A stretch of DNA of 47,257 nucleotides. It comes from a virus. Both the position numbers and the translations under genes were made by a program. Of this stretch, positions 1 to 47,257 are shown piece by piece. The notes under the pieces are model-generated. The model was given only the letters and a program-made list of their open reading frames with translations, searched no databases and was not told the origin of the DNA. The DNA is taken from positions 1-47,257 of the IMG/VR virus record IMGVR_UViG_3300008107_007977. The stretch is one strand, 5' to 3'. Numbering within the stretch: the stretch's first letter is position 1; each line of letters starts with the position of its first letter.

Positions 1-297
1 AGAATTACTATTTGTAGAGAGTGTTGCTTGTGCTTTATTCATCTCAAATGTAACTGAGCCATTTGAAGTGACATCCAAAAAGTTTGGATCGATTGCAAAG
101 AGATGCTTATAATCGCCGAGTGTGAACAATTCAGAAACACGAGTACGACCAAACGCATCTGGTGAAATGCCATTAATTGTGAGTGGCGTTTCTGAAGAAT
201 TAACAGTCACATTACCAGTAACAGGTAATGGATTACTTGTAGAAACCACAATACTATTATTTTGTGGGTTTACATTTTTATTAAACAAATATGTCAT
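1..297 (-). CDS. Putative virion structural protein, N-terminal part (cut by window edge)
   Basis: An open frame begins with ATG at 297 and runs without a stop through position 1, so 99 codons are visible and the C-terminus lies outside the window. The start overlaps the stop of the upstream collagen-like gene (TAATG junction), which supports translational coupling. The protein begins MTYLFNKN and contains a segment reading AFGRTRVSE followed by TLGDYKH near residues 49-66. Short 'FGR-RVS' segments of this kind recur in structural and tail-associated proteins of marine T4-like phages. It follows other fibre-like genes, so a surface or tail-fibre role is inferred. The exact function is unknown. 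Confidence 0.7.
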   Translation of the reverse strand, partial: MTYLFNKNVNPQNNSIVVSTSNPLPVTGNVTVNSSETPLTINGISPDAFGRTRVSELFTLGDYKHLFAIDPNFLDVTSNGSVTFEMNKAQATLSTNSNS

Positions 298-1391
298 TAG
301 ATGATTCTCCAGCCAGAACGATAAAGCATTTGCACTGCTCCGTTATCTATTTGCAAACTAAATCCATTTGCATCGTTATCTATAGTACCGACGGCTAATA
401 TTGGATTATTTGAACAATTTCCCGATTCATCTTTAATTACAATCATTCTGCCATTGGTTGAAGCAGGAACTGTGATTGATACGTTTCCTGCATAATTGAC
501 ACCAATGTAATAATCGTTTGCATCAACGGTGTATGTTGAAGCGGTTACGAGAGTCGTATTAACTGTTGCAAAACCAGCCGCGCCTTGTACACCTTGATAT
601 CCTTGTTCACCCTGTGTTCCTTGATATCCCTGTTCGCCTTGTGGACCTTGAATCCCCTGTTCACCTTGGAAGCCTTGTTCACCTTGATGACCTTGGAAAC
701 CTTGATAACCCTGTGCACCTTGAATACCTTGTGCGCCTTGCGTTCCTACTGCTCCCTGAACACCTTGTGCACCTTGAACGCCTTGACGCCCCTGCGCACC
801 TTGTGCTCCACCGCCACCACCACCTGCGGCAAAAGTAAATTGTTTTCTTGCTTCGTTATATTGTACGAATAGACCATCAGCAGCATTTGCGCGATCTAAA
901 TCGTCGGCATCCCAAATCTTAACAATACCAGTACCACCACCACCCCAAGTGAGTGTGCCGATCTTTTGCATCATCTCAGAGAGAGTGCGTTTGATACCTT
1001 CAATTTCTTTTCGTTCAAGAGTTGAAATAATTTTTGGCGCTGCTGTGTTCAACGCCTTCATTGTTTGTTTAACTAATTCACCTTGCGTTGGTTTAGTTAT
1101 GTAATCAACTGTTGGAGGAACAACTTCTTTTGGAGGGACGGGAGGTGAAACACCACCACGATCAATATCAACTTCCGTAATAATAACAGGTTGCTCAACA
1201 ACCTTTTCAATTACAGGTTCTGGTTCAGGAATTGATTCTGTTATTGGCTCAGGTGGTGGTGCTTCTTCTTTAAAAAGAAGTTTAGCAAGTTTTTCTTCTT
1301 TTTCGATTGATTCGACAAGTGCTTGATCAACTGGTTGACCAAACATTCTCGCCATCTTGACGAGTAATTTTTTCTCTTCAAGTGTTTTCAT
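297..1391 (-). CDS. Collagen-like tail fibre or virion-surface protein
   Basis: The 364-residue protein has three parts. The N-terminal 1-120 is charged and rich in Glu/Pro, with a predicted helical start (MKTLEEKKLL). A middle segment (to about 190) is followed by roughly 27 G-x-x triplets (about residues 192-271), nearly all G-x-Q (GAQ, GVQ, GYQ, GEQ). The C-terminal beta-rich head (about 275-364) ends in YRSGWRII, like the receptor-facing heads of phage fibres. Collagen-like triplets form trimeric stalks in phage fibres. Neighbours are other fibre-like genes and the endolysin. Near-invariant Gln at the third triplet position is unusual, because bacterial collagens vary there. Confidence 0.8.
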   Translation of the reverse strand: MKTLEEKKLLVKMARMFGQPVDQALVESIEKEEKLAKLLFKEEAPPPEPITESIPEPEPVIEKVVEQPVIITEVDIDRGGVSPPVPPKEVVPPTVDYITKPTQGELVKQTMKALNTAAPKIISTLERKEIEGIKRTLSEMMQKIGTLTWGGGGTGIVKIWDADDLDRANAADGLFVQYNEARKQFTFAAGGGGGGAQGAQGRQGVQGAQGVQGAVGTQGAQGIQGAQGYQGFQGHQGEQGFQGEQGIQGPQGEQGYQGTQGEQGYQGVQGAAGFATVNTTLVTASTYTVDANDYYIGVNYAGNVSITVPASTNGRMIVIKDESGNCSNNPILAVGTIDNDANGFSLQIDNGAVQMLYRSGWRII

Positions 1392-1406
1392 AATCTTTAA
1401 CTTCTA

Positions 1407-2438
1407 TTAAAATGTGATGCTGCCAGAGGCATTAAAGACATAAACTCTAAAGCCGCCAGAAACCGTAACTGTTGGACTACCAGTAGTTGTTGCTGCAGGG
1501 TAACTATCAGCATATTTAATAATCACGACACCTGAACCGCCTGTACCACCTGGCTGAACTGAAACGCCAGGGCTAGTTACTGCGTTTGGTGTACCGAAGG
1601 CTCCACCACCGCCACCACCGCCACCAGTATTTACTGTTCCTGCTGTGCCTGCTGCTGTTGCTGGAGTTGAACCACCACCCGCACCACCACCGCCAGTACC
1701 ACCAGGTCTCTGAGTAACAATTTGATTGTGTGGTGGATTTCTGCCGCCGCTACTACCGCCACCACCACCACCACGTGTTACTGATGATCCAGAAATTGAT
1801 GAGGCTACGCCATTACCACCTCTTCCTGCTGTACCACCACCATTGCCGCCAACAGTATTTTTTGATGCAGCTTCTCCGACTTCACTAGCACCACCACCGC
1901 CCCCAGAAAGACCACGAACTCCTGTCAAAGAACTGTATGGTCCAGGAGTATATGTGAATGTTGCTCCACCATTATTTCCTTGACTTGGCGAAGTTGATGG
2001 TGTGTTTCCTGCGCCACCTGTGCCCGCTACTGTTGTGGTTCCATAACCGCCACCACCACCAGATCCACCAGATCCACCCGCTGCACCAAGAGAGGCAACT
2101 GTTGCACCGTTACCGCCACCAGCAGAAGTGATTGTGTGAAATACTGAACCTGAACCACTTGTTCCTGCGGCAAAACCTGAGCCACCGCCACCGCCCCCAC
2201 CAATCGTGATTGTGTATGTTGTGCCAGAACTTACTTCGAAGTTTGCACCTTCTCTATAACCACCAGCACCACCACCGCCACCTGGACCAGCACCACCACC
2301 GCCGCCACCAATCACAAGATAATCAATGAAAACTGGACCAGCAGCAGCGCCACCTGCAATTTTTTTTCTAACAATGCGAACGCTGGCGCCACCAGTAACT
2401 GAAATAGATCCGCTTGCAATTGTGGACAGTAAAGGCAT
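1407..2438 (-). CDS. Glycine-rich tail fibre or adhesin-like protein
   Basis: The 343-residue protein starts MPLLSTIASG and consists largely of runs of glycine (GGGGGG blocks spaced by Ser, Ala, Asn and Thr) between about residues 44 and 300, ending with a short beta-like tail (GGFRVYVFNASGSITF). Glycine-rich domains of this kind occur in phage fibre tips and adhesins; in T-even relatives of the gp38 type, polyglycine helices form the receptor-binding sandwich. The position between two other fibre-like genes supports receptor recognition, but binding specificity cannot be read from the sequence. Confidence 0.72.
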   Translation of the reverse strand: MPLLSTIASGSISVTGGASVRIVRKKIAGGAAAGPVFIDYLVIGGGGGGAGPGGGGGAGGYREGANFEVSSGTTYTITIGGGGGGGSGFAAGTSGSGSVFHTITSAGGGNGATVASLGAAGGSGGSGGGGGYGTTTVAGTGGAGNTPSTSPSQGNNGGATFTYTPGPYSSLTGVRGLSGGGGGASEVGEAASKNTVGGNGGGTAGRGGNGVASSISGSSVTRGGGGGGSSGGRNPPHNQIVTQRPGGTGGGGAGGGSTPATAAGTAGTVNTGGGGGGGGAFGTPNAVTSPGVSVQPGGTGGSGVVIIKYADSYPAATTTGSPTVTVSGGFRVYVFNASGSITF

Positions 2439-2449
2439 TTTAATCTACC

Positions 2450-3004
2450 TTATACAAATTCAGTTTTTGAGCCAAGTACGGTATATGTGTTTGTTGCAGT
2501 TTTAATGATTGTAAATCCGTAAGCATCAAGAGCATTAGTGTTTGCTGTTGGTGTAGTATTTCCTGACCATTTTGGTGTGATGCCTGTGCCATCAATTTGA
2601 ACGTTTGCAATTACATATCCTGTTGCACCATTTTTAACGATTACAAGACTTGTGATTGATTGATTTGTTGAAACCAAAGAATCAAGTGTAGTTGTACTAT
2701 TACCTCTAAAATTTACTGTAGAGTTTGCCGTTGCATCGTTTGTTAGATAAGTCACAGCGCCATCTAATAAGTTAACAGTCAAATTTGCACTTAACGCTGT
2801 AGCGCTCACATTCACACGTTCTTTTGTTTGCTGCAATGTTGTTGTGGTTTCCATATTCAAACCACCTGCAGAAATGGTAAGTTGTCCAGTCATTGTATCG
2901 CCAGACTTAAGAACTCTATCAGTAGGCAATATGTTTGATGCTAACTGAGTATTTGTTATCGTATTTGCAACGATTGTTTTACTTGCGTTTAATTTATCTG
3001 GCAT
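2450..3004 (-). CDS. Tail fibre-like structural protein
   Basis: The 184-residue protein starts MPDKLNASKT and contains a DTMTGQL motif near residues 36-42, a hallmark of phage tail-fibre repeats. It is rich in Thr, Asn, Val and Ala and low in Lys after the N-terminus, as expected of beta-structured fibre proteins. The C-terminus (YTVLGSKTEFV) resembles the strand-rich ends of neck or fibre proteins. It lies between the glycine-rich fibre gene and the endolysin, with a 9-nt gap to the latter. Confidence 0.7.
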   Translation of the reverse strand: MPDKLNASKTIVANTITNTQLASNILPTDRVLKSGDTMTGQLTISAGGLNMETTTTLQQTKERVNVSATALSANLTVNLLDGAVTYLTNDATANSTVNFRGNSTTTLDSLVSTNQSITSLVIVKNGATGYVIANVQIDGTGITPKWSGNTTPTANTNALDAYGFTIIKTATNTYTVLGSKTEFV

Positions 3005-3013
3005 TTTTCTCTC

Positions 3014-4186
3014 TTATGATATGAAACCTGGTTTATACACAGTTTTACCTTTTTCTGTTAACGCAGTAAGTTTTTGTTTTCTGTTTTGATTTTTTGATGA
3101 AACAGATGCGTGAACCCAACCAGAGTTTGGTCCTTCTTTCGGATCATAGAACTCAAGAATGATCTGATCGAATTCACAATTTTCAGCAACCCATTTCGCT
3201 AGGTCTGGGTTTGGGAGTCCGTCGATTTCGAAGTCGACCGCTTCTCCATTGCAATGCTGACTTTTGCTGCTACCACCAACAGCGGCATTAAGAGCAGCGC
3301 CCCGATACCCGCTATTAATACGAACAGGTTTACCGAAATGTTTACGAACTGGTTCAAGAATCTTTTCGCATACCATTTTAAGGTTGTTAGCGTGTTCTGC
3401 ATTTGGTGTGTTATCAATCCTTTTTCGAATTGCAGTTTCACTTTTAGTAAACTCTTTCAAATTAAAATGTTCAGATAATTGCATTTCAGGATTTACTTTA
3501 CCTGAGGATGCTACTGCAGATTTTGCAGCCGCTGGTGCTGCGGCAACTTTAGGTGCAGCAATTGCACCAGGTGCGCTCAATTGCGCGAAGTACGTTTTCG
3601 TCTTATTCTTGCGATCTTCCAAGCCGTGTGTACCACCATTAACTTTCTTACTAATGGATAAAATCGTAGCATCAGTCACTCCTTGATCGCAAATTGTCCA
3701 AAGTTTATTTCTTTCAAAAAAGAACATCGCAGATTCAAATGCCAATTCCGTGGCAACGAGATCTGGATTTGTCATTACGTCTGGACGATTACAATACTTT
3801 GAGAAAGCCAGATAATTATCTTTACCTGTCAATTGTAATGCACCACGTCCACGATATTTCCAACCGTCACCTGACGCTTCTGGACCATTGCCCATACGAC
3901 TCGCATAAACACGATTTGCAATTCTTTCTGGTTTGCGTTCGTATTGTAATGCAAGAGCATCGGTTGGGAAATATTTACCAAAAATCCCACGGAGACCTTT
4001 TGCTCCATAGTTTAAGTTTTCAGAGAATGCTTTGAATCCGCCAGTCTCATGAGCAGTTTGCCCAAAGAAGTGCGCTGCTCTTGCTGGAGATAATTTATAA
4101 TAGGCAGCAGCAGCACGTAGAGTACCAGGACCCCACGCACCGTCTGCTGTTACGCCTATTTTTTGTTGAAGTGCTTTTAAACTCAT
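3014..4186 (-). CDS. Modular endolysin: GH19 chitinase-like domain plus M15 peptidase domain
   Basis: The 390-residue protein has a short N-terminal peptidoglycan-binding-like segment (about 5-25), a GH19 chitinase/lysozyme-like domain (about 35-205) with HETGG at 46-50 (Glu47) and SENLNY at 55-60 (Glu56) as likely catalytic carboxylates, an Ala/Pro-rich linker (about 205-228) and a C-terminal peptidase M15 domain. The M15 signature is visible as SQHCNGEAVD (His311, Asp318) and WVHA (His359), the expected zinc ligands. It probably cleaves both the glycan and the peptide cross-links of the host wall at lysis. The holin candidate and lipoprotein genes lie immediately upstream. No signal peptide is seen. 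Confidence 0.88.
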   Translation of the reverse strand: MSLKALQQKIGVTADGAWGPGTLRAAAAYYKLSPARAAHFFGQTAHETGGFKAFSENLNYGAKGLRGIFGKYFPTDALALQYERKPERIANRVYASRMGNGPEASGDGWKYRGRGALQLTGKDNYLAFSKYCNRPDVMTNPDLVATELAFESAMFFFERNKLWTICDQGVTDATILSISKKVNGGTHGLEDRKNKTKTYFAQLSAPGAIAAPKVAAAPAAAKSAVASSGKVNPEMQLSEHFNLKEFTKSETAIRKRIDNTPNAEHANNLKMVCEKILEPVRKHFGKPVRINSGYRGAALNAAVGGSSKSQHCNGEAVDFEIDGLPNPDLAKWVAENCEFDQIILEFYDPKEGPNSGWVHASVSSKNQNRKQKLTALTEKGKTVYKPGFIS

Positions 4187-4194
4187 AAGTCACC

Positions 4195-4608
4195 TCAAGC
4201 GATTTCGTCTTCGTCTTCTTTTGCTGCATCTGCAACAACAGCACCAGCAGCAACACCGACAGCGCCTGCAACAACAAGTGGTGCAACTTCAGCAACTGGT
4301 TCTGGGATTAAATCATCTGGTGTTGGATCACCAAGAGTTGGCTCTGGTGGCTTTGGTGCTTCTGGTTTCTTGTCATCTTTACCAAGCATAATACCTGATA
4401 GGATACCAGTCAAGAAAGTAGCAATTGGCGTAATCAACTCAAAGAACTTGGCGTCATTTGGCGATTGCTGCATTGGTTGAGTTACGAAGATAAGTGAGTA
4501 GAGAACTACAAACACAATTCCCGTAAGTGTAAAAGCAAGAGAAAGACCGACTGTAAATTTGAGTCGTGCCATCAATTCACTTTCTGTATAACGTGGTCCT
4601 TTAAACAT
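4195..4608 (-). CDS. Small membrane protein, holin candidate
   Basis: The 137-residue protein has a charged N-terminus, two clear hydrophobic segments (about 17-41 and 55-75), then a Pro/Glu-rich linker, an Ala/Val-rich stretch (about 108-128) and an acidic tail (KEDEDEIA). It sits 8 nt upstream of the endolysin in transcription order. Position and topology fit a holin, but no family-specific motif is recognised and a structural membrane protein is equally possible. Confidence 0.5.
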   Translation of the reverse strand: MFKGPRYTESELMARLKFTVGLSLAFTLTGIVFVVLYSLIFVTQPMQQSPNDAKFFELITPIATFLTGILSGIMLGKDDKKPEAPKPPEPTLGDPTPDDLIPEPVAEVAPLVVAGAVGVAAGAVVADAAKEDEDEIA

Positions 4609-4610
4609 AA

Positions 4611-4877
4611 TTATTCTCCTGTAGATTCATCTATATTAGTTTCTTCTGCAGTTTGTTCTACAACTGGTTCTGCAGGTACTTCTTCAACCTTCAATTCAAT
4701 TACTTGTTTTGGCGGTAAACCGTTCAATGTGTCGTAGCAGAATCCATCTGCTTCACACGCTGGGCGATTGCATTCAGGATTATCCTTATTTGCAGGATCC
4801 TGACAAGGATATCTATATGTATCTTCACACCCAACAAGGGTAAATGACAAAGCAAAAAGTATAAGAGTATTTCTCAT
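4611..4877 (-). CDS. Small lipoprotein, possible spanin-like or lysis-associated protein
   Basis: The ATG at 4877 is chosen because it has GAGG 7 nt upstream and opens with a lipoprotein signal peptide: a short basic N-terminus, hydrophobic core (TLILFALSFT) and lipobox LVGC with Cys at residue 17. A longer upstream reading would bury the signal. The mature part is short and Cys-rich (CQDP, ECNRPAC, GFCYD), with a Glu/Val-rich tail. It precedes the membrane protein and endolysin, so an outer-membrane spanin or another envelope role is plausible. The function is not established. Confidence 0.65.
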   Translation of the reverse strand: MRNTLILFALSFTLVGCEDTYRYPCQDPANKDNPECNRPACEADGFCYDTLNGLPPKQVIELKVEEVPAEPVVEQTAEETNIDESTGE

Positions 4878-4884
4878 TTTTGCC

Positions 4885-5040
4885 TCATAACTTTGGTGGT
4901 TTTCTGCGTAAAATCTTTTTACCGATTCTCTTTTTAAGTTGTAACGCATAAACGTCAGATGGGTTCGTAAGAGACGGAACGCCACCTGCTGCAATTGATA
5001 CTGCTGGTGCCTCTTCTTTTACTTTAATTCTCTTAGACAT
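4885..5040 (-). CDS. Small basic hypothetical protein (51 residues)
   Basis: The frame runs from ATG at 5040 to TGA at 4885-4887. It encodes 51 residues beginning MSKRIKVKEEAP and ending in a very basic tail (KKILRRKPPKL). AGGA lies about 9 nt upstream of the ATG, inside the end of the preceding gene, with which it overlaps by 22 nt. Its stop is followed by the lipoprotein gene after 7 nt, so it fills an otherwise empty slot. No family is recognised; the basic tail suggests nucleic-acid or virion binding. Confidence 0.65.
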   Translation of the reverse strand: MSKRIKVKEEAPAVSIAAGGVPSLTNPSDVYALQLKKRIGKKILRRKPPKL

Positions 5041-5408
5041 TTTACCGCTTCCTGATCCAGACCAACATTACTTGATCGTATATGTTTACCGCGAATACCA
5101 TAAATCGTTTCTGGCATAAAATTTAAAAACACCAAAAACGGTTTGATAATTTCGTAGTCTTTTTCATCCAACTTATAAAATAAAATTCTTGTAGCACCTT
5201 CCACGCCGAACACATTATAAATCACAGTAATATGATTTAATATGAGACGACCTTTAAACTCACCCGAATCACGGTACTTTGTGATTAATCTTTTGATATA
5301 CTGTATTCTGTTTAAGTCTTCTTCAAACTCACTAATTATAGCATTTGGTTTGCTATAACATTTCATAGCATATAATAAAAAATTATCGTCATTCAAATTT
5401 TCAAACAT
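5019..5408 (-). CDS. Conserved T4-like phage protein of unknown function
   Basis: The start is taken as ATG at 5408 (MFENLNDDNF), just after the upstream stop at 5414, rather than a TTG 12 nt further out. The 129-residue protein contains NDDNFLLYAMKCY, a segment I recognise from conserved hypothetical proteins of marine T4-like phages, followed by LNHITVIYNVFG and a KPFLVFLNFMPETIYGI stretch. It looks globular and alpha-helical with no catalytic motif. Its place between small virion-region genes suggests a conserved assembly or structural accessory role. Confidence 0.7.
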   Translation of the reverse strand: MFENLNDDNFLLYAMKCYSKPNAIISEFEEDLNRIQYIKRLITKYRDSGEFKGRLILNHITVIYNVFGVEGATRILFYKLDEKDYEIIKPFLVFLNFMPETIYGIRGKHIRSSNVGLDQEAVKCLRELK

Positions 5409-5413
5409 ACGAC

Positions 5414-5809
5414 TTACCAACTTGTGTCGTCTGTTCTTCTCGTGCGCAATAAGAATGGAGAAATACCATAGTCAGTTGGATTTTCATCTTCAGACTCAAC
5501 TTCTTCAAGTTCATCATCATCTACGCCGAGTGCATCTAATTCGTCTTCATCGACGACGTTTGCATACACATCGTAACCTTGTGGGGTTAAGTCGTATGTG
5601 ATATACAAGTAATGCCCAGTATAATCATTAGCACCATCTTTAAGTTCAAACAAGAACTCATCATCCCCCTTTAAATTTAAAGCAGGAAGGATGATTCCAT
5701 GTTGACCTAAAGTCATTGCAATTGTATTGTGTGCAGTTGGTAGATCTAAAAATGGTTTTGCCAAAAATAGATCTAGATCTGCATTTAATTTATCAATCTC
5801 GTTTGTCAT
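5414..5809 (-). CDS. Conserved acidic phage protein of unknown function
   Basis: The 131-residue protein starts MTNEIDKLNAD. The N-terminal two thirds looks globular (PTAHNTIAMTLGQHG, DYTGHYLYITYDLTPQGYDVY). It is followed by a strongly acidic stretch (DEDELDALGVDDDELEEVESEDE, about 86-108) and a short tail FLLRTRRTDDTSW. It lies 6 nt after the 442-residue core-like gene and just before another conserved small gene. Function is not recognised. Confidence 0.65.
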   Translation of the reverse strand: MTNEIDKLNADLDLFLAKPFLDLPTAHNTIAMTLGQHGIILPALNLKGDDEFLFELKDGANDYTGHYLYITYDLTPQGYDVYANVVDEDELDALGVDDDELEEVESEDENPTDYGISPFLLRTRRTDDTSW

Positions 5810-5815
5810 TTACAA

Positions 5816-7144
5816 TTACTTCTTTTTCTTACCAAGTGGGTGAAACACTACTGGATCAGCTGGTTTCTTTGTCATTGTCTTGCCAGGTGCGCCGAGTTTC
5901 TCACGAACCTTTTCGCGCAACTCTGCTTCGCCAAGTTTGACACCACGAGCATGTAATACATCTTTACGAGTAATCAAATGCTTTGGGTGAGCCTTTGCAG
6001 CCAATTGTTTTTCTTTTGGCGTTTTTGGTACTGTGCCAGCCTTCGCTTCGCTCATTTCGGCAAACTTCTTATCAACGTCGCTATACTGATCTTTTGCAAC
6101 AACAGAAACTTCATGGGCTTCTTTGTCTGTGAGCGTTGGAACGCGATCCTTTACGAACTCTGGGCTGAGCATTTTTGGCTCGCCTGGTGGAATGAACTTC
6201 CATGGCTTACCGCTGACTGTTGTTCCAGAGAAGTAGCGAACTTCTTCGTCAACTTTAGTTGAACCTTTTTTACTTACTGCAGCAGTCACTTTCGGAGTCA
6301 TATCAACTTTTGGTTGTAACCCAGAATGATCTAAACGGCGAACTTTACCTCTAATAGAAGAAAGATCTTTGTTTAAATTTTTTGTCGAAACTGCACCGAA
6401 TGCTTTCTTCCAATCTTTTGCACCTTCTTCGACTTCTTCAACTTCTTCCTTCATGTCTTTCTTTTTCATTCTCATAAGATTATCATGAAATGCTGAAGCC
6501 TTAACTGGATCAGTTTTTGCAAGTTTGTCAAAGATCTTTTTGTTGTTCTTGTCAACATCAGTCTCTGTACCCAAACGCCACTCTGCTCGCCAGTGATATG
6601 GCTTGAGTTTCTTTTGGGTTTCATCGAGTTCGAGTTCTTCTTTCTTTATTGCTCGAACATAACTAGTGTCCATGTGTTTGGTTGGAGAAAAACCAATATC
6701 TTTATTGAATCCCTTGACGCCTGGTGCACCTGTGATTTTGCGACGCTCTTTTGCTGCTACAGCAAGACGATCTCTAAAATCTGATGCCGAGAACGACCCT
6801 GGTCGGACTCTGACATTTGATTTCCTAGGCAAACCCCTTTCAACATCAACAATACGAACTGCTTCGTCTGTTTGTTCGACTTCTTCGTCTAGATCTTCTT
6901 CGCCTTCCATATAGTTGGCGGCAGTAAGAACATAGTCTTCAGCAAGAGTAATCTTGCTCTGAACCCACTCAGGTAAGTTGGTGTCATCTTCTAGCATGTC
7001 ATGCAATCTCTGAGCATTTGTAATAATGCTCTTCAATTGTGACTTTGCCATGTCACCTTCGTAGTCGTACTCGCGTTCGTCTTTTTCTTCAACGAAATGT
7101 GTTTTGACGAGTAGATTTAAAAATGTATCTTTATATGAACTCAT
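5816..7144 (-). CDS. Probable virion-internal or core protein with conserved marine-phage module
   Basis: The 442-residue protein contains, at about 31-80, a module reading MAKSQLKSIITNAQ, then DDTNLPEWVQSKI and AEDYVLTAANYM. I recognise this module from many structural or internal proteins of marine T4-like phages, where it recurs in several genes of one genome. The rest is Lys/Glu-rich and low in complexity, with acidic linkers (EEVEQTDEAV, EEVEEVEEGA, KVDEEVRYF) like those of the 809-residue protein nearby, and ends in KKKK. A head-core or packaged internal protein is inferred from composition and neighbours. Confidence 0.65.
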   Translation of the reverse strand: MSSYKDTFLNLLVKTHFVEEKDEREYDYEGDMAKSQLKSIITNAQRLHDMLEDDTNLPEWVQSKITLAEDYVLTAANYMEGEEDLDEEVEQTDEAVRIVDVERGLPRKSNVRVRPGSFSASDFRDRLAVAAKERRKITGAPGVKGFNKDIGFSPTKHMDTSYVRAIKKEELELDETQKKLKPYHWRAEWRLGTETDVDKNNKKIFDKLAKTDPVKASAFHDNLMRMKKKDMKEEVEEVEEGAKDWKKAFGAVSTKNLNKDLSSIRGKVRRLDHSGLQPKVDMTPKVTAAVSKKGSTKVDEEVRYFSGTTVSGKPWKFIPPGEPKMLSPEFVKDRVPTLTDKEAHEVSVVAKDQYSDVDKKFAEMSEAKAGTVPKTPKEKQLAAKAHPKHLITRKDVLHARGVKLGEAELREKVREKLGAPGKTMTKKPADPVVFHPLGKKKK

Positions 7145-7145
7145 T

Positions 7146-7781
7146 TTACTTACCTTTTCTTTTTACTAGTAGGTTTTTGAGAGCAGCACGAGCGAGGCTG
7201 CGTGCACGACGTTGTCCTGCTGGGCGCTTTCCTGCAGGTAATGTTGACTTTGCAACAACTGGACCACCAAGAACTTCTTGTGCGCTTGCGTAAGCAGTTG
7301 CCGTTTCTCGGCTCTTTCCTTTACTTGCAACACCCTTGATCAATTGTCTCTTTAAATTTGCAATTCTCTTTTCTTTTGCATCCATCTCTTCACCCAAACG
7401 ATAACCCTTAATTGGCATACCTGCGCGTGCCATTGAAATTGGATTGTCGTGCTCGGCGCCAAGTGGTTCACCACCGAATGCTCTGCGAAGTTTAAATTCT
7501 TTATTGCGAGCATTACGCTTTTCTACGGCTCTCCTAATCAATTCAATGCGATCAACTTTCTTTGGCTCAGCAGCCTTTGCTTTTGCTTTGTTGATTACAG
7601 CGACATCTTTCTTGGCTTGAGCGGCGCTCTTTTGTTCGCCTTCATAACCACCGCTCTTTAAGAAAGCCTGAAACTTTGGATTTTTCGCATGTACTTTCTT
7701 TAACTTGCTCTTGAGCGCTTCAGAACCAGAAGTAAAAACTTTGTGCCAAGCAGCATTTTCGTCTAAATTTTCGATTTCCAT
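7146..7781 (-). CDS. Basic hypothetical protein, probable virion-internal
   Basis: The 211-residue protein starts MEIENLDENAAWHKVF, with GAGGA 8 nt upstream of the ATG. It is highly basic and Ala/Lys/Arg-rich, including a long helical stretch (about 50-95), and ends in RARSLARAALKNLLVKRKGK. A short segment, ISMARAGMPIKGY near residue 115, resembles SVARMGMSSYF in the NadR-like fusion protein encoded upstream, so the two may share a targeting or assembly tag. The basic character and location suggest DNA association inside the capsid. Confidence 0.55.
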   Translation of the reverse strand: MEIENLDENAAWHKVFTSGSEALKSKLKKVHAKNPKFQAFLKSGGYEGEQKSAAQAKKDVAVINKAKAKAAEPKKVDRIELIRRAVEKRNARNKEFKLRRAFGGEPLGAEHDNPISMARAGMPIKGYRLGEEMDAKEKRIANLKRQLIKGVASKGKSRETATAYASAQEVLGGPVVAKSTLPAGKRPAGQRRARSLARAALKNLLVKRKGK

Positions 7782-7802
7782 GCGATTATCCTCAGTAACT
7801 AA

Positions 7803-8336
7803 TTAAACGCCTTTGAGCGTTGTAGCAACTTTCCAATTTAACTTGGAAAATGCTTCGATGTTATTTTGCAAAAAATTTGAGAAACCAATTTCGCCAGCGG
7901 CTTCTGCTGCAGCGTATACGGTTTTCAATTCACGAACTAGTTTTGATAGTTCGTCGTTTAGATTTGCAAGCATCTGACGTGGCTCGAGCATTGCTGAAGT
8001 GTCTTCAACAACTGAAGATTTACGAGCAAGAGTTGCTGGTGAGAGCATTACATATCCGCCGAGAATACGAATGTGCTCAGCATGATTATCTACTGTGCCG
8101 TAAAGACCTTCGTAAACTTCACCAAATAGTGCGTGGTATTGTGGGAAGTTTGCGCCGTCGATGTTTAGGTGATAGGTATGTGCCTTCAAATAAACGCCGA
8201 AAATGTCAACAAGAGCCTTGTCAGCCATGCTTACAAGACCTGCTTTTTGAACTTCAACGTCTTCTTTTAGTTTCGTAGCCATAACAGCCTTCGCTGCGCC
8301 AGCCACTGAAAGTAATGATTTATCCTTAATGAACAT
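7803..8336 (-). CDS. Dps-like ferritin family protein
   Basis: The 177-residue protein matches the Dps four-helix fold. The segment HLNIDGANFPQYHALF followed by DNHAEHIRILGG aligns without gaps to E. coli Dps at a constant offset of five residues: His51 to His56, His63 to His68, Asp78 to Asp83 and Glu82 to Glu87. The fifth ferroxidase ligand, Asp67, is Gly72 here, with Glu73 adjacent. The C-terminal helix (NNIEAFSKLNWKV) also matches the family. Dps proteins oxidise and store iron and can coat DNA. AGGAG lies upstream of the ATG, and an ATAAATA late-promoter-like motif lies 29 nt before the start. Confidence 0.83.
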   Translation of the reverse strand: MFIKDKSLLSVAGAAKAVMATKLKEDVEVQKAGLVSMADKALVDIFGVYLKAHTYHLNIDGANFPQYHALFGEVYEGLYGTVDNHAEHIRILGGYVMLSPATLARKSSVVEDTSAMLEPRQMLANLNDELSKLVRELKTVYAAAEAAGEIGFSNFLQNNIEAFSKLNWKVATTLKGV

Positions 8337-8364
8337 TATAGTTTACTCCTGGTTAGGTACGTTA

Positions 8365-8371
8365 TATTTAT
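8365..8371 (-). promoter_or_regulatory. ATAAATA late-promoter-like motif before the Dps-like gene
   Basis: The minus strand reads ATAAATA and includes the TAA stop of the 809-residue gene. It is 29 nt upstream of the Dps-like ATG at 8336, the same geometry as the motif before the NadR-like gene. It resembles the NATAAATA form of T4-like late promoters. Confidence 0.4.
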
Positions 8372-10797
8372 TTGTCGCCAAATTCACGCTCAAATGCCTC
8401 GTTGACATCTACTGACTCACGACGCAAATCCTTATCGGCTGTGTGGTAGGTTTTGCCCTTTGTAATATAGGAATTTACACGAGCATGACCCCACTGCTGT
8501 GGCGTGGTTCCTGGACGATGTCCAGAATTCCAAGCCGCAACGCCACGATTATAAACCTTTCTTAAAGTGCCAAGCGAAATGCCCGACTTTCTCGCTTTAT
8601 CGGCAAGTGACTTACCTGCTGATTCTTCCATCGTGCCCATTGCGGCTTGATGAATATGGCGATTTTGATGATGAATTACACGAGTATCGCGAATGCGCCG
8701 CTCACGTTCTGTCTTTTTAGTAATTGCAGCATTATCAGTCATTTGCTCAGCAACGCGTGGCAATTCACGATAGGCTTTTGCTAATCCCTTTGAAGGAAGT
8801 TTCTTTGCAGCCTCACGACCCATTTGTAGTGCAGATCCACCAAATCGAACTTTACCGCTGATTGCTGCATTCACGCCAGCCTGACGCAATACCTTTTTCT
8901 TGGCTTCTGCGTTTGCTTTATTGCGTTCATCAATTTGTTCTACGCTTTCATATGCAGCAACTGTATGACGGTGAATGACTGGTCCTGTTTGTTGAGGTTT
9001 CGCGACTCGCGTTTGTCTTTCAATAGTTGAGAATACAGCGCGCATATGTTTGTGGCTAACTGCTGGTTTCTTTTTTGCAACAGGTTTCTTTCGTAGAAAG
9101 GATAAGAAACCTTCAAATTGTTCGACTTCTTCGTTTGTCTTAGCGACTTGTTTTTTATCATATTCTTTGCGAGCCTGAGTCAGCATTTCCTCGCCACGCT
9201 TACGGCTGGCATCGCTTGCAGTTTTTTCTCTGTCAAATGCGCGTTGTAATTTGACGGCTGCACTCATGCGCTTTGAGCCTTCATCCACTTGCTCGGCTTC
9301 TTCTTTCATTTGATTAATGTATGATTTGAATTTGTCAGCAACAGTATCCCCTTTATGTCTGCTTATGTTGACAGACTTACCATGCAAACTACCACGGACT
9401 GTGTCATCGTCCTTGTCATGTTCTAGCCAGCCAACTTCTTTATTTCCAACAGAGACACTAAAGTGCCGCATCATTGGGTTTGCTCTTGAGCCTTTGAATA
9501 CAGGAGACTCTTTAGGCTCAATTTTATATCCACGAGCCTCATCCACTTGCTCGACTTCTTCAAAATGAGCCTTCATGTGTGCTTCGGTGTCTTTCTTGGT
9601 TTGATTTGGACCAAGACCACCAAGTTTTGTCATGCGGCGAATATATTTTTTAGAAGCGGCAGCTGCACGAGCATTCTTATCTCGATTCAAGAAGTTCTTG
9701 ACATCAGATGATTTTGGGCGAGCGGCTGCTTCATAATCGAAGCGCATGTTGGCTTCATCAACCTGCTCGACTTCTTCTTTTACTTTTTTATATTGTTTTT
9801 GCAATATTTTCAATGCACCTGATTTAACTTCATCGCGTTTAACTGGATTCGCTTTTTTTCCTAATGCTAATCCTTCAGCACCACGACTTGAAGATGGTTG
9901 AGATTTATCCATTTCATCGAGTGCAACTTCATGTAAGCGAACGTTGCTTACATGACCTAGTGTACTGCGCTTATAATCGCTGCGGAAATAAACATGACCA
10001 CCTTCAACCTTTTCAACTTTACCAGTATTTTGACCACCTTTAATAGTTGAAATGTGATCGCCGACCTTTGGTTTATAATCTGCCATCTTTTCTTCACCCA
10101 TATGTTTGAAGTATTGAACTTGTCTTTCGCGCTTCATTGCGCCAGCCTTTGTGTCATAAGTTCCAAGATTGCGTCCAGTCTTTTTAGAAACAAGACGAAA
10201 CTTACCATCAACCTTTACGATTGTTTCATCTAACTCTACGGACTCGTCCATTTTTGGACTGATTCCTTTATATTCTCTTTTAACACCTTCGCCGTCCCAA
10301 TAAGCGCAGCACATTCTTTCTGTCACAAAGTCATGAATGTCCTCGTGATTGCAATATGCTTTTATCTTAACAACTGCCTTTCCTGGCAATGTAACAAGAT
10401 CAGCATGTTTAGACATTTCAACGTATGCTTCGTTTGGCGCTTTCAATCCACCATATTCGTTCAATTCGCTCTTGTCGACTGGCTTCTCTGATTCCTTTAC
10501 CCAGTGAATACAGTTAGCGCAATTTGTTCCTTCAATCTTTTCTGGTGCACCTTCAACAACAATACCAATTTGTTCACCGAACATTTTATGAAAACGTTTT
10601 GTGTATTTGCTTGGTTTTGTTTTTGCTGTTGCATCACCAGGTGCAGGTTTGTATGCGCGTGGATCGCTGTCGGAAAGTTTTGCTGCCTTTTTCCAATGCG
10701 CAGCACGAGCCTTTGCAGTAGATTTACTTAAACCTGCCACATACTTCTTTGGCAATCCTGATTCTTTATCTTTTGCAACAGGAGGAAACTTTTTCAT
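8368..10797 (-). CDS. Large mosaic polyprotein-like virion protein with repeated acidic linkers
   Basis: The 809-residue protein is built of short basic modules joined by near-identical acidic linkers: EEVEQVDE at about 341 and 412, EEAEQVDE at about 497, EEVEQFEG at about 556 and ESVEQIDE at about 617, plus SVELDE near 187 and VALDEMD near 294. The N-terminal module contains GLPKKYVAGLS, a segment I recall from uncharacterised phage and algal-virus proteins. A Cys-containing module (CANCIHW, YCNHEDIHDF, CCAYW at about 92-168) may bind metal. The C-terminal module (SGISLGTLRKVYNRG to GHARVNSYIT) also recurs in phage proteins. Its start overlaps the upstream stop by 4 nt. It probably is virion-internal and may be cleaved. 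Confidence 0.7.
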   Translation of the reverse strand: MKKFPPVAKDKESGLPKKYVAGLSKSTAKARAAHWKKAAKLSDSDPRAYKPAPGDATAKTKPSKYTKRFHKMFGEQIGIVVEGAPEKIEGTNCANCIHWVKESEKPVDKSELNEYGGLKAPNEAYVEMSKHADLVTLPGKAVVKIKAYCNHEDIHDFVTERMCCAYWDGEGVKREYKGISPKMDESVELDETIVKVDGKFRLVSKKTGRNLGTYDTKAGAMKRERQVQYFKHMGEEKMADYKPKVGDHISTIKGGQNTGKVEKVEGGHVYFRSDYKRSTLGHVSNVRLHEVALDEMDKSQPSSSRGAEGLALGKKANPVKRDEVKSGALKILQKQYKKVKEEVEQVDEANMRFDYEAAARPKSSDVKNFLNRDKNARAAAASKKYIRRMTKLGGLGPNQTKKDTEAHMKAHFEEVEQVDEARGYKIEPKESPVFKGSRANPMMRHFSVSVGNKEVGWLEHDKDDDTVRGSLHGKSVNISRHKGDTVADKFKSYINQMKEEAEQVDEGSKRMSAAVKLQRAFDREKTASDASRKRGEEMLTQARKEYDKKQVAKTNEEVEQFEGFLSFLRKKPVAKKKPAVSHKHMRAVFSTIERQTRVAKPQQTGPVIHRHTVAAYESVEQIDERNKANAEAKKKVLRQAGVNAAISGKVRFGGSALQMGREAAKKLPSKGLAKAYRELPRVAEQMTDNAAITKKTERERRIRDTRVIHHQNRHIHQAAMGTMEESAGKSLADKARKSGISLGTLRKVYNRGVAAWNSGHRPGTTPQQWGHARVNSYITKGKTYHTADKDLRRESVDVNEAFEREFGDK

Positions 10798-12248
10798 TTG
10801 CTTTCTTCTTGTATTGCTGTTGTCGTTAAACCAATTCCACCTGATGGTACTGCGCCCATGCGTCCATCAAAGTAACTGCTCATTCCCATTCTTGCGACAG
10901 AAAGAGGAGAGATATCTTTCAATTTCTTTTTCTTAGACTTCTTATTTTCTTCTTCGCCAATGGTTGGCTCAGCAGACCTGGCAACGGCAATGCCGCCCCC
11001 TCTTGCATCTCCCTGACTACTTTCAAGGGGATTCTGTTCCTTTCGACGAATATTTTTCTTTTTATCTTCGTCAGCACTTGTTTCAGCTTCCGCATAACTC
11101 TTGACATCATTTGTGACCTGTCCTGGTGTTAAGTGCTTCATAAAATTTGAAGCATCGTTTGTCCCTGCTTCCAAAACTCTTTCATCTAAAAATCTTTCAA
11201 CACCTTCTGACAATTCACGAAGCCATCCGCCAATTTCTGCTTTGCGGCTTTCTTCTGCAATAATAATATTTTCTGAATTGTCATAGATGAAGAATGTTTT
11301 AAATTCTTCAAAAAATGCATTCATGTTCTTTAGTGATTCATCGTAACGATTCTTACGAACTTCTTCATTAAATGTTTTCGAACCTTTCATCAAACGGAAG
11401 TTATTACGATTGCGCGAAACTTCATCTGATGTATAAACGAAAACCATGGCAGTATCATAACCCATGGCTTCTAAAATTGTTTTTGCAATTTCAATCTTTC
11501 CTTTATTTTCGGCAGTACCGTTAATAATTACAGAAGGATAATCTTCTAGTTCAAGAAGATTCTTTTGTTCTAAAATTGCTTTATGCAGTTTATCTAAACT
11601 TAATTCAATTAAATTATGTTCATTGAATACAGAATGAATCAAGAAATCTTTACCGCTTCCTGGTCCACCAACAAGAAATACTGCTTTATAACTTTCTTTG
11701 AGTTTAGTCATTCCTGCTTTTACCTTATCGTGTAGTTCAGCGCCTAATTTTTTATCTTTATAATGAGATATGAAATCATTACGTTTGCCTGACGAAACCA
11801 AACCGCGAAGTTTTGAGGCTGACATACCCTCCGCACCTTCTGAGTCTGGATCACGATGTCCTGCAGAAACAACTTCAACTTTCTTAATTTTTGGGAATTC
11901 TTTTGCGCGATATTTGTTTAGTAATTCGTGATATTCTGGAACGCGATCTGAGCCTGCAATTAGGGTAACGTGAGTATGCCCCTTACTTTCCAAATGCTGC
12001 ATTGCATGAATAAGAGTACGAACCTTTGAATTTGAAACGACGTTTGCTTTTGGAAACAAACGACGCATCGCTGAAACTTTATCGTCGTGGGATAGCGGAT
12101 TGCTACGACTATCTTGAGTGTGTGTAGGGAAAATGTAGTGAGCGCCGCCTGTTTTTTCGGCGTGCTCCATTGCGGAGTTTACTACTTTACCGTGACCTTC
12201 TTCTGTTGGAGGGTTAAAACGACCCCACACTAGTGTTGCTTTACTCAT
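10794..12248 (-). CDS. NadR-like fusion: nucleotidylyltransferase domain plus P-loop kinase domain
   Basis: ATG at 12248 is preferred over an upstream TTG because the conserved fold begins immediately (MSKATLVWGRFNPPT). The N-terminal domain has the NMN-adenylyltransferase/cytidylyltransferase signature GRFNPPTEEGH (9-19), AGSDRV (98-103) and MSASKLR (142-148). The second domain has a Walker A GGPGSGKD (194-201) and resembles small-molecule or polynucleotide kinases. The same domain order is found in NadR. The last 140 residues are charged and disordered, with SVARMGM near the end. It may act in NAD(P) metabolism or end processing; the adjacent ligase-fold gene makes either plausible. Confidence 0.75.
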   Translation of the reverse strand: MSKATLVWGRFNPPTEEGHGKVVNSAMEHAEKTGGAHYIFPTHTQDSRSNPLSHDDKVSAMRRLFPKANVVSNSKVRTLIHAMQHLESKGHTHVTLIAGSDRVPEYHELLNKYRAKEFPKIKKVEVVSAGHRDPDSEGAEGMSASKLRGLVSSGKRNDFISHYKDKKLGAELHDKVKAGMTKLKESYKAVFLVGGPGSGKDFLIHSVFNEHNLIELSLDKLHKAILEQKNLLELEDYPSVIINGTAENKGKIEIAKTILEAMGYDTAMVFVYTSDEVSRNRNNFRLMKGSKTFNEEVRKNRYDESLKNMNAFFEEFKTFFIYDNSENIIIAEESRKAEIGGWLRELSEGVERFLDERVLEAGTNDASNFMKHLTPGQVTNDVKSYAEAETSADEDKKKNIRRKEQNPLESSQGDARGGGIAVARSAEPTIGEEENKKSKKKKLKDISPLSVARMGMSSYFDGRMGAVPSGGIGLTTTAIQEESK

Positions 12249-12275
12249 AGTTTTACCATCTGTTGGCAATAAGAT

Positions 12276-12282
12276 TATTTAT
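12276..12282 (-). promoter_or_regulatory. ATAAATA late-promoter-like motif before the NadR-like gene
   Basis: The minus strand reads ATAAATA, with the TAA stop of the upstream ligase-fold gene embedded in it. It lies 28 nt before the ATG at 12248, suitable spacing for a T4-type late promoter. The region is AT-rich, so chance is possible. Confidence 0.35.
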
Positions 12283-13445
12283 TTTTTTCTTCCTTTTAGC
12301 AAATTAGAACGAGCAAATTCTGCACGATTTACTAATTTTGTTGGATGTCCATTATGTACCATAACAAACCCTTCTGGCTCGGTTTTTTTACCGTCTATAT
12401 GGTGTTCAAATTCAGTCGAGGAAGATAGAGTTTGCACTAGTGCATTTTTCGCTTTTTGAATAGCATGATGAATCTTAAACGCTTGGGCTAAATGTTTACC
12501 ATTTCTGTCGACTTCGTTGTGAAATGCATTTAAAAGTTCGTGTTGTTTGAGTTTACCTTTTGGCGTTTTCTTCTTTTCGATCTCGCCTTCGTAACGATTG
12601 GAGACGAAAGAACGATAACCCTCAACCGTTGGAGTCGTATTTTCACGAACGGTGTGATTAATATAAAGGTCTAAATGATCTTTATGGGCTCGAGCCACGT
12701 GATACATCTCTGGATGAGAGGCTTGGTGGTGGCGAATTGCTGAATTTAGGTAGGTGCGAAACTCTTTTTGATTCTTTTCAGAGTGTTCGACTGGCTTTAC
12801 GCCTGGATGAATAAGGTGAACGCTTGGGTGAGACCCAAATTTATCGTGATCTACGTCAAACCCTGCAGTCATATTTGCAAGATCAGGACCGTGATACTTT
12901 GTGTGAACAACTAATCCGACGTGGGCTTTTGCGATCTTTTGACCGTGTTCTGAGTCTACAGGGGTAGAATAGGTGATTGTATTTGGAGTAAAATGATATT
13001 TACCGCCTTTTTTAGCCACATCACCCTTTGTATACATTAGGTCGCCTTGATAAACGCCATGTTTTGGGGCGACTTTAGGTAAATGTCGAAGCGCAGTTTT
13101 AAGTTTTTCGACTAATCCAGGTGCGTGACCGTGATTGCGATCGATGTCGGCTTCACTATAATTGATTTTTGGATTAACGTTGAAAGCCGACTTACTGGCA
13201 ACAAAGAACTTGCCCGTTTGTGGATGACGACCAAACACGATAGAAGGGGATCCATCGTACTTGGTCGTCACTTTTGTAGTATTGAACGCACCGTTAAGTT
13301 TGTCGTTTACTGCTGAGAGAGCATCTACCGTATGGTGAAAACCTGTTTCACCGCTATGTAGAAAGTTATCTTCTGCGTGTGTTAAGTGCTTTAAATGCTT
13401 AACTGGTTCTATTTCTTCTTGTAAATAGGTGCTAAACGATAACAT
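12279..13445 (-). CDS. Nucleotidyltransferase (DNA/RNA ligase-fold) protein of marine phages
   Basis: The 388-residue protein carries the ordered motifs of the covalent nucleotidyltransferase fold: motif I KYDG (62-65, Lys62 the candidate nucleophile), a motif III-like VYQGDLMY (131-138), motif IV EGFV (358-361) and a motif V-like KLV (370-372). This order matches ATP-dependent ligases and capping enzymes, although the spacing to motif IV is long. The body is unusually rich in His. It is directly upstream of the NadR-like kinase fusion, suggesting nucleotide or nucleic-acid repair. A CTAAATA late-promoter-like motif lies 37 nt before the ATG. Confidence 0.68.
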   Translation of the reverse strand: MLSFSTYLQEEIEPVKHLKHLTHAEDNFLHSGETGFHHTVDALSAVNDKLNGAFNTTKVTTKYDGSPSIVFGRHPQTGKFFVASKSAFNVNPKINYSEADIDRNHGHAPGLVEKLKTALRHLPKVAPKHGVYQGDLMYTKGDVAKKGGKYHFTPNTITYSTPVDSEHGQKIAKAHVGLVVHTKYHGPDLANMTAGFDVDHDKFGSHPSVHLIHPGVKPVEHSEKNQKEFRTYLNSAIRHHQASHPEMYHVARAHKDHLDLYINHTVRENTTPTVEGYRSFVSNRYEGEIEKKKTPKGKLKQHELLNAFHNEVDRNGKHLAQAFKIHHAIQKAKNALVQTLSSSTEFEHHIDGKKTEPEGFVMVHNGHPTKLVNRAEFARSNLLKGRKK

Positions 13446-13481
13446 TTAAAAACATACTCTCCGCTCTGTGGGATATGAGTA

Positions 13482-13488
13482 TATTTAG
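13482..13488 (-). promoter_or_regulatory. CTAAATA late-promoter-like motif before the ligase-fold gene
   Basis: The minus strand reads CTAAATA, resembling the T4 late promoter core TATAAATA used with the gp55 sigma factor. It lies in the only sizeable gap of this region, 37 nt upstream of the ATG at 13445. Identical motifs occur at other gene junctions in this window. Confidence 0.45.
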
Positions 13489-13495
13489 TTTCTTT

Positions 13496-14281
13496 TTAAT
13501 TACTCTTCATTTTTGCAAGAGCAGCAGTCAACGCCTCACGAACTGGACGCATAGCAGGATGCGCTGGGATCGTGCAGGTAGAACGAGAAGCCAAAGTGGC
13601 TTCTTTGAATTCTTCTGGCGTAAACCATTGAACGTTATCAATACCCATTAACTCCACGAGTTCGTGCATATTGACCGAACCTTCGTTTACAAGATTCACA
13701 GGACCTGATTCGCCGTCTTCAATAAGATCGCATGCAACACGAACGGCTTCGTCAAGGTCAGTAAGAGAGTTTTGACCTGCGTCGATAAGTTTAGCGTTCT
13801 TGGCGTAATTCATCACCTTGGTTAGGTAATTCTTTTTCTCATTAAGACCAGTAAATGGCATGCGAATACGGAAAACAAGAGCACGATCCTTCAAATAAAG
13901 ATCCGAAACGCCCTTGGTTACTGAATAGATGCTACCGAAGTAATTTGGATCATCATTTACATGAGAGATCTCACCTTGGTAAATGCAGCCGCTCGAGAAG
14001 TGAGCCAAACGTGGCTTGTGCCAATTTTCTTCGCAGGATTTGTAAAGTAATGCTGGAAAAATGGCATTAGCGTAGGTGGTTCCTTCGCGATCTAATTCAC
14101 AAGCATCGACATTTGGCGATCCTGTCATACCTGCACAGTTCACAACCCAATCATAAACGCCATCTGCTGCTTCTGCCAACGCATTCTTATGATCGGAAAT
14201 CGTCACAACATGATTGCGATTCATAAGTTCCGTTAAAACTTTTTTACCTGTCCATCCACGCCCAACAACTAAAATTTTCAT
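13496..14281 (-). CDS. RmlD-like dTDP-4-keto-sugar reductase (short-chain dehydrogenase superfamily)
   Basis: The start is ATG at 14281, which has GAGG 6 nt upstream; a TTG 12 nt earlier overlaps the previous stop. The 261-residue protein begins MKILVVGRGWTGKKVL, a Rossmann nucleotide-binding loop, and has SSGCIYQG and a YSVTK catalytic YxxxK. Length and layout resemble RmlD, the dTDP-4-dehydrorhamnose reductase, and related epimerase/reductases. Directly following RmlA and RmlB genes, it probably completes synthesis of a dTDP-6-deoxyhexose. Without an RmlC homologue in the window the product could be rhamnose or another 6-deoxysugar. Confidence 0.72.
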   Translation of the reverse strand: MKILVVGRGWTGKKVLTELMNRNHVVTISDHKNALAEAADGVYDWVVNCAGMTGSPNVDACELDREGTTYANAIFPALLYKSCEENWHKPRLAHFSSGCIYQGEISHVNDDPNYFGSIYSVTKGVSDLYLKDRALVFRIRMPFTGLNEKKNYLTKVMNYAKNAKLIDAGQNSLTDLDEAVRVACDLIEDGESGPVNLVNEGSVNMHELVELMGIDNVQWFTPEEFKEATLASRSTCTIPAHPAMRPVREALTAALAKMKSN

Positions 14282-14289
14282 AGCACACC

Positions 14290-15168
14290 TCAATTATGTT
14301 TTCCCAGTTTAATGATCTTCTGCAAATATTTACCATAGTCCGACTTAATATACTTGTTTGCCGCTTCTTGAAGTTGGTATTCTGTAATCCAAGCATTACG
14401 ATATGCAACCTCTTCAGGGCAAGCAATCATTGTTCCAGTTCGTCTTTGAATTGAACCAACAAAGGTTGATGCCTCTGCAAGTGATTCAAACGTACCAGTA
14501 TCAATCCAAGCAATACCACGATTCAAATATTCAACTTTACAATCGTGATCTTTCATATAAAGATTATTAATGTCTGTGATTTCAAGTTCACCGCGAGCAG
14601 ACGGTTTGATTTGCCACGCATAATCTACGACTTTATTGTCATAGAAATATAGACCAGTTACAGCATAGTTTGTTGGCGCAACGGCTGGTTTCTCGAGAAT
14701 TGCTTTTGGATCACCATGCTCATCAAGTTCAAGAACGCCGAAACGTTCTGGGTCTTGTACATGATATGCGAACAAAGTGCAACCTGTATTGTTCTTTGCG
14801 TAATTGAAACGGTTGATCAAATCATTACCGTAAAAAATATTGTCACCAAGAACAAGAGCAACATCATTCTTACCAATCCAATCTTGAGCGAGACGGAAGC
14901 ACTCGGCAATTCCGTTTGGCTTTTCTTGAATCATGTAATCAATTTTCAAACCCCACTGCGAACCATCTTTCAACAAACGTTTGAATTGTTCGCTATCATT
15001 TGGTGAGTTGATGATTAAAATATCGCGAATTCCCGCTAACATCAAAGTCACAAGAGGATAATAAACCAATGGCTTATCATAAACTGGTAGCAATTGTTTC
15101 GATGTCACTTCAGTACATGGATACAAACGAGTACCCATACCACCTGATAGAATAATCCCTTTACGCAT
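14290..15168 (-). CDS. rmlA: Glucose-1-phosphate thymidylyltransferase RmlA
   Basis: The 292-residue length matches RmlA/RfbA. The N-terminus MRKGIILSGGMGTRLYP carries the nucleotide-binding G-x-G-T-R-L signature, followed by SKQLLPVYDKPLVYYPL, the sugar-phosphate-site segment typical of RmlA. VLGDNIFYG near residue 110 is the metal-binding region. The enzyme makes dTDP-glucose from dTTP and glucose-1-phosphate. Its start overlaps the RmlB stop by 8 nt, and its stop is 9 nt from the RmlD-like start, so the three form one operon. Confidence 0.95.
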   Translation of the reverse strand: MRKGIILSGGMGTRLYPCTEVTSKQLLPVYDKPLVYYPLVTLMLAGIRDILIINSPNDSEQFKRLLKDGSQWGLKIDYMIQEKPNGIAECFRLAQDWIGKNDVALVLGDNIFYGNDLINRFNYAKNNTGCTLFAYHVQDPERFGVLELDEHGDPKAILEKPAVAPTNYAVTGLYFYDNKVVDYAWQIKPSARGELEITDINNLYMKDHDCKVEYLNRGIAWIDTGTFESLAEASTFVGSIQRRTGTMIACPEEVAYRNAWITEYQLQEAANKYIKSDYGKYLQKIIKLGKHN

Positions 15169-16111
15169 TATAATACTCCAAAGTTTTAATTAAGCCATCA
15201 TTAATATTCGTTTTTGCTTGCCAACCCAAGTCATGAGCAATTTTACTCGCATCCATTGAGTATCTAAAATCATGACCTTTACGATCAGGAACAAAATTAA
15301 TCCAGTTTTGATACATGTGAACTGGCTTACCCATCAGATCAAGGATGAGTGTAATCATATCAAGATTACTCATCTCAACGCCACCACCGATGTTATAACG
15401 CTCACCTGACTTAAAGTTTTGACCAATAGTCAGCAATGCATCGCAGTGATCTTCAACAAACAACCAGTCGCGAACATTTTGACCTGTGCCATAAACTGGA
15501 ATTGGTGTATTGTTCTTAATGTGACGAATCACAGTTGGAATGAATTTTTCTGAGTGTTGTCGCGGACCGTAGTTATTTGAGCAATTTGTCACAACTGCTT
15601 CAATGTTATGCGTGTTTACATAAGCGCGAACTAAATGATCGCTGGCTGCTTTGGTTGCAGAATACGGATTGCGTGGATTGTATGGTGTATTTTCTGTGAA
15701 CGCTGGATCATCATGACCCAAACTACCATATACTTCATCAGTAGAAACGTGAACTAATTTCCCTCCGTACTTTTTGATACACTTGAGGATATTGTGAGTT
15801 CCGTTAATATTTGTATCCAAGAAAACGTCGTCGCCGCGAATGGAATTATCCACATGAGATTCAGCAGCAAAATGGAAAGTAATATGCGGTTCGTAATCAT
15901 GATACAAACTCTCCAAATGTCCGAAGTTGCGAATGTCGCAACGTTTGAGTTTGAGTCGCCAATCGTTCCAATAACCGTCTAAATTGCTTTCGTTTGCCGC
16001 ATATGAACAATTGTCAATAACGATGATCTCATCTTCAGGATACTTTTTCAGATGAGAGATTACGAAATTAGAACCAATAAAACCCAAACCGCCAGTCACA
16101 AATGTAGTCAT
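15161..16111 (-). CDS. rmlB: dTDP-glucose 4,6-dehydratase RmlB
   Basis: The 316-residue protein shows the extended SDR fold: GGLGFIG NAD-binding loop at residues 7-13, FHFAAESHVDNSI, VSTDEVYGSLG with the Thr-Asp-Glu catalytic trio, and NPYSATKAASD (YxxxK). These are diagnostic of RmlB, which converts dTDP-glucose to dTDP-4-keto-6-deoxyglucose. It is slightly shorter than the approximately 350-360 residues of bacterial RmlB. It is the first of the three sugar genes in transcription order. Confidence 0.95.
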   Translation of the reverse strand: MTTFVTGGLGFIGSNFVISHLKKYPEDEIIVIDNCSYAANESNLDGYWNDWRLKLKRCDIRNFGHLESLYHDYEPHITFHFAAESHVDNSIRGDDVFLDTNINGTHNILKCIKKYGGKLVHVSTDEVYGSLGHDDPAFTENTPYNPRNPYSATKAASDHLVRAYVNTHNIEAVVTNCSNNYGPRQHSEKFIPTVIRHIKNNTPIPVYGTGQNVRDWLFVEDHCDALLTIGQNFKSGERYNIGGGVEMSNLDMITLILDLMGKPVHMYQNWINFVPDRKGHDFRYSMDASKIAHDLGWQAKTNINDGLIKTLEYYNA

Positions 16112-16134
16112 AATTCACCCAAGTTATAATTAAA

Positions 16135-17397
16135 TCATGCTGATGTAGCAATCAACGAAGTTAGGAGTTTTCCTTTTTCTATATAGTTTCTAATATAGGT
16201 AGACCCATCAGGTTTACCTTCTGCTTTCACACGCACTTCCAAAAATGATTCTTCATCTTTGTCTTCAATAATCATTCTTGGTTTACCGCTGGAGTCAATA
16301 ATCTTTACTTTCAAATCCAAATTTTGAATTGCGCCCATCACTTTACCGAAATCATAAACTTTAGCAGCACCACCAGCAAGTTGAACCAAAGTTACATTTT
16401 CTTCACCGCTTGTTGCAAACTTTTGTATACCACTACCCAAATTGTTTAACAAAGTCGTTTTAGTTCTTTTGTTTTTTAGCATAGTGTTCATTTTGTTTGA
16501 CACATAATCATATACTAGATACACAGCCTTTTCAACTTTTTTCTTCTTTAAAAGGTTAGTGTAATCGTCTTCCAATTCTGAAACATCAATACCTGCAAGT
16601 TTATTCCAAAGTGTAATTTGTTTTTCAAACTCAGAACCGCCAACCTGACCGAACTGTTTAACATCATCTGCTTTTAGAGAGATATTAACGTTTGTTGCTT
16701 TACCATCGACCTTAACTTTCACGTCAACCTTTGTGCCTTTCTGGTCACCGACGCCATCACTGATTACATCAATTACATTTTCTTGATTGTTTTCGTAAAG
16801 TAGTTTAGACCATTTCGTTATGGTTTGACCGTTTGCGTATTTTGCTGCCGCATCAAAAAGATCACTGTACGAGTCCCATGAACTTTGATCTAAAAAGAAT
16901 TTCATATTGGATTCAGCAAGCGACAAATAGAATTGAACTGTATCTTTGATTTTGGGATTCTTATTTGGTGATGGGAATGATTTTTCTACAACCTTACCAT
17001 TTTTAGTTGAAAGGGAGGAAATGATTTCCTTTACTTTACTTGAGTCAATCGGTTGATTCTTATTTACAAATCGAGCAGCAATTGCTGCGGCAAGAATACC
17101 TTCAGCAATGTCGCCTTTGTTACCCTTGTCTTTAGGTTTATCAATAGCACCAATAGCAACCAAACCGCTAGTTGTTTCTAGGATCAAATCTAAGGCTGCT
17201 CTTTCTGTACTGGATGATGATGCAAGTTGCGAGTACTTTTTCAATACTTGCTTGTTTTTATCGTTATTTTTTATAATGACAGTTTTGATGCCCGCTTTTA
17301 TGCCAGTTCTACTATTCATAGAAGAACCAACAACACTTAAAAGACCAGCAGTGTATTTGGCTAACTGTCCTTTACTTGTAGTTCTTAATTGCGCCAT
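16135..17397 (-). CDS. Conserved phage protein, possible PD-(D/E)xK nuclease-like
   Basis: The 420-residue protein has an N-terminal helical part with GDIAEGILAAAIAARF (about 94-109). A central segment (about 222-250) has TKVDVKVKV followed by NISLKADDVKQFGQVGG. The pattern of an upstream Glu in a helix, then an Asp strand and an S-x-K strand resembles PD-(D/E)xK restriction-like folds, and the KADDVKQFGQ segment is familiar from marine-phage proteins. This is a weak fold-level inference. Its stop overlaps nothing, and its ATG overlaps the upstream metalloprotease stop by 1 nt. Confidence 0.5.
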   Translation of the reverse strand: MAQLRTTSKGQLAKYTAGLLSVVGSSMNSRTGIKAGIKTVIIKNNDKNKQVLKKYSQLASSSSTERAALDLILETTSGLVAIGAIDKPKDKGNKGDIAEGILAAAIAARFVNKNQPIDSSKVKEIISSLSTKNGKVVEKSFPSPNKNPKIKDTVQFYLSLAESNMKFFLDQSSWDSYSDLFDAAAKYANGQTITKWSKLLYENNQENVIDVISDGVGDQKGTKVDVKVKVDGKATNVNISLKADDVKQFGQVGGSEFEKQITLWNKLAGIDVSELEDDYTNLLKKKKVEKAVYLVYDYVSNKMNTMLKNKRTKTTLLNNLGSGIQKFATSGEENVTLVQLAGGAAKVYDFGKVMGAIQNLDLKVKIIDSSGKPRMIIEDKDEESFLEVRVKAEGKPDGSTYIRNYIEKGKLLTSLIATSA

Positions 17398-17780
17398 TAC
17401 TCATAAATTTTAGGATTTTGCTTCCCATAATTCCTCATTATAACACCAGCAACGCTATTTGCTTCATTCTCAAAGTCACTGCCAGTTTCGCCAGCATTTC
17501 GGGTTAAAATTCCCTTCAAGTTTTGCTGATGATGAACCATTTCGTGAGCCAAAGTGCGAAGCACGTCAGCTAGGTGACGACCACCTGTATTTAAATAGAT
17601 TTTCTTTTCGCTTGGACTATACCCACCGAAACTTTTGTTTTCAATTGCAACGTTTTTGTCTGGGATCAACTCAAGTGCAGGCATTTCTTCAAGTTGCAGG
17701 AAGTCGCGAACATAGTTCATAAAGTCATCTATGTGCTCGGTCTTTTCTTCTTCCTTCAGGTACTGTTTGAACTTCAACAT
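17397..17780 (-). CDS. Small HExxH zinc metallopeptidase-like protein
   Basis: The 127-residue protein carries LAHEMVHHQQ, in which His79-Glu80-x-x-His83 is a gluzincin-type zinc site, followed by FENEANSVAG (Glu104 or Glu106 as a third ligand). The fold resembles the minimal metallopeptidase cores seen in phages. The target is unknown; virion maturation or processing of a host protein are possibilities. Its first 56 nt overlap the end of the upstream gene, which carries a second HExxH motif. Confidence 0.7.
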   Translation of the reverse strand: MLKFKQYLKEEEKTEHIDDFMNYVRDFLQLEEMPALELIPDKNVAIENKSFGGYSPSEKKIYLNTGGRHLADVLRTLAHEMVHHQQNLKGILTRNAGETGSDFENEANSVAGVIMRNYGKQNPKIYE

Positions 17781-18387
17781 TGAGTTTATAAACCTTTTTT
17801 AAGAATTTTTTCCAAACTTTAGGATCGGCAGTACGAAAGTGCATACGATACATAAAGATCGCTTCGCTTTCTCGCCAACCTATTTTATGGGCTGCTCTTA
17901 ATTTATTTATATTCAATCTTTCGGCTTGAGTTTCGTATGCATGAGCGTCCAATTCGTCTGGATTCCCATAATACATCGCCTTCAATTTATGCTGTTTTGG
18001 TTTAGGTTTATACTCTTTCTGTATGAGCCAATGACGCCCTCTTTGCTGATGTTTATGGCGATACTCATGATGAATAGCCCGAACAATCTTTATCGCTAGG
18101 TTTTTAGCGCCCTTTTGAGTTATGATCGCCTTTTTAACTTCTTTTGGAAAGTTTAATTGAATGTATATGTGTTCGGGGATAATATCCCGTATTCGATAAC
18201 AATAATGACCGTTTACAATTACATTATGATCTGGATAGTATTCTTCGTCAAATCGACCTGAAGAAAAACAAACAATGTACTTCTTAAAGGCAGCATTTAA
18301 CTCGCGGATCATAGAGGGAATATGCTTTTCGCCGACCCAATTTTCGGCAAGAGCAAAAACCTTCTTTTCGATCCGCTCTAACTTCAT
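17725..18387 (-). CDS. Second HExxH metallopeptidase-like phage protein
   Basis: The 220-residue protein has AIHHEYRHKHQ at about 105-114 (His107-Glu108-x-x-His111) and a downstream PDELDAHAYETQAERL (about 143-158) that could give the third metal ligand. The C-terminus is basic and aromatic. It directly precedes, and overlaps by 56 nt, the smaller HExxH gene, so the pair may act together. Its ATG overlaps the stop of helicase 41 by 4 nt. No known substrate can be named. Confidence 0.65.
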   Translation of the reverse strand: MKLERIEKKVFALAENWVGEKHIPSMIRELNAAFKKYIVCFSSGRFDEEYYPDHNVIVNGHYCYRIRDIIPEHIYIQLNFPKEVKKAIITQKGAKNLAIKIVRAIHHEYRHKHQQRGRHWLIQKEYKPKPKQHKLKAMYYGNPDELDAHAYETQAERLNINKLRAAHKIGWRESEAIFMYRMHFRTADPKVWKKFLKKVYKLNVEVQTVPEGRRKDRAHR

Positions 18388-19769
18388 ACCTTGATGCCGC
18401 TAAACTTGTTCTTTGGTTTCTCGTATGACCCGCCGCGATCTAACTCTTGCCCAGAGTCAGCCAAGGTAGTTTGAGCAGCAGCCTCTACGTCGTATAGTTT
18501 CATCTTGGAACGATCAACTCCCACAACGAACCTTTTATTTAGGGTCGGGTCGTTATAACGATTCTTCAACTGCTTCACCATAATGTGATTCAGTTTTTCT
18601 AATTCCTCAGAAGTGATAAGCGCAAACATAAAGTCAGCCGTCGCAGGGAGACCGAACGACTCTGAAGTATCTTCCAAGCCAGGATCGGTATTGGTATAAC
18701 CTGAACGAGTCGTTTGAGTAGCCGAAACGATCGGAACCTTAAACTCAACTGCCAAGCCGCGAAGTTCCTCGGCGATGGCTTTAATGTAAGAATACGAGTT
18801 TACGTTAGCGCCATGTTTCAGACGAGCAGAGGCGCAAATATTCAAATAGTCGATGAATACGATATCTGGCTTGAAGTTCTTTTTGATTGCCAATTCATTC
18901 AACAGAGTACGGAAGTGAATAGAACCTGCCGATGCCGTCGGGTATTCTTTAATGATCAACTTACCCTTGATGTTCTCTTTAATACGAGAGATCTTTCTTT
19001 CGTAAGTATCTTTCGGAAGATTGGCAAGGTCATCAAGTTTGACGTTAAGAAGATTCGCGTCAATGCGCTCGGCGATTTTTTCTTCAGCCATTTCAAGGGT
19101 AATGTATAGAACGTTATAGTTCTGACTCAACGCACCTGCTGCCACATGGCACATGAACAAAGACTTACCGACACCTGTACCAGCAAGTGCAATATTCAAA
19201 GTCTTGGTTGGCAATCCACCCTTTGTAATGCGATTGAAGAAGTCAAGATCAAACGGAATGCGCTTTTCAACTTGATGATAAAAGTCAAATCGCTTTGACG
19301 CATCTTCAATATAGTCGTGACCGATATTAGGATCGAAGGATACTGAAAGCGCATCTGAAAGAATTTTAGGAATTGCGCCTTTAGTCTTGTCGCTCTTTTC
19401 ATCAAGAATATGAATAGACTCAAGAATAGCATTATGAAGTGCTTTCTCTTGACAAAACTTTTCGGTCAGTTCAATAAGCCATTCAAGTTTACTTGAGTCA
19501 TCACTCGCTTGAAGATTATCAATCAATTCATTTGATTGACGGAAATCTTCTTCGAATAAATTATCTCTCTGCGTAAGAGAGATATTGATGGCTTCAAACG
19601 AAGGAAGATTATTATACTTTAGAACATAACTCTGAACTTCTTCAAAAACGATCTTTTCAATTCTTTCTTGAAAGTACTCGCTTTTTAGAAACGGAAGGGT
19701 TTTTCTTACGAACTGCTCGTTTTTGAACAGGTTCTTCAATATAATCTGTTCGATCTTCGTCAAATTCAT
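18384..19769 (-). CDS. 41: Replicative DNA helicase (T4 gp41 family, DnaB-like)
   Basis: The 461-residue protein aligns along its length with T4 gp41: an N-terminal LKSEYFQ segment, SFDPNIGHDYIEDA, FNRITKGGLPTKTLN, Walker A GTGVGKS (197-203), VLYITLEMAEEKIAERIDANLL, the Walker B region DIVFIDYLNICAS and GLPATADFMFALI. It is the hexameric 5'-3' replicative helicase that unwinds the fork and works with primase. The order UvsX, a small protein, then 41 follows the T4 layout. The ATG at 19769 places the conserved N-terminus correctly, although it lies 113 nt inside the preceding gene. Confidence 0.95.
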   Translation of the reverse strand: MNLTKIEQIILKNLFKNEQFVRKTLPFLKSEYFQERIEKIVFEEVQSYVLKYNNLPSFEAINISLTQRDNLFEEDFRQSNELIDNLQASDDSSKLEWLIELTEKFCQEKALHNAILESIHILDEKSDKTKGAIPKILSDALSVSFDPNIGHDYIEDASKRFDFYHQVEKRIPFDLDFFNRITKGGLPTKTLNIALAGTGVGKSLFMCHVAAGALSQNYNVLYITLEMAEEKIAERIDANLLNVKLDDLANLPKDTYERKISRIKENIKGKLIIKEYPTASAGSIHFRTLLNELAIKKNFKPDIVFIDYLNICASARLKHGANVNSYSYIKAIAEELRGLAVEFKVPIVSATQTTRSGYTNTDPGLEDTSESFGLPATADFMFALITSEELEKLNHIMVKQLKNRYNDPTLNKRFVVGVDRSKMKLYDVEAAAQTTLADSGQELDRGGSYEKPKNKFSGIKV

Positions 19770-20157
19770 TATCTACTCCCCTCAACTCTTGTTCTAAAGA
19801 TTTCATTCTGTCGTCGGCTGCCTTAATTGCATCTTCAAGAACAACCAATAAAATGTCACCAGTTATTTTATTAAATCCTTCATCAAGAGTCAAGTCGCGT
19901 TTAAATTTACTGGGCTGTTGAATAACATCAACATCAAAAGTGGCTTTCGCTGAACCGTCTGGTAAAGTCTCACCAACTTTAATTGCGCCAATAGAGAATA
20001 CAACATCTTTGTACTTACCTTTAAGAATTTTAAAGGCAGCGACATGATTTTCATTTTGATATAGTTTATCGTCAGAGTAGATTTCATAAAATCTTCCTCT
20101 ACGATATTTGTAATCGCGATACCACGTATTGAATTTGTCACGAAGATTATTCAGCAT
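19657..20157 (-). CDS. Conserved hypothetical protein between uvsX and 41
   Basis: ATG at 20157 is chosen because AAGGA lies 8 nt upstream; an ATG 21 nt earlier is possible. The 166-residue protein begins MLNNLRDKFNTWYRDYKYRRGRFYEIY and contains a KYKDVVFSIGAIKVGE strand region and DEGFNKITGDILLVVLEDAI. The tail is acidic then basic. It overlaps the end of uvsX by 11 nt and the start of 41 by 113 nt, a long out-of-phase overlap. Position alone suggests a replication or recombination accessory. No family is recognised. Confidence 0.7.
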   Translation of the reverse strand: MLNNLRDKFNTWYRDYKYRRGRFYEIYSDDKLYQNENHVAAFKILKGKYKDVVFSIGAIKVGETLPDGSAKATFDVDVIQQPSKFKRDLTLDEGFNKITGDILLVVLEDAIKAADDRMKSLEQELRGVDNEFDEDRTDYIEEPVQKRAVRKKNPSVSKKRVLSRKN

Positions 20158-21205
20158 CTTCCTGTTCCTTAACAACATCTAGGTTGCCAGCAACTGCTGA
20201 ACTGAATTGATAGTTTTTACGAATCCATTCCTTAAAGGCATCATCAGCAAGAATGCTATCCCAGAATTCAGGACATTCGGTGTCAGCCAAACGCCACTTC
20301 TTCGCATCAACTTCACCAGTGCCAGTATTGACCTTTGCGTACCAACCGACATTTGGCTTGGTGACGTGACCAGATTCTAGAGCCATTTCAAGAAGACCGC
20401 TATACTTGCTAATGCCACCGTCAAAACGAACAGTAACAGGAATCTTTGCCTTCTCTCTAACATATCGAGACTTTTCAACATTAATAATAAAATTGTACCC
20501 AATGAGATCTTGTCCATCTTTTTCCTGCTGGCGTCCGAGAATATAAATGTTATCAGCCGAGTAATAGGAACCTGTTCCGCCACCGACGATGTCTTTTGGA
20601 TACAAACCGATTTCCTTATAGGTGTGGTTGACTACAACCATCGGAATGTCCTTCAAGGTGAGGTGTGGGGTCACCATACGGAACAGGGATTTTATTTGCT
20701 TTGCGCGACTCATATCAGCAACTGACTTCTGATCTAGCGCGTCCTCAACTTCTTTCTTAGAAGCAAGGTTGCCGATAGAATCGATGACGATCATAACACG
20801 TTCGCCGCGCTCGATCTGAGTCAACTGCTGCATAATATCAAACTTCAATTGTTCAACATCCGTAATCGGAGTGTGAACAACGCGATCAGTGTCGATACCA
20901 AACGAAGTGAAATAGTTTTGCGGAGTACCGAACTCTGAATCATAGAAAAGAACAACTGAATCGGGATACTTATCTTGGTATGCCTTTACCATCAAAAGAC
21001 TGAATGCAGTTTTGAAGTGCTTTGAAGGACCAGCCCACATGGTGAGACCAGGAGTGAAACCACCATCAAGGTCGCCAGAGAACGCAACGTTCACGACTGG
21101 AATCTTTGTTTGAATCATGTCCTTTGCAGCAAAGAACTTGGAACGAGCAAGAATTGCAGAATCCTTAATCGTCGAATTTTTCTTAATCTTATCAAGTAAA
21201 CTCAT
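20147..21205 (-). CDS. uvsX: UvsX RecA-like recombinase
   Basis: The 352-residue protein matches T4 UvsX. It has GDLDGGFTPGLTMWAGPSKHFKT with the non-canonical Walker A (residues 59-66), FYDSEFGTPQNYF, VMIVIDSIGNLASKKEVEDAL for the Walker B region and GGGTGSYYSAD for the DNA-binding L2 area. It catalyses homologous strand exchange in recombination-dependent replication. AAGGAGAGA sits just before the ATG, 13 nt after the polymerase stop. Confidence 0.95.
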   Translation of the reverse strand: MSLLDKIKKNSTIKDSAILARSKFFAAKDMIQTKIPVVNVAFSGDLDGGFTPGLTMWAGPSKHFKTAFSLLMVKAYQDKYPDSVVLFYDSEFGTPQNYFTSFGIDTDRVVHTPITDVEQLKFDIMQQLTQIERGERVMIVIDSIGNLASKKEVEDALDQKSVADMSRAKQIKSLFRMVTPHLTLKDIPMVVVNHTYKEIGLYPKDIVGGGTGSYYSADNIYILGRQQEKDGQDLIGYNFIINVEKSRYVREKAKIPVTVRFDGGISKYSGLLEMALESGHVTKPNVGWYAKVNTGTGEVDAKKWRLADTECPEFWDSILADDAFKEWIRKNYQFSSAVAGNLDVVKEQEDAE

Positions 21206-21217
21206 TTGTATCTCTCC

Positions 21218-23770
21218 TTATGAGAAGAAGTCATCTAGGGAATTTGTTTTCTCGCTTTTCCAATTAATACTATTCAACACAATAGTCAATGGGTCAAGAA
21301 ATGATTTCTGGAATTGAGTATCATAATCTAGATACGGTCCCAAGTCAAATTCTTTTGGGATAGTTGTTAGGAACGAGATCACACTACACTGTAATGGATT
21401 TGGTTCTTTTACATAAAGGAATTTGATCTTTTCGCCTTCTTTGATTTCTTGATACTTCTTTTCAAGACCCTTTGAACGGATCGCATTATTAAAAATAAGC
21501 GCACCCTTAACATGAATTGGTGTACCTTTCGCATAAACACTATTTTTGTCAGCATATTCTTTTACACCATTCACTGATCGTGGAAACGCAATATCTTCAA
21601 CAGGCAACGATTTAAAATGTCGACGGAAATCTGCAATGAACTGAATCAAAGCGTCTTGATCTTTTGTAAGAATAACTTCAAACGCTTCTTTAATCTTTTC
21701 ACGACAAGCGTTCGGCGTTGATGACTTAACTGCTTCAAGACCCATGATCTTCAATTTAGGCTTCTTGTATTCAACGCCTTCGTTATTATACACGTTGATC
21801 AAATATCTTTTCTTCGCAGTCCAGATTGCTTTATCCGCAAGAGCCTCGCGCTTCATCTTCATCTTCTGCGCATAAGCATTTACATATTCAGACAACTGTT
21901 GATACGAAGAATCAATATATGGCTGAAGTTTCTGTTCACAAAACTGATCCATCGCACGAATGATCTTAAGACGATCAACCTTATCAATATTTGGAATAGA
22001 CTTTTTAATCATCGGACCAAGATTCAAGTAGATTGAATCGGTATCAGAAGCAATTACATAATCAGCATTTCGCGTTTTAAGAATCTTATTGATGTAATCG
22101 TTAAGTTGATTTTCAATCCAACGAATTGATAACTGACCGCTCAAAGTAATCGCTTCAGCAATACGAATATCAAAGAAACGGAAGTACTGATTACCGATAG
22201 CACCGTAAGCAGAATTCAGCGTAACCTTTTTAGCCAACTGAATGTTATTGAACTTTGCTATTTGCTTTTCAAGTTCGCGTTTCTCAGATTCAGAGACAGA
22301 CTTCTCAAGCAACTTCTTTGCTTCCGTAGCCTTGTTCTTATACATGGCGCGATCTTCATACATGCGCTCCATGATTTCAGACAAGAATCCTTGCTTACTG
22401 ATATCAAACAACTGACCGTTTGGAGTCAGAGTTACTTTCAGTTTTTTCAAATCGGCTGTTGGAATATTACCAGCGAGTAATGAATCAACATTGATCTTAC
22501 TACCATACGCTGCCATATAATTGCGCATGTCTGGCGTATAGTCTTTCGGTTCAATGAGCATCTCTGGCGAAAGATTATATTGCATGATCAAGTGAGGATA
22601 CAGACTGTTCAAGTCAAACGATGCAACCCATTCATGCATACCAAGGATCGGATCCTTAACGAACGCACCAGCATATTGACTATCCTTCGCTGAGTTTTTG
22701 CGAGGAGGAATAACCATATGCTTGGCTTTAAGGGTATTGTATGTGATCGTATCCCACATTCTTACCTGCGAGAATACGTCATCATAGTTTACCTTGGCGT
22801 CATATGCCAGAGTCATCGCCAGTTCAATCAATCGAATTTTATCTTCAAGTTTCTGAACAAGTTCTACGTCGCGAATATTATACTCGATGAACTTCTGATA
22901 ATCCAAACGATACAATTGATGCAGATTTTCGTATTCAGAATAATCGAGTTTACGTTCACCTAATTCAACGCTGCAGATATGATCGAGTTTGTATGACTCT
23001 TGGTTTGGATTTGACGAATACTTACGATACAATTCGTAATAGTCAAGAATGGCAATACCCATCAAGTCATAACAAACTTGAACCTTACCTCTGAAGTTTA
23101 CTTCGCTTGAAGAAACTTTACCCCATGGAGAAAGTTTCAACGCCTTATCCTCGCCAAAAAGGCGAGTGATGCGCTTTACGAGATAAGGGAAGTCGAAGAA
23201 GCGAACGTTCCAGCCACTCACAATATCAGGATAATATAAAGTCCACTTGTCGATGAACTTTTCAATCAGTTCAAATTCATCCTGACATTTGATATACTCT
23301 GTATTCTCAAATGTATTATTGAACTCACCACAACCAAAGACATAGTTGCGACCATTCATTCCAAGAGTGATTGCTGTAACTTCTTCGTTTGCTTTACTTG
23401 GTTCAGGGAAGCCATTCTCAGAACCCACCTCAATGTCGATATATGCAACGCAGATATGAGTCAAGTCCCAATCAATTTCCTCTGGGAAGATATCTGAGAT
23501 AAAAGCATATTCAAAACGGTTTGATCCATAAATTTCAAAGTTGTTTACATCTTTGAATTCTTCTATAAACGATCTGGCTTCGCGAATAGATTTGAATGTC
23601 TTTTCTTCAACATACTCTTTGTTTAGAGTTTGCCATTTGGTCGGTGTTTGAGACTTCACATACAACTTTGGATTGTAGTGAACTTTTTTGCGGAATCGTT
23701 TACCGTCTTTAATTCCGCGAAACAACACATTGTCGCCTATAAGGGCGACATTAGTGTAGAATGCACTCAT
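21218..23770 (-). CDS. 43: DNA polymerase, family B (T4 gp43)
   Basis: The 850-residue protein (T4 gp43 is about 900) contains the 3'-5' exonuclease motif YIDIEV (Asp112, Glu114), polymerase motif A DLNSLYPHLI at about 384-393, motif B KKVTLNSAYGAIGN and motif C SDTDSIYL at about 573-580. The C-terminus ends in SLDDFF, a typical clamp-binding tail of T4-like polymerases. It is the replicative polymerase. The next upstream start lies 4 nt inside, indicating coupling. Confidence 0.97.
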   Translation of the reverse strand: MSAFYTNVALIGDNVLFRGIKDGKRFRKKVHYNPKLYVKSQTPTKWQTLNKEYVEEKTFKSIREARSFIEEFKDVNNFEIYGSNRFEYAFISDIFPEEIDWDLTHICVAYIDIEVGSENGFPEPSKANEEVTAITLGMNGRNYVFGCGEFNNTFENTEYIKCQDEFELIEKFIDKWTLYYPDIVSGWNVRFFDFPYLVKRITRLFGEDKALKLSPWGKVSSSEVNFRGKVQVCYDLMGIAILDYYELYRKYSSNPNQESYKLDHICSVELGERKLDYSEYENLHQLYRLDYQKFIEYNIRDVELVQKLEDKIRLIELAMTLAYDAKVNYDDVFSQVRMWDTITYNTLKAKHMVIPPRKNSAKDSQYAGAFVKDPILGMHEWVASFDLNSLYPHLIMQYNLSPEMLIEPKDYTPDMRNYMAAYGSKINVDSLLAGNIPTADLKKLKVTLTPNGQLFDISKQGFLSEIMERMYEDRAMYKNKATEAKKLLEKSVSESEKRELEKQIAKFNNIQLAKKVTLNSAYGAIGNQYFRFFDIRIAEAITLSGQLSIRWIENQLNDYINKILKTRNADYVIASDTDSIYLNLGPMIKKSIPNIDKVDRLKIIRAMDQFCEQKLQPYIDSSYQQLSEYVNAYAQKMKMKREALADKAIWTAKKRYLINVYNNEGVEYKKPKLKIMGLEAVKSSTPNACREKIKEAFEVILTKDQDALIQFIADFRRHFKSLPVEDIAFPRSVNGVKEYADKNSVYAKGTPIHVKGALIFNNAIRSKGLEKKYQEIKEGEKIKFLYVKEPNPLQCSVISFLTTIPKEFDLGPYLDYDTQFQKSFLDPLTIVLNSINWKSEKTNSLDDFFS

Positions 23771-24060
23771 ACGATCAATTGTTTAGGAGGGGTGACGATT
23801 CCACCGAACATTGAGCTGTAAGTGTTTTTAACTTCGTCCGTTGGGTTACCCATTGTGACTACGTTACTCAGTCCTATTGAAACGAGCCTCTCGCCCTCTA
23901 TCAGACTACACCAAGGCATGAAGCCAAACGTGAAACCGTCTTGTGATGGGCGAATAACAATTGCTAGCGGATTCTTTAATGTGATGAGCGTTTCATCTTC
24001 AAGAGTTACCTCACCAATAATCTCTTCACCTGTAATTAATTTAAGAATTTTAATATTCAT
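23767..24060 (-). CDS. Sm-like (LSm-fold) phage protein
   Basis: The start at 24060 is preferred because AGGA lies 7 nt upstream; the ATG at 24066 would be too close to it. The 97-residue protein reads MNIKILKLITGEEIIGEV, then LITLKNPLAIVI, a strand pattern typical of Sm-like barrels. Sm-like proteins of cyanophage origin are known. Such proteins may bind RNA as rings. Sitting just before the polymerase start, it could influence translation or RNA stability. The motif match is by pattern only. Confidence 0.65.
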   Translation of the reverse strand: MNIKILKLITGEEIIGEVTLEDETLITLKNPLAIVIRPSQDGFTFGFMPWCSLIEGERLVSIGLSNVVTMGNPTDEVKNTYSSMFGGIVTPPKQLIV

Positions 24061-24331
24061 TTTCATTTCCTGTTTTTCTTTGTTTGGACATTGCCTTCCA
24101 TCTCCTTACAGTAGGAGTGGTTTCAACTTCCTCTGGCGTCTCTATTATAACTCTTTCGTAACCGTCAAGCAAGGTTTTTTCCTTTATACTTCTCGGTAAA
24201 TTGTTACAATAAAACACATCGTTGTGCATTGTCCAGGTATCTTTTCCAACTTTAAGATACCAACCCTGAAACTCTTTGATTTTTATTTCGTTGCGAGCGA
24301 AGTAATCGCGCAACTCAGAAAGAGAGTGCAT
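24050..24331 (-). CDS. Conserved hypothetical protein
   Basis: The 93-residue protein starts MHSLSELRDYFARNE, followed by FQGWYLKVGKDTWTMHNDVFYCNNLPRS and a Glu-rich, then Lys/Arg-rich tail. It overlaps the Sm-like gene start by 11 nt, and its ATG shares a base with the upstream stop. The aromatic-rich middle suggests a small globular domain. No family is recognised. Confidence 0.6.
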   Translation of the reverse strand: MHSLSELRDYFARNEIKIKEFQGWYLKVGKDTWTMHNDVFYCNNLPRSIKEKTLLDGYERVIIETPEEVETTPTVRRWKAMSKQRKTGNENEY

Positions 24332-24537
24332 TATTCACCATCAGATGCGTCGCGATTCTCTGACGATTGTCGCTTCATCTTGAATCCAACATGATTAGCA
24401 TGAGCAGCCATCATTGCTCGACGAAGATCACCACGTGCATGTTGATCACCAGTCCAGCCATAAACTTGACCCATTGTAAGCATACGCTTGATGCTGCGTG
24501 GGAGTTTAGCGTTAAAAAAATCACTACGATTAGCCAT
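24331..24537 (-). CDS. Small conserved T4-like phage protein
   Basis: The 68-residue protein starts MANRSDFFNAKLPRSIKRML. This beginning, with AAHANHVGFK further on, is familiar from small conserved proteins of marine T4-like phages. It is basic and probably helical. It sits in the small-gene run before the polymerase. The role is unknown. Confidence 0.65.
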   Translation of the reverse strand: MANRSDFFNAKLPRSIKRMLTMGQVYGWTGDQHARGDLRRAMMAAHANHVGFKMKRQSSENRDASDGE

Positions 24538-25126
24538 TTAATTCACCTTTATCAATTATCATTAAAATACTGTCGTTCTTTTCGTCAGTTTGACGAAGGT
24601 CGAACACTTTAATACATTTTTGCAATTCACTTGGTACTGCATCTGATAGCTGACGCAACCAACTGTACTCAACAATGTCCTCAATACACATTATACCATT
24701 ATCTGACAATTTACTCAAATAATTTTTTACACAAAACAACATTGTATCTAAAGTATGGGGACCATCATCGATGATGATATCAAAGTAGTCGTCTTTAAAA
24801 AGGTTTAATGTTTCATTTTTGTAAGCATCACCAACAATTTCAATTATTCTTGACTGATGATCCAATTTGTCACAGTGTTTGATATCAATTCCAACAACTG
24901 TTGCTTCAGGAAAGTAATCTCTCCACAACAGATGTGAACCGCCAGTATACACTCCTATCTCAAGAATGTTTTTTGTTAGTCGGAATCGTTTGAACAATTC
25001 ACCATATGCACTTTCAACATATGAGTGTTTTTTATCCACCCAAGTGCATATCGTGTTGTCTGTAGAAAATTTATCTGTGTCGTATTTGTTTGTGCGACAC
25101 AATTCAAGTAGTTCAGTACTATTCAT
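24530..25126 (-). CDS. Class I SAM-dependent methyltransferase
   Basis: The 198-residue protein shows the SAM-binding core: NILEIGVYTGGSHLLW (motif I), VVGIDIKH (acidic ribose loop), FDIIIDDGPHTLDTM and a strand NGIMCIEDI. The arrangement resembles sugar or macrolide O-methyltransferases of the TylF/MycE type. Together with the four downstream glycosyltransferase-like genes it probably modifies a glycan. It overlaps the downstream and upstream genes by 8 nt each. Confidence 0.75.
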   Translation of the reverse strand: MNSTELLELCRTNKYDTDKFSTDNTICTWVDKKHSYVESAYGELFKRFRLTKNILEIGVYTGGSHLLWRDYFPEATVVGIDIKHCDKLDHQSRIIEIVGDAYKNETLNLFKDDYFDIIIDDGPHTLDTMLFCVKNYLSKLSDNGIMCIEDIVEYSWLRQLSDAVPSELQKCIKVFDLRQTDEKNDSILMIIDKGELNG

Positions 25127-25838
25127 TTAGTGCCTTCTCGCAACGAGCCCAAAACATTTCTTGATTACCTGGATGAGCAATTTGGAAATTATGATAATAA
25201 AGGGGACCATGTTCTTCTGTCCCGAATGTTGTGCCAATACCATAAACTGGCATACCATCTTTCAACGCCCAATGTGGGTTTTGATCTTTTTCCCATCCAT
25301 ATTTGTGAGGCGCTTTATCGTAAGAAAGTGGCATAACAAGTTCAACAGGCATATTCGCAGCCTCTGCAAGCCAAGTATATTCTTCGGCAACATCAGATCG
25401 CATAGTTTCCTGAGCAGATGGTTTCCCAATTTTCAAAAAAGTTTCTCGAGAAAGAGCGATAGCAGAAGGGGCAGCAAATAGATGTTGATCGTTCTCAATA
25501 TGATTTGAACGTTGAACATTTCCAATAATTTTTCCTGCTGCAGCCTGTTCAAGATAGTAATCAATCGAATGTTCGCTTAATGGAATACAATCAATATCAA
25601 GAATTAAAATTACGTCATGATCCAACTCTTGTTTAATTTGAGCTGAGGACATATAATCTGGCGCAGCGCCATTAACAGTCCAAAAATAATCAATAAACTG
25701 ACCATGAGTTGGTTGACCTTTTACTTGATATAGAGGCACTTTAGATTTGTTGAATTTTTCAACAACTGCTCTTTGCAGTTCTGGTGTTTTATCCAGAATG
25801 TTGCCCATAAAGTAAGTTACGATACATGGATTTTTCAT
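25119..25838 (-). CDS. Glycosyltransferase-like protein with DxD motif
   Basis: The 239-residue protein has VILILDIDCIPLSEHS, with Asp81-x-Asp83 as the metal-binding DxD of GT-A enzymes, then AAAGKIIGNVQRSNHIEN and a C-terminal PLYYHNFQIAHPGNQEMFW. It is homologous to the smaller protein encoded at 26658..27284, but only this copy keeps the DxD. It probably transfers a sugar to a phage or host glycan. It overlaps the next gene by 4 nt. Confidence 0.65.
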   Translation of the reverse strand: MKNPCIVTYFMGNILDKTPELQRAVVEKFNKSKVPLYQVKGQPTHGQFIDYFWTVNGAAPDYMSSAQIKQELDHDVILILDIDCIPLSEHSIDYYLEQAAAGKIIGNVQRSNHIENDQHLFAAPSAIALSRETFLKIGKPSAQETMRSDVAEEYTWLAEAANMPVELVMPLSYDKAPHKYGWEKDQNPHWALKDGMPVYGIGTTFGTEEHGPLYYHNFQIAHPGNQEMFWARCEKALNE

Positions 25839-26683
25839 TTTGTACTCTCTAGTTTGTCTATTTCAGAAGAAAGATCAATCGTTAATTGATCATAGAATTT
25901 TTTGCGGGCTTGCAAAACTACATCATTAACTCTATGGTGAATGCCTCTATCGGCTTGATGATCTGATGCGGTCAAACGTCTTTGAATATTTTTCTTTCTT
26001 TTCAAAAATGATTCGGTGTATGGCGAAAGATTCATATGGCAAATTGCCAATTGATCTGTTGCTCTAGTTAAATCCCAAAAATGTCTACCGACAGAATATA
26101 CTGACGTGCCCAAATAATCAACATTATAGTTGTGAATACTTCTCATCCAACGAGTGTTTAGAATAACTCCCTCAGGCTTCTGTTGTTCAAAAACTTGGAA
26201 AGATTTGCCGCGATGTGGGTGCGGGTAATCTGACTTGTAGTGAACACCATGATGGCGCTGCTTTAACAAAGAAATTTCTGAATCAGGTTCAACATTCTCA
26301 TGTTCAGGTAAATCGTTCATTAGATGACACGGTATCAACACTTGTCGATTCATTTTAAAATTATCAAGGAACGATAAATCTCCAATTAAAAACTCTGTTG
26401 CATTTAAAGTTGTAATCCAACTGCCAGGAAATTCTTCAAGAAGATCTTTTTCAATTTTAGTTAAGACAACATCCCATAAAAAATTACTAACTTCTTTTTG
26501 TGTTACTTTATAATACCGCCAATGTGGAACGAACTTTTTGTAAAGTTCATATGTGTTATCATCGGAGTTATCATCACAATTAAAGTCAACAATAACTCCA
26601 AGATCAAACTTTTTTGCAGTGTGTGGTAGCCACCACTGCAGCATGTAGTGCTCAGTATCAGTGCTCAATACTACGATCTTCAT
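25835..26683 (-). CDS. Putative glycosyltransferase (GT-A-like)
   Basis: The 282-residue protein begins MKIVVLSTDTEHYMLQWWLPHTAKKFDLGVIVDFNC, like glycosyltransferases that handle 'elsewhere' targets (family 2 or 92-like). WITTLNATEFLIG and a Ser/His-rich HHGVHYKSDYPHPHRGK follow. The C-terminus is rich in His and Arg. It lies between two related glycosyltransferase-like genes, which supports a sugar-transfer role, although no clear DxD is seen. Confidence 0.55.
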   Translation of the reverse strand: MKIVVLSTDTEHYMLQWWLPHTAKKFDLGVIVDFNCDDNSDDNTYELYKKFVPHWRYYKVTQKEVSNFLWDVVLTKIEKDLLEEFPGSWITTLNATEFLIGDLSFLDNFKMNRQVLIPCHLMNDLPEHENVEPDSEISLLKQRHHGVHYKSDYPHPHRGKSFQVFEQQKPEGVILNTRWMRSIHNYNVDYLGTSVYSVGRHFWDLTRATDQLAICHMNLSPYTESFLKRKKNIQRRLTASDHQADRGIHHRVNDVVLQARKKFYDQLTIDLSSEIDKLESTK

Positions 26684-27284
26684 ACATACCTCTCACTAAT
26701 ACTTCTTCACATTTGTCCCAAAACTTTTTCTCATGATCCTCGCCACCAGATTGCCAAAAAAGATCTTTACCATCTAGCGAATACGTTTTTGTATTGTCGA
26801 CAATACTACTTACAGTTAATGTTTGTATCGGAATACGATTTTTTCGCGCCGCACTAAACAAATCTTTCATGTTTGGCTCACCCAGTTTTCTGTACGTTTC
26901 TTTACTGAAAGCAATACCATCGTATAGAGAAAAATTGATAATTTTACCTTCAGTTGCAGCATCAACTATAACTTGAATTGAATATGGTTCAAGCGGAATA
27001 ATCTTACTATTCAAAAATACAATAACTTCTGCATTAACAGAACCTTTTGAATTTTCTTTCACATTCTTTGCGATTTCTGGATTAATTTCTTTAGGTGAAC
27101 AATTGTTCATAATCCAAAGAAAATTTTGAAAATCCATAGATGACATATCTGTTCCGAACCCAAGTTTTGGGTATTCTTGAACATTAAATTTGTCGTATAT
27201 TTCTCTTTGAAGTTCGATTGTTTTGCTTTTTACGCCAGCAAAATAAATGGTCGAAATCAAAACTGATGGTGTTACTTTTTCCAA
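26658..27284 (-). CDS. Degenerate glycosyltransferase-like paralogue lacking DxD
   Basis: This 208-residue protein is a shortened paralogue of the one at 25119..25838; both share a TIELQR/TPELQR segment, an 'IIPLEPYS/CIPLSEHS' block, AATEGKIIN/AAAGKIIG and a CEEVL/CEKAL tail. The metal-binding Asp81-x-Asp83 of the paralogue is replaced by Leu91-Asn92-Ser93. It starts at TTG (27284) with GGAG 8 nt upstream and no nearby ATG. It may be an inactive scaffold or regulatory partner, or a decaying copy; the frame is intact. Confidence 0.6.
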   Translation of the reverse strand: MEKVTPSVLISTIYFAGVKSKTIELQREIYDKFNVQEYPKLGFGTDMSSMDFQNFLWIMNNCSPKEINPEIAKNVKENSKGSVNAEVIVFLNSKIIPLEPYSIQVIVDAATEGKIINFSLYDGIAFSKETYRKLGEPNMKDLFSAARKNRIPIQTLTVSSIVDNTKTYSLDGKDLFWQSGGEDHEKKFWDKCEEVLVRGMYEDRSIEH

Positions 27285-28024
27285 GGAAGAACTCCATTAT
27301 AACGTTTCAACATAACATCATTTCCATTCAAGAAAAATTCTCCTTGTACAGAAAGACCTGTGTTACCTACACGATATTTTACCGTATAGTCCAACACTCC
27401 GTCAAATTTTAATTTGTTATTTGGATGCATAAGCATTGCTGCAATCACACGATCAATTTCAGGTTGACCTGGTTCACGGAACTTGCGATACCAAACTGGT
27501 GACATACCAACAGCGACTTGTTTCTTTACAAAGTAACAATTTACATCTACGAAAAAATCTCTCGCATCAAGAACAGAAGCCCACTTTCCTAAACTTTCAC
27601 AATCATCAAAACAAATGAATTTACCTTCCTGATTGATAATTTTTCTTAGTGAAAACGCCCAATCTAAATCTTTTTCTTTTACCAAAGCAACTAATTTTTC
27701 AACATGATCTGGTTCAAGTGCATTATCTTCATCTAGGAAAATAAAATAATCACCATTTGCAATAAAGCTGAGAGCACCATAGATGCGATGACCGTTATAA
27801 CGATCAGTGCCTGTAGCAAAGGGTAGAACCATGAGTTGATCACTGCTACTTTCTCCTCTTGGAAAAGTTGCTTCATAAAGAACTGGATCGGCTTGTTTCC
27901 ATCTTTCCTTTCCGTCAATAACAACGATATGTTCTATATCTTTATATGTCTGAGCACGAACAGATTCGATACACTCTTTTAGATGAGGATTGCCGACGCT
28001 TGCTGTAATAATACTTACTTTCAT
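27272..28024 (-). CDS. Family 2 glycosyltransferase
   Basis: The 250-residue protein opens with MKVSIITASVGNPHLKECIESV and QTYKDIEHIVVIDG, the classic nucleotide-sugar fold of GT2, and carries the DxD-type FIFLDEDNALEP (Asp98-Glu99-Asp100). It should transfer a sugar from a nucleotide donor. It is embedded in the methyltransferase/glycosyltransferase run and has a 4-nt overlap with the upstream oxygenase. Confidence 0.85.
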   Translation of the reverse strand: MKVSIITASVGNPHLKECIESVRAQTYKDIEHIVVIDGKERWKQADPVLYEATFPRGESSSDQLMVLPFATGTDRYNGHRIYGALSFIANGDYFIFLDEDNALEPDHVEKLVALVKEKDLDWAFSLRKIINQEGKFICFDDCESLGKWASVLDARDFFVDVNCYFVKKQVAVGMSPVWYRKFREPGQPEIDRVIAAMLMHPNNKLKFDGVLDYTVKYRVGNTGLSVQGEFFLNGNDVMLKRYNGVLPWKK

Positions 28025-28773
28025 AATTGGCTTCTCTTTTTACAGAATTCCATAATACTCGGATCATCATATTGATCTTTGTGTGGAGTGAAGAACGCTT
28101 TCTTTCGCGTCTCAGTTTCTAATGTGATTGGCGTTAAGTAATAAGTCGCTAAACTCATTCTAGCAATTTCTTGAGGACAAGTCAACTCATCTGGCAATCC
28201 GTGCCAAGAGTTATGAGTTGTATCGAAAATGACTGCGCGATTAAATTTGTTTTCGTAACGCGCATAACATTCTTTTGGAAGATTCTTTTCGTAATCGTGC
28301 GACCAGAACTCTATTCCGCCGCCCCACTCTGCAACCCAATCAGGAGTTATGTAAACAATTACATTAAAGTTTCTGCGCAAAGGTAGTTTTGGATGTACAG
28401 AATAGTCTTTATGGATATTCAATTTGCCACCACGGCAATGCGAGTGCATTCCGCCGCCATGCAAACCATAGTCAGCATGAATCTCTGACATACCTGTAAT
28501 GACTTTGAGTTTACTCACAAACTCTTCACTGCAAAGATAGTAAAGTGCAGAATAAATGCTTGATGGGAATTTATCCCAGTGCGAACATGCTTTCTTTACT
28601 TCAACAGGATTATTGTACGCTACTGTCCAAACATCAGAATCGTGTTTAGGAAATTCAGCGGCGATTTTATTTGCTAGTTCTTCTTCAAAAAAGTTATCAA
28701 TTACAACATGATTGAAGGGTTCTGCTTTCTTGAACTTCTCGTTGAGTGAAACGAGATCTAACTCGTTAATCAT
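28021..28773 (-). CDS. 2OG-Fe(II) dioxygenase
   Basis: The 250-residue protein has the iron facial triad and cosubstrate Arg: LNIHKDYS (His121-x-Asp123), NSWHGLPD (His191) and ARMSLATYYL (Arg205). It contains GGGIEFWSHD, typical of phage and sugar-associated dioxygenases. It uses 2-oxoglutarate and O2 to hydroxylate a substrate, here probably a sugar, lipid or protein in the adjacent glycosyltransferase cluster. A CTAAATA late-type motif lies 30 nt before the ATG. Confidence 0.8.
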   Translation of the reverse strand: MINELDLVSLNEKFKKAEPFNHVVIDNFFEEELANKIAAEFPKHDSDVWTVAYNNPVEVKKACSHWDKFPSSIYSALYYLCSEEFVSKLKVITGMSEIHADYGLHGGGMHSHCRGGKLNIHKDYSVHPKLPLRRNFNVIVYITPDWVAEWGGGIEFWSHDYEKNLPKECYARYENKFNRAVIFDTTHNSWHGLPDELTCPQEIARMSLATYYLTPITLETETRKKAFFTPHKDQYDDPSIMEFCKKRSQL

Positions 28774-28802
28774 AAAATATCCATCAGTGACATCGTATCC
28801 TT

Positions 28803-28809
28803 TATTTAG
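28803..28809 (-). promoter_or_regulatory. CTAAATA late-promoter-like motif before the dioxygenase gene
   Basis: The minus strand reads CTAAATA, 30 nt upstream of the ATG at 28773. It sits inside a 7-bp inverted repeat (28785-28791 and 28812-28818). The motif resembles the T4-type late promoter core. Confidence 0.45.
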
Positions 28810-28812
28810 TCG

Positions 28813-29076
28813 TCACTGAAAGACTACTCGCAAAATCCCTGCGAATAGTATAACGCCAATGACGCCATTAAGAATTATCAACGCACGATCATTCCACTTG
28901 AATCCAACATAAAACCAACCTACAGCACCAATCCAACTACAAACTAAATCAATCCACTGAAACTGGACTAAACCACTAGCACGTATGGTGATGCCAATAA
29001 GAGTAATGATACTTGCAGTCCATTTCACATACCACGTGATGTCATACTTTGGTGTTACTGATTTAAGTGTACTCAT
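28813..29076 (-). CDS. Small membrane protein conserved in marine T4-like phages
   Basis: The 87-residue protein begins MSTLKSVTPKYDITWYVKW and has three hydrophobic segments (about 16-33, 41-59 and 66-85). The opening YDITWYVKW followed by a WNDRALIILN segment is familiar from small membrane proteins of oceanic T4-like phages. It overlaps the next small gene by 4 nt. The function is unknown; it may modify the host membrane early in infection. Confidence 0.65.
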   Translation of the reverse strand: MSTLKSVTPKYDITWYVKWTASIITLIGITIRASGLVQFQWIDLVCSWIGAVGWFYVGFKWNDRALIILNGVIGVILFAGILRVVFQ

Positions 29077-29255
29077 CTACGGCAACTTCCTTTGTTGGCT
29101 CTACGTTCGCGTTCTTCGCATTCGCGTACTACAAGTTTTTGTTCATCATGAGTCATTTTAGTCCAGCGAGATATTTCTTCTAATGTGCGAAAACACCCGA
29201 CGCAAGTGCCACGTCGGGTGTCCATTTTACATATTCCTTTGCAGGGACTTCGCAT
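29073..29255 (-). CDS. DUF1289-family small Cys-rich protein
   Basis: The 60-residue protein starts MRSPCKGICKMDTRRGTCVGCFRTLEEISRW. The Cys pattern SPCxxxCxMD...CxGCfRTxxEIxxW is the hallmark of DUF1289, a small family likely to bind zinc or another metal. The C-terminus is basic. Function is not established. Confidence 0.8.
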   Translation of the reverse strand: MRSPCKGICKMDTRRGTCVGCFRTLEEISRWTKMTHDEQKLVVRECEERERRANKGSCRR

Positions 29256-29464
29256 TAATCCTTTAACTTTTCTTCCGCAATAAACTTGTTGAGATAGTAA
29301 TCATATGCAAGCCAACCGAACCAAGCAACCATGCTCGCAAGGATTAACCACATACCAAGTTTAGGACCAAGCAGTCCAAGAAGAAAATAAACACCGACGC
29401 CTGCAACAAGCCACAGCGCCATCACCTTTGCGGTTTCAACTAAAGCCTTCGTTTTAACAGACAT
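29255..29464 (-). CDS. Small membrane protein
   Basis: The 69-residue protein contains two hydrophobic segments (about 13-33 and 36-56) and a short charged tail. Its ATG shares a base with the upstream gap and the next gene overlaps by 1 nt. It is part of the early-type run of small genes; no family is recognised. Confidence 0.6.
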   Translation of the reverse strand: MSVKTKALVETAKVMALWLVAGVGVYFLLGLLGPKLGMWLILASMVAWFGWLAYDYYLNKFIAEEKLKD

Positions 29465-29473
29465 AAATCCTCC

Positions 29474-29794
29474 TTAACCTCGCCGCATGCGAGAGATATC
29501 TTTCATTTGCTCTTCATCAATAACAGGAACCGCATTGCTTTTGTGCATTGTCGCGATACCTTTTACCAAAGAACCTGTATACATCAGGCTCTCTCTTTTT
29601 TCTGTAAAGATTTTATCTGAGTTTAACGACTCAACCTTTCGTGCCTCATCTGCTCCGACTCTCGGACCATAAGACAGACTCGGCAACTTCTCAACACCAA
29701 GAATAGCAGACGACTTGCTATACTTCTTGGCAATCACACCTTTGACTTTGCGTTTCTTTTTAGGTTTGAAACGCGCAGCGCAATATATCATCAT
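29474..29794 (-). CDS. Conserved hypothetical basic protein
   Basis: The 106-residue protein starts MMIYCAARFKPKKKRKVKGV. It has a Lys-rich N-terminal region and the segments LSYGPRVGADEARKVESLNS and VPVIDEEQMKDISRMRRG. The second Met is also a possible start. It overlaps the upstream gene by 4 nt (ATGA). Function unknown. Confidence 0.6.
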   Translation of the reverse strand: MMIYCAARFKPKKKRKVKGVIAKKYSKSSAILGVEKLPSLSYGPRVGADEARKVESLNSDKIFTEKRESLMYTGSLVKGIATMHKSNAVPVIDEEQMKDISRMRRG

Positions 29795-29979
29795 ACAGGA
29801 TATGTTTCCACGTGGGTGTTATAGAAACGATTCAGTTCAAGAATTTTCGTTCGCATCTCGTGCGGTACAGGCATATCATGAATTGCATTCAAGGCAATCA
29901 TAGAATTAGCAAACTGCCGCAACACTCGCAACTCTTCAGTTGTGCCACGAGGCAATACCTCAAAATCACCATTAGACAT
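29791..29979 (-). CDS. Small hypothetical protein
   Basis: ATG at 29979 is chosen because GGAG lies 7 nt upstream; a TTG 12 nt earlier is unlikely. The 62-residue protein starts MSNGDFEVLPRG and contains a helical middle (LRVLRQFANSMIALNAIHDM). Nothing catalytic is seen. It belongs to the small-gene run with 4-nt overlap to the next gene. Confidence 0.55.
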   Translation of the reverse strand: MSNGDFEVLPRGTTEELRVLRQFANSMIALNAIHDMPVPHEMRTKILELNRFYNTHVETYPV

Positions 29980-29991
29980 TATTTGCTCCAA

Positions 29992-30147
29992 TTAAATAAT
30001 TTGACTACAAGAATATACAAGCAACAATATTAAGATAATAAAAATGCTTCCGATGTATTCCCAAACGAAACCAATACAAGCAATAAAGAATTTAATCAAT
30101 AGGATTGGTAACAATAACAGAAGCAATATTACTATCAAAAATTCCAT
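29992..30147 (-). CDS. Tiny membrane protein (51 residues)
   Basis: ATG at 30147 to TAA at 29992-29994 encodes 51 residues that are almost wholly hydrophobic: MEFLIVILLLLLLPILLIKFF, a turn, then WEYIGSIFIILILLLVY. This predicts two membrane helices. It has only a weak ribosome-binding site (AGTTTGAT). The composition and in-line position in the small-gene run favour a real gene, but very AT-rich DNA can give such frames by chance. Confidence 0.5.
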   Translation of the reverse strand: MEFLIVILLLLLLPILLIKFFIACIGFVWEYIGSIFIILILLLVYSCSQII

Positions 30148-30148
30148 A

Positions 30149-30298
30149 TCAAACTTTTTCTACAAGTTTAGATAAAGTGTAATCGGCAATCTTGGCTCGA
30201 ATCATCGTAGGAATATCCGTGTAAGGATCTTCCAAGAAATAAGAGCAACCATCCTTCCATGTATTGTACTTTACAAATAGTAATGCTCCGCATTGTAA
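30149..30298 (-). other. Coding-like frame with no canonical start (possible frameshifted continuation)
   Basis: Between TGA at 30299-30301 and TGA at 30149-30151 the minus strand stays open in the -1 phase relative to the preceding HTH gene. The peptide reads FVKYNTWKDGCSYFLEDP, then YTDIPTMIRAKIADYTL, and looks like real protein, but no ATG or GTG precedes it and the first TTG is at 30235. It could be a gene remnant, a product of frameshifting off the HTH gene, or start internally at TTG or the ATG at 30205. The sequence alone cannot decide. Confidence 0.35.
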
Positions 30299-30510
30299 TC
30301 AATGTCACCAGGTTCAAACGTTAAATCATCATATGAAACCATGTCAGTATCAGGCTCGTCATAATCCATATCGCGCTTTTCATACGCTGCGAGGATCTCA
30401 TTTACTTCAGTTACAGACAAGCCAGTGATCTTTGCGATCTCTACTTCTCGTAGACCATCATGACGATACATCTCAATCACATCAATCTCTAAATTTTTAA
30501 AATAACCCAT
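30271..30510 (-). CDS. Small helix-turn-helix protein
   Basis: The ATG at 30510 is preferred, with AGGTG 6 nt upstream. The 79-residue protein starts MGYFKNLEIDVIEMYRHDGLREVEIAKITGLSVTEVNEILAAY, which reads like a helix-turn-helix of the sigma-region-4 or phage HTH type, followed by an acidic tail (DYDEPDTDMVSYDDL). It might act as a transcription or DNA-binding regulator. An out-of-phase open frame follows its stop. Confidence 0.6.
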   Translation of the reverse strand: MGYFKNLEIDVIEMYRHDGLREVEIAKITGLSVTEVNEILAAYEKRDMDYDEPDTDMVSYDDLTFEPGDIDYNAEHYYL

Positions 30511-30511
30511 T

Positions 30512-30775
30512 TCACACCTTTTGTATTCTGTGTTCGTACTCAAACTGCGAAAGTTCTATTGGTACCTTCACTTGTTTTCCAACACGCGTGTAGTCTTGAT
30601 TCGCAAAACTATCATACACGCAATCAATCAAGAAAACTTTAACATTGTCAATAATCGAAATTTCGCGAACAACGCCGACAACGTAGCATTCAAACCCACT
30701 TCGAGGCATCATGTCGTATGCTTTGATGCACTCGCCGACTTTCACAATGCTTTCAAATTTAGGTTTTCCTGCCAT
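30512..30775 (-). CDS. Conserved hypothetical protein
   Basis: The 87-residue protein starts MAGKPKFESIVKVGECIKAYDMMPRSGFECYVVGVVREI. It reads like a small beta-barrel, possibly nucleic-acid-binding, but no family is certain. The ATG shares one base with the upstream stop. Its own stop lies 1 nt before the next start. Confidence 0.6.
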   Translation of the reverse strand: MAGKPKFESIVKVGECIKAYDMMPRSGFECYVVGVVREISIIDNVKVFLIDCVYDSFANQDYTRVGKQVKVPIELSQFEYEHRIQKV

Positions 30776-30999
30776 TAGAAGGGAACCCCCTCTCCCATCG
30801 GAATCGAATCGCGCTCTTTTGAATACTTGCGATCACCAAGAACAAGAAGAAGATTGCTCGCTCGCTCAAGTTTCTCGGCAAGATCATAACAATTCTTCGC
30901 GTCAAGATCGTACTGTGTCGTCGTGTTCGCAAGAACAAGATCGATACCGTTCACAATATCAATCGCTTCACTCAACAACGTTTCGTTTTCAATTTTCAT
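30775..30999 (-). CDS. Small hypothetical protein
   Basis: ATG at 30999 is chosen, with GGGA 8 nt upstream. The 74-residue protein starts MKIENETLLSEAIDIVNGIDLVLAN and is helical in character, with LAEKLERASNLLLVLGDRKY near the middle. No family is recognised. It sits 1 nt after the preceding gene's stop. Confidence 0.55.
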   Translation of the reverse strand: MKIENETLLSEAIDIVNGIDLVLANTTTQYDLDAKNCYDLAEKLERASNLLLVLGDRKYSKERDSIPMGEGVPF

Positions 31000-31000
31000 A

Positions 31001-31210
31001 TTATTCCCACTTCTTAAAATTTCCAGCGGCTCGATTTTCTCTCCAGCCGCGAGTGTACTCTTCAATCTCTTCGAAAGTCATTTCTGACTGTTGAATTTCA
31101 TCAGAGTTGTAAGTCTCGCCGACAAAATAGTGCGGACGAAACGATCGCTGATAGTAACTGTCGGCAGAACCACGATCATACGGACTGCCGTGACCACGAT
31201 CGAGACGCAT
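31001..31210 (-). CDS. Small conserved RGSADSYY protein
   Basis: The 69-residue protein starts MRLDRGHGSPYDRGSADSYYQRSFRPHYF and contains a C-terminal YTRGWRENRAAGNFKKWE. The RGSADSYY block, followed by an aromatic/His-rich stretch and a Gly-Trp helix, is a recurrent feature of small proteins of T4-like and other phages. The start overlaps the upstream gene's TAA (TAATG). Function unknown. Confidence 0.7.
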   Translation of the reverse strand: MRLDRGHGSPYDRGSADSYYQRSFRPHYFVGETYNSDEIQQSEMTFEEIEEYTRGWRENRAAGNFKKWE

Positions 31211-31362
31211 TACGCCACCACCTGAATGCGCGGCTCAATCCACTCATCGTCGAACATGTGCTGACCAGGAAGGGGAGCAACGAAAGTGTCAGACCAGAAC
31301 TTCTCTTCAACCTTACCCTCCCACACACGCTTGATCTTGTTGGCGCGGAAATCGTATTTCAT
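31210..31362 (-). CDS. Small hypothetical protein from a leaderless transcript
   Basis: ATG at 31362 to TAA at 31210-31212 encodes 50 residues beginning MKYDFRANKIKRVWEG. The start is supported by the TAATG overlap with the next gene and by a strong promoter whose predicted start site falls on the A of ATG, so the mRNA should be leaderless. There is no Shine-Dalgarno sequence. The codon usage is GC-rich for the region. No family is recognised. Confidence 0.7.
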   Translation of the reverse strand: MKYDFRANKIKRVWEGKVEEKFWSDTFVAPLPGQHMFDDEWIEPRIQVVA

Positions 31363-31368
31363 AAGACT

Positions 31369-31397
31369 ATTATATCAGATTTGGCTGAAAAACGCAA
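31369..31397 (-). promoter_or_regulatory. Sigma-70-like promoter, copy 1 (extended -10)
   Basis: On the minus strand TTGCGT (31392-31397), a 17-bp spacer and TATAAT (31369-31374) preceded by TGA, an extended -10. Six bases (AGTCTT) separate TATAAT from the ATG at 31362, so transcription should begin at the start codon. The upstream 50 bp match copy 2 at 31740-31768. Confidence 0.8.
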
Positions 31398-31438
31398 TAG
31401 AAAAAACTCTAATAGAATCAACAACTTACGTCAACCCC
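31384..31438 (-). repeat. Duplicated promoter-upstream block, copy 1
   Basis: About 52 bp on the minus strand read TTGACGTAAGTTGTTGATT, then a TATTAGA-T-rich stretch and TATTGCGTTTTTC. The same block recurs at about 31756-31808 with three or four differences. It contains the -35 hexamer and more than 30 bp upstream, long enough to hold an activator site or UP element. Confidence 0.75.
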
Positions 31439-31475
31439 TTAAAAGGGTGAAAAACCGTGTAAAATCAATGACTTA

Positions 31476-31733
31476 TCAAGTCCAGTCATTAATAACTTCG
31501 ATGATTTCGTACTGATCGTCTAAAAGCAGACTGACCCCACCGTCGGTTTCGTTCCAGAAATCAACGTACCAGCCTGATTCCAGCGGGATTACCACAAGTT
31601 CGTTACCGTCGCTGTCGGTGTATTCGCCCACCACCTTGGCGTCGACGTATGAATGTATGAGTTTACTATTTGAAATGTGGGTGTAAGTGGCGGCTGAAGT
31701 AGCCGTGAAAAAGTTATAAGTTTCGTATTTCAT
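31476..31733 (-). CDS. Small hypothetical protein from a leaderless transcript
   Basis: The 85-residue protein starts MKYETYNFFTATSAATYTH and ends DQYEIIEVINDWT; it contains a beta-like middle (ELVVIPLESGWYVDFWNE). It has no Shine-Dalgarno, and the upstream promoter puts the start site exactly at the ATG (31733). Both genes driven by the duplicated promoter begin MKY. No family is recognised. Confidence 0.65.
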   Translation of the reverse strand: MKYETYNFFTATSAATYTHISNSKLIHSYVDAKVVGEYTDSDGNELVVIPLESGWYVDFWNETDGGVSLLLDDQYEIIEVINDWT

Positions 31734-31739
31734 ATAGAT

Positions 31740-31768
31740 ATTATCTCATAAAACGCCGAAAAACGCAA
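31740..31768 (-). promoter_or_regulatory. Sigma-70-like promoter, copy 2
   Basis: On the minus strand TTGCGT (31763-31768), a 17-bp spacer and GATAAT (31740-31745) preceded by TGA. Six bases (ATCTAT) separate it from the ATG at 31733, giving the same leaderless geometry as copy 1. Confidence 0.75.
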
Positions 31769-31808
31769 TAGAAAAAAATCTAATAAAATCAACAACTTAC
31801 GTCAACGC
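31756..31808 (-). repeat. Duplicated promoter-upstream block, copy 2
   Basis: Second copy of the promoter-upstream block, including the TGA stop of the upstream oxygenase gene in the shared GTTGACG. It matches copy 1 through the -35 element and diverges afterwards, so the duplication is limited to the control region. Confidence 0.75.
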
Positions 31809-32392
31809 CAGGGAGGTCCCTCGAACCAGCCAACTAGACTGTAGCGTTTGCCTTTCGTGACGGGAGTCACGCCGTGATGTAGGAATGATGGAAAAGCCAT
31901 CAATGTCCCTTGCTTTCGTATTTCATCTTTTGGTGGCTTTTCAGGGACATCATCACCAAACTCAAAGTTGCCACCTTCATATGTATTTGGATCTGACAAT
32001 TGTACAATTGCAGAGATTTTTCTCTGGTGACCTGGATTCATTGTTATATTACTTTGTTCAAGCCAATGTAAATCCATATGTAATTTATATTCGCCTTGAT
32101 ATTGCTCACAATATTGTGTGAATTGTAGAGGTGGCAATTTTGTAATGTGCGCTTCAAAAAAGTCATTGTTCATTTGCGTCACAATGTTCCAGAAAACTTG
32201 ATGAATAAAATACATCTTTTCATCGTTTGGTTCAATCCAAACAATTTTACTTCTTCTGTGATTGAATGTCGCATCTAAATTTGGCGCGGCGCCAGTTCTC
32301 GCCCAAGTTGGCGTTTTTGTTTTTGCCGCCTCTATAATCCATTCACATTGCTCAGGTGTGAATGCTTGTGCATATGACCATAACGCTTTCAT
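31802..32392 (-). CDS. PKHD-type 2OG-Fe(II) hydroxylase, first copy
   Basis: The 196-residue protein contains the iron site YKLHMDLHW (His105-x-Asp107), LHHGV (distal His173) and the cosubstrate Arg183 in KGKRYSLVGWFEGP. The PPLQFTQYCEQYQGEYKLH segment is typical of the PKHD/prolyl 4-hydroxylase group found in marine T4-like phages. It likely hydroxylates a protein or small molecule. Its upstream neighbour is a paralogue and overlaps by 4 nt. Confidence 0.85.
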   Translation of the reverse strand: MKALWSYAQAFTPEQCEWIIEAAKTKTPTWARTGAAPNLDATFNHRRSKIVWIEPNDEKMYFIHQVFWNIVTQMNNDFFEAHITKLPPLQFTQYCEQYQGEYKLHMDLHWLEQSNITMNPGHQRKISAIVQLSDPNTYEGGNFEFGDDVPEKPPKDEIRKQGTLMAFPSFLHHGVTPVTKGKRYSLVGWFEGPPWR

Positions 32393-32958
32393 TGGAATTT
32401 TGGTCCCTCAAACCAGCCGACTAAACTATAACGTGTGCCGCGCACAACAGGTTGCAAATTGTGATATACAAATGATGGAAATGCAATCACAGTACCTTGA
32501 CTCTCTATTTCTTTTGAAGTTGGTGCTGGATAAACATTTTCGAGAATCAATTCACCGCCATCATAATCGCTTCTTGGCGAGAGTTGTGTAACCAAAGTCA
32601 CCTTTCTATGTCTTGACGTCTCATTAATCCAAAACACATCTTGATGACTTTTATATTCATCTTGATTTGTTTCATGATATTCTGTAAATTGAATTGGTGG
32701 AAGGTGAGTGACATTGAACCCAAAAAAGTCACGGTTCATACGAACTAGCAGTTTCCAATATTCTTCATAAACAAAAGAAAACTTTGGATTTTCTTCATGA
32801 ATCCAACGCACAGTTGATCGACGAAGTCGTTTCGTATCTTCACCAGTTAATCCACCAACAGTGGGTTGTTCTGGTGGAAGTTCTAAAGCCAAATCAATTA
32901 TCTTTTCGCAAGTCTCTTTTGAGAAGTAGTTTAACCAATATGCCCATTCACCTTTCAT
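32389..32958 (-). CDS. PKHD-type 2OG-Fe(II) hydroxylase, second copy
   Basis: The 189-residue paralogue of the downstream gene keeps all catalytic residues: YKSHQDVFW (His105-x-Asp107), YHNLQ (His166) and RGTRYSLVGWFEGP (Arg176). The two are aligned along their length, sharing NRDFF/NNDFF and LPPIQFTEY/LPPLQFTQY. Tandem duplication followed by substrate divergence is inferred. It overlaps dCMP deaminase by 4 nt. Confidence 0.85.
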   Translation of the reverse strand: MKGEWAYWLNYFSKETCEKIIDLALELPPEQPTVGGLTGEDTKRLRRSTVRWIHEENPKFSFVYEEYWKLLVRMNRDFFGFNVTHLPPIQFTEYHETNQDEYKSHQDVFWINETSRHRKVTLVTQLSPRSDYDGGELILENVYPAPTSKEIESQGTVIAFPSFVYHNLQPVVRGTRYSLVGWFEGPKFQ

Positions 32959-33437
32959 GGATCTAAACTCCTATCAATTTCATAATAGCGAATTTTAACA
33001 CCTGCTTCGCGCAGCATTTGTTCGGCATGATCGATAGAATAATGTTCACCTGCGCCTTTACCAGTAAACTTTCGATTTGGTCCGATGACTTCTTTGATTC
33101 CTGCTTGAATCAATGCGCGAGTGCAATCAGCGCATGGTTTTGGTTCCCAGTTTAGATATGCGCGTGAGTTGTTGAGTGAAACACCAACACGAGCAGCATT
33201 GAAGATTGCGTTGCGTTCAGCATGTTCAACCCAGTGATACTTTTCTGGACGCTTCCAACGATCTTTCCAATCTTCTTCAATGCCGCGAGGGAATCCATTA
33301 AAACCCGTCGACAAGATGACATTATCATCATTTACGATAATACACCCCACCTTTGTCGACGGGTCCTTGCTTTTCTGAGCGATCAGAGTAGCCTGTAAGA
33401 TAAACAATTCATCCCACGTTAATTCATCATTATGCAT
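32955..33437 (-). CDS. cd: dCMP deaminase
   Basis: The 160-residue protein contains the zinc site WVEHAERNAI (His72, Glu74) and KPCADCTRALI (Cys102, Cys105), together with STKVGCIIVND and GFNGFPRG, all typical of phage dCMP deaminase. It converts dCMP to dUMP for thymidylate synthesis, which fits the dUTPase gene nearby. It may also supply thymidine for the base-modification island. Confidence 0.92.
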   Translation of the reverse strand: MHNDELTWDELFILQATLIAQKSKDPSTKVGCIIVNDDNVILSTGFNGFPRGIEEDWKDRWKRPEKYHWVEHAERNAIFNAARVGVSLNNSRAYLNWEPKPCADCTRALIQAGIKEVIGPNRKFTGKGAGEHYSIDHAEQMLREAGVKIRYYEIDRSLDP

Positions 33438-33454
33438 AATATAGTTTTCTCAGT

Positions 33455-33922
33455 TTATTCCTTTGCTTCGATTAGCGCAGGCTTTTTAATTTCAATCTTA
33501 CGAGGTTTCTTTTCTTCAGGAATGACGTTTTCGAGATGAATCGAAAGCACGCCATCAGCAAGGTTAGCATCACGAACCACTACTGTATCAGAAAGAACGA
33601 ATTGACGAGAGAATTTACGACCCGCGATACCCTTTACAAGATAAACGCGATCGTCTTCCTCTGCCTTCTTTCCTGTTACTTTGAGAGAGTTTCTCTCTGT
33701 AGTGATTTCAATCTCATCTAGTTTATATCCAGCAATTGCAAGTTCCACGATGAAATTGTATTCGTCAGTTTTAATGACATTTACTGGTGGAAAAGCAGTT
33801 TGAGATGCTGTGATTAGATGAGCCGCATTATCGAGAGCAGCGAACGCATTTTCAAACCCAAGAGCAGTTGGAAGAAGACGATCGAGTCCGTAATGGGATG
33901 TGAGTGTAGTGATATTTGTCAT
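33455..33922 (-). CDS. Hsp20-family small heat shock protein
   Basis: The 155-residue protein shows the alpha-crystallin domain: FPPVNVIKTDEYNFIVELAIAGYKLDEIEI, NSLKVTGKK, and the RKFSRQFVLSD plus ANLADGVLSIHLE end. Such chaperones are common in marine T4-like phages and probably stabilise structural proteins or host proteins during infection. AAAGGAG precedes the ATG. A CTAAATA motif lies 60 nt upstream. Confidence 0.92.
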   Translation of the reverse strand: MTNITTLTSHYGLDRLLPTALGFENAFAALDNAAHLITASQTAFPPVNVIKTDEYNFIVELAIAGYKLDEIEITTERNSLKVTGKKAEEDDRVYLVKGIAGRKFSRQFVLSDTVVVRDANLADGVLSIHLENVIPEEKKPRKIEIKKPALIEAKE

Positions 33923-33981
33923 TTTGTTACTCCTTTAATAAGCAAGTTTAGTTATGGAACCCCAAATGGGCATTCCACTTC

Positions 33982-33988
33982 TATTTAG
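33982..33988 (-). promoter_or_regulatory. CTAAATA late-promoter-like motif before the Hsp20 gene
   Basis: The minus strand reads CTAAATA and includes the TAA stop of the dUTPase gene. It is 60 nt upstream of the Hsp20 ATG. The rest of the gap has only a weak hairpin and no T tract. Confidence 0.4.
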
Positions 33989-34629
33989 CCAAAATTCGTT
34001 GGTCCGTCTACTTTCCACTCCTCCATCGGAGGAGTTTCGTGCGAAACCGCATACCGTTGGACTGGAGGAGTTTGAATACCTGTCGAGCCAAATCCACCAG
34101 CACGTTCAGAGTGTTTCTCTGGGCGAGTATTTGCGATAGCGATATAAAATGGTTCGTTACAAACAATCTCACCTTGAGCAATACGATCACCTTTACGAAT
34201 CGTTTGATGCATCTTAGAGATGTTTGTCAAAAGCACAAATACTTCTTCCTGGTAATCAACATCAATTATACCTTCACAGTTTGCCAAGATCAATCCTTTC
34301 TTAAGCGAAAGACCAGAGCGAGGGTGAAGACGAATGCTATGATTCTGAAGCGGCAATTCTGCGCGGGAAATGTCGGCGTATGTTTCGATCGTCTTTCGAT
34401 GATCAATCTTACAGATCAAACCTGTTGGAATCAACAGACGATCTCCTGGATTAATTGAAACTTCACCGAAACCATTCACTTCATACTCAACAGGCGTGTT
34501 GAATGCATCATACCCTTTAACAAGTTTGTTTGTTGGTTGAAAGGACAAATCAAAACAGTTAGAAAGTGTTGTTCCGTATGTTGGTAATTCTACATCATTA
34601 TGAAGTCGGTACACATTCAAATATATCAT
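33985..34629 (-). CDS. dut: dUTPase
   Basis: The 214-residue protein shows the five dUTPase motifs in order: FDLSFQ (motif 1), HPRSGLSLKKG (motif 2), GIIDVDYQEEVFVLLTN (motif 3), GDRIAQGEIV (motif 4) and ERAGGFGSTG (motif 5). It is longer than the usual approximately 150 residues because of an insertion in the first half. It hydrolyses dUTP to dUMP and PPi, preventing uracil incorporation. The stop overlaps a late-promoter-like motif. Confidence 0.93.
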   Translation of the reverse strand: MIYLNVYRLHNDVELPTYGTTLSNCFDLSFQPTNKLVKGYDAFNTPVEYEVNGFGEVSINPGDRLLIPTGLICKIDHRKTIETYADISRAELPLQNHSIRLHPRSGLSLKKGLILANCEGIIDVDYQEEVFVLLTNISKMHQTIRKGDRIAQGEIVCNEPFYIAIANTRPEKHSERAGGFGSTGIQTPPVQRYAVSHETPPMEEWKVDGPTNFG

Positions 34630-34940
34630 ATTAACTCCTCAACATATATTTTCAAATCAGTAATACCACGTTTAATTCTATGATAGGTGTACGCAGGAAT
34701 ATTAATCACATCACCTATTTTCATCTCAATCGGCAATTGGTTATCTAATTGTAGATACCAACCCTCACCTTCAATTATAGTTATGACTCGCGTCGAATGA
34801 TCGCGATGCCAAACTAATTCTTCGCTAACAACTTCTTTGTTGAAGATACGATAAAAAGTGTTAGCGCTGATACGTTCTTCAACGTATGGATTTACCACCA
34901 AGTCTTTCCTGAATTTGAGAAATATCTTGGCCAACGGCAT
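34626..34940 (-). CDS. Cupin-like protein
   Basis: The 104-residue protein reads NPYVEERISANTFYRIF, ELVWHRDHSTRVITIIEGEGWYLQLDNQ and MKIGDVINIPAYTYHRI, a cupin barrel with a likely metal site (His-x-Asp and a later His). Similar small cupins occur near replication genes in marine T4-like phages. Its first 49 nt overlap the end of the upstream gene. A role is not known. Confidence 0.75.
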   Translation of the reverse strand: MPLAKIFLKFRKDLVVNPYVEERISANTFYRIFNKEVVSEELVWHRDHSTRVITIIEGEGWYLQLDNQLPIEMKIGDVINIPAYTYHRIKRGITDLKIYVEELI

Positions 34941-35509
34941 GCCCAGTAAGATGCACTGGTCTTATCTTTATTTGTTAAGCAACGATGACGAGCAACGAAA
35001 GAACGAACTCTTGCTGGATCATTATACTTCTTTGCCATTCCTGATTGACTGAAGTTTACTTTCTTAACACCACCATCGCTGGTGCGCACATAAACTGCAC
35101 CACCACTTCCTTGACGAAATGGTTTGCCAATACCTTTACCGCCTGTTGGATCGTCCGCCTCATTTACAGGAACGCAGTTAGGCACCATCTTGTCACCTTT
35201 CTTCTTCATTCCTTTTTGAACGTAACCCGTCCAGCATTCTTCAAGACCTTCTTCGATTGGATAATCAAGAACAACTAATTGCCCTTCATATTCAGCAATC
35301 TCACCAATATCACTTTCTAGCAAATCAATTTCCCATTCATCTGCTGGAACGTACAATCCACGTTCATAAAGTTTCTTGGCTTCACGAATCAACTCGAAGA
35401 ACTTTTCAGAACCAGGACGAAAAACGTTTTCAGTAAATGAAATTCTTTCATCCAAGTGATACTTAACTGCTTCCGACAAAGTTACTTCTTCGTTGATTTT
35501 ATGAGTCAT
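34892..35509 (-). CDS. Conserved phage protein with YVRTSDGGVKKVNF domain
   Basis: The 205-residue protein has an N-terminal helical part with acidic stretches and a C-terminal domain reading GGAVYVRTSDGGVKKVNFSQSG, followed by RVRSFVARHRC, SASYWACRWPRYFS and a GKTWW end. This C-terminal domain, with its RHRC and YWACRW segments, recurs in many phage proteins, often fused to other virion or DNA-packaging parts. Function unknown. Confidence 0.65.
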   Translation of the reverse strand: MTHKINEEVTLSEAVKYHLDERISFTENVFRPGSEKFFELIREAKKLYERGLYVPADEWEIDLLESDIGEIAEYEGQLVVLDYPIEEGLEECWTGYVQKGMKKKGDKMVPNCVPVNEADDPTGGKGIGKPFRQGSGGAVYVRTSDGGVKKVNFSQSGMAKKYNDPARVRSFVARHRCLTNKDKTSASYWACRWPRYFSNSGKTWW

Positions 35510-35913
35510 TGCTGTCTTGGCTCCAACTTACGACCGATATTATATTTAGCAACTAATTGCCAGTCGTTTTTATCTTTGAACGCAATAATTTTAATTTGCG
35601 ATAAAGGTGCACGAGGCTCTACAATTTTCTCAGGATTTACAACTTTTAGTAAACCCCATTCTTCAAGAAGGTTTGCGATTGAATTGCGACGAGCAAGATC
35701 GTTATCCGAAATGCTTGAGGCTTTACCATCTAACAAAAATAATTCTTTGAAGTGCACAATATAGTAACGACCTTGCTTGTGTAAAATGTGGCAAGATTGA
35801 TATAGAATATTTTCTTTTTTGGCTGCTACGCCGATGCGCGTTAGTGTTTCGCGAATCTTGAGGAAGTCGTCGGCATTCTGTAGCGTCACTTCCACTAAAT
35901 TATCAACACTCAT
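35506..35913 (-). CDS. regA: RegA translational repressor
   Basis: ATG at 35913 has AGGTG 6 nt upstream; a GTG 9 nt earlier is less likely. The 135-residue protein matches T4 RegA: VEVTLQNADDFLKIRETLTRIGVA, ILYQSCHILHKQGRYYIVHFKELFLLDG and RRNSIANLLEEWGLL. RegA binds ribosome-binding sites of early mRNAs and represses them. It lies next to 62 and 44, as in T4. Confidence 0.93.
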   Translation of the reverse strand: MSVDNLVEVTLQNADDFLKIRETLTRIGVAAKKENILYQSCHILHKQGRYYIVHFKELFLLDGKASSISDNDLARRNSIANLLEEWGLLKVVNPEKIVEPRAPLSQIKIIAFKDKNDWQLVAKYNIGRKLEPRQQ

Positions 35914-35914
35914 T

Positions 35915-36286
35915 TCAGTCACCTATTTTAGTTTTTTCTTTTATAATCTCAATTTGCTCATCTGTCAGTACTTTTAAAGCGTCTGCAGCCTTTGCGTCAG
36001 AATAACCAAAAAATAACTTTACCGATTGCAAACTATCCTCTTTTATGGGTTTTTCCCATTTGGCGAAGGATCGTTTCTTCGCTCGAACTATATTTATTAA
36101 ATAGTCATATTGAGGCTTTTTGTCGAGACCGAAATTGACGTTCATTTGGTTTGCATACATAACGCAATCCATATGGTACGAAAGTGCCTTATTTACGATA
36201 AACGGATTGTAGTCTTTTTCATCCTCCAATACTGGGGTTTTGGTTTGTAAAATGCTTGGTACAATATCTTTAAATAAGTCAGCCAT
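35915..36286 (-). CDS. 62: Clamp-loader small subunit (gp62)
   Basis: The 123-residue protein (T4 gp62 is 187) contains NPFIVNKALSYHMDCVMYANQMN and KKRSFAKWEKPIKEDSLQSVKLFFGYS, the gp62 hallmark. It sits between 44 and regA, as in T4. It is the stabilising subunit of the 44/62 clamp loader. The shorter length is typical of marine relatives. It overlaps no gene and is 1 nt from 44. Confidence 0.88.
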   Translation of the reverse strand: MADLFKDIVPSILQTKTPVLEDEKDYNPFIVNKALSYHMDCVMYANQMNVNFGLDKKPQYDYLINIVRAKKRSFAKWEKPIKEDSLQSVKLFFGYSDAKAADALKVLTDEQIEIIKEKTKIGD

Positions 36287-36287
36287 A

Positions 36288-37232
36288 TCACTTAAACTCG
36301 CAATCGACCATCAATTCAGTCAGGAAAGCCATTAGATTGATTTCCTGATCTGCTGCGAATGCAGCCTGATACTGATATTTACCGAGCAAGATCACCGCCA
36401 TTGGAATGGTGGCTGGATTGAGGATATCGTACAGTTTGTCATAAATATCGCGCATGATACGGTGCGTATCATTTTCGGCATTTTGAGCGACCCACTTACG
36501 AACGTTTCGGAAATCCTTGTCTTTCAGATAAGCAATCAATTCCGTAACCTTAACATCGCTGACCTGAGCCAGAATACCAACGTCGATATTCCCACCCACG
36601 CTGTAGCGTTGAAGTTCGTTTAGAACGCGACGATAATCTGGGAAGAATTTAGTGATGAGTTCGGCAACGACCTTCAAATCATACTGAACCTTTTCTTCTT
36701 TTAGAATCTGCTCAACACGCTTCATAAACGCAGAAGCCATCTTGGCTTTGTTACCGTTTTGAAGTTTGAAGTCAATTACCGCACAACGAGAATGTAGCGG
36801 TTGAATGATGCGATTCTTAAAGTTACACGTGAAGATAAACGAACAGTTTTTAGAAAACTCTTCGATCACACCACGAAACGCCGCTTGAGCCGCAGCAGTA
36901 AGATAGTCAGCCTCATCGATGATGATAACTTTACGACCAGTTCCAGTGAGCGAAACTGATGAGGCGAATCCTTTGACTTTGATACGCAAAGTATCAATGC
37001 CAGATTCGTCCGAACCGTTGATTATGATATAATCACAACCAATTTCCTCGCACATGGCGCGAGCAACAGTCGTCTTACCAACACCCGCCGATCCAGAAAG
37101 GATCATGTTCGGGATTTCTTTTCTTTCTACATATTCCTGAAATGTTTTCTTAAAGGTCTCAGGAAGAATACACTCAGCAATGGTCTTGGGTCGATACTTT
37201 TCGACCCACAACATTTCTACACTTTGCAACAT
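36288..37232 (-). CDS. 44: Clamp-loader large subunit (gp44)
   Basis: The 314-residue AAA+ protein reads MLQSVEMLWVEKYRPKTIAECILP, Walker A GSAGVGKTT, Walker B VIIIDEADYLT and an SFIFTCNFKNRIIQPLHSRC sensor/Arg-finger segment. It loads the 45 clamp at the primer terminus. AAGGGGA sits 8 nt before the ATG at 37232. Its neighbours (45, 62, regA) confirm the assignment. Confidence 0.95.
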   Translation of the reverse strand: MLQSVEMLWVEKYRPKTIAECILPETFKKTFQEYVERKEIPNMILSGSAGVGKTTVARAMCEEIGCDYIIINGSDESGIDTLRIKVKGFASSVSLTGTGRKVIIIDEADYLTAAAQAAFRGVIEEFSKNCSFIFTCNFKNRIIQPLHSRCAVIDFKLQNGNKAKMASAFMKRVEQILKEEKVQYDLKVVAELITKFFPDYRRVLNELQRYSVGGNIDVGILAQVSDVKVTELIAYLKDKDFRNVRKWVAQNAENDTHRIMRDIYDKLYDILNPATIPMAVILLGKYQYQAAFAADQEINLMAFLTELMVDCEFK

Positions 37233-37262
37233 AATATATCCCCTTCATAATAAAATATAAAA

Positions 37263-37586
37263 TCACTCAGTCACTATTCTACGCCATTTACCGTTTGTAA
37301 GCAAGTACATTTCACCATCTGGTCCAACAGTCATACTTGCCTTCACATGCCGTTCAGTTCCAGAAACAAACTGCGACCCAAAACGGAATGTATTAGGTTC
37401 AATTGGACGCAGTTCGCCATACTCTGCACCAAGAGTTAGTTTACCATTGAAACCAGTGGATTCAATTTCCTTGATACACTTTGCTTGATCAGAATCTGGC
37501 AAAACAGCAGCGGCGGCAACTACGCCACCACCAGCAATACCACCAGCAAGACCAAGGTACTTGAAGAAATTACGTCTTGTTGCCAT
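37263..37586 (-). CDS. Putative Tat-exported protein
   Basis: ATG at 37586 has GGAG 8 nt upstream. The 107-residue protein begins MATRRNFFKYLGLAGG, a twin-arginine signal (T-R-R-x-F-x-K) followed by a hydrophobic Gly/Ala core (to about residue 28). The mature part (KCIKEIESTG, FRFGSQFVSGTERHVKASMTVGPDGEMYLL) looks like a small beta protein. The signal implies export of a folded protein by the host Tat system. The upstream membrane-protein gene overlaps by 17 nt. Confidence 0.7.
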   Translation of the reverse strand: MATRRNFFKYLGLAGGIAGGGVVAAAAVLPDSDQAKCIKEIESTGFNGKLTLGAEYGELRPIEPNTFRFGSQFVSGTERHVKASMTVGPDGEMYLLTNGKWRRIVTE

Positions 37587-37737
37587 ACTTGTGCTCCCAT
37601 AACGAATAAAGTGCAATACCAATCATTAACATGACTGGAGGTGCAGAATACGGAATCCAATGGAAGTATGTGTTTACAAGAGCGAAAATTGCTGTCAACA
37701 AAATTACGATTAGAATAGGTAATTCAGATTTATGCAT
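37570..37737 (-). CDS. Small membrane protein (55 residues) paired with the Tat-type protein
   Basis: ATG at 37737 to TAA at 37570-37572 encodes MHKSELPILIVILLTAIFAL and a second segment PPVMLMIGIALYSLW, predicting two membrane helices. GGAG lies 8 nt upstream. It overlaps the Tat-signal gene by 17 nt, so the two are probably co-translated and may act together in the membrane. Confidence 0.7.
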   Translation of the reverse strand: MHKSELPILIVILLTAIFALVNTYFHWIPYSAPPVMLMIGIALYSLWEHKYGNKT

Positions 37738-37757
37738 AATAAAACTCCAAAGAAAGA

Positions 37758-37833
37758 ATGGGGTGGAGAAGGTGAACTCTCACGATGAGCAGTCTGGCGG
37801 ATAGTACCGTCGGCAATGAACGCCGCACCCCAT
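37758..37833 (-). ncRNA. Candidate structured RNA element between dsbA-like and membrane-protein genes
   Basis: The 76-nt block is GC-rich in an AT-rich genome and is closed by a perfect 8-bp stem (ATGGGGTG at 37826-37833 with CACCCCAT at 37758-37765, minus strand). Inside are CGGC-GTTCATT-GCCG, CGG-TACTAT-CCG and either GTGA-GAGT-TCAC or CTCA-TCG-TGAG hairpins. A CTAAATA motif ends 6 nt before the stem, so a late transcript would begin at it. It is not a tRNA by arm sizes. It could be a regulatory 5' UTR or a small RNA. Confidence 0.5.
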
Positions 37834-37837
37834 AATC

Positions 37838-38074
37838 TTATTTAGCGACGTTTTCGTAAATTTCAACGAAATCGTTCTGCTCCGCCACTTCTTCTTCAAA
37901 GTTTCGTCGATGATAAACTTTCGCTAACTTTCGACTCAACTTCTTCGGAATTTCGTGCTCTTCCTGCATCTTCTGGAGGACCTCTTTGATGAGGTCTCGT
38001 TCGGCTTCAATGCGGGTAAGTGAGTTTGAAATCTCTTGGAGACAGCCAAGAACCTTTGCTTTATCTACTCTCAT
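37838..38074 (-). CDS. dsbA: DsbA-like double-stranded DNA-binding protein (T4 dsbA family)
   Basis: The 78-residue protein begins MRVDKAKVLGCLQEISN and ends KLSRKLAKVYHRRNFEEEVAEQNDFVEIYENV. The C-terminal segment resembles that of T4 DsbA (a 89-residue protein with an LYHKDN and EVVELYD pattern), which binds dsDNA and helps late transcription. Its ATG overlaps the clamp-gene stop by 1 nt; the clamp is itself the late-transcription coactivator, supporting the assignment. Confidence 0.62.
   Translation of the reverse strand: MRVDKAKVLGCLQEISNSLTRIEAERDLIKEVLQKMQEEHEIPKKLSRKLAKVYHRRNFEEEVAEQNDFVEIYENVAK
37839..37845 (-). promoter_or_regulatory. CTAAATA late-promoter-like motif before the structured element
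   Basis: The minus strand reads CTAAATA, including part of the TAA stop of the dsbA-like gene. With a 6-nt discriminator the start site falls at about 37831-37832, the foot of the stem. Confidence 0.45.
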
Positions 38075-38757
38075 TAGCCTTCTCCGAAGTTTGAACTAGC
38101 CGCTTCAATCGCAATCCAATAGGTTAATTTCTTTGATTCGTTATAGAATCGAGAAACGCCCATAGAAGCAATCTCAACAACATACTCATCTGGTACGATC
38201 TTAAGATTTTCAATCTTAAGAGTTGCTTGGAACTGAATGTCAGTTTCATCATTCAAAACGATCTTGGCGTCATCGACAATTTCACCCTTGACATCCATTG
38301 CAGAGATGGCAATCTTACCATCTTCATTTGTTACAACAACGTTAGGGCACTTCAAAATCGAAGCAACGCTGAAAATCCAATTCAAAGTCTCAGCAGGAAG
38401 CGTGAACTTAACTTCATATGCTGGAATGTTAATCTCTTTATTTGGTGGAGTTAGAATAAGATTAGTGGCGGTGAAACGTTGACGAATTGTACCCTTGCCA
38501 CCAAGACTTTTGAATACGAGAAAGTCTTGAAGAATTTCAACTTCATTGTCGTTCTTGTTCATAGACAACAAGCCAAGCGACTTATTCAAATCATAAATTC
38601 CAAACTCATGAGGGAATGTTTCCTCAACAACTGCTTCAGCAAGAATAGCCTTGCTGGAAGAAATCGTGCGGAGTTTATTGCCAGGCTTTACAACGATTCC
38701 GCCATTAATCGCGGCAAAGTTTTTCAAAATAGTAACGGTGTTTTCAGAAAGTTTCAT
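38074..38757 (-). CDS. 45: Sliding clamp (gp45)
   Basis: The 227-residue protein (T4 gp45, 228) reads MKLSENTVTILKNFAAINGGIVVKPGN, FGIYDLNKSLGLLSM, EVKFTLPAETLNWIFSVA and SMGVSRFYNESKKLTYWIAIE, all gp45 segments. It is the trimeric processivity clamp and in T4 also coactivates late transcription. Its promoter (38789-38817) lies in the end of the dNMP kinase gene, with GAGG before the ATG. Confidence 0.95.
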   Translation of the reverse strand: MKLSENTVTILKNFAAINGGIVVKPGNKLRTISSSKAILAEAVVEETFPHEFGIYDLNKSLGLLSMNKNDNEVEILQDFLVFKSLGGKGTIRQRFTATNLILTPPNKEINIPAYEVKFTLPAETLNWIFSVASILKCPNVVVTNEDGKIAISAMDVKGEIVDDAKIVLNDETDIQFQATLKIENLKIVPDEYVVEIASMGVSRFYNESKKLTYWIAIEAASSNFGEG

Positions 38758-39415
38758 AATTTAGAACCTCATTTGCTTCAACATGATTATTATATAACGA
38801 ATCTACCAATTTATCAACCCTAACTGTCAATTCTTCCAAACTACAGTTGTTATCCATGATTATATCGTAGTCAGAACCAATCCAAGCCCATTCTGAATAA
38901 TGAACTTCAGGATATGCATTACGCATTACATCAAGATTGTGGCGACCTAGATTACAGTCTCGAGCAAGATTGTACCACTCAGGATCATCACCACGGCGAA
39001 CGCGAATAACCTTACCGCCGCTATCTCGAATTGCTTTAATTTCATTCGGAAACCTCACATCAGCAATAACATAATTATTCCAAGGAGCCTGTTCACAACG
39101 ACGCATCACAGTATGAACCCAGAGGTCAGGGTGAAAAACATCCCGCCCTGCCTCTGTGCCCATTAGCTGGAGTGCTAATCTTGGTGAAAATGGTCGACCG
39201 AGTTTCTCAGACCACCATTTGTCGTCTTGCTCGCGCCATGCTCGAGATTCTGGAGTATTACCTTCGAGCATTTGACGATCCCAACCAAAGATAATTGAGC
39301 ATGCGTCTTTGAGACTGTTTGCGTAACTCTCCTTGAAAAAGTCATGTCGTTCGACCAAGAGATCTGCGACTGTACCTTTACCTGCTCCAATGAAGCCAAC
39401 AAGACCAACGATCAT
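38744..39415 (-). CDS. 1: Deoxynucleoside monophosphate kinase (T4 gp1-like)
   Basis: The 223-residue protein begins MIVGLVGFIGAGKGTVADLLV, a Walker A loop (GFIGAGKGT), and has the dNMP kinase-like segments SYANSLKDACSIIFGW, PRLALQLMGTEAGRDVFHPDLWV, NYVIADVRFPNEIKAI and GGKVIRVRRG. T4 gp1 phosphorylates dNMPs including modified dNMPs. It overlaps gp45 by 14 nt. Its location beside the base-modification island would fit a kinase accepting unusual nucleotides. Confidence 0.8.
   Translation of the reverse strand: MIVGLVGFIGAGKGTVADLLVERHDFFKESYANSLKDACSIIFGWDRQMLEGNTPESRAWREQDDKWWSEKLGRPFSPRLALQLMGTEAGRDVFHPDLWVHTVMRRCEQAPWNNYVIADVRFPNEIKAIRDSGGKVIRVRRGDDPEWYNLARDCNLGRHNLDVMRNAYPEVHYSEWAWIGSDYDIIMDNNCSLEELTVRVDKLVDSLYNNHVEANEVLNYETF
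38789..38817 (-). promoter_or_regulatory. Sigma-70-like promoter of the sliding clamp gene
   Basis: The minus strand reads TTGATA (38812-38817), exactly 17 bp, then TATAAT (38789-38794). Transcription would start about 25 nt before the gp45 ATG (38757), and GAGG follows. The promoter lies inside the last codons of the dNMP kinase gene. Confidence 0.7.
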
Positions 39416-39430
39416 AACAAAATCTCTGGA

Positions 39431-40228
39431 TTAAAGAGAACCGACGTAATTTGCAACAGCACCCATATCACCAGTGAATGGGTATGTGCCAACGTGATGC
39501 GTTTTCATCCATGGGCAGAGGAAAATTTGACCACCGATTTTACGCCACCACTGGCAGAACATATAATCTTCAGACAAGTAACGATCACTCTTGCCATGAT
39601 CAATGACAGTGTCAAAGTATGCATGGATGTAACGCGAACCATCAAAGTTGGCTTGACCAACATGATCTGGCTTATAGTTAAATTCAGGATAGGCTTCCTT
39701 GAATTTACCAAAGACTTCTTTCTTAACCATCATGAAACCAGTTCCGATTTCTAGAACTTCAAGCGGCTCACCGACGTTAAATTGACCAGTGCCTGCGACA
39801 GCATTAAAGACATAATCACCAGTCACTTTTTCAAGTTCATTTGGAGTAATGTCTGGCTTGCGCTTAACTGCTTCAATTACTGCCGACCACTTAATTGATT
39901 TCTTTGGGTACGGTCCGCCAATAACTTCTTTATCCAAAGCAAGCATCGCGATTACATCCTTTGGATCGAAATGAATATCAGAGTCGATAAAAAGAAGATG
40001 CGTAAATCCCGAACGAAGAAATTCATCTACAAGATAGTTTCTTGCACGAGTAATCAGCGATTCGTTAAAGATATATGAAAATCGAGTTTCAATGCCGTAA
40101 TTGGCACAGACTGCTTGAAGGTCTAGGCTCGACTTAATGTACATTCCATGTGCCATACCACCATACATTGGTGTGGCTACAAAGAGTTTATTTTTGCGTA
40201 GTTTTTCTACAGAAATTTCAAGTTGCAT
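39431..40228 (-). CDS. GT-A glycosyltransferase-like protein
   Basis: The 265-residue protein reads LFVATPMYGGMAHGMYIKSSLDLQ, then FTHLLFIDSDIHFDPKDVIAM with Asp82-x-Asp84 as DxD, followed by IGGPYPKK and GTGFMMVKKEVFGKF. Similar proteins are common in marine T4-like phages. It should bind a nucleotide sugar and a divalent metal. It is last in transcription order of the predicted modification operon; a base, fibre or lipid glycan are possible targets. Confidence 0.72.
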   Translation of the reverse strand: MQLEISVEKLRKNKLFVATPMYGGMAHGMYIKSSLDLQAVCANYGIETRFSYIFNESLITRARNYLVDEFLRSGFTHLLFIDSDIHFDPKDVIAMLALDKEVIGGPYPKKSIKWSAVIEAVKRKPDITPNELEKVTGDYVFNAVAGTGQFNVGEPLEVLEIGTGFMMVKKEVFGKFKEAYPEFNYKPDHVGQANFDGSRYIHAYFDTVIDHGKSDRYLSEDYMFCQWWRKIGGQIFLCPWMKTHHVGTYPFTGDMGAVANYVGSL

Positions 40229-40230
40229 TA

Positions 40231-40782
40231 TTATTCACTCCAGTTAAAAAATGATCTAACATAATTAAGAATCTTTTGTTGATCTTCGAGATTCTCATTA
40301 ACCATCACATCTATATAGTCCATCAACATAAGCGAACTACGGATATTCGCAATTTTAGTCTTACGAGAGTTCTTAAACTTTTCATCTTGATCATCTTTAC
40401 GATCAATGTGACGTTGATCAAGAGTCGAATCTTTTACCGTCAAAATCAAAATTTTAAAATCATTTGGAAATAGTTCGGATAGATTATCTAGCATCTTACC
40501 GTTAAACAAACGATCGCCTTCAAAGATTACATTAGCATTTGATTCGCGCGCAAGTGTGTTGAAAAACTTATCCGCATCTGGTTGCACTGCCATAGACAAA
40601 CGATCTGTACCCTGGAATACATTACCGTCATTAACATACTTGCCGAGAATATAAAGATTCAACTTCTTGGAATACATAGCATCAAGAAGTTTCTCTGGCT
40701 TGACCACTTGCCAATCATCGGCGAGTGAAATCAATAGTAAACTTTTCTTTATTGATTTTATTTCGTGCCGCAAGTCTTTCAT
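40231..40782 (-). CDS. Conserved phage protein, kinase-like lid region
   Basis: The start is uncertain; I chose ATG at 40782 (MKDLRHEIKS), although a TTG at 40734 (ISLADDWQVVKPEKLL) fits homologues of this type better and no good ribosome-binding site is seen. The 183-residue protein reads LNLYILGKYVND, GTDRLSMAVQPDADKF, NVIFEGDRLF and RHIDRKDDQDEKFKNSRKTKIANI. The last segment resembles the Arg-rich lid of P-loop kinases, but no Walker A is visible. It overlaps the amino acid:DNA transferase-like gene and probably acts with it. Confidence 0.6.
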   Translation of the reverse strand: MKDLRHEIKSIKKSLLLISLADDWQVVKPEKLLDAMYSKKLNLYILGKYVNDGNVFQGTDRLSMAVQPDADKFFNTLARESNANVIFEGDRLFNGKMLDNLSELFPNDFKILILTVKDSTLDQRHIDRKDDQDEKFKNSRKTKIANIRSSLMLMDYIDVMVNENLEDQQKILNYVRSFFNWSE

Positions 40783-41659
40783 CGAGCGTTTCGTTTCTGG
40801 CTTGCCACAAAACATTCCACTGAATACCAGTCCAACCATCTTGTTCTGCTTGCTGAATTTCTTCACTCTGACGATCAAGGTAGTAGCCAAGATACCGTCC
40901 ATGATGTTCACGAAAAATCTTCTTGAACGAACACAAACAAGTTTCCATCGTGAAGAAATCGATTTGATTACTCAGTTCAGGGAATCTAGATCTGGTTTCC
41001 TCAAGAATGTCCTTCGCTTTGCTTTCAAGGTCATTGCATTCTGATGTAGATAGTTTTCCATCGTACTTGTCATCTTCGCCGAGGGCAAGATGCAAACCAT
41101 TACGATGTGAACGAGACCCTGCATAATCGTCAAGCATGAGGCTGTCAGGTACACAGTTAATGCCAGCAGTATGAGTGAGATGCTGAAGATAAAACCAAGT
41201 GGAATAACGACCAAATTTGTGAAGAGAAGTTTTGAGATTATTCCAAAGGTTGATAAAATTTTGTTTTTCGTTGTCTCCATAATAACTCTCCAAAACTTCT
41301 CTTTGTGTGCGATTGCCAATAAACTCTTGATAAGATTCGAACATGGCTGGCAAATGACCCTTGTTCCACTTTGTATCTGTTTGGTATCTCAGTCTCTTGT
41401 AGTTGTGACTATTCCACCAGCGAATACGATCCACAGTGGCGAGTTCGTAGTCAGGAAACTCATTCTTGAGCACCCATGCAGTTGGTAGTTGATAGGTATT
41501 ACCATACAACCAACATAACCATATTTTTTCTTCGCTATTATGTTCGTATCTTTTGTTTAGATAATTTGTCATCCAAACAGCAGGATCGCAATCCCCATAC
41601 TTCATCGACCACGCATACCAGCGAATGAATTGCTCACGACGCTGATTTTGAATTGTCAT
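40715..41659 (-). CDS. Amino acid:DNA transferase-like protein
   Basis: The 314-residue protein begins MTIQNQRREQFIRWYAWSMKYGDCDPAVWMTNYL, continues EKIWLCWLYGNTYQLPTAWV, YKRLRYQTDTKWNKGHLPAMFESY, FGRYSTWFYLQHL and SLMLDDYAGSRSHRNGL. I recognise it from marine T4-like phage proteins annotated as putative amino acid:DNA transferases (ADDT-type all-alpha domain), proposed to add amino acids to hydroxymethylated or phosphorylated bases. That activity is a prediction. It overlaps the LMW phosphatase gene by 26 nt. Confidence 0.65.
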   Translation of the reverse strand: MTIQNQRREQFIRWYAWSMKYGDCDPAVWMTNYLNKRYEHNSEEKIWLCWLYGNTYQLPTAWVLKNEFPDYELATVDRIRWWNSHNYKRLRYQTDTKWNKGHLPAMFESYQEFIGNRTQREVLESYYGDNEKQNFINLWNNLKTSLHKFGRYSTWFYLQHLTHTAGINCVPDSLMLDDYAGSRSHRNGLHLALGEDDKYDGKLSTSECNDLESKAKDILEETRSRFPELSNQIDFFTMETCLCSFKKIFREHHGRYLGYYLDRQSEEIQQAEQDGWTGIQWNVLWQARNETLDERLAARNKINKEKFTIDFTRR

Positions 41660-42080
41660 TTATATAAACTTTTAATGCTTCTTCCAACATACGAATTACT
41701 TGTTTATGTAATTCGTTTCCTTGAGCAAAATTAGGATCAGGAATTTTTGGAACACTAATTAACTTACTAATTCGAATGGCTTTATTAAATACATCTTCAC
41801 CGAACTTCTCTCGCAACTTTTCTTCGTTACTGTTGTCCATGTAAAAGATAACGTCAGCCCAATCAACATGATCTTGAGAAATCGGTGTTGAGCGAATCCC
41901 TTTACCATCATAACCAAGTTCTTCTAATGCTGTGCGCATTTTCTTGGCTGTGATCTCATTACCTTTTGTATTCTTAAGAGCAGCGGAACGAACGTTCCAG
42001 TCAGGCTTTATCTTCTTTAAGATAATCTCACCCGCTGCTGAACGGTTAATGTTGCCATGACAAACAAACAGTACATTCAT
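41634..42080 (-). CDS. Low-molecular-weight protein tyrosine phosphatase-like protein
   Basis: The 148-residue protein begins MNVLFVCHGNINRSAAGEIIL; Cys7-(x5)-Arg13 is the phosphatase P-loop of the LMW-PTP family, and IPDPNF supplies the general acid Asp115. The length matches the family (about 150). LMW-PTPs dephosphorylate tyrosine in exopolysaccharide regulation or arsenate-type substrates. Within this island it may dephosphorylate an intermediate of a base or sugar modification. It overlaps the amidoligase by 4 nt. Confidence 0.8.
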   Translation of the reverse strand: MNVLFVCHGNINRSAAGEIILKKIKPDWNVRSAALKNTKGNEITAKKMRTALEELGYDGKGIRSTPISQDHVDWADVIFYMDNSNEEKLREKFGEDVFNKAIRISKLISVPKIPDPNFAQGNELHKQVIRMLEEALKVYINDNSKSAS

Positions 42081-43042
42081 AGACCAGACTCTCTCAGTTC
42101 AACCATATAAGGGTATATATCAGTAGATTTAATCTCACCGATAGCGTCAATGTTAACCTTTTTACGCAACTCTGTCAAACGTTTTTCAACTGTTTTGCGA
42201 CTGTGTGCGTCAAAGTTAGTCCACTGATATATCTGTTCAGTTTCATATTCATATGGTTGAAACTTTGGAAATTTGAAAGACGTTTCCCAGAAAATTTCTG
42301 TGGGCGTCTTTTCTGTGTTGAGTGCCGCATCTATAAAATCTCTACACCAACGAATACAAGATTCCATCTCAACCATATCAAGAGTGCCTGGGAAATGGCG
42401 GAACTCAATTGTGTTTGTTTCTTCCCACATCTGACGCAGATTGATACCTGCACGCGGAGAGAAATACCACATGCGTCCTTTATCAGTCAACGGAGCATGC
42501 TCTTCATAAAACTCTTGAGTTGTCGTTGTGTTCAACATTGCAGCAACTCTTGATTCAGGAAGTTTGTATTGATGAGATTTTTTACGGCGCTTCATTCGCT
42601 TCAATTCCCATTCATATACTTCTGGAGCAAGCATACTTTTGTTTGGAACGGGAATAGTTTCTACAATATCAAAAGCGAGTTGTTGAAATTCAGTAATATA
42701 TCTTAAGAGTTTCTTACAATTTTCCAAATCATCTTTCAATCCTGGAACACGAACATGAATATGCAGATTGCTTCTGTAATTAACTACAGGCGCAGGATTC
42801 AATGCCGCATTAATCTCTTTGATGTGTTCAATTTGTTCAGCAATTGTGTTTGTCGGCTTGGTATTAATTTCGCCGCCATACTGATACAATAGACCCAAAG
42901 GATCGTTAGCAATACCTGTGGTGCTTACGCAGGTGTTATCTTTATCGTTCCACTGTGCCCCTTCTGGGAGTTTGCCGAAACGATATGAGTCACCGTATTC
43001 TAATTCAACACCATAGGTAAAATCTTTTGGATTATAAAGCAT
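42077..43042 (-). CDS. Amidoligase (COOH-NH2 ligase family)
   Basis: The 321-residue protein carries the amidoligase fold motifs: YGVELEYG (about 10-17), GGEINTKPT (56-64), NLHIHVRVPG (92-101) and NTIEFRHFPGT (210-220, Glu213, Arg215). This family uses ATP to join carboxylate and amine groups. Its pairing with a class II glutamine amidotransferase is a known theme, with the amidotransferase supplying ammonia. The substrate here is not known: a modified base, peptide or cell-wall piece are all possible. Overlaps of 4 and 11 nt tie it to both neighbours. Confidence 0.78.
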   Translation of the reverse strand: MLYNPKDFTYGVELEYGDSYRFGKLPEGAQWNDKDNTCVSTTGIANDPLGLLYQYGGEINTKPTNTIAEQIEHIKEINAALNPAPVVNYRSNLHIHVRVPGLKDDLENCKKLLRYITEFQQLAFDIVETIPVPNKSMLAPEVYEWELKRMKRRKKSHQYKLPESRVAAMLNTTTTQEFYEEHAPLTDKGRMWYFSPRAGINLRQMWEETNTIEFRHFPGTLDMVEMESCIRWCRDFIDAALNTEKTPTEIFWETSFKFPKFQPYEYETEQIYQWTNFDAHSRKTVEKRLTELRKKVNIDAIGEIKSTDIYPYMVELRESGL

Positions 43043-44114
43043 ATTTTGCCTTCACGTCATTTATTAGACGAAGTTGTTTAACGAGAAATTGAGTTCTATT
43101 ATACTTGATAAATGCGTATTTCGCTATTCTTTTTCGATCTTCTATGGTGTATTTCTTAAAGCGATCTACAGCCGCAATGAACTGCTCTTTAACAGGAACA
43201 TCTAGATTACGGTCTAGTAGAGCCATTGAAAAAGGGTGCATATGTTCTTGCTCGGCTACAAAGTCGCTACCCAGAACAACATAAGGTATGCCGAACGTAG
43301 CACCTTCCATTGAAACGATACCTGTAGATTCATTACCACTACCCAAAATGTAAGTAGCCTCTCGCATATACTTCAAGATAGTTTCGCGCGGAGCATCAAA
43401 ATGAAACTTAATGTTTTTGAACTTTTTAAGATTGTCGATTATCTTTTGATCTTCATCTTCAATCAAACAATGTTTCAGTGTAGTGAAAACATGTAGTGTA
43501 ATATCAGGAGCATTGCGACCATGCATGCGCATCATGACTTGTGGTTTCTTTCCACTATCCCAACGTCCAACGAATACTGCATATGGCTTTGCTTCAGCAA
43601 CTTCTTCTTCTTTTTCAACTAGGTGAACCGAAGTTGTGCCGTCAAAGAAGCGATTAAATCTTTCGTGTTGCCATTTAGACACACCGCACCAATAGACTTT
43701 ATGTCTATCAAACCGTGATTTAATTTCAGAAGTCAATGGCATTGATGGGCGATGGTAGTGATCGAATACAACAGCATTTTTATAATGCTTATAGATTCCA
43801 GTAAGATGTTTACAGGAATTATCTAGTATGATATCAGGATTAATTTTCTGAATTAACTTTACGATTTCGTTTGAAATCTTTTTTGTAAGAATTCTTTTTT
43901 CTTTCACAGGAAGGTTGACGTCATGAATCAAATCTAAGATGATCTGATTGGGAAATTGAAGATCGGATCCTTTCATCGTAACGTAATAAACATCATAATA
44001 CTCTGACAAGACTTCGCGTTGAGCCTTGCCGAATTTCTGCACCCCATTTAAAATCTTATCTTTTTTAGATGGAGCAAAGACGTTATCAATAAGAAGGATT
44101 TTTTCTTTACGCAT
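43032..44114 (-). CDS. Family 4 glycosyltransferase (GT-B)
   Basis: The 360-residue protein reads AVFVGRWDSGKKPQVMMRMH, a GT4-type C-terminal donor site, and NESTGIVSMEGATFGIPYVVLGS, containing the E-x7-E pair (ESTGIVSME). Near residue 135 FDHYHRPSMPLTSEI and WCGVSKWQHERFN define the N-terminal domain. It is a retaining glycosyltransferase. Lying between the glutamine amidotransferase and the amidoligase (overlaps of 8 and 11 nt), it is probably part of the same pathway. Confidence 0.8.
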   Translation of the reverse strand: MRKEKILLIDNVFAPSKKDKILNGVQKFGKAQREVLSEYYDVYYVTMKGSDLQFPNQIILDLIHDVNLPVKEKRILTKKISNEIVKLIQKINPDIILDNSCKHLTGIYKHYKNAVVFDHYHRPSMPLTSEIKSRFDRHKVYWCGVSKWQHERFNRFFDGTTSVHLVEKEEEVAEAKPYAVFVGRWDSGKKPQVMMRMHGRNAPDITLHVFTTLKHCLIEDEDQKIIDNLKKFKNIKFHFDAPRETILKYMREATYILGSGNESTGIVSMEGATFGIPYVVLGSDFVAEQEHMHPFSMALLDRNLDVPVKEQFIAAVDRFKKYTIEDRKRIAKYAFIKYNRTQFLVKQLRLINDVKAKYAL

Positions 44115-44805
44115 TCTGTAAGTCAGGATTTTTTGAACGCACTCTTTTCATGTTAACTGTAAGATCACTGCTCACGGTCATATATGTGCTCATAGGCATT
44201 GGAGTGGGTTTCAGTTTTGAACGAAAACCAATATCTTCCGTCGAGGTGATTATATACCCATTCGGCATATGAGTAAAGTAAATTGGTCGCTTTCCGTTAC
44301 GATAAAATCTTAACGTTTTTGTATAGTGTAATTCTGCAACAGCCATTGAAGAATCTGGAAACTCCTCAAGAGGGGATTTATTTGCAGTAATACATTGCAA
44401 AACCAATTCACTATCATTCTTCGTTTTAGTTTCGTAACCATACAAATCATTCCAACGTTCTGGCATCTCTTGAGTCAAAACGCCATTATGAGCGATTGAA
44501 TACTGATCGTTAAATATTGGTTGATTGTATTCAAGATCAGAAGTTGAATAACGACAATGACCAATCATATAAAGGTTGCCGTCTTCATTGACGAACTCTT
44601 TAACTGACTTTTCCAAATGAATTTTTATAAATTTTTCGGCAGGAACAGGCTCAATGAATGTCGTTATTCCTTTGTTCCAATGAAGAAGGAACGATGCACC
44701 TGTTGCGTGTAGTCCTCGAATACTGGATTCGAGAAAAACCTTTTTTACATTTTCCCAATCTGCTTCAGTTGGTTGTTTTAATATTGCACCAATGATTGCA
44801 CACAT
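44107..44805 (-). CDS. Class II glutamine amidotransferase (Ntn-hydrolase)
   Basis: The 232-residue protein begins MCAIIGAIL, so removal of Met exposes Cys2, the nucleophile of class II glutamine amidotransferases. RGLHATGASFLL, GHCRYSTSDLEYNQPI and YSIAHNGVLT are the typical glutamine-site segments. There is no synthetase domain, so ammonia or an amide must pass to another enzyme, most simply the amidoligase two genes downstream. The ATG shares one base with the dioxygenase stop, so translation is coupled. Confidence 0.87.
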   Translation of the reverse strand: MCAIIGAILKQPTEADWENVKKVFLESSIRGLHATGASFLLHWNKGITTFIEPVPAEKFIKIHLEKSVKEFVNEDGNLYMIGHCRYSTSDLEYNQPIFNDQYSIAHNGVLTQEMPERWNDLYGYETKTKNDSELVLQCITANKSPLEEFPDSSMAVAELHYTKTLRFYRNGKRPIYFTHMPNGYIITSTEDIGFRSKLKPTPMPMSTYMTVSSDLTVNMKRVRSKNPDLQNA

Positions 44806-46133
44806 TATGCGAATAATCCTTCAAGATTTGAGATTTCTTCTTTCGGGTGGTATTTATCACGCATCTCTTTACCGCCGTTCGCTTCAAGGTAGTCATACCA
44901 TTCTTGCTCTGTCCACATACCCTCAGAAATTCCATTCCACAATGGTTTCCAAAGTTTATGTTCACGACTCGTGCGCCGCGATTCAACATACTTAAAGCGG
45001 AGATTCTCATATTCATATGAGCCAAGTTCAAGCATCTTTTCGCGGAAATAACAAACAAGACTAATACGCTCGGCATCTTCATCTTCCAATTCAATCGGAG
45101 TATTGCCATGCATACAGTCATGATTGTTAATCAGCAGTAAGTCGCCTGGACGAACATCAATGGCAACTCGATATTCTGGAAGAATAAGATAGCCGCCTTT
45201 GTAGCGACCACCGTTTGAAACAACAAGAAGATTACTCAAACCAGTATTCAAATCGCCAGCATCATAATGTGCTGCTGTTCTAAAGTTACTATTCACAGTG
45301 ACCGTAGTGAATACTGTTCCTGGAACCAAGAATCGTGAATCAATTTTATCGGCTGCTGCTTTCTGATTACTCCAACGCCATGGAAGAAGTTCGCGGAAGC
45401 CACGATCAAGTGATTGAAGGAACGGGAACGCAAGTTGAAACTTATCATAATGATCGCGAGTGAAAGAAGTGGCGCGACCATATGGAATACGAGGATAACG
45501 ATCAAACCAACCTGCTACGCCAGATAGAACTGCATTCGCATAGGTTGTATCAGAAATAAAAGTTTCAAGAACCCACTTTGCTTCTTTACGAATTTCAGTG
45601 TTGTTCTTTTTCAAAACTGCTTCAAGCCAATTAACATAGTTGAACTTGTGGTTTTCAACTTCAGAAGAAAGCCACACAAGACCACGTGTATCTTCTTTGG
45701 CTTCAGCAAGATTACGAATTACATTAAGAGAAGATTCATGATCATCCATCATGTTTGTGTCAGATAAATTACACAAGTATGAGAGAATGTCTAGTTGTTC
45801 AACTGTAACCCAGTCGCGACCACCAAGTTTGGCGCCCTTTGGTCCTGCTGCCATACCACGATTTTGCGTGGCTGTTGCAGCACCACGCAATCCAATATAG
45901 GCTTGTTCTTGTTCTTCTTTTGTAAACCAATTCTTGCGGAAGATGAAACCGATTCTCTTTTCATCTTTTGTTACATCTTCTTCTTGATTTGAACGCGTCA
46001 GTACATCAAACTCTGCTGGAAGATAACAATCAGTGTCCTCTTGAACGAGGGTATCATAATGGGACTCATCCAAAAATTTACCCATTAAGTCTGTGCAATC
46101 AACTTTTTCTTTTGCAACAATTACTTTAGCCAT
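44805..46133 (-). CDS. TET/JBP-type 2OG-Fe(II) dioxygenase (predicted thymine or 5-methylcytosine oxygenase)
   Basis: The 442-residue protein contains the Fe(II) and 2OG site of the TET/JBP superfamily: FTTVTVNSNFRTAAHYDAGD (His289-x-Asp291), GGYLILPEYRVAIDVRPGDLLL, CMHGNTPI (His342) and AERISLVCYFRE (Arg356). The preceding ATSFTRDHYDKFQLAFPFLQ is typical of the phage branch of this family. Members hydroxylate thymine (JBP) or 5-methylcytosine (TET) in DNA. It is first in its operon behind a good promoter and a strong SD region, consistent with supplying the hydroxylated base to later enzymes. Confidence 0.82.
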   Translation of the reverse strand: MAKVIVAKEKVDCTDLMGKFLDESHYDTLVQEDTDCYLPAEFDVLTRSNQEEDVTKDEKRIGFIFRKNWFTKEEQEQAYIGLRGAATATQNRGMAAGPKGAKLGGRDWVTVEQLDILSYLCNLSDTNMMDDHESSLNVIRNLAEAKEDTRGLVWLSSEVENHKFNYVNWLEAVLKKNNTEIRKEAKWVLETFISDTTYANAVLSGVAGWFDRYPRIPYGRATSFTRDHYDKFQLAFPFLQSLDRGFRELLPWRWSNQKAAADKIDSRFLVPGTVFTTVTVNSNFRTAAHYDAGDLNTGLSNLLVVSNGGRYKGGYLILPEYRVAIDVRPGDLLLINNHDCMHGNTPIELEDEDAERISLVCYFREKMLELGSYEYENLRFKYVESRRTSREHKLWKPLWNGISEGMWTEQEWYDYLEANGGKEMRDKYHPKEEISNLEGLFA

Positions 46134-46166
46134 ATGAATCTCTCTTTATGTTTACAGAGTACCGAT

Positions 46167-46195
46167 ATTGTACCCCATTACTTATGCAAAAGCAA
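46167..46195 (-). promoter_or_regulatory. Sigma-70-like promoter of the dioxygenase operon
   Basis: The minus strand reads TTGCTT (46190-46195), a 17-bp spacer and TACAAT (46167-46172). A leader of about 28 nt with AGAGAGA precedes the ATG at 46133. The promoter directly follows the intrinsic terminator, so the island forms its own transcription unit. Confidence 0.7.
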
Positions 46196-46202
46196 ATAAA
46201 AG

Positions 46203-46242
46203 AGTTATAAAAACTGATGGGGGACTGAACGCCCCCCATCAG
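46203..46242 (-). terminator. Intrinsic terminator downstream of the HTH gene
   Basis: The minus strand has a perfect 10-bp stem (CTGATGGGGG and CCCCCATCAG, 46214-46223 and 46233-46242) with a 9-nt loop, followed by TTTTTATAA. This is a classical rho-independent terminator between the upstream HTH gene and the promoter of the dioxygenase operon. Confidence 0.9.
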
Positions 46243-46272
46243 AACCAGAACGGTTTTCTTACTGCTTAAGAA

Positions 46273-46566
46273 TTAAGCAGCCATCGAAACGCCGATAGCG
46301 TTGCGATAAAGCGTCTTGCGAGCGCGACCGACTTGACCGCGATCAAAATACTTCTCGAACTGCTCGCTCGGAGTACCAAGACGATAGACGATGGTCGACT
46401 CGCCACGGCTGTTCGTTACACGATTCGTGTAGACAGCAACGCCGTTGTTGCGGAGACGATACACGAGATCCGACACGTTCTCGACCTTGAACAAGGTACG
46501 AGCCTGGCGCGTGGTTACAGTGTTACCATCAGCAAGGTAGTTGTACATAGAATAGATAGCAGACAT
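46273..46566 (-). CDS. Small winged-helix or HTH protein
   Basis: The 97-residue protein starts MSAIYSMYNYLADGNTVTTRQARTLFKVENVSDLVYRLRNNGVAVYTNRV. The VTTRQARTLF plus VYRLRNNG pattern reads like a winged helix-turn-helix, and similar small proteins occur in marine T4-like phages. The codons are richer in G/C than those of neighbours, which with the strong SD (AAGGTG) and downstream terminator suggests high expression. Function unknown. Confidence 0.65.
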   Translation of the reverse strand: MSAIYSMYNYLADGNTVTTRQARTLFKVENVSDLVYRLRNNGVAVYTNRVTNSRGESTIVYRLGTPSEQFEKYFDRGQVGRARKTLYRNAIGVSMAA

Positions 46567-46585
46567 ATTATCACCTTGTAAAATA

Positions 46586-46780
46586 TTATTTCTCAGTTGT
46601 ATTAGTTTCAGAGAAAGAATTCATCCAGTTCATTAGATACTGTCTGGCTTCTTGTTTATTTACACCAAACGTTTCGGAGATGTACGGAGCAGCACCAAAC
46701 ATATTGATTGCACCAGACTTTCGAAGAGCATTCAAATACACGTTGACCTTTTCTTGCATTTCCATTCGAAACTTATCCAT
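46586..46780 (-). CDS. Small conserved phage protein
   Basis: ATG at 46780 is chosen because GGAG lies 7 nt upstream; an ATG 12 nt earlier has no site. The 64-residue protein starts MDKFRMEMQEKVNVYLNALRKSG, is helical and contains FGVNKQEARQYLMNWMNSF, possibly an HTH-like turn. It follows the CobS-like ATPase gene. No family is certain. Confidence 0.6.
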   Translation of the reverse strand: MDKFRMEMQEKVNVYLNALRKSGAINMFGAAPYISETFGVNKQEARQYLMNWMNSFSETNTTEK

Positions 46781-46791
46781 ACAAGGCTCCA

Positions 46792-47257
46792 TTAAAACGG
46801 CATTTCATTGGCTTCACGATCAAGATCAGCAATCAAAGTCTTGGCGACACGATCAATAACCTGCTGCTCAGTCAATCCTGAACCCTGATGCTCTACCATG
46901 TCCATGGCAGTCAGCAATACTGCTTTCGTTTCACCATTCTTGGTTACACGAACCATAAGATCGCCAGAGTTCGCATCATTTATGGTTTCAATCTTGGCAT
47001 CATCAGGTGAATAACTAGTGCTGGTCGCATGAACAGCAGGAGCAGTCGCATCCGCATCAACCTTCGTGTACAGATCCAAGAACGCAGTCTTGGTGTCAGT
47101 ATCGAATCGGTTCAAGCACATTTCAATTGCCTTCAGACGATTGCCGAAGATTGAATATGCTTTCGTGATATGCACGAGACGACGAGTCGAGATAACTTCA
47201 TCAACCGCACCGTCAGCAAAAGACTTGCGGATGACTTCAGCCCACGTGATCAAACGA
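46792..47257 (-). CDS. CobS-like AAA+ ATPase, C-terminal part (cut by window edge)
   Basis: The frame is open to the right edge, so only the C-terminal part (about 154 residues) is present. It contains ADGAVDEVISTRRLVHITKAYSIFGNRLKAIEMCLNRFD and KTAFLDLYTKVD, a helical C-terminal region I recognise from the CobS/MoxR-like AAA+ ATPases of marine T4-like phages. The Walker motifs would lie outside the window. Its stop overlaps the start of the next small gene. The cellular role of these phage ATPases is not established. Confidence 0.75.
   Translation of the reverse strand, partial: RLITWAEVIRKSFADGAVDEVISTRRLVHITKAYSIFGNRLKAIEMCLNRFDTDTKTAFLDLYTKVDADATAPAVHATSTSYSPDDAKIETINDANSGDLMVRVTKNGETKAVLLTAMDMVEHQGSGLTEQQVIDRVAKTLIADLDREANEMPF

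Follow-up and report, generated by a model that had tools for sequence, protein, structure and literature searches.

A conserved four-way-junction RNA between dsbA and gp44 in uncultured T4-type phages

What is the role of a structured RNA placed where a late transcript of a T4-type phage would be expected to begin, and to which of the surrounding genes does it belong? The question is raised by a 47,257-nucleotide stretch of viral DNA (IMG/VR record IMGVR_UViG_3300008107_007977; hereafter the window), in which the motif CTAAATA (37839-37845, minus strand) resembles a gp55-type late promoter and at the same time provides the last DsbA codons (GCT AAA TAA). On the same strand it is followed by a 5-nt spacer, AGATT (37838-37834), and by one arm of an exact 8-bp closing stem, AUGGGGUG / CACCCCAU (37833-37826 / 37765-37758). 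A sequence-only reading had located motif and stem correctly without giving the strand, and had proposed either a 5' untranslated region regulating the two small genes that follow or a stable small RNA. All genes of the region lie on the minus strand. Upstream is dsbA (37838..38074), encoding the late transcription dsDNA-binding protein Phage_DsbA (Pfam PF11126, E 5.6e-12). Downstream are open reading frames for a 55-aa small membrane protein (37570..37737) and a 106-aa protein with an RR motif in a Tat-like N terminus (37263..37583), neither of which has a Pfam or PHROG match, and then the gp44 clamp loader gene (36288..37232; PHROG 168, E 1.6e-124).

Relatives were collected through tblastn-confirmed scans of IMG/VR with clamp, 55-aa membrane protein and DsbA queries, and through further IMG/VR scans with the loop pattern, with promoter plus P1 while ignoring the loop, and with a divergent DsbA. 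At least about 50 distinct copies of the RNA element were found among these relatives, and a covariance model, R1, was built from 35 of them. R1 matches all 77 newly fetched loci that had been selected by dsbA; for the divergent members L338-L342 its scores are 58-75 bits. Every relative is a metagenomic fragment, and the contexts are partly related by shared descent, so the counts given here are not fully independent. A search of the window and five larger contigs (up to 197 kb) with R1 found one copy of the element per genome and no second copy in any of them.

The element comprises 74 nt on the minus strand (37832-37759) and scores 96 bits with R1. Its closing helix, P1 (7 bp), pairs UGGGGUG (37826..37832) with CACCCCA (37759..37765), and an eighth pair (A-U, 37833/37758) is present in this genome. 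P1 encloses three hairpins: P2 (37811..37825; 4 bp, CGGC at 37825-37822 with GCCG at 37814-37811), P3 (37782..37810; 5 bp, ACGGU at 37810-37806 with AUCGU at 37786-37782, and a 19-nt loop) and P4 (37766..37781; GAGAG with UUCUC, 4-5 bp and a 6-8-nt loop across the family), in which several members have a weak fifth pair. In the comparative analysis the helices P1-P4 abut with zero unpaired junction bases, forming a tight four-way junction. Two-sided compensatory changes were found in 15-16 pairs, with 97-98% of cells paired and none of 500 shuffles scoring as high; such changes in relatives had been named in the earlier reading as the test of its structure. A broader set of 35 sequences gave two-sided changes in 15 of 20 pairs (108 cells), among them 4/7 in P1, 4/4 in P2 and 5/5 in P3, and 98.1% of cells pairing, which 0 of 500 shuffles equalled; in this set sliding the partners by 1-3 columns lowered pairing to 41-62%. 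RNAalifold, run unaided, returned the same four helices.

The window alone proves little, and the decisive evidence is comparative. Single-sequence folding is moderately unusual (z -2.18, with 3 of 200 shuffles as good), and the window's minimum free energy structure (-26.0) is not the family fold (-21.2): it draws the P3/P4 region differently. It is because of this difference that the sequence-only reading could not draw the exact fold; its count of three internal hairpins is right. Two observations settle the strand as minus: R1 scores 96 bits there versus 19.8 bits on the plus strand, and G-U pairs are frequent (46 cells) when the minus strand is read, whereas the plus strand would have A-C mismatches at these positions. 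The element is a real structured RNA, present in single copy, and defines a new family. Rfam 15 returned 0 families at gathering score for the window and seven relatives, and the weak sub-threshold matches differ between members. At about 75 nt, with a closing stem and three hairpins, the fold recalls a tRNA cloverleaf, yet it lacks junction spacers as well as a D- or T-loop consensus, and where a tRNA has its 7-nt anticodon loop it carries a loop of 19 nt. A tRNA or tmRNA is rejected on the basis of that loop, 0 ARAGORN matches and a negative Rfam search, as the sequence-only reading had anticipated for tRNA. In their covariation, conserved loops and unassigned function, the sequences resemble the metagenome-derived candidate structured RNAs of Weinberg et al. 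2010 (PMC2864571), which are included in Rfam.

While every stem varies, two loops are nearly constant: a 13-nt core, UCCGCCAGACUGC, within the P3 loop ACUAUCCGCCAGACUGCUC (37787..37805), as seen in two alignments of relatives, and UCACC within the P4 loop (UUCACC, 37776-37771, in the window). This invariance does not arise from having used the loop as a search pattern: loci found through dsbA or through promoter plus P1, where the loop was unused, keep it with rare single-base changes. Exceptions are UCUGCC in L211 and variation at the two bases preceding UCC. Near-invariance of this kind implies recognition by a protein, an RNA or a ligand. No complementary target of the loops above chance was found in the window, in two relatives (G001 and G002), in E. 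coli rRNA or in phage tRNA/tmRNA regions. The best shared antisense match falls within a lysin-like coding gene and was discarded, since G002 does not conserve it.

T4-type late promoters have the form TATAAATA and are recognised by the sigma factor gp55. The present motif is alike in that CTAAATA, CTATATA or TATAAATA stands right before the RNA, at a spacing that would put the start at P1; it is unlike in that the first base is usually C with one A fewer, as in CTAAATA, and in that some members lack it. Within the window CTAAATA occurs in the number expected by chance (6 found vs 6.5 expected), with all six on the gene-bearing strand. Across the window, G001 and G002 it occurs 48 times forward and twice in reverse, and 27 of the 48 (56%) are intergenic, compared with a strand ratio of 1.09:1 and 13% intergenic for permuted 7-mers in the same genomes. 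Of 39 distinct phage contexts, 36 have one of the three variants at a distance of 5-7 nt ahead of P1. Homologues of gp55 are encoded by G001 and G002 (E about 1e-19); none was found in the window, itself a genome fragment, and a search for gp33 with a KVP40 query gave no match. Taken together, motif and spacing indicate that in most contexts the foot of the RNA carries a gp55-type late promoter, from which we infer the transcription start.

Usually CTAAATAA also serves as the final dsbA codons. In L007, L227 and L075 dsbA ends otherwise, and a promoter-like motif is still found before the RNA. In L188 and its kin the distance between dsbA and the RNA is about 0.7 kb, the end of dsbA has lost the motif, and TATAAATA precedes P1. 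The intervening segment (L188:3235-3938) is an insertion of about 0.7 kb that contains an ORF, with a new TATAAATA before the RNA; judging from these sequences, the promoter in this one lineage is rebuilt at the RNA after the insertion. L132, L080 and L340-L342 have no promoter at the foot; in L135 the motif is mutated to CTAGGTA, and in L339 it is located 18 nt from P1. The RNA is therefore not always dependent on the promoter, and the earlier proposal of a late start at the foot of the structure, which motif statistics, spacing and gp55 favour, does not extend to those few divergent members in which the motif is absent or 18 nt away. A second TATAAATA follows P1 by about 10-20 nt in L007, L085 and L135; the gene behind it is NUMOD3-bearing (homing-endonuclease-like) in L007 and L085. 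Elsewhere in the window, a short conserved hairpin, GGAAUGCCCAUUUGGGGUUCC, comes after a second late-promoter motif (33982-33988, minus strand); the hairpin also stands behind a late-promoter motif in G001 (4762) and G002 (122772). Structured starts of late transcripts may thus recur in these phages.

The position of the element is constant. dsbA lies upstream of the RNA in all 96 testable contexts, and gp44 lies downstream in 83, the remaining contexts ending at a contig edge first. What lies between RNA and gp44 varies: the membrane/Tat pair, NUMOD3-bearing genes, or other genes of no assigned function, with gp44 following the RNA directly in 17 contexts. It follows that the membrane/Tat pair is an inserted, replaceable cassette, and the same two observations leave the suggestion that the RNA regulates this pair without support. 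On the evidence of gene order, it is the dsbA-gp44 interval, rather than the pair, to which the RNA belongs. P1 is followed by a pyrimidine tail (UUCUUUCUU, 37750..37758) and, in the window, by the GGAG Shine-Dalgarno of the next gene (37745..37748). At least 10 of 12 positions are pyrimidines in 72% of 43 distinct tails, compared with 1.3% of genome 12-mers. No canonical or intrinsic terminator was detected after P1 on the minus strand, and an ORF begins 9-31 nt after the RNA in most contexts examined.

We favour, with moderate confidence, a structured leader of the late gp44 operon transcript that acts in cis and carries a candidate factor-binding site. Transcription directed by gp55 from CTAAATA would yield an RNA beginning at the foot of P1; the compact junction would seal the 5' end and display the P3 and P4 loops, which would probably be read by a phage protein, a host protein or the ribosome, and the stability or translation of the gp44-gp62-regA replication operon would thereby be set late in infection. 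Three points favour this reading: in most contexts examined an ORF stands close behind the RNA, the search after P1 showed no terminator, and the element keeps a fixed position in the operon. Both the action in cis and the binding partner are deduced rather than observed. The freely changing first downstream gene speaks against control of one specific gene. Counting against a leader are the invariant loops, which a plain 5' stabiliser would not need, as well as the promoters that are absent, mutated or displaced in some members and the second promoter in three others. There are precedents for structured leader RNAs of T4-type replication genes: the T4 gene 32 operator is a pseudoknot and that of gene 43 a single short hairpin, each at the ribosome-binding site of the gene controlled. 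The present RNA shares with these a conserved loop as a candidate site for a phage protein, and differs in its loop sequences and in its form, a four-way junction of 74 nt lying upstream of gp44. The gp43 hairpin operator has been described (PMC3014915).

A serious alternative, with a somewhat smaller chance of being correct, is a small RNA or protein-binding decoy acting in trans. A late promoter of its own would drive it, its transcript would be terminated or processed within the pyrimidine tail, and it would act via its loops. We retain it because promoter and RNA stay together even though the next gene changes. What appears to be a promoter of its own, a distinct late promoter for the following gene in L007, L085 and L135, the invariant loops and the U/C-rich tail are all consistent with such an RNA. 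However, P1 is followed by no detectable intrinsic terminator, the element never occurs outside the dsbA-gp44 interval, and the loops have no target above chance in the three phage genomes and the rRNA, tRNA and tmRNA sequences searched. For this small RNA and for the cis-acting leader alike, the 13-nt P3 core and the UCACC loop offer a direct handle on the partner, which would point either to late-transcription feedback on replisome genes or to a phage small RNA.

It is unlikely that the RNA is a translation-initiation element, in which the fold and the 9-nt pyrimidine tail recruit the ribosome to a nearby AUG largely or wholly independently of a Shine-Dalgarno. This idea draws on the conserved tail and on five contexts (L021, L089, L083, L132 and L008; L021 and L089 share a family) in which genes of four unrelated families have their ATG 9-10 nt after P1, no Shine-Dalgarno and no alternative upstream start. 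Against it, most members have an ordinary GGAG or GAGG with the AUG 18-31 nt away, and by a crude test 24-34% of ORFs in these genomes taken from the first ATG are without even a weak Shine-Dalgarno. An apparent homologue of the L132 gene, in L066, has an ordinary Shine-Dalgarno. In its fullest form, which we also consider improbable, the invariant loops would contact the 30S subunit, the AUG 9-10 nt downstream would start without a Shine-Dalgarno, and any gene placed behind the RNA would be translated late. Four unrelated genes at equal distance make a testable case for structure-driven initiation.

A metabolite riboswitch, for which the compact junction and invariant loops might argue, is very improbable: the downstream genes share no pathway, only the dsbA-gp44 interval being constant, and no Rfam riboswitch matches. 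Finally, we give practically no credence to a chance fold or a coding sequence, the former suggested by a single-sequence z of only about -2 and refuted by the covariation (two-sided changes, 0/500 shuffles, slid controls near 40-60% paired), the latter opposed by element lengths of 66-75 nt among members, in steps not of three.

As far as these collections show, the family appears confined to a single clade of uncultured T4-type phages. R1 gave no match (E <= 5) in L343-L349, loci whose DsbA is about 40% identical, nor in eight complete T4-like records of cultured or single-cell origin, and BLAST with three members gave nothing convincing in 50,697 phage records. Eighteen loci from a loop-pattern scan of bacterial genomes have neither the P1-P4 fold nor phage context and are read as chance matches, and a BLAST match in a Halomonas replicon falls inside an ABC-transporter-like gene, at 16.6 bits and without P1 or P4. 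The relatives are presumably mostly freshwater, going by a small number of recognisable lake data sets. In T4-type phages of freshwater bacteria, where to our knowledge few regulatory RNAs are known, the present work contributes an RNA family that is well supported and has a precisely defined transcription context. One T4-type relative of 173 kb carries a permuted tmRNA of betaproteobacterial type (L299:12763-13112, plus strand, identical with G002:32763-33112; Rfam beta_tmRNA 117.9 bits, tmRNA_permuted 142.4 bits; tag ANDDSFTPMALAA), which suggests a betaproteobacterial host. Many tRNAs are found elsewhere in the G002 genome.

Follow-up and report, generated by a model that had tools for sequence, protein, structure and literature searches.

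Phages such as M6, ViI, SP10 and phiW-14 hypermodify thymidine with a 5-hmdU DNA kinase and an amino acid:DNA transferase (ADDT), two families through which a 5-hydroxymethyl group becomes an amino-acid adduct. Flavin-dependent lyases and acetyltransferases reportedly act in pathways of this type. A five-gene system of Rhodococcus phage Tonitrus includes ParB, a TET/JBP-like enzyme, aGPT-Pplase2 and a 5-hmU DNA kinase (PMC11955845). A phage ligase, CmoY, is known to form an amide on a DNA base, 5-carboxymethylcytosine, at the expense of ATP, and a cluster related to CmoY has a glutaminase domain (PMC12783734). Pairs of a glutamine amidotransferase (GATase) and an amidoligase have been proposed to act on peptidoglycan in LUZ24-like phages (PMC11945000; UFV-P2, PMC3890496). 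Here we describe a GATase, a glycosyltransferase (GT) and an amidoligase that are part of a T4-like phage operon, and propose, with a probability of roughly 0.8, that they form the middle of a DNA-base hypermodification operon whose best explanation is a six-step pathway.

The DNA analysed (the window, meaning the whole stretch of 47,257 nucleotides) comes from IMG/VR as a 47-kb record. Its replication genes are T4-like (clamp, clamp loader, RegA-type repressor, UvsX and DnaB-like helicase), and its DNA polymerase shares 51% identity with the enzymes of T4-like phages of Synechococcus; over the cassette, the DNA is not close to that of any named phage. A first-pass annotation had placed the GATase, GT and amidoligase at 43042-44107, a span that corresponds to the GT alone. 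The GATase is a stand-alone class II (Ntn) protein of 232 amino acids with a Met-Cys start and Cys2 as nucleophile (44107-44805), the GT belongs to the GT-B type (group 1; 43032-44114, 360 amino acids), and the amidoligase is an Amidoligase_2 COOH-NH2 ligase of the glutamine synthetase (GS)/gamma-GCS/YbdK fold (42077-43042, 321 amino acids). All three ORFs, head to tail on the minus strand with overlaps of 8 and 11 nt, were confirmed, and their scores (PF13522, 33.9 bits; PF00534, 27.7 bits; PF12224, 32 bits) lie above the curated Pfam cut-offs of 27, 26.4 and 22 bits, respectively. Against relatives, dN/dS was 0.04-0.13 wherever dS was unsaturated; the genes are under purifying selection and hence are not chance ORFs. 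Among the matches listed, the GATase and amidoligase are co-located in 94 distinct contigs.

The genes flanking this triplet were absent from the first-pass annotation. The first cassette gene, at 44805-46133, encodes a 442-amino-acid TET/JBP-type 2-oxoglutarate/Fe(II) DNA oxygenase that matches PF12851 Tet_JBP (E 4.8e-25) and phrog_24024 (E 1.7e-160) and carries the HxD...H iron ligands and the arginine for 2-oxoglutarate, with H289, D291, H342 and R356 invariant among 31 homologs. On the other side of the triplet are an LMW-PTP-like phosphatase (41634-42080; PF01451, E 1.4e-17) in which C7..R13-S14 and D115-P116 are conserved, an ADDT with a truncated C-terminus (40715-41659; PF18724, E 1e-20) and a P-loop kinase remnant (40231-40735). 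The order on the minus strand is TET, GATase, GT, amidoligase, LMW-PTP, ADDT and kinase remnant, and the junctions from TET through ADDT overlap by 1, 8, 11, 4 and 26 nt, short overlaps that are typical of one transcription unit. Next on the minus strand are a GT-like protein, a possible accessory with homologs in Cr30 and DLP6 (39431-40228; phrog_1574, E 2.9e-61; Anp1 PF03452 below cut-off), and a flanking replication gene, a deoxynucleoside monophosphate kinase (38744-39415; PF21448, E 2.8e-10). Elsewhere in the window, minus-strand NDP-sugar genes (RmlD-like, nucleotidyltransferase and 4,6-dehydratase; PF04321, PF00483 and PF16363 matches; 13496-16111) are a possible source of the GT's sugar donor, a link that we infer; with cytidylyltransferase-like genes (phrog_3041/395) they form a run over 8368-16111, a possible sugar-donor supply. 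At 31802-32958 and 28021-28773 the window also encodes a tandem pair of 2OG-Fe(II) oxygenases (PF13640) and, at some distance, another one.

The window's own copy of the cassette is damaged. Relative to two contigs that are 99.6-99.9% identical to it (L002 and L003), 145 bp are absent between positions 40735 and 40736, which removes the ADDT C-terminus (314 vs 339 amino acids) and the kinase N-terminus including the P-loop; no microhomology was seen at the gap. Because the gap, a true deletion or an assembly gap, damages both genes, this copy may be inactive or misassembled; intact ADDT and kinase copies are present in relatives. The start of the listed 226-amino-acid kinase ORF (position 40911) is out-of-frame ADDT sequence, and this ORF (40231-40911) had no Pfam or PHROG match. 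The intact kinase ortholog in contig L012 matches PF18751 (E 4.2e-10) and not the 5-hmdU kinase model PF18748; the P-loop, intact in relatives, is lacking in the window kinase, and a kinase profile searched against the PDB matched only P-loop regions of unrelated NTPases.

Both proteins of the proposed amide chemistry have active sites that are complete at the sequence level and confident AlphaFold2 models (pLDDT 90.8 for the GATase and 93.6 for the amidoligase), and that part of the first-pass annotation is plausible; the dedicated GATase-amidoligase pairing that came with it is not supported. The GATase has the N-terminal Cys, Arg, Asn-Gly and Asp of class II enzymes in an Ntn fold (Cys2, R85, N107-G108 and D131, invariant among relatives), and its PDB fold matches are PurF, GlmS/GFAT and EgtC. 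Its 232 amino acids comprise a glutaminase domain only, with no SIS (sugar isomerase) domain of the kind that marks GFAT/GlmS, and it has at least 585 relatives in IMG/VR. In the amidoligase, E13, E15, E58, H94, H96, R197, N201, E213 and R215 do not vary across 92 sequences, and the profile match, the GS/gamma-GCS-like fold and these conserved acidic, His and Arg residues are those of PF12224. The nearest folds to its model are YbdK, gamma-glutamylcysteine synthetase and glutamine synthetase, with VIA Z scores of 10.9 to 1tt4, 10.4 to YbdK 1r8g and ~9.5 to GS and gamma-GCS; the best fold match (Z up to 10.9) has an rmsd of 4.4 over 222 residues, and Foldseek found no PDB match with E below 0.001. 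PDB sequence searches with the amidoligase and with the ADDT returned no meaningful relatives, and amidoligase relatives were absent from the 84,980 cellular genomes scanned.

With TET/JBP, LMW-PTP, ADDT and kinase genes as neighbours, the cassette reads as one for DNA-base hypermodification, and we consider it very probable that it modifies the bases of the phage's own DNA and not sugars or the host cell wall. The acceptor, which the first-pass annotation had left vague, is best read as a DNA base given the TET/JBP, ADDT and kinase genes alongside. Gene identities, intact active-site residues, two protein folds, the conserved gene order and the swaps were observed; all the reactions, the identity of the base and the sequence of steps are inferred. 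TET/JBP would hydroxylate the 5-methyl group of thymine (less likely of 5-methylcytosine) in phage DNA, the P-loop kinase would phosphorylate the resulting 5-hydroxymethyl group, and ADDT would displace the phosphate with a nitrogen nucleophile. The GATase would give glutamine-derived ammonia, most likely to the ADDT step, yielding a 5-aminomethyl base; the GS-fold amidoligase would then use ATP to join a carboxylic acid to the amine, a GNAT acetyltransferase acting instead in sister phages. Finally, the LMW-PTP would remove a phosphate and the GT, where present, would add a sugar, and the product would shield phage DNA from host nucleases.

We surveyed 128 distinct IMG/VR contigs among the matches listed from an amidoligase search and from GATase/amidoligase profile searches, 98 of which show both GATase and ADDT; since the contigs are related and were gathered by such searches, the counts are not independent. 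In the slot beside the GATase, 74 of the 98 listed contigs have an amidoligase and 24 a GNAT acetyltransferase, with none having both or neither. Three architectures cover all 98 among the matches listed: amidoligase with LMW-PTP (49), a divergent amidoligase with a second GNAT (25) and GNAT alone (24). Our own amidoligase profile recovered 8 of 8 expected positives and nothing in two GNAT contigs. A single clade of GNAT loci was rejected on both the GATase tree (p-AU 1.7e-49) and the ADDT tree (6e-68), so the exchange of amidoligase and GNAT, or recombination to the same effect, has happened repeatedly. The two are not strictly alternatives, since the 25 listed contigs of the second architecture combine an amidoligase ~30% identical to the window's with a GNAT that differs from the slot GNAT. 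Fifteen of these 25, among the matches listed, also have a ParB-like gene, lying between GNAT and ADDT at L066 7871-9187 and similar loci; its ParB_N match is below cut-off in L080, and it recalls the ParB of the CmoX and Tonitrus clusters. In two large contigs (L163 and L168; 247 and 167 kb), in-frame stop codons fall within the GATase and/or amidoligase matches.

The GT, which the first-pass annotation had treated as a central member, is an optional one. Among the matches listed, the gap between GATase and amidoligase in the 94 contigs is empty in 69 and holds a GT-B in 19, a TET-associated glycosyltransferase (TAGT) in five and a 2OG oxygenase in one, so that the gene which prompted the annotation is the least constant part. 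A GT is present in 26 of the 98 listed contigs, all of the amidoligase-LMW-PTP type (26/49). This confinement of GTs (GT-B or TAGT) to LMW-PTP-bearing cassettes among the matches listed, in related contigs with few independent pairs, weakly suggests that LMW-PTP exposes a hydroxyl to which the GT then attaches a sugar. The LMW-PTP itself adjoins the amidoligase in 49 of 49 listed contigs of the window type and in five of five loci of another type, with a 5-hmdU DNA kinase. L012, one of the contigs with TAGT in the GT slot, carries an AmoC/PmoC gene (PF04896, E 1.8e-119; 10004-10771) just downstream of the cassette, which suggests that its phage infects a nitrifier or a methanotroph.

The five loci of this other type are those of the sewage phage Simon (genome PQ683277) and of L166, L167, L169 and L170. 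In Simon, whose amidoligase is 44% identical to the window's, ADDT and an FAD oxidoreductase precede the amidoligase, an LMW-PTP and a 5-hmdU DNA kinase with a helical domain come next, and Nmad5, a thymidylate-synthase-like gene and an HD phosphohydrolase lie further on. L166 and L167 repeat the arrangement and L169 and L170 have parts of it; all five combine amidoligase and LMW-PTP with ADDT and the 5-hmdU kinase, and all five lack the GATase. A DAO-type FAD oxidoreductase is found in Simon, L166, L167 and L169 but neither in the window nor in any of the 13 TET-cassette records tested, while the thymidylate-synthase-like gene is found in Simon, L166, L167 and L170 (it is not shown in the short L169) and is missing from the long TET contigs. 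Given these complementary distributions, GATase and FAD oxidoreductase look like alternative nitrogen-handling steps, and TET and the thymidylate-synthase-like enzyme look like alternative hydroxymethyl sources. The FAD oxidoreductase and GNAT genes would fit the roles reported for flavin-dependent lyases and acetyltransferases.

We think thymine the probable base, in preference to 5-methylcytosine (5mC). A search for C5-methyltransferases (PF00145) had no match in 29 different records, including DLP6, Cr30 and C48C1, the complete genomes with the closest named TETs; a cytosine route via a phage C5-methyltransferase was rejected on this result. Most of the related contigs are fragments, and for these it means little that a methyltransferase or thymidylate synthase is missing. 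Together with the ADDT and 5-hmdU kinases, the missing methyltransferase favours conversion of thymine to 5-hydroxymethyluracil (5hmU). That TET instead makes 5hmC from 5mC laid down by a methyltransferase of the host, or by one that went undetected, seems rather unlikely: characterised phage TETs are said to act on 5mC and the TET-associated TAGT family occupies the GT slot of relatives, but besides the absence of PF00145 in those 29 records, there are also clusters in which a thymidylate-synthase-like gene and a 5-hmdU kinase accompany the amidoligase and ADDT. Cr30 has a thymidylate-synthase match, which may be ordinary. The Cr30 region L042 9001-17894, which has TET, ADDT, a weak TAGT-like gene, an annotated inositol-1-phosphate synthase and a kinase homolog, hints at an inositol-bearing base.

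What the GATase and amidoligase do within the thymine pathway is the more finely balanced question. The first-pass annotation had cast them as dedicated partners, which their distribution does not support: the GATase is kept in 24 of the 98 listed contigs in which GNAT replaces the amidoligase, and the amidoligase is kept without a GATase in Simon and four contigs, so an obligate pair was rejected. Since the GATase stays when the amidoligase gives way to GNAT, it may work with ADDT to give the amine that either of the other two acylates; whether it serves ADDT and not the amidoligase we put at even odds. The fullest version, in which TET makes 5hmU, GATase-derived ammonia and ADDT give 5-aminomethyluracil, amidoligase or GNAT caps the amine and the GATase is a non-homologous stand-in for the FAD oxidoreductase, is offered as tentative. 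Comparable doubt attaches to a different chemistry for the same DNA cassette, in which ADDT, as in known systems, links an amino acid through its alpha-amine, and a GATase-fed amidoligase turns the exposed carboxylate into an amide or extends it. The ADDT-type enzymes that are known take their names from amino acids, a class II GATase normally passes its ammonia to a synthase, and CmoY ligates glycine to a DNA-borne carboxylate, its glutaminase-fused relatives being proposed to use ammonia; the GATase that persists beside GNAT argues against this chemistry, as do the five GATase-less amidoligase loci, which are themselves also compatible with an amidated amino-acid carboxylate or with a different donor.

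Two further explanations are less probable. The GATase-like protein might be an amidohydrolase of the EgtC kind, taking off a glutamyl group that the gamma-GCS-fold amidoligase has added, as EgtC is among the PDB matches of its model and the amidoligase resembles gamma-GCS/YbdK; yet PurF and GlmS match slightly better and the GATase remains where the amidoligase is missing, and we regard this as improbable. Most improbable is the annotation's original proposal of an amidated or peptide-linked sugar, or of host cell-wall alteration. The window carries NDP-sugar genes, and a GATase/amidoligase/ATP-grasp/GGCT module has been proposed to modify peptidoglycan in LUZ24-like phages, to which the cell-wall idea properly belongs; the gene neighbourhood here gives it no support, for ATP-grasp, GGCT and a second COOH-NH2 ligase were not found among the cassette genes, the TET, ADDT and kinase neighbours are of a DNA-modifying kind and most relatives have no GT, a context on which cell-wall or sugar amidation was rejected.

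If the DNA-base reading is true, glutamine-dependent amide chemistry and a GS-fold ligase join the enzymes that decorate DNA, environmental T4-like phages probably hold new bases, and the swaps (amidoligase/GNAT, GATase/FAD oxidoreductase, GT/none) allow the order of steps to be tested one gene at a time. Parts of the scheme may already have been predicted in earlier work on TET and thymidine pathways of phages (Iyer 2013, Lee 2022, Burke 2021). The amidoligase family also reaches other contexts: in Vibrio phage 2.275.O (L043 7866-12126), a relative with 31% identity is surrounded by genes for deazaguanine modification of DNA and accompanied by an Ntn hydrolase that weakly resembles GATase_6, which may represent a second type of DNA modification based on amides.

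Among known systems, the LUZ24-like module of PaP3 also sets a GATase (27% identical) and a PF12224 amidoligase side by side, but there the pair is accompanied by a COOH-NH2 ligase, ATP-grasp and GGCT. Like CmoA-CmoX-CmoY, the window cassette would use ATP to form an amide on a base of phage DNA, whereas CmoY is asparagine-synthetase-like and the ligase here has a GS fold, and the handle comes from carboxy-SAM there and from TET here. As in phage TET plus TAGT (PF20691) systems, TET is found next to a GT, and TAGT fills the GT slot of L012 and L019, although the window GT is a GT-B of PF00534 and no C5-methyltransferase was found. Tonitrus, as described, is without GATase, amidoligase, LMW-PTP and GT but likewise has TET/JBP, an ADDT-type enzyme and a kinase side by side, and its ParB finds a counterpart in 15 relatives among the matches listed. 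Compared with the thymidine hypermodification systems, the hydroxymethyl group is here probably made in DNA by TET and there by a dUMP hydroxymethylase, the kinase is nearer PF18751 than PF18748/PF18723, and a GATase and a GS-fold amidoligase are added; what the two share is an ADDT, a P-loop kinase (a remnant in the window) and tailoring enzymes in one cluster, and Simon has the same amidoligase and LMW-PTP in a cluster of that kind. We file the cassette as a variant of the thymidine-type DNA hypermodification systems.
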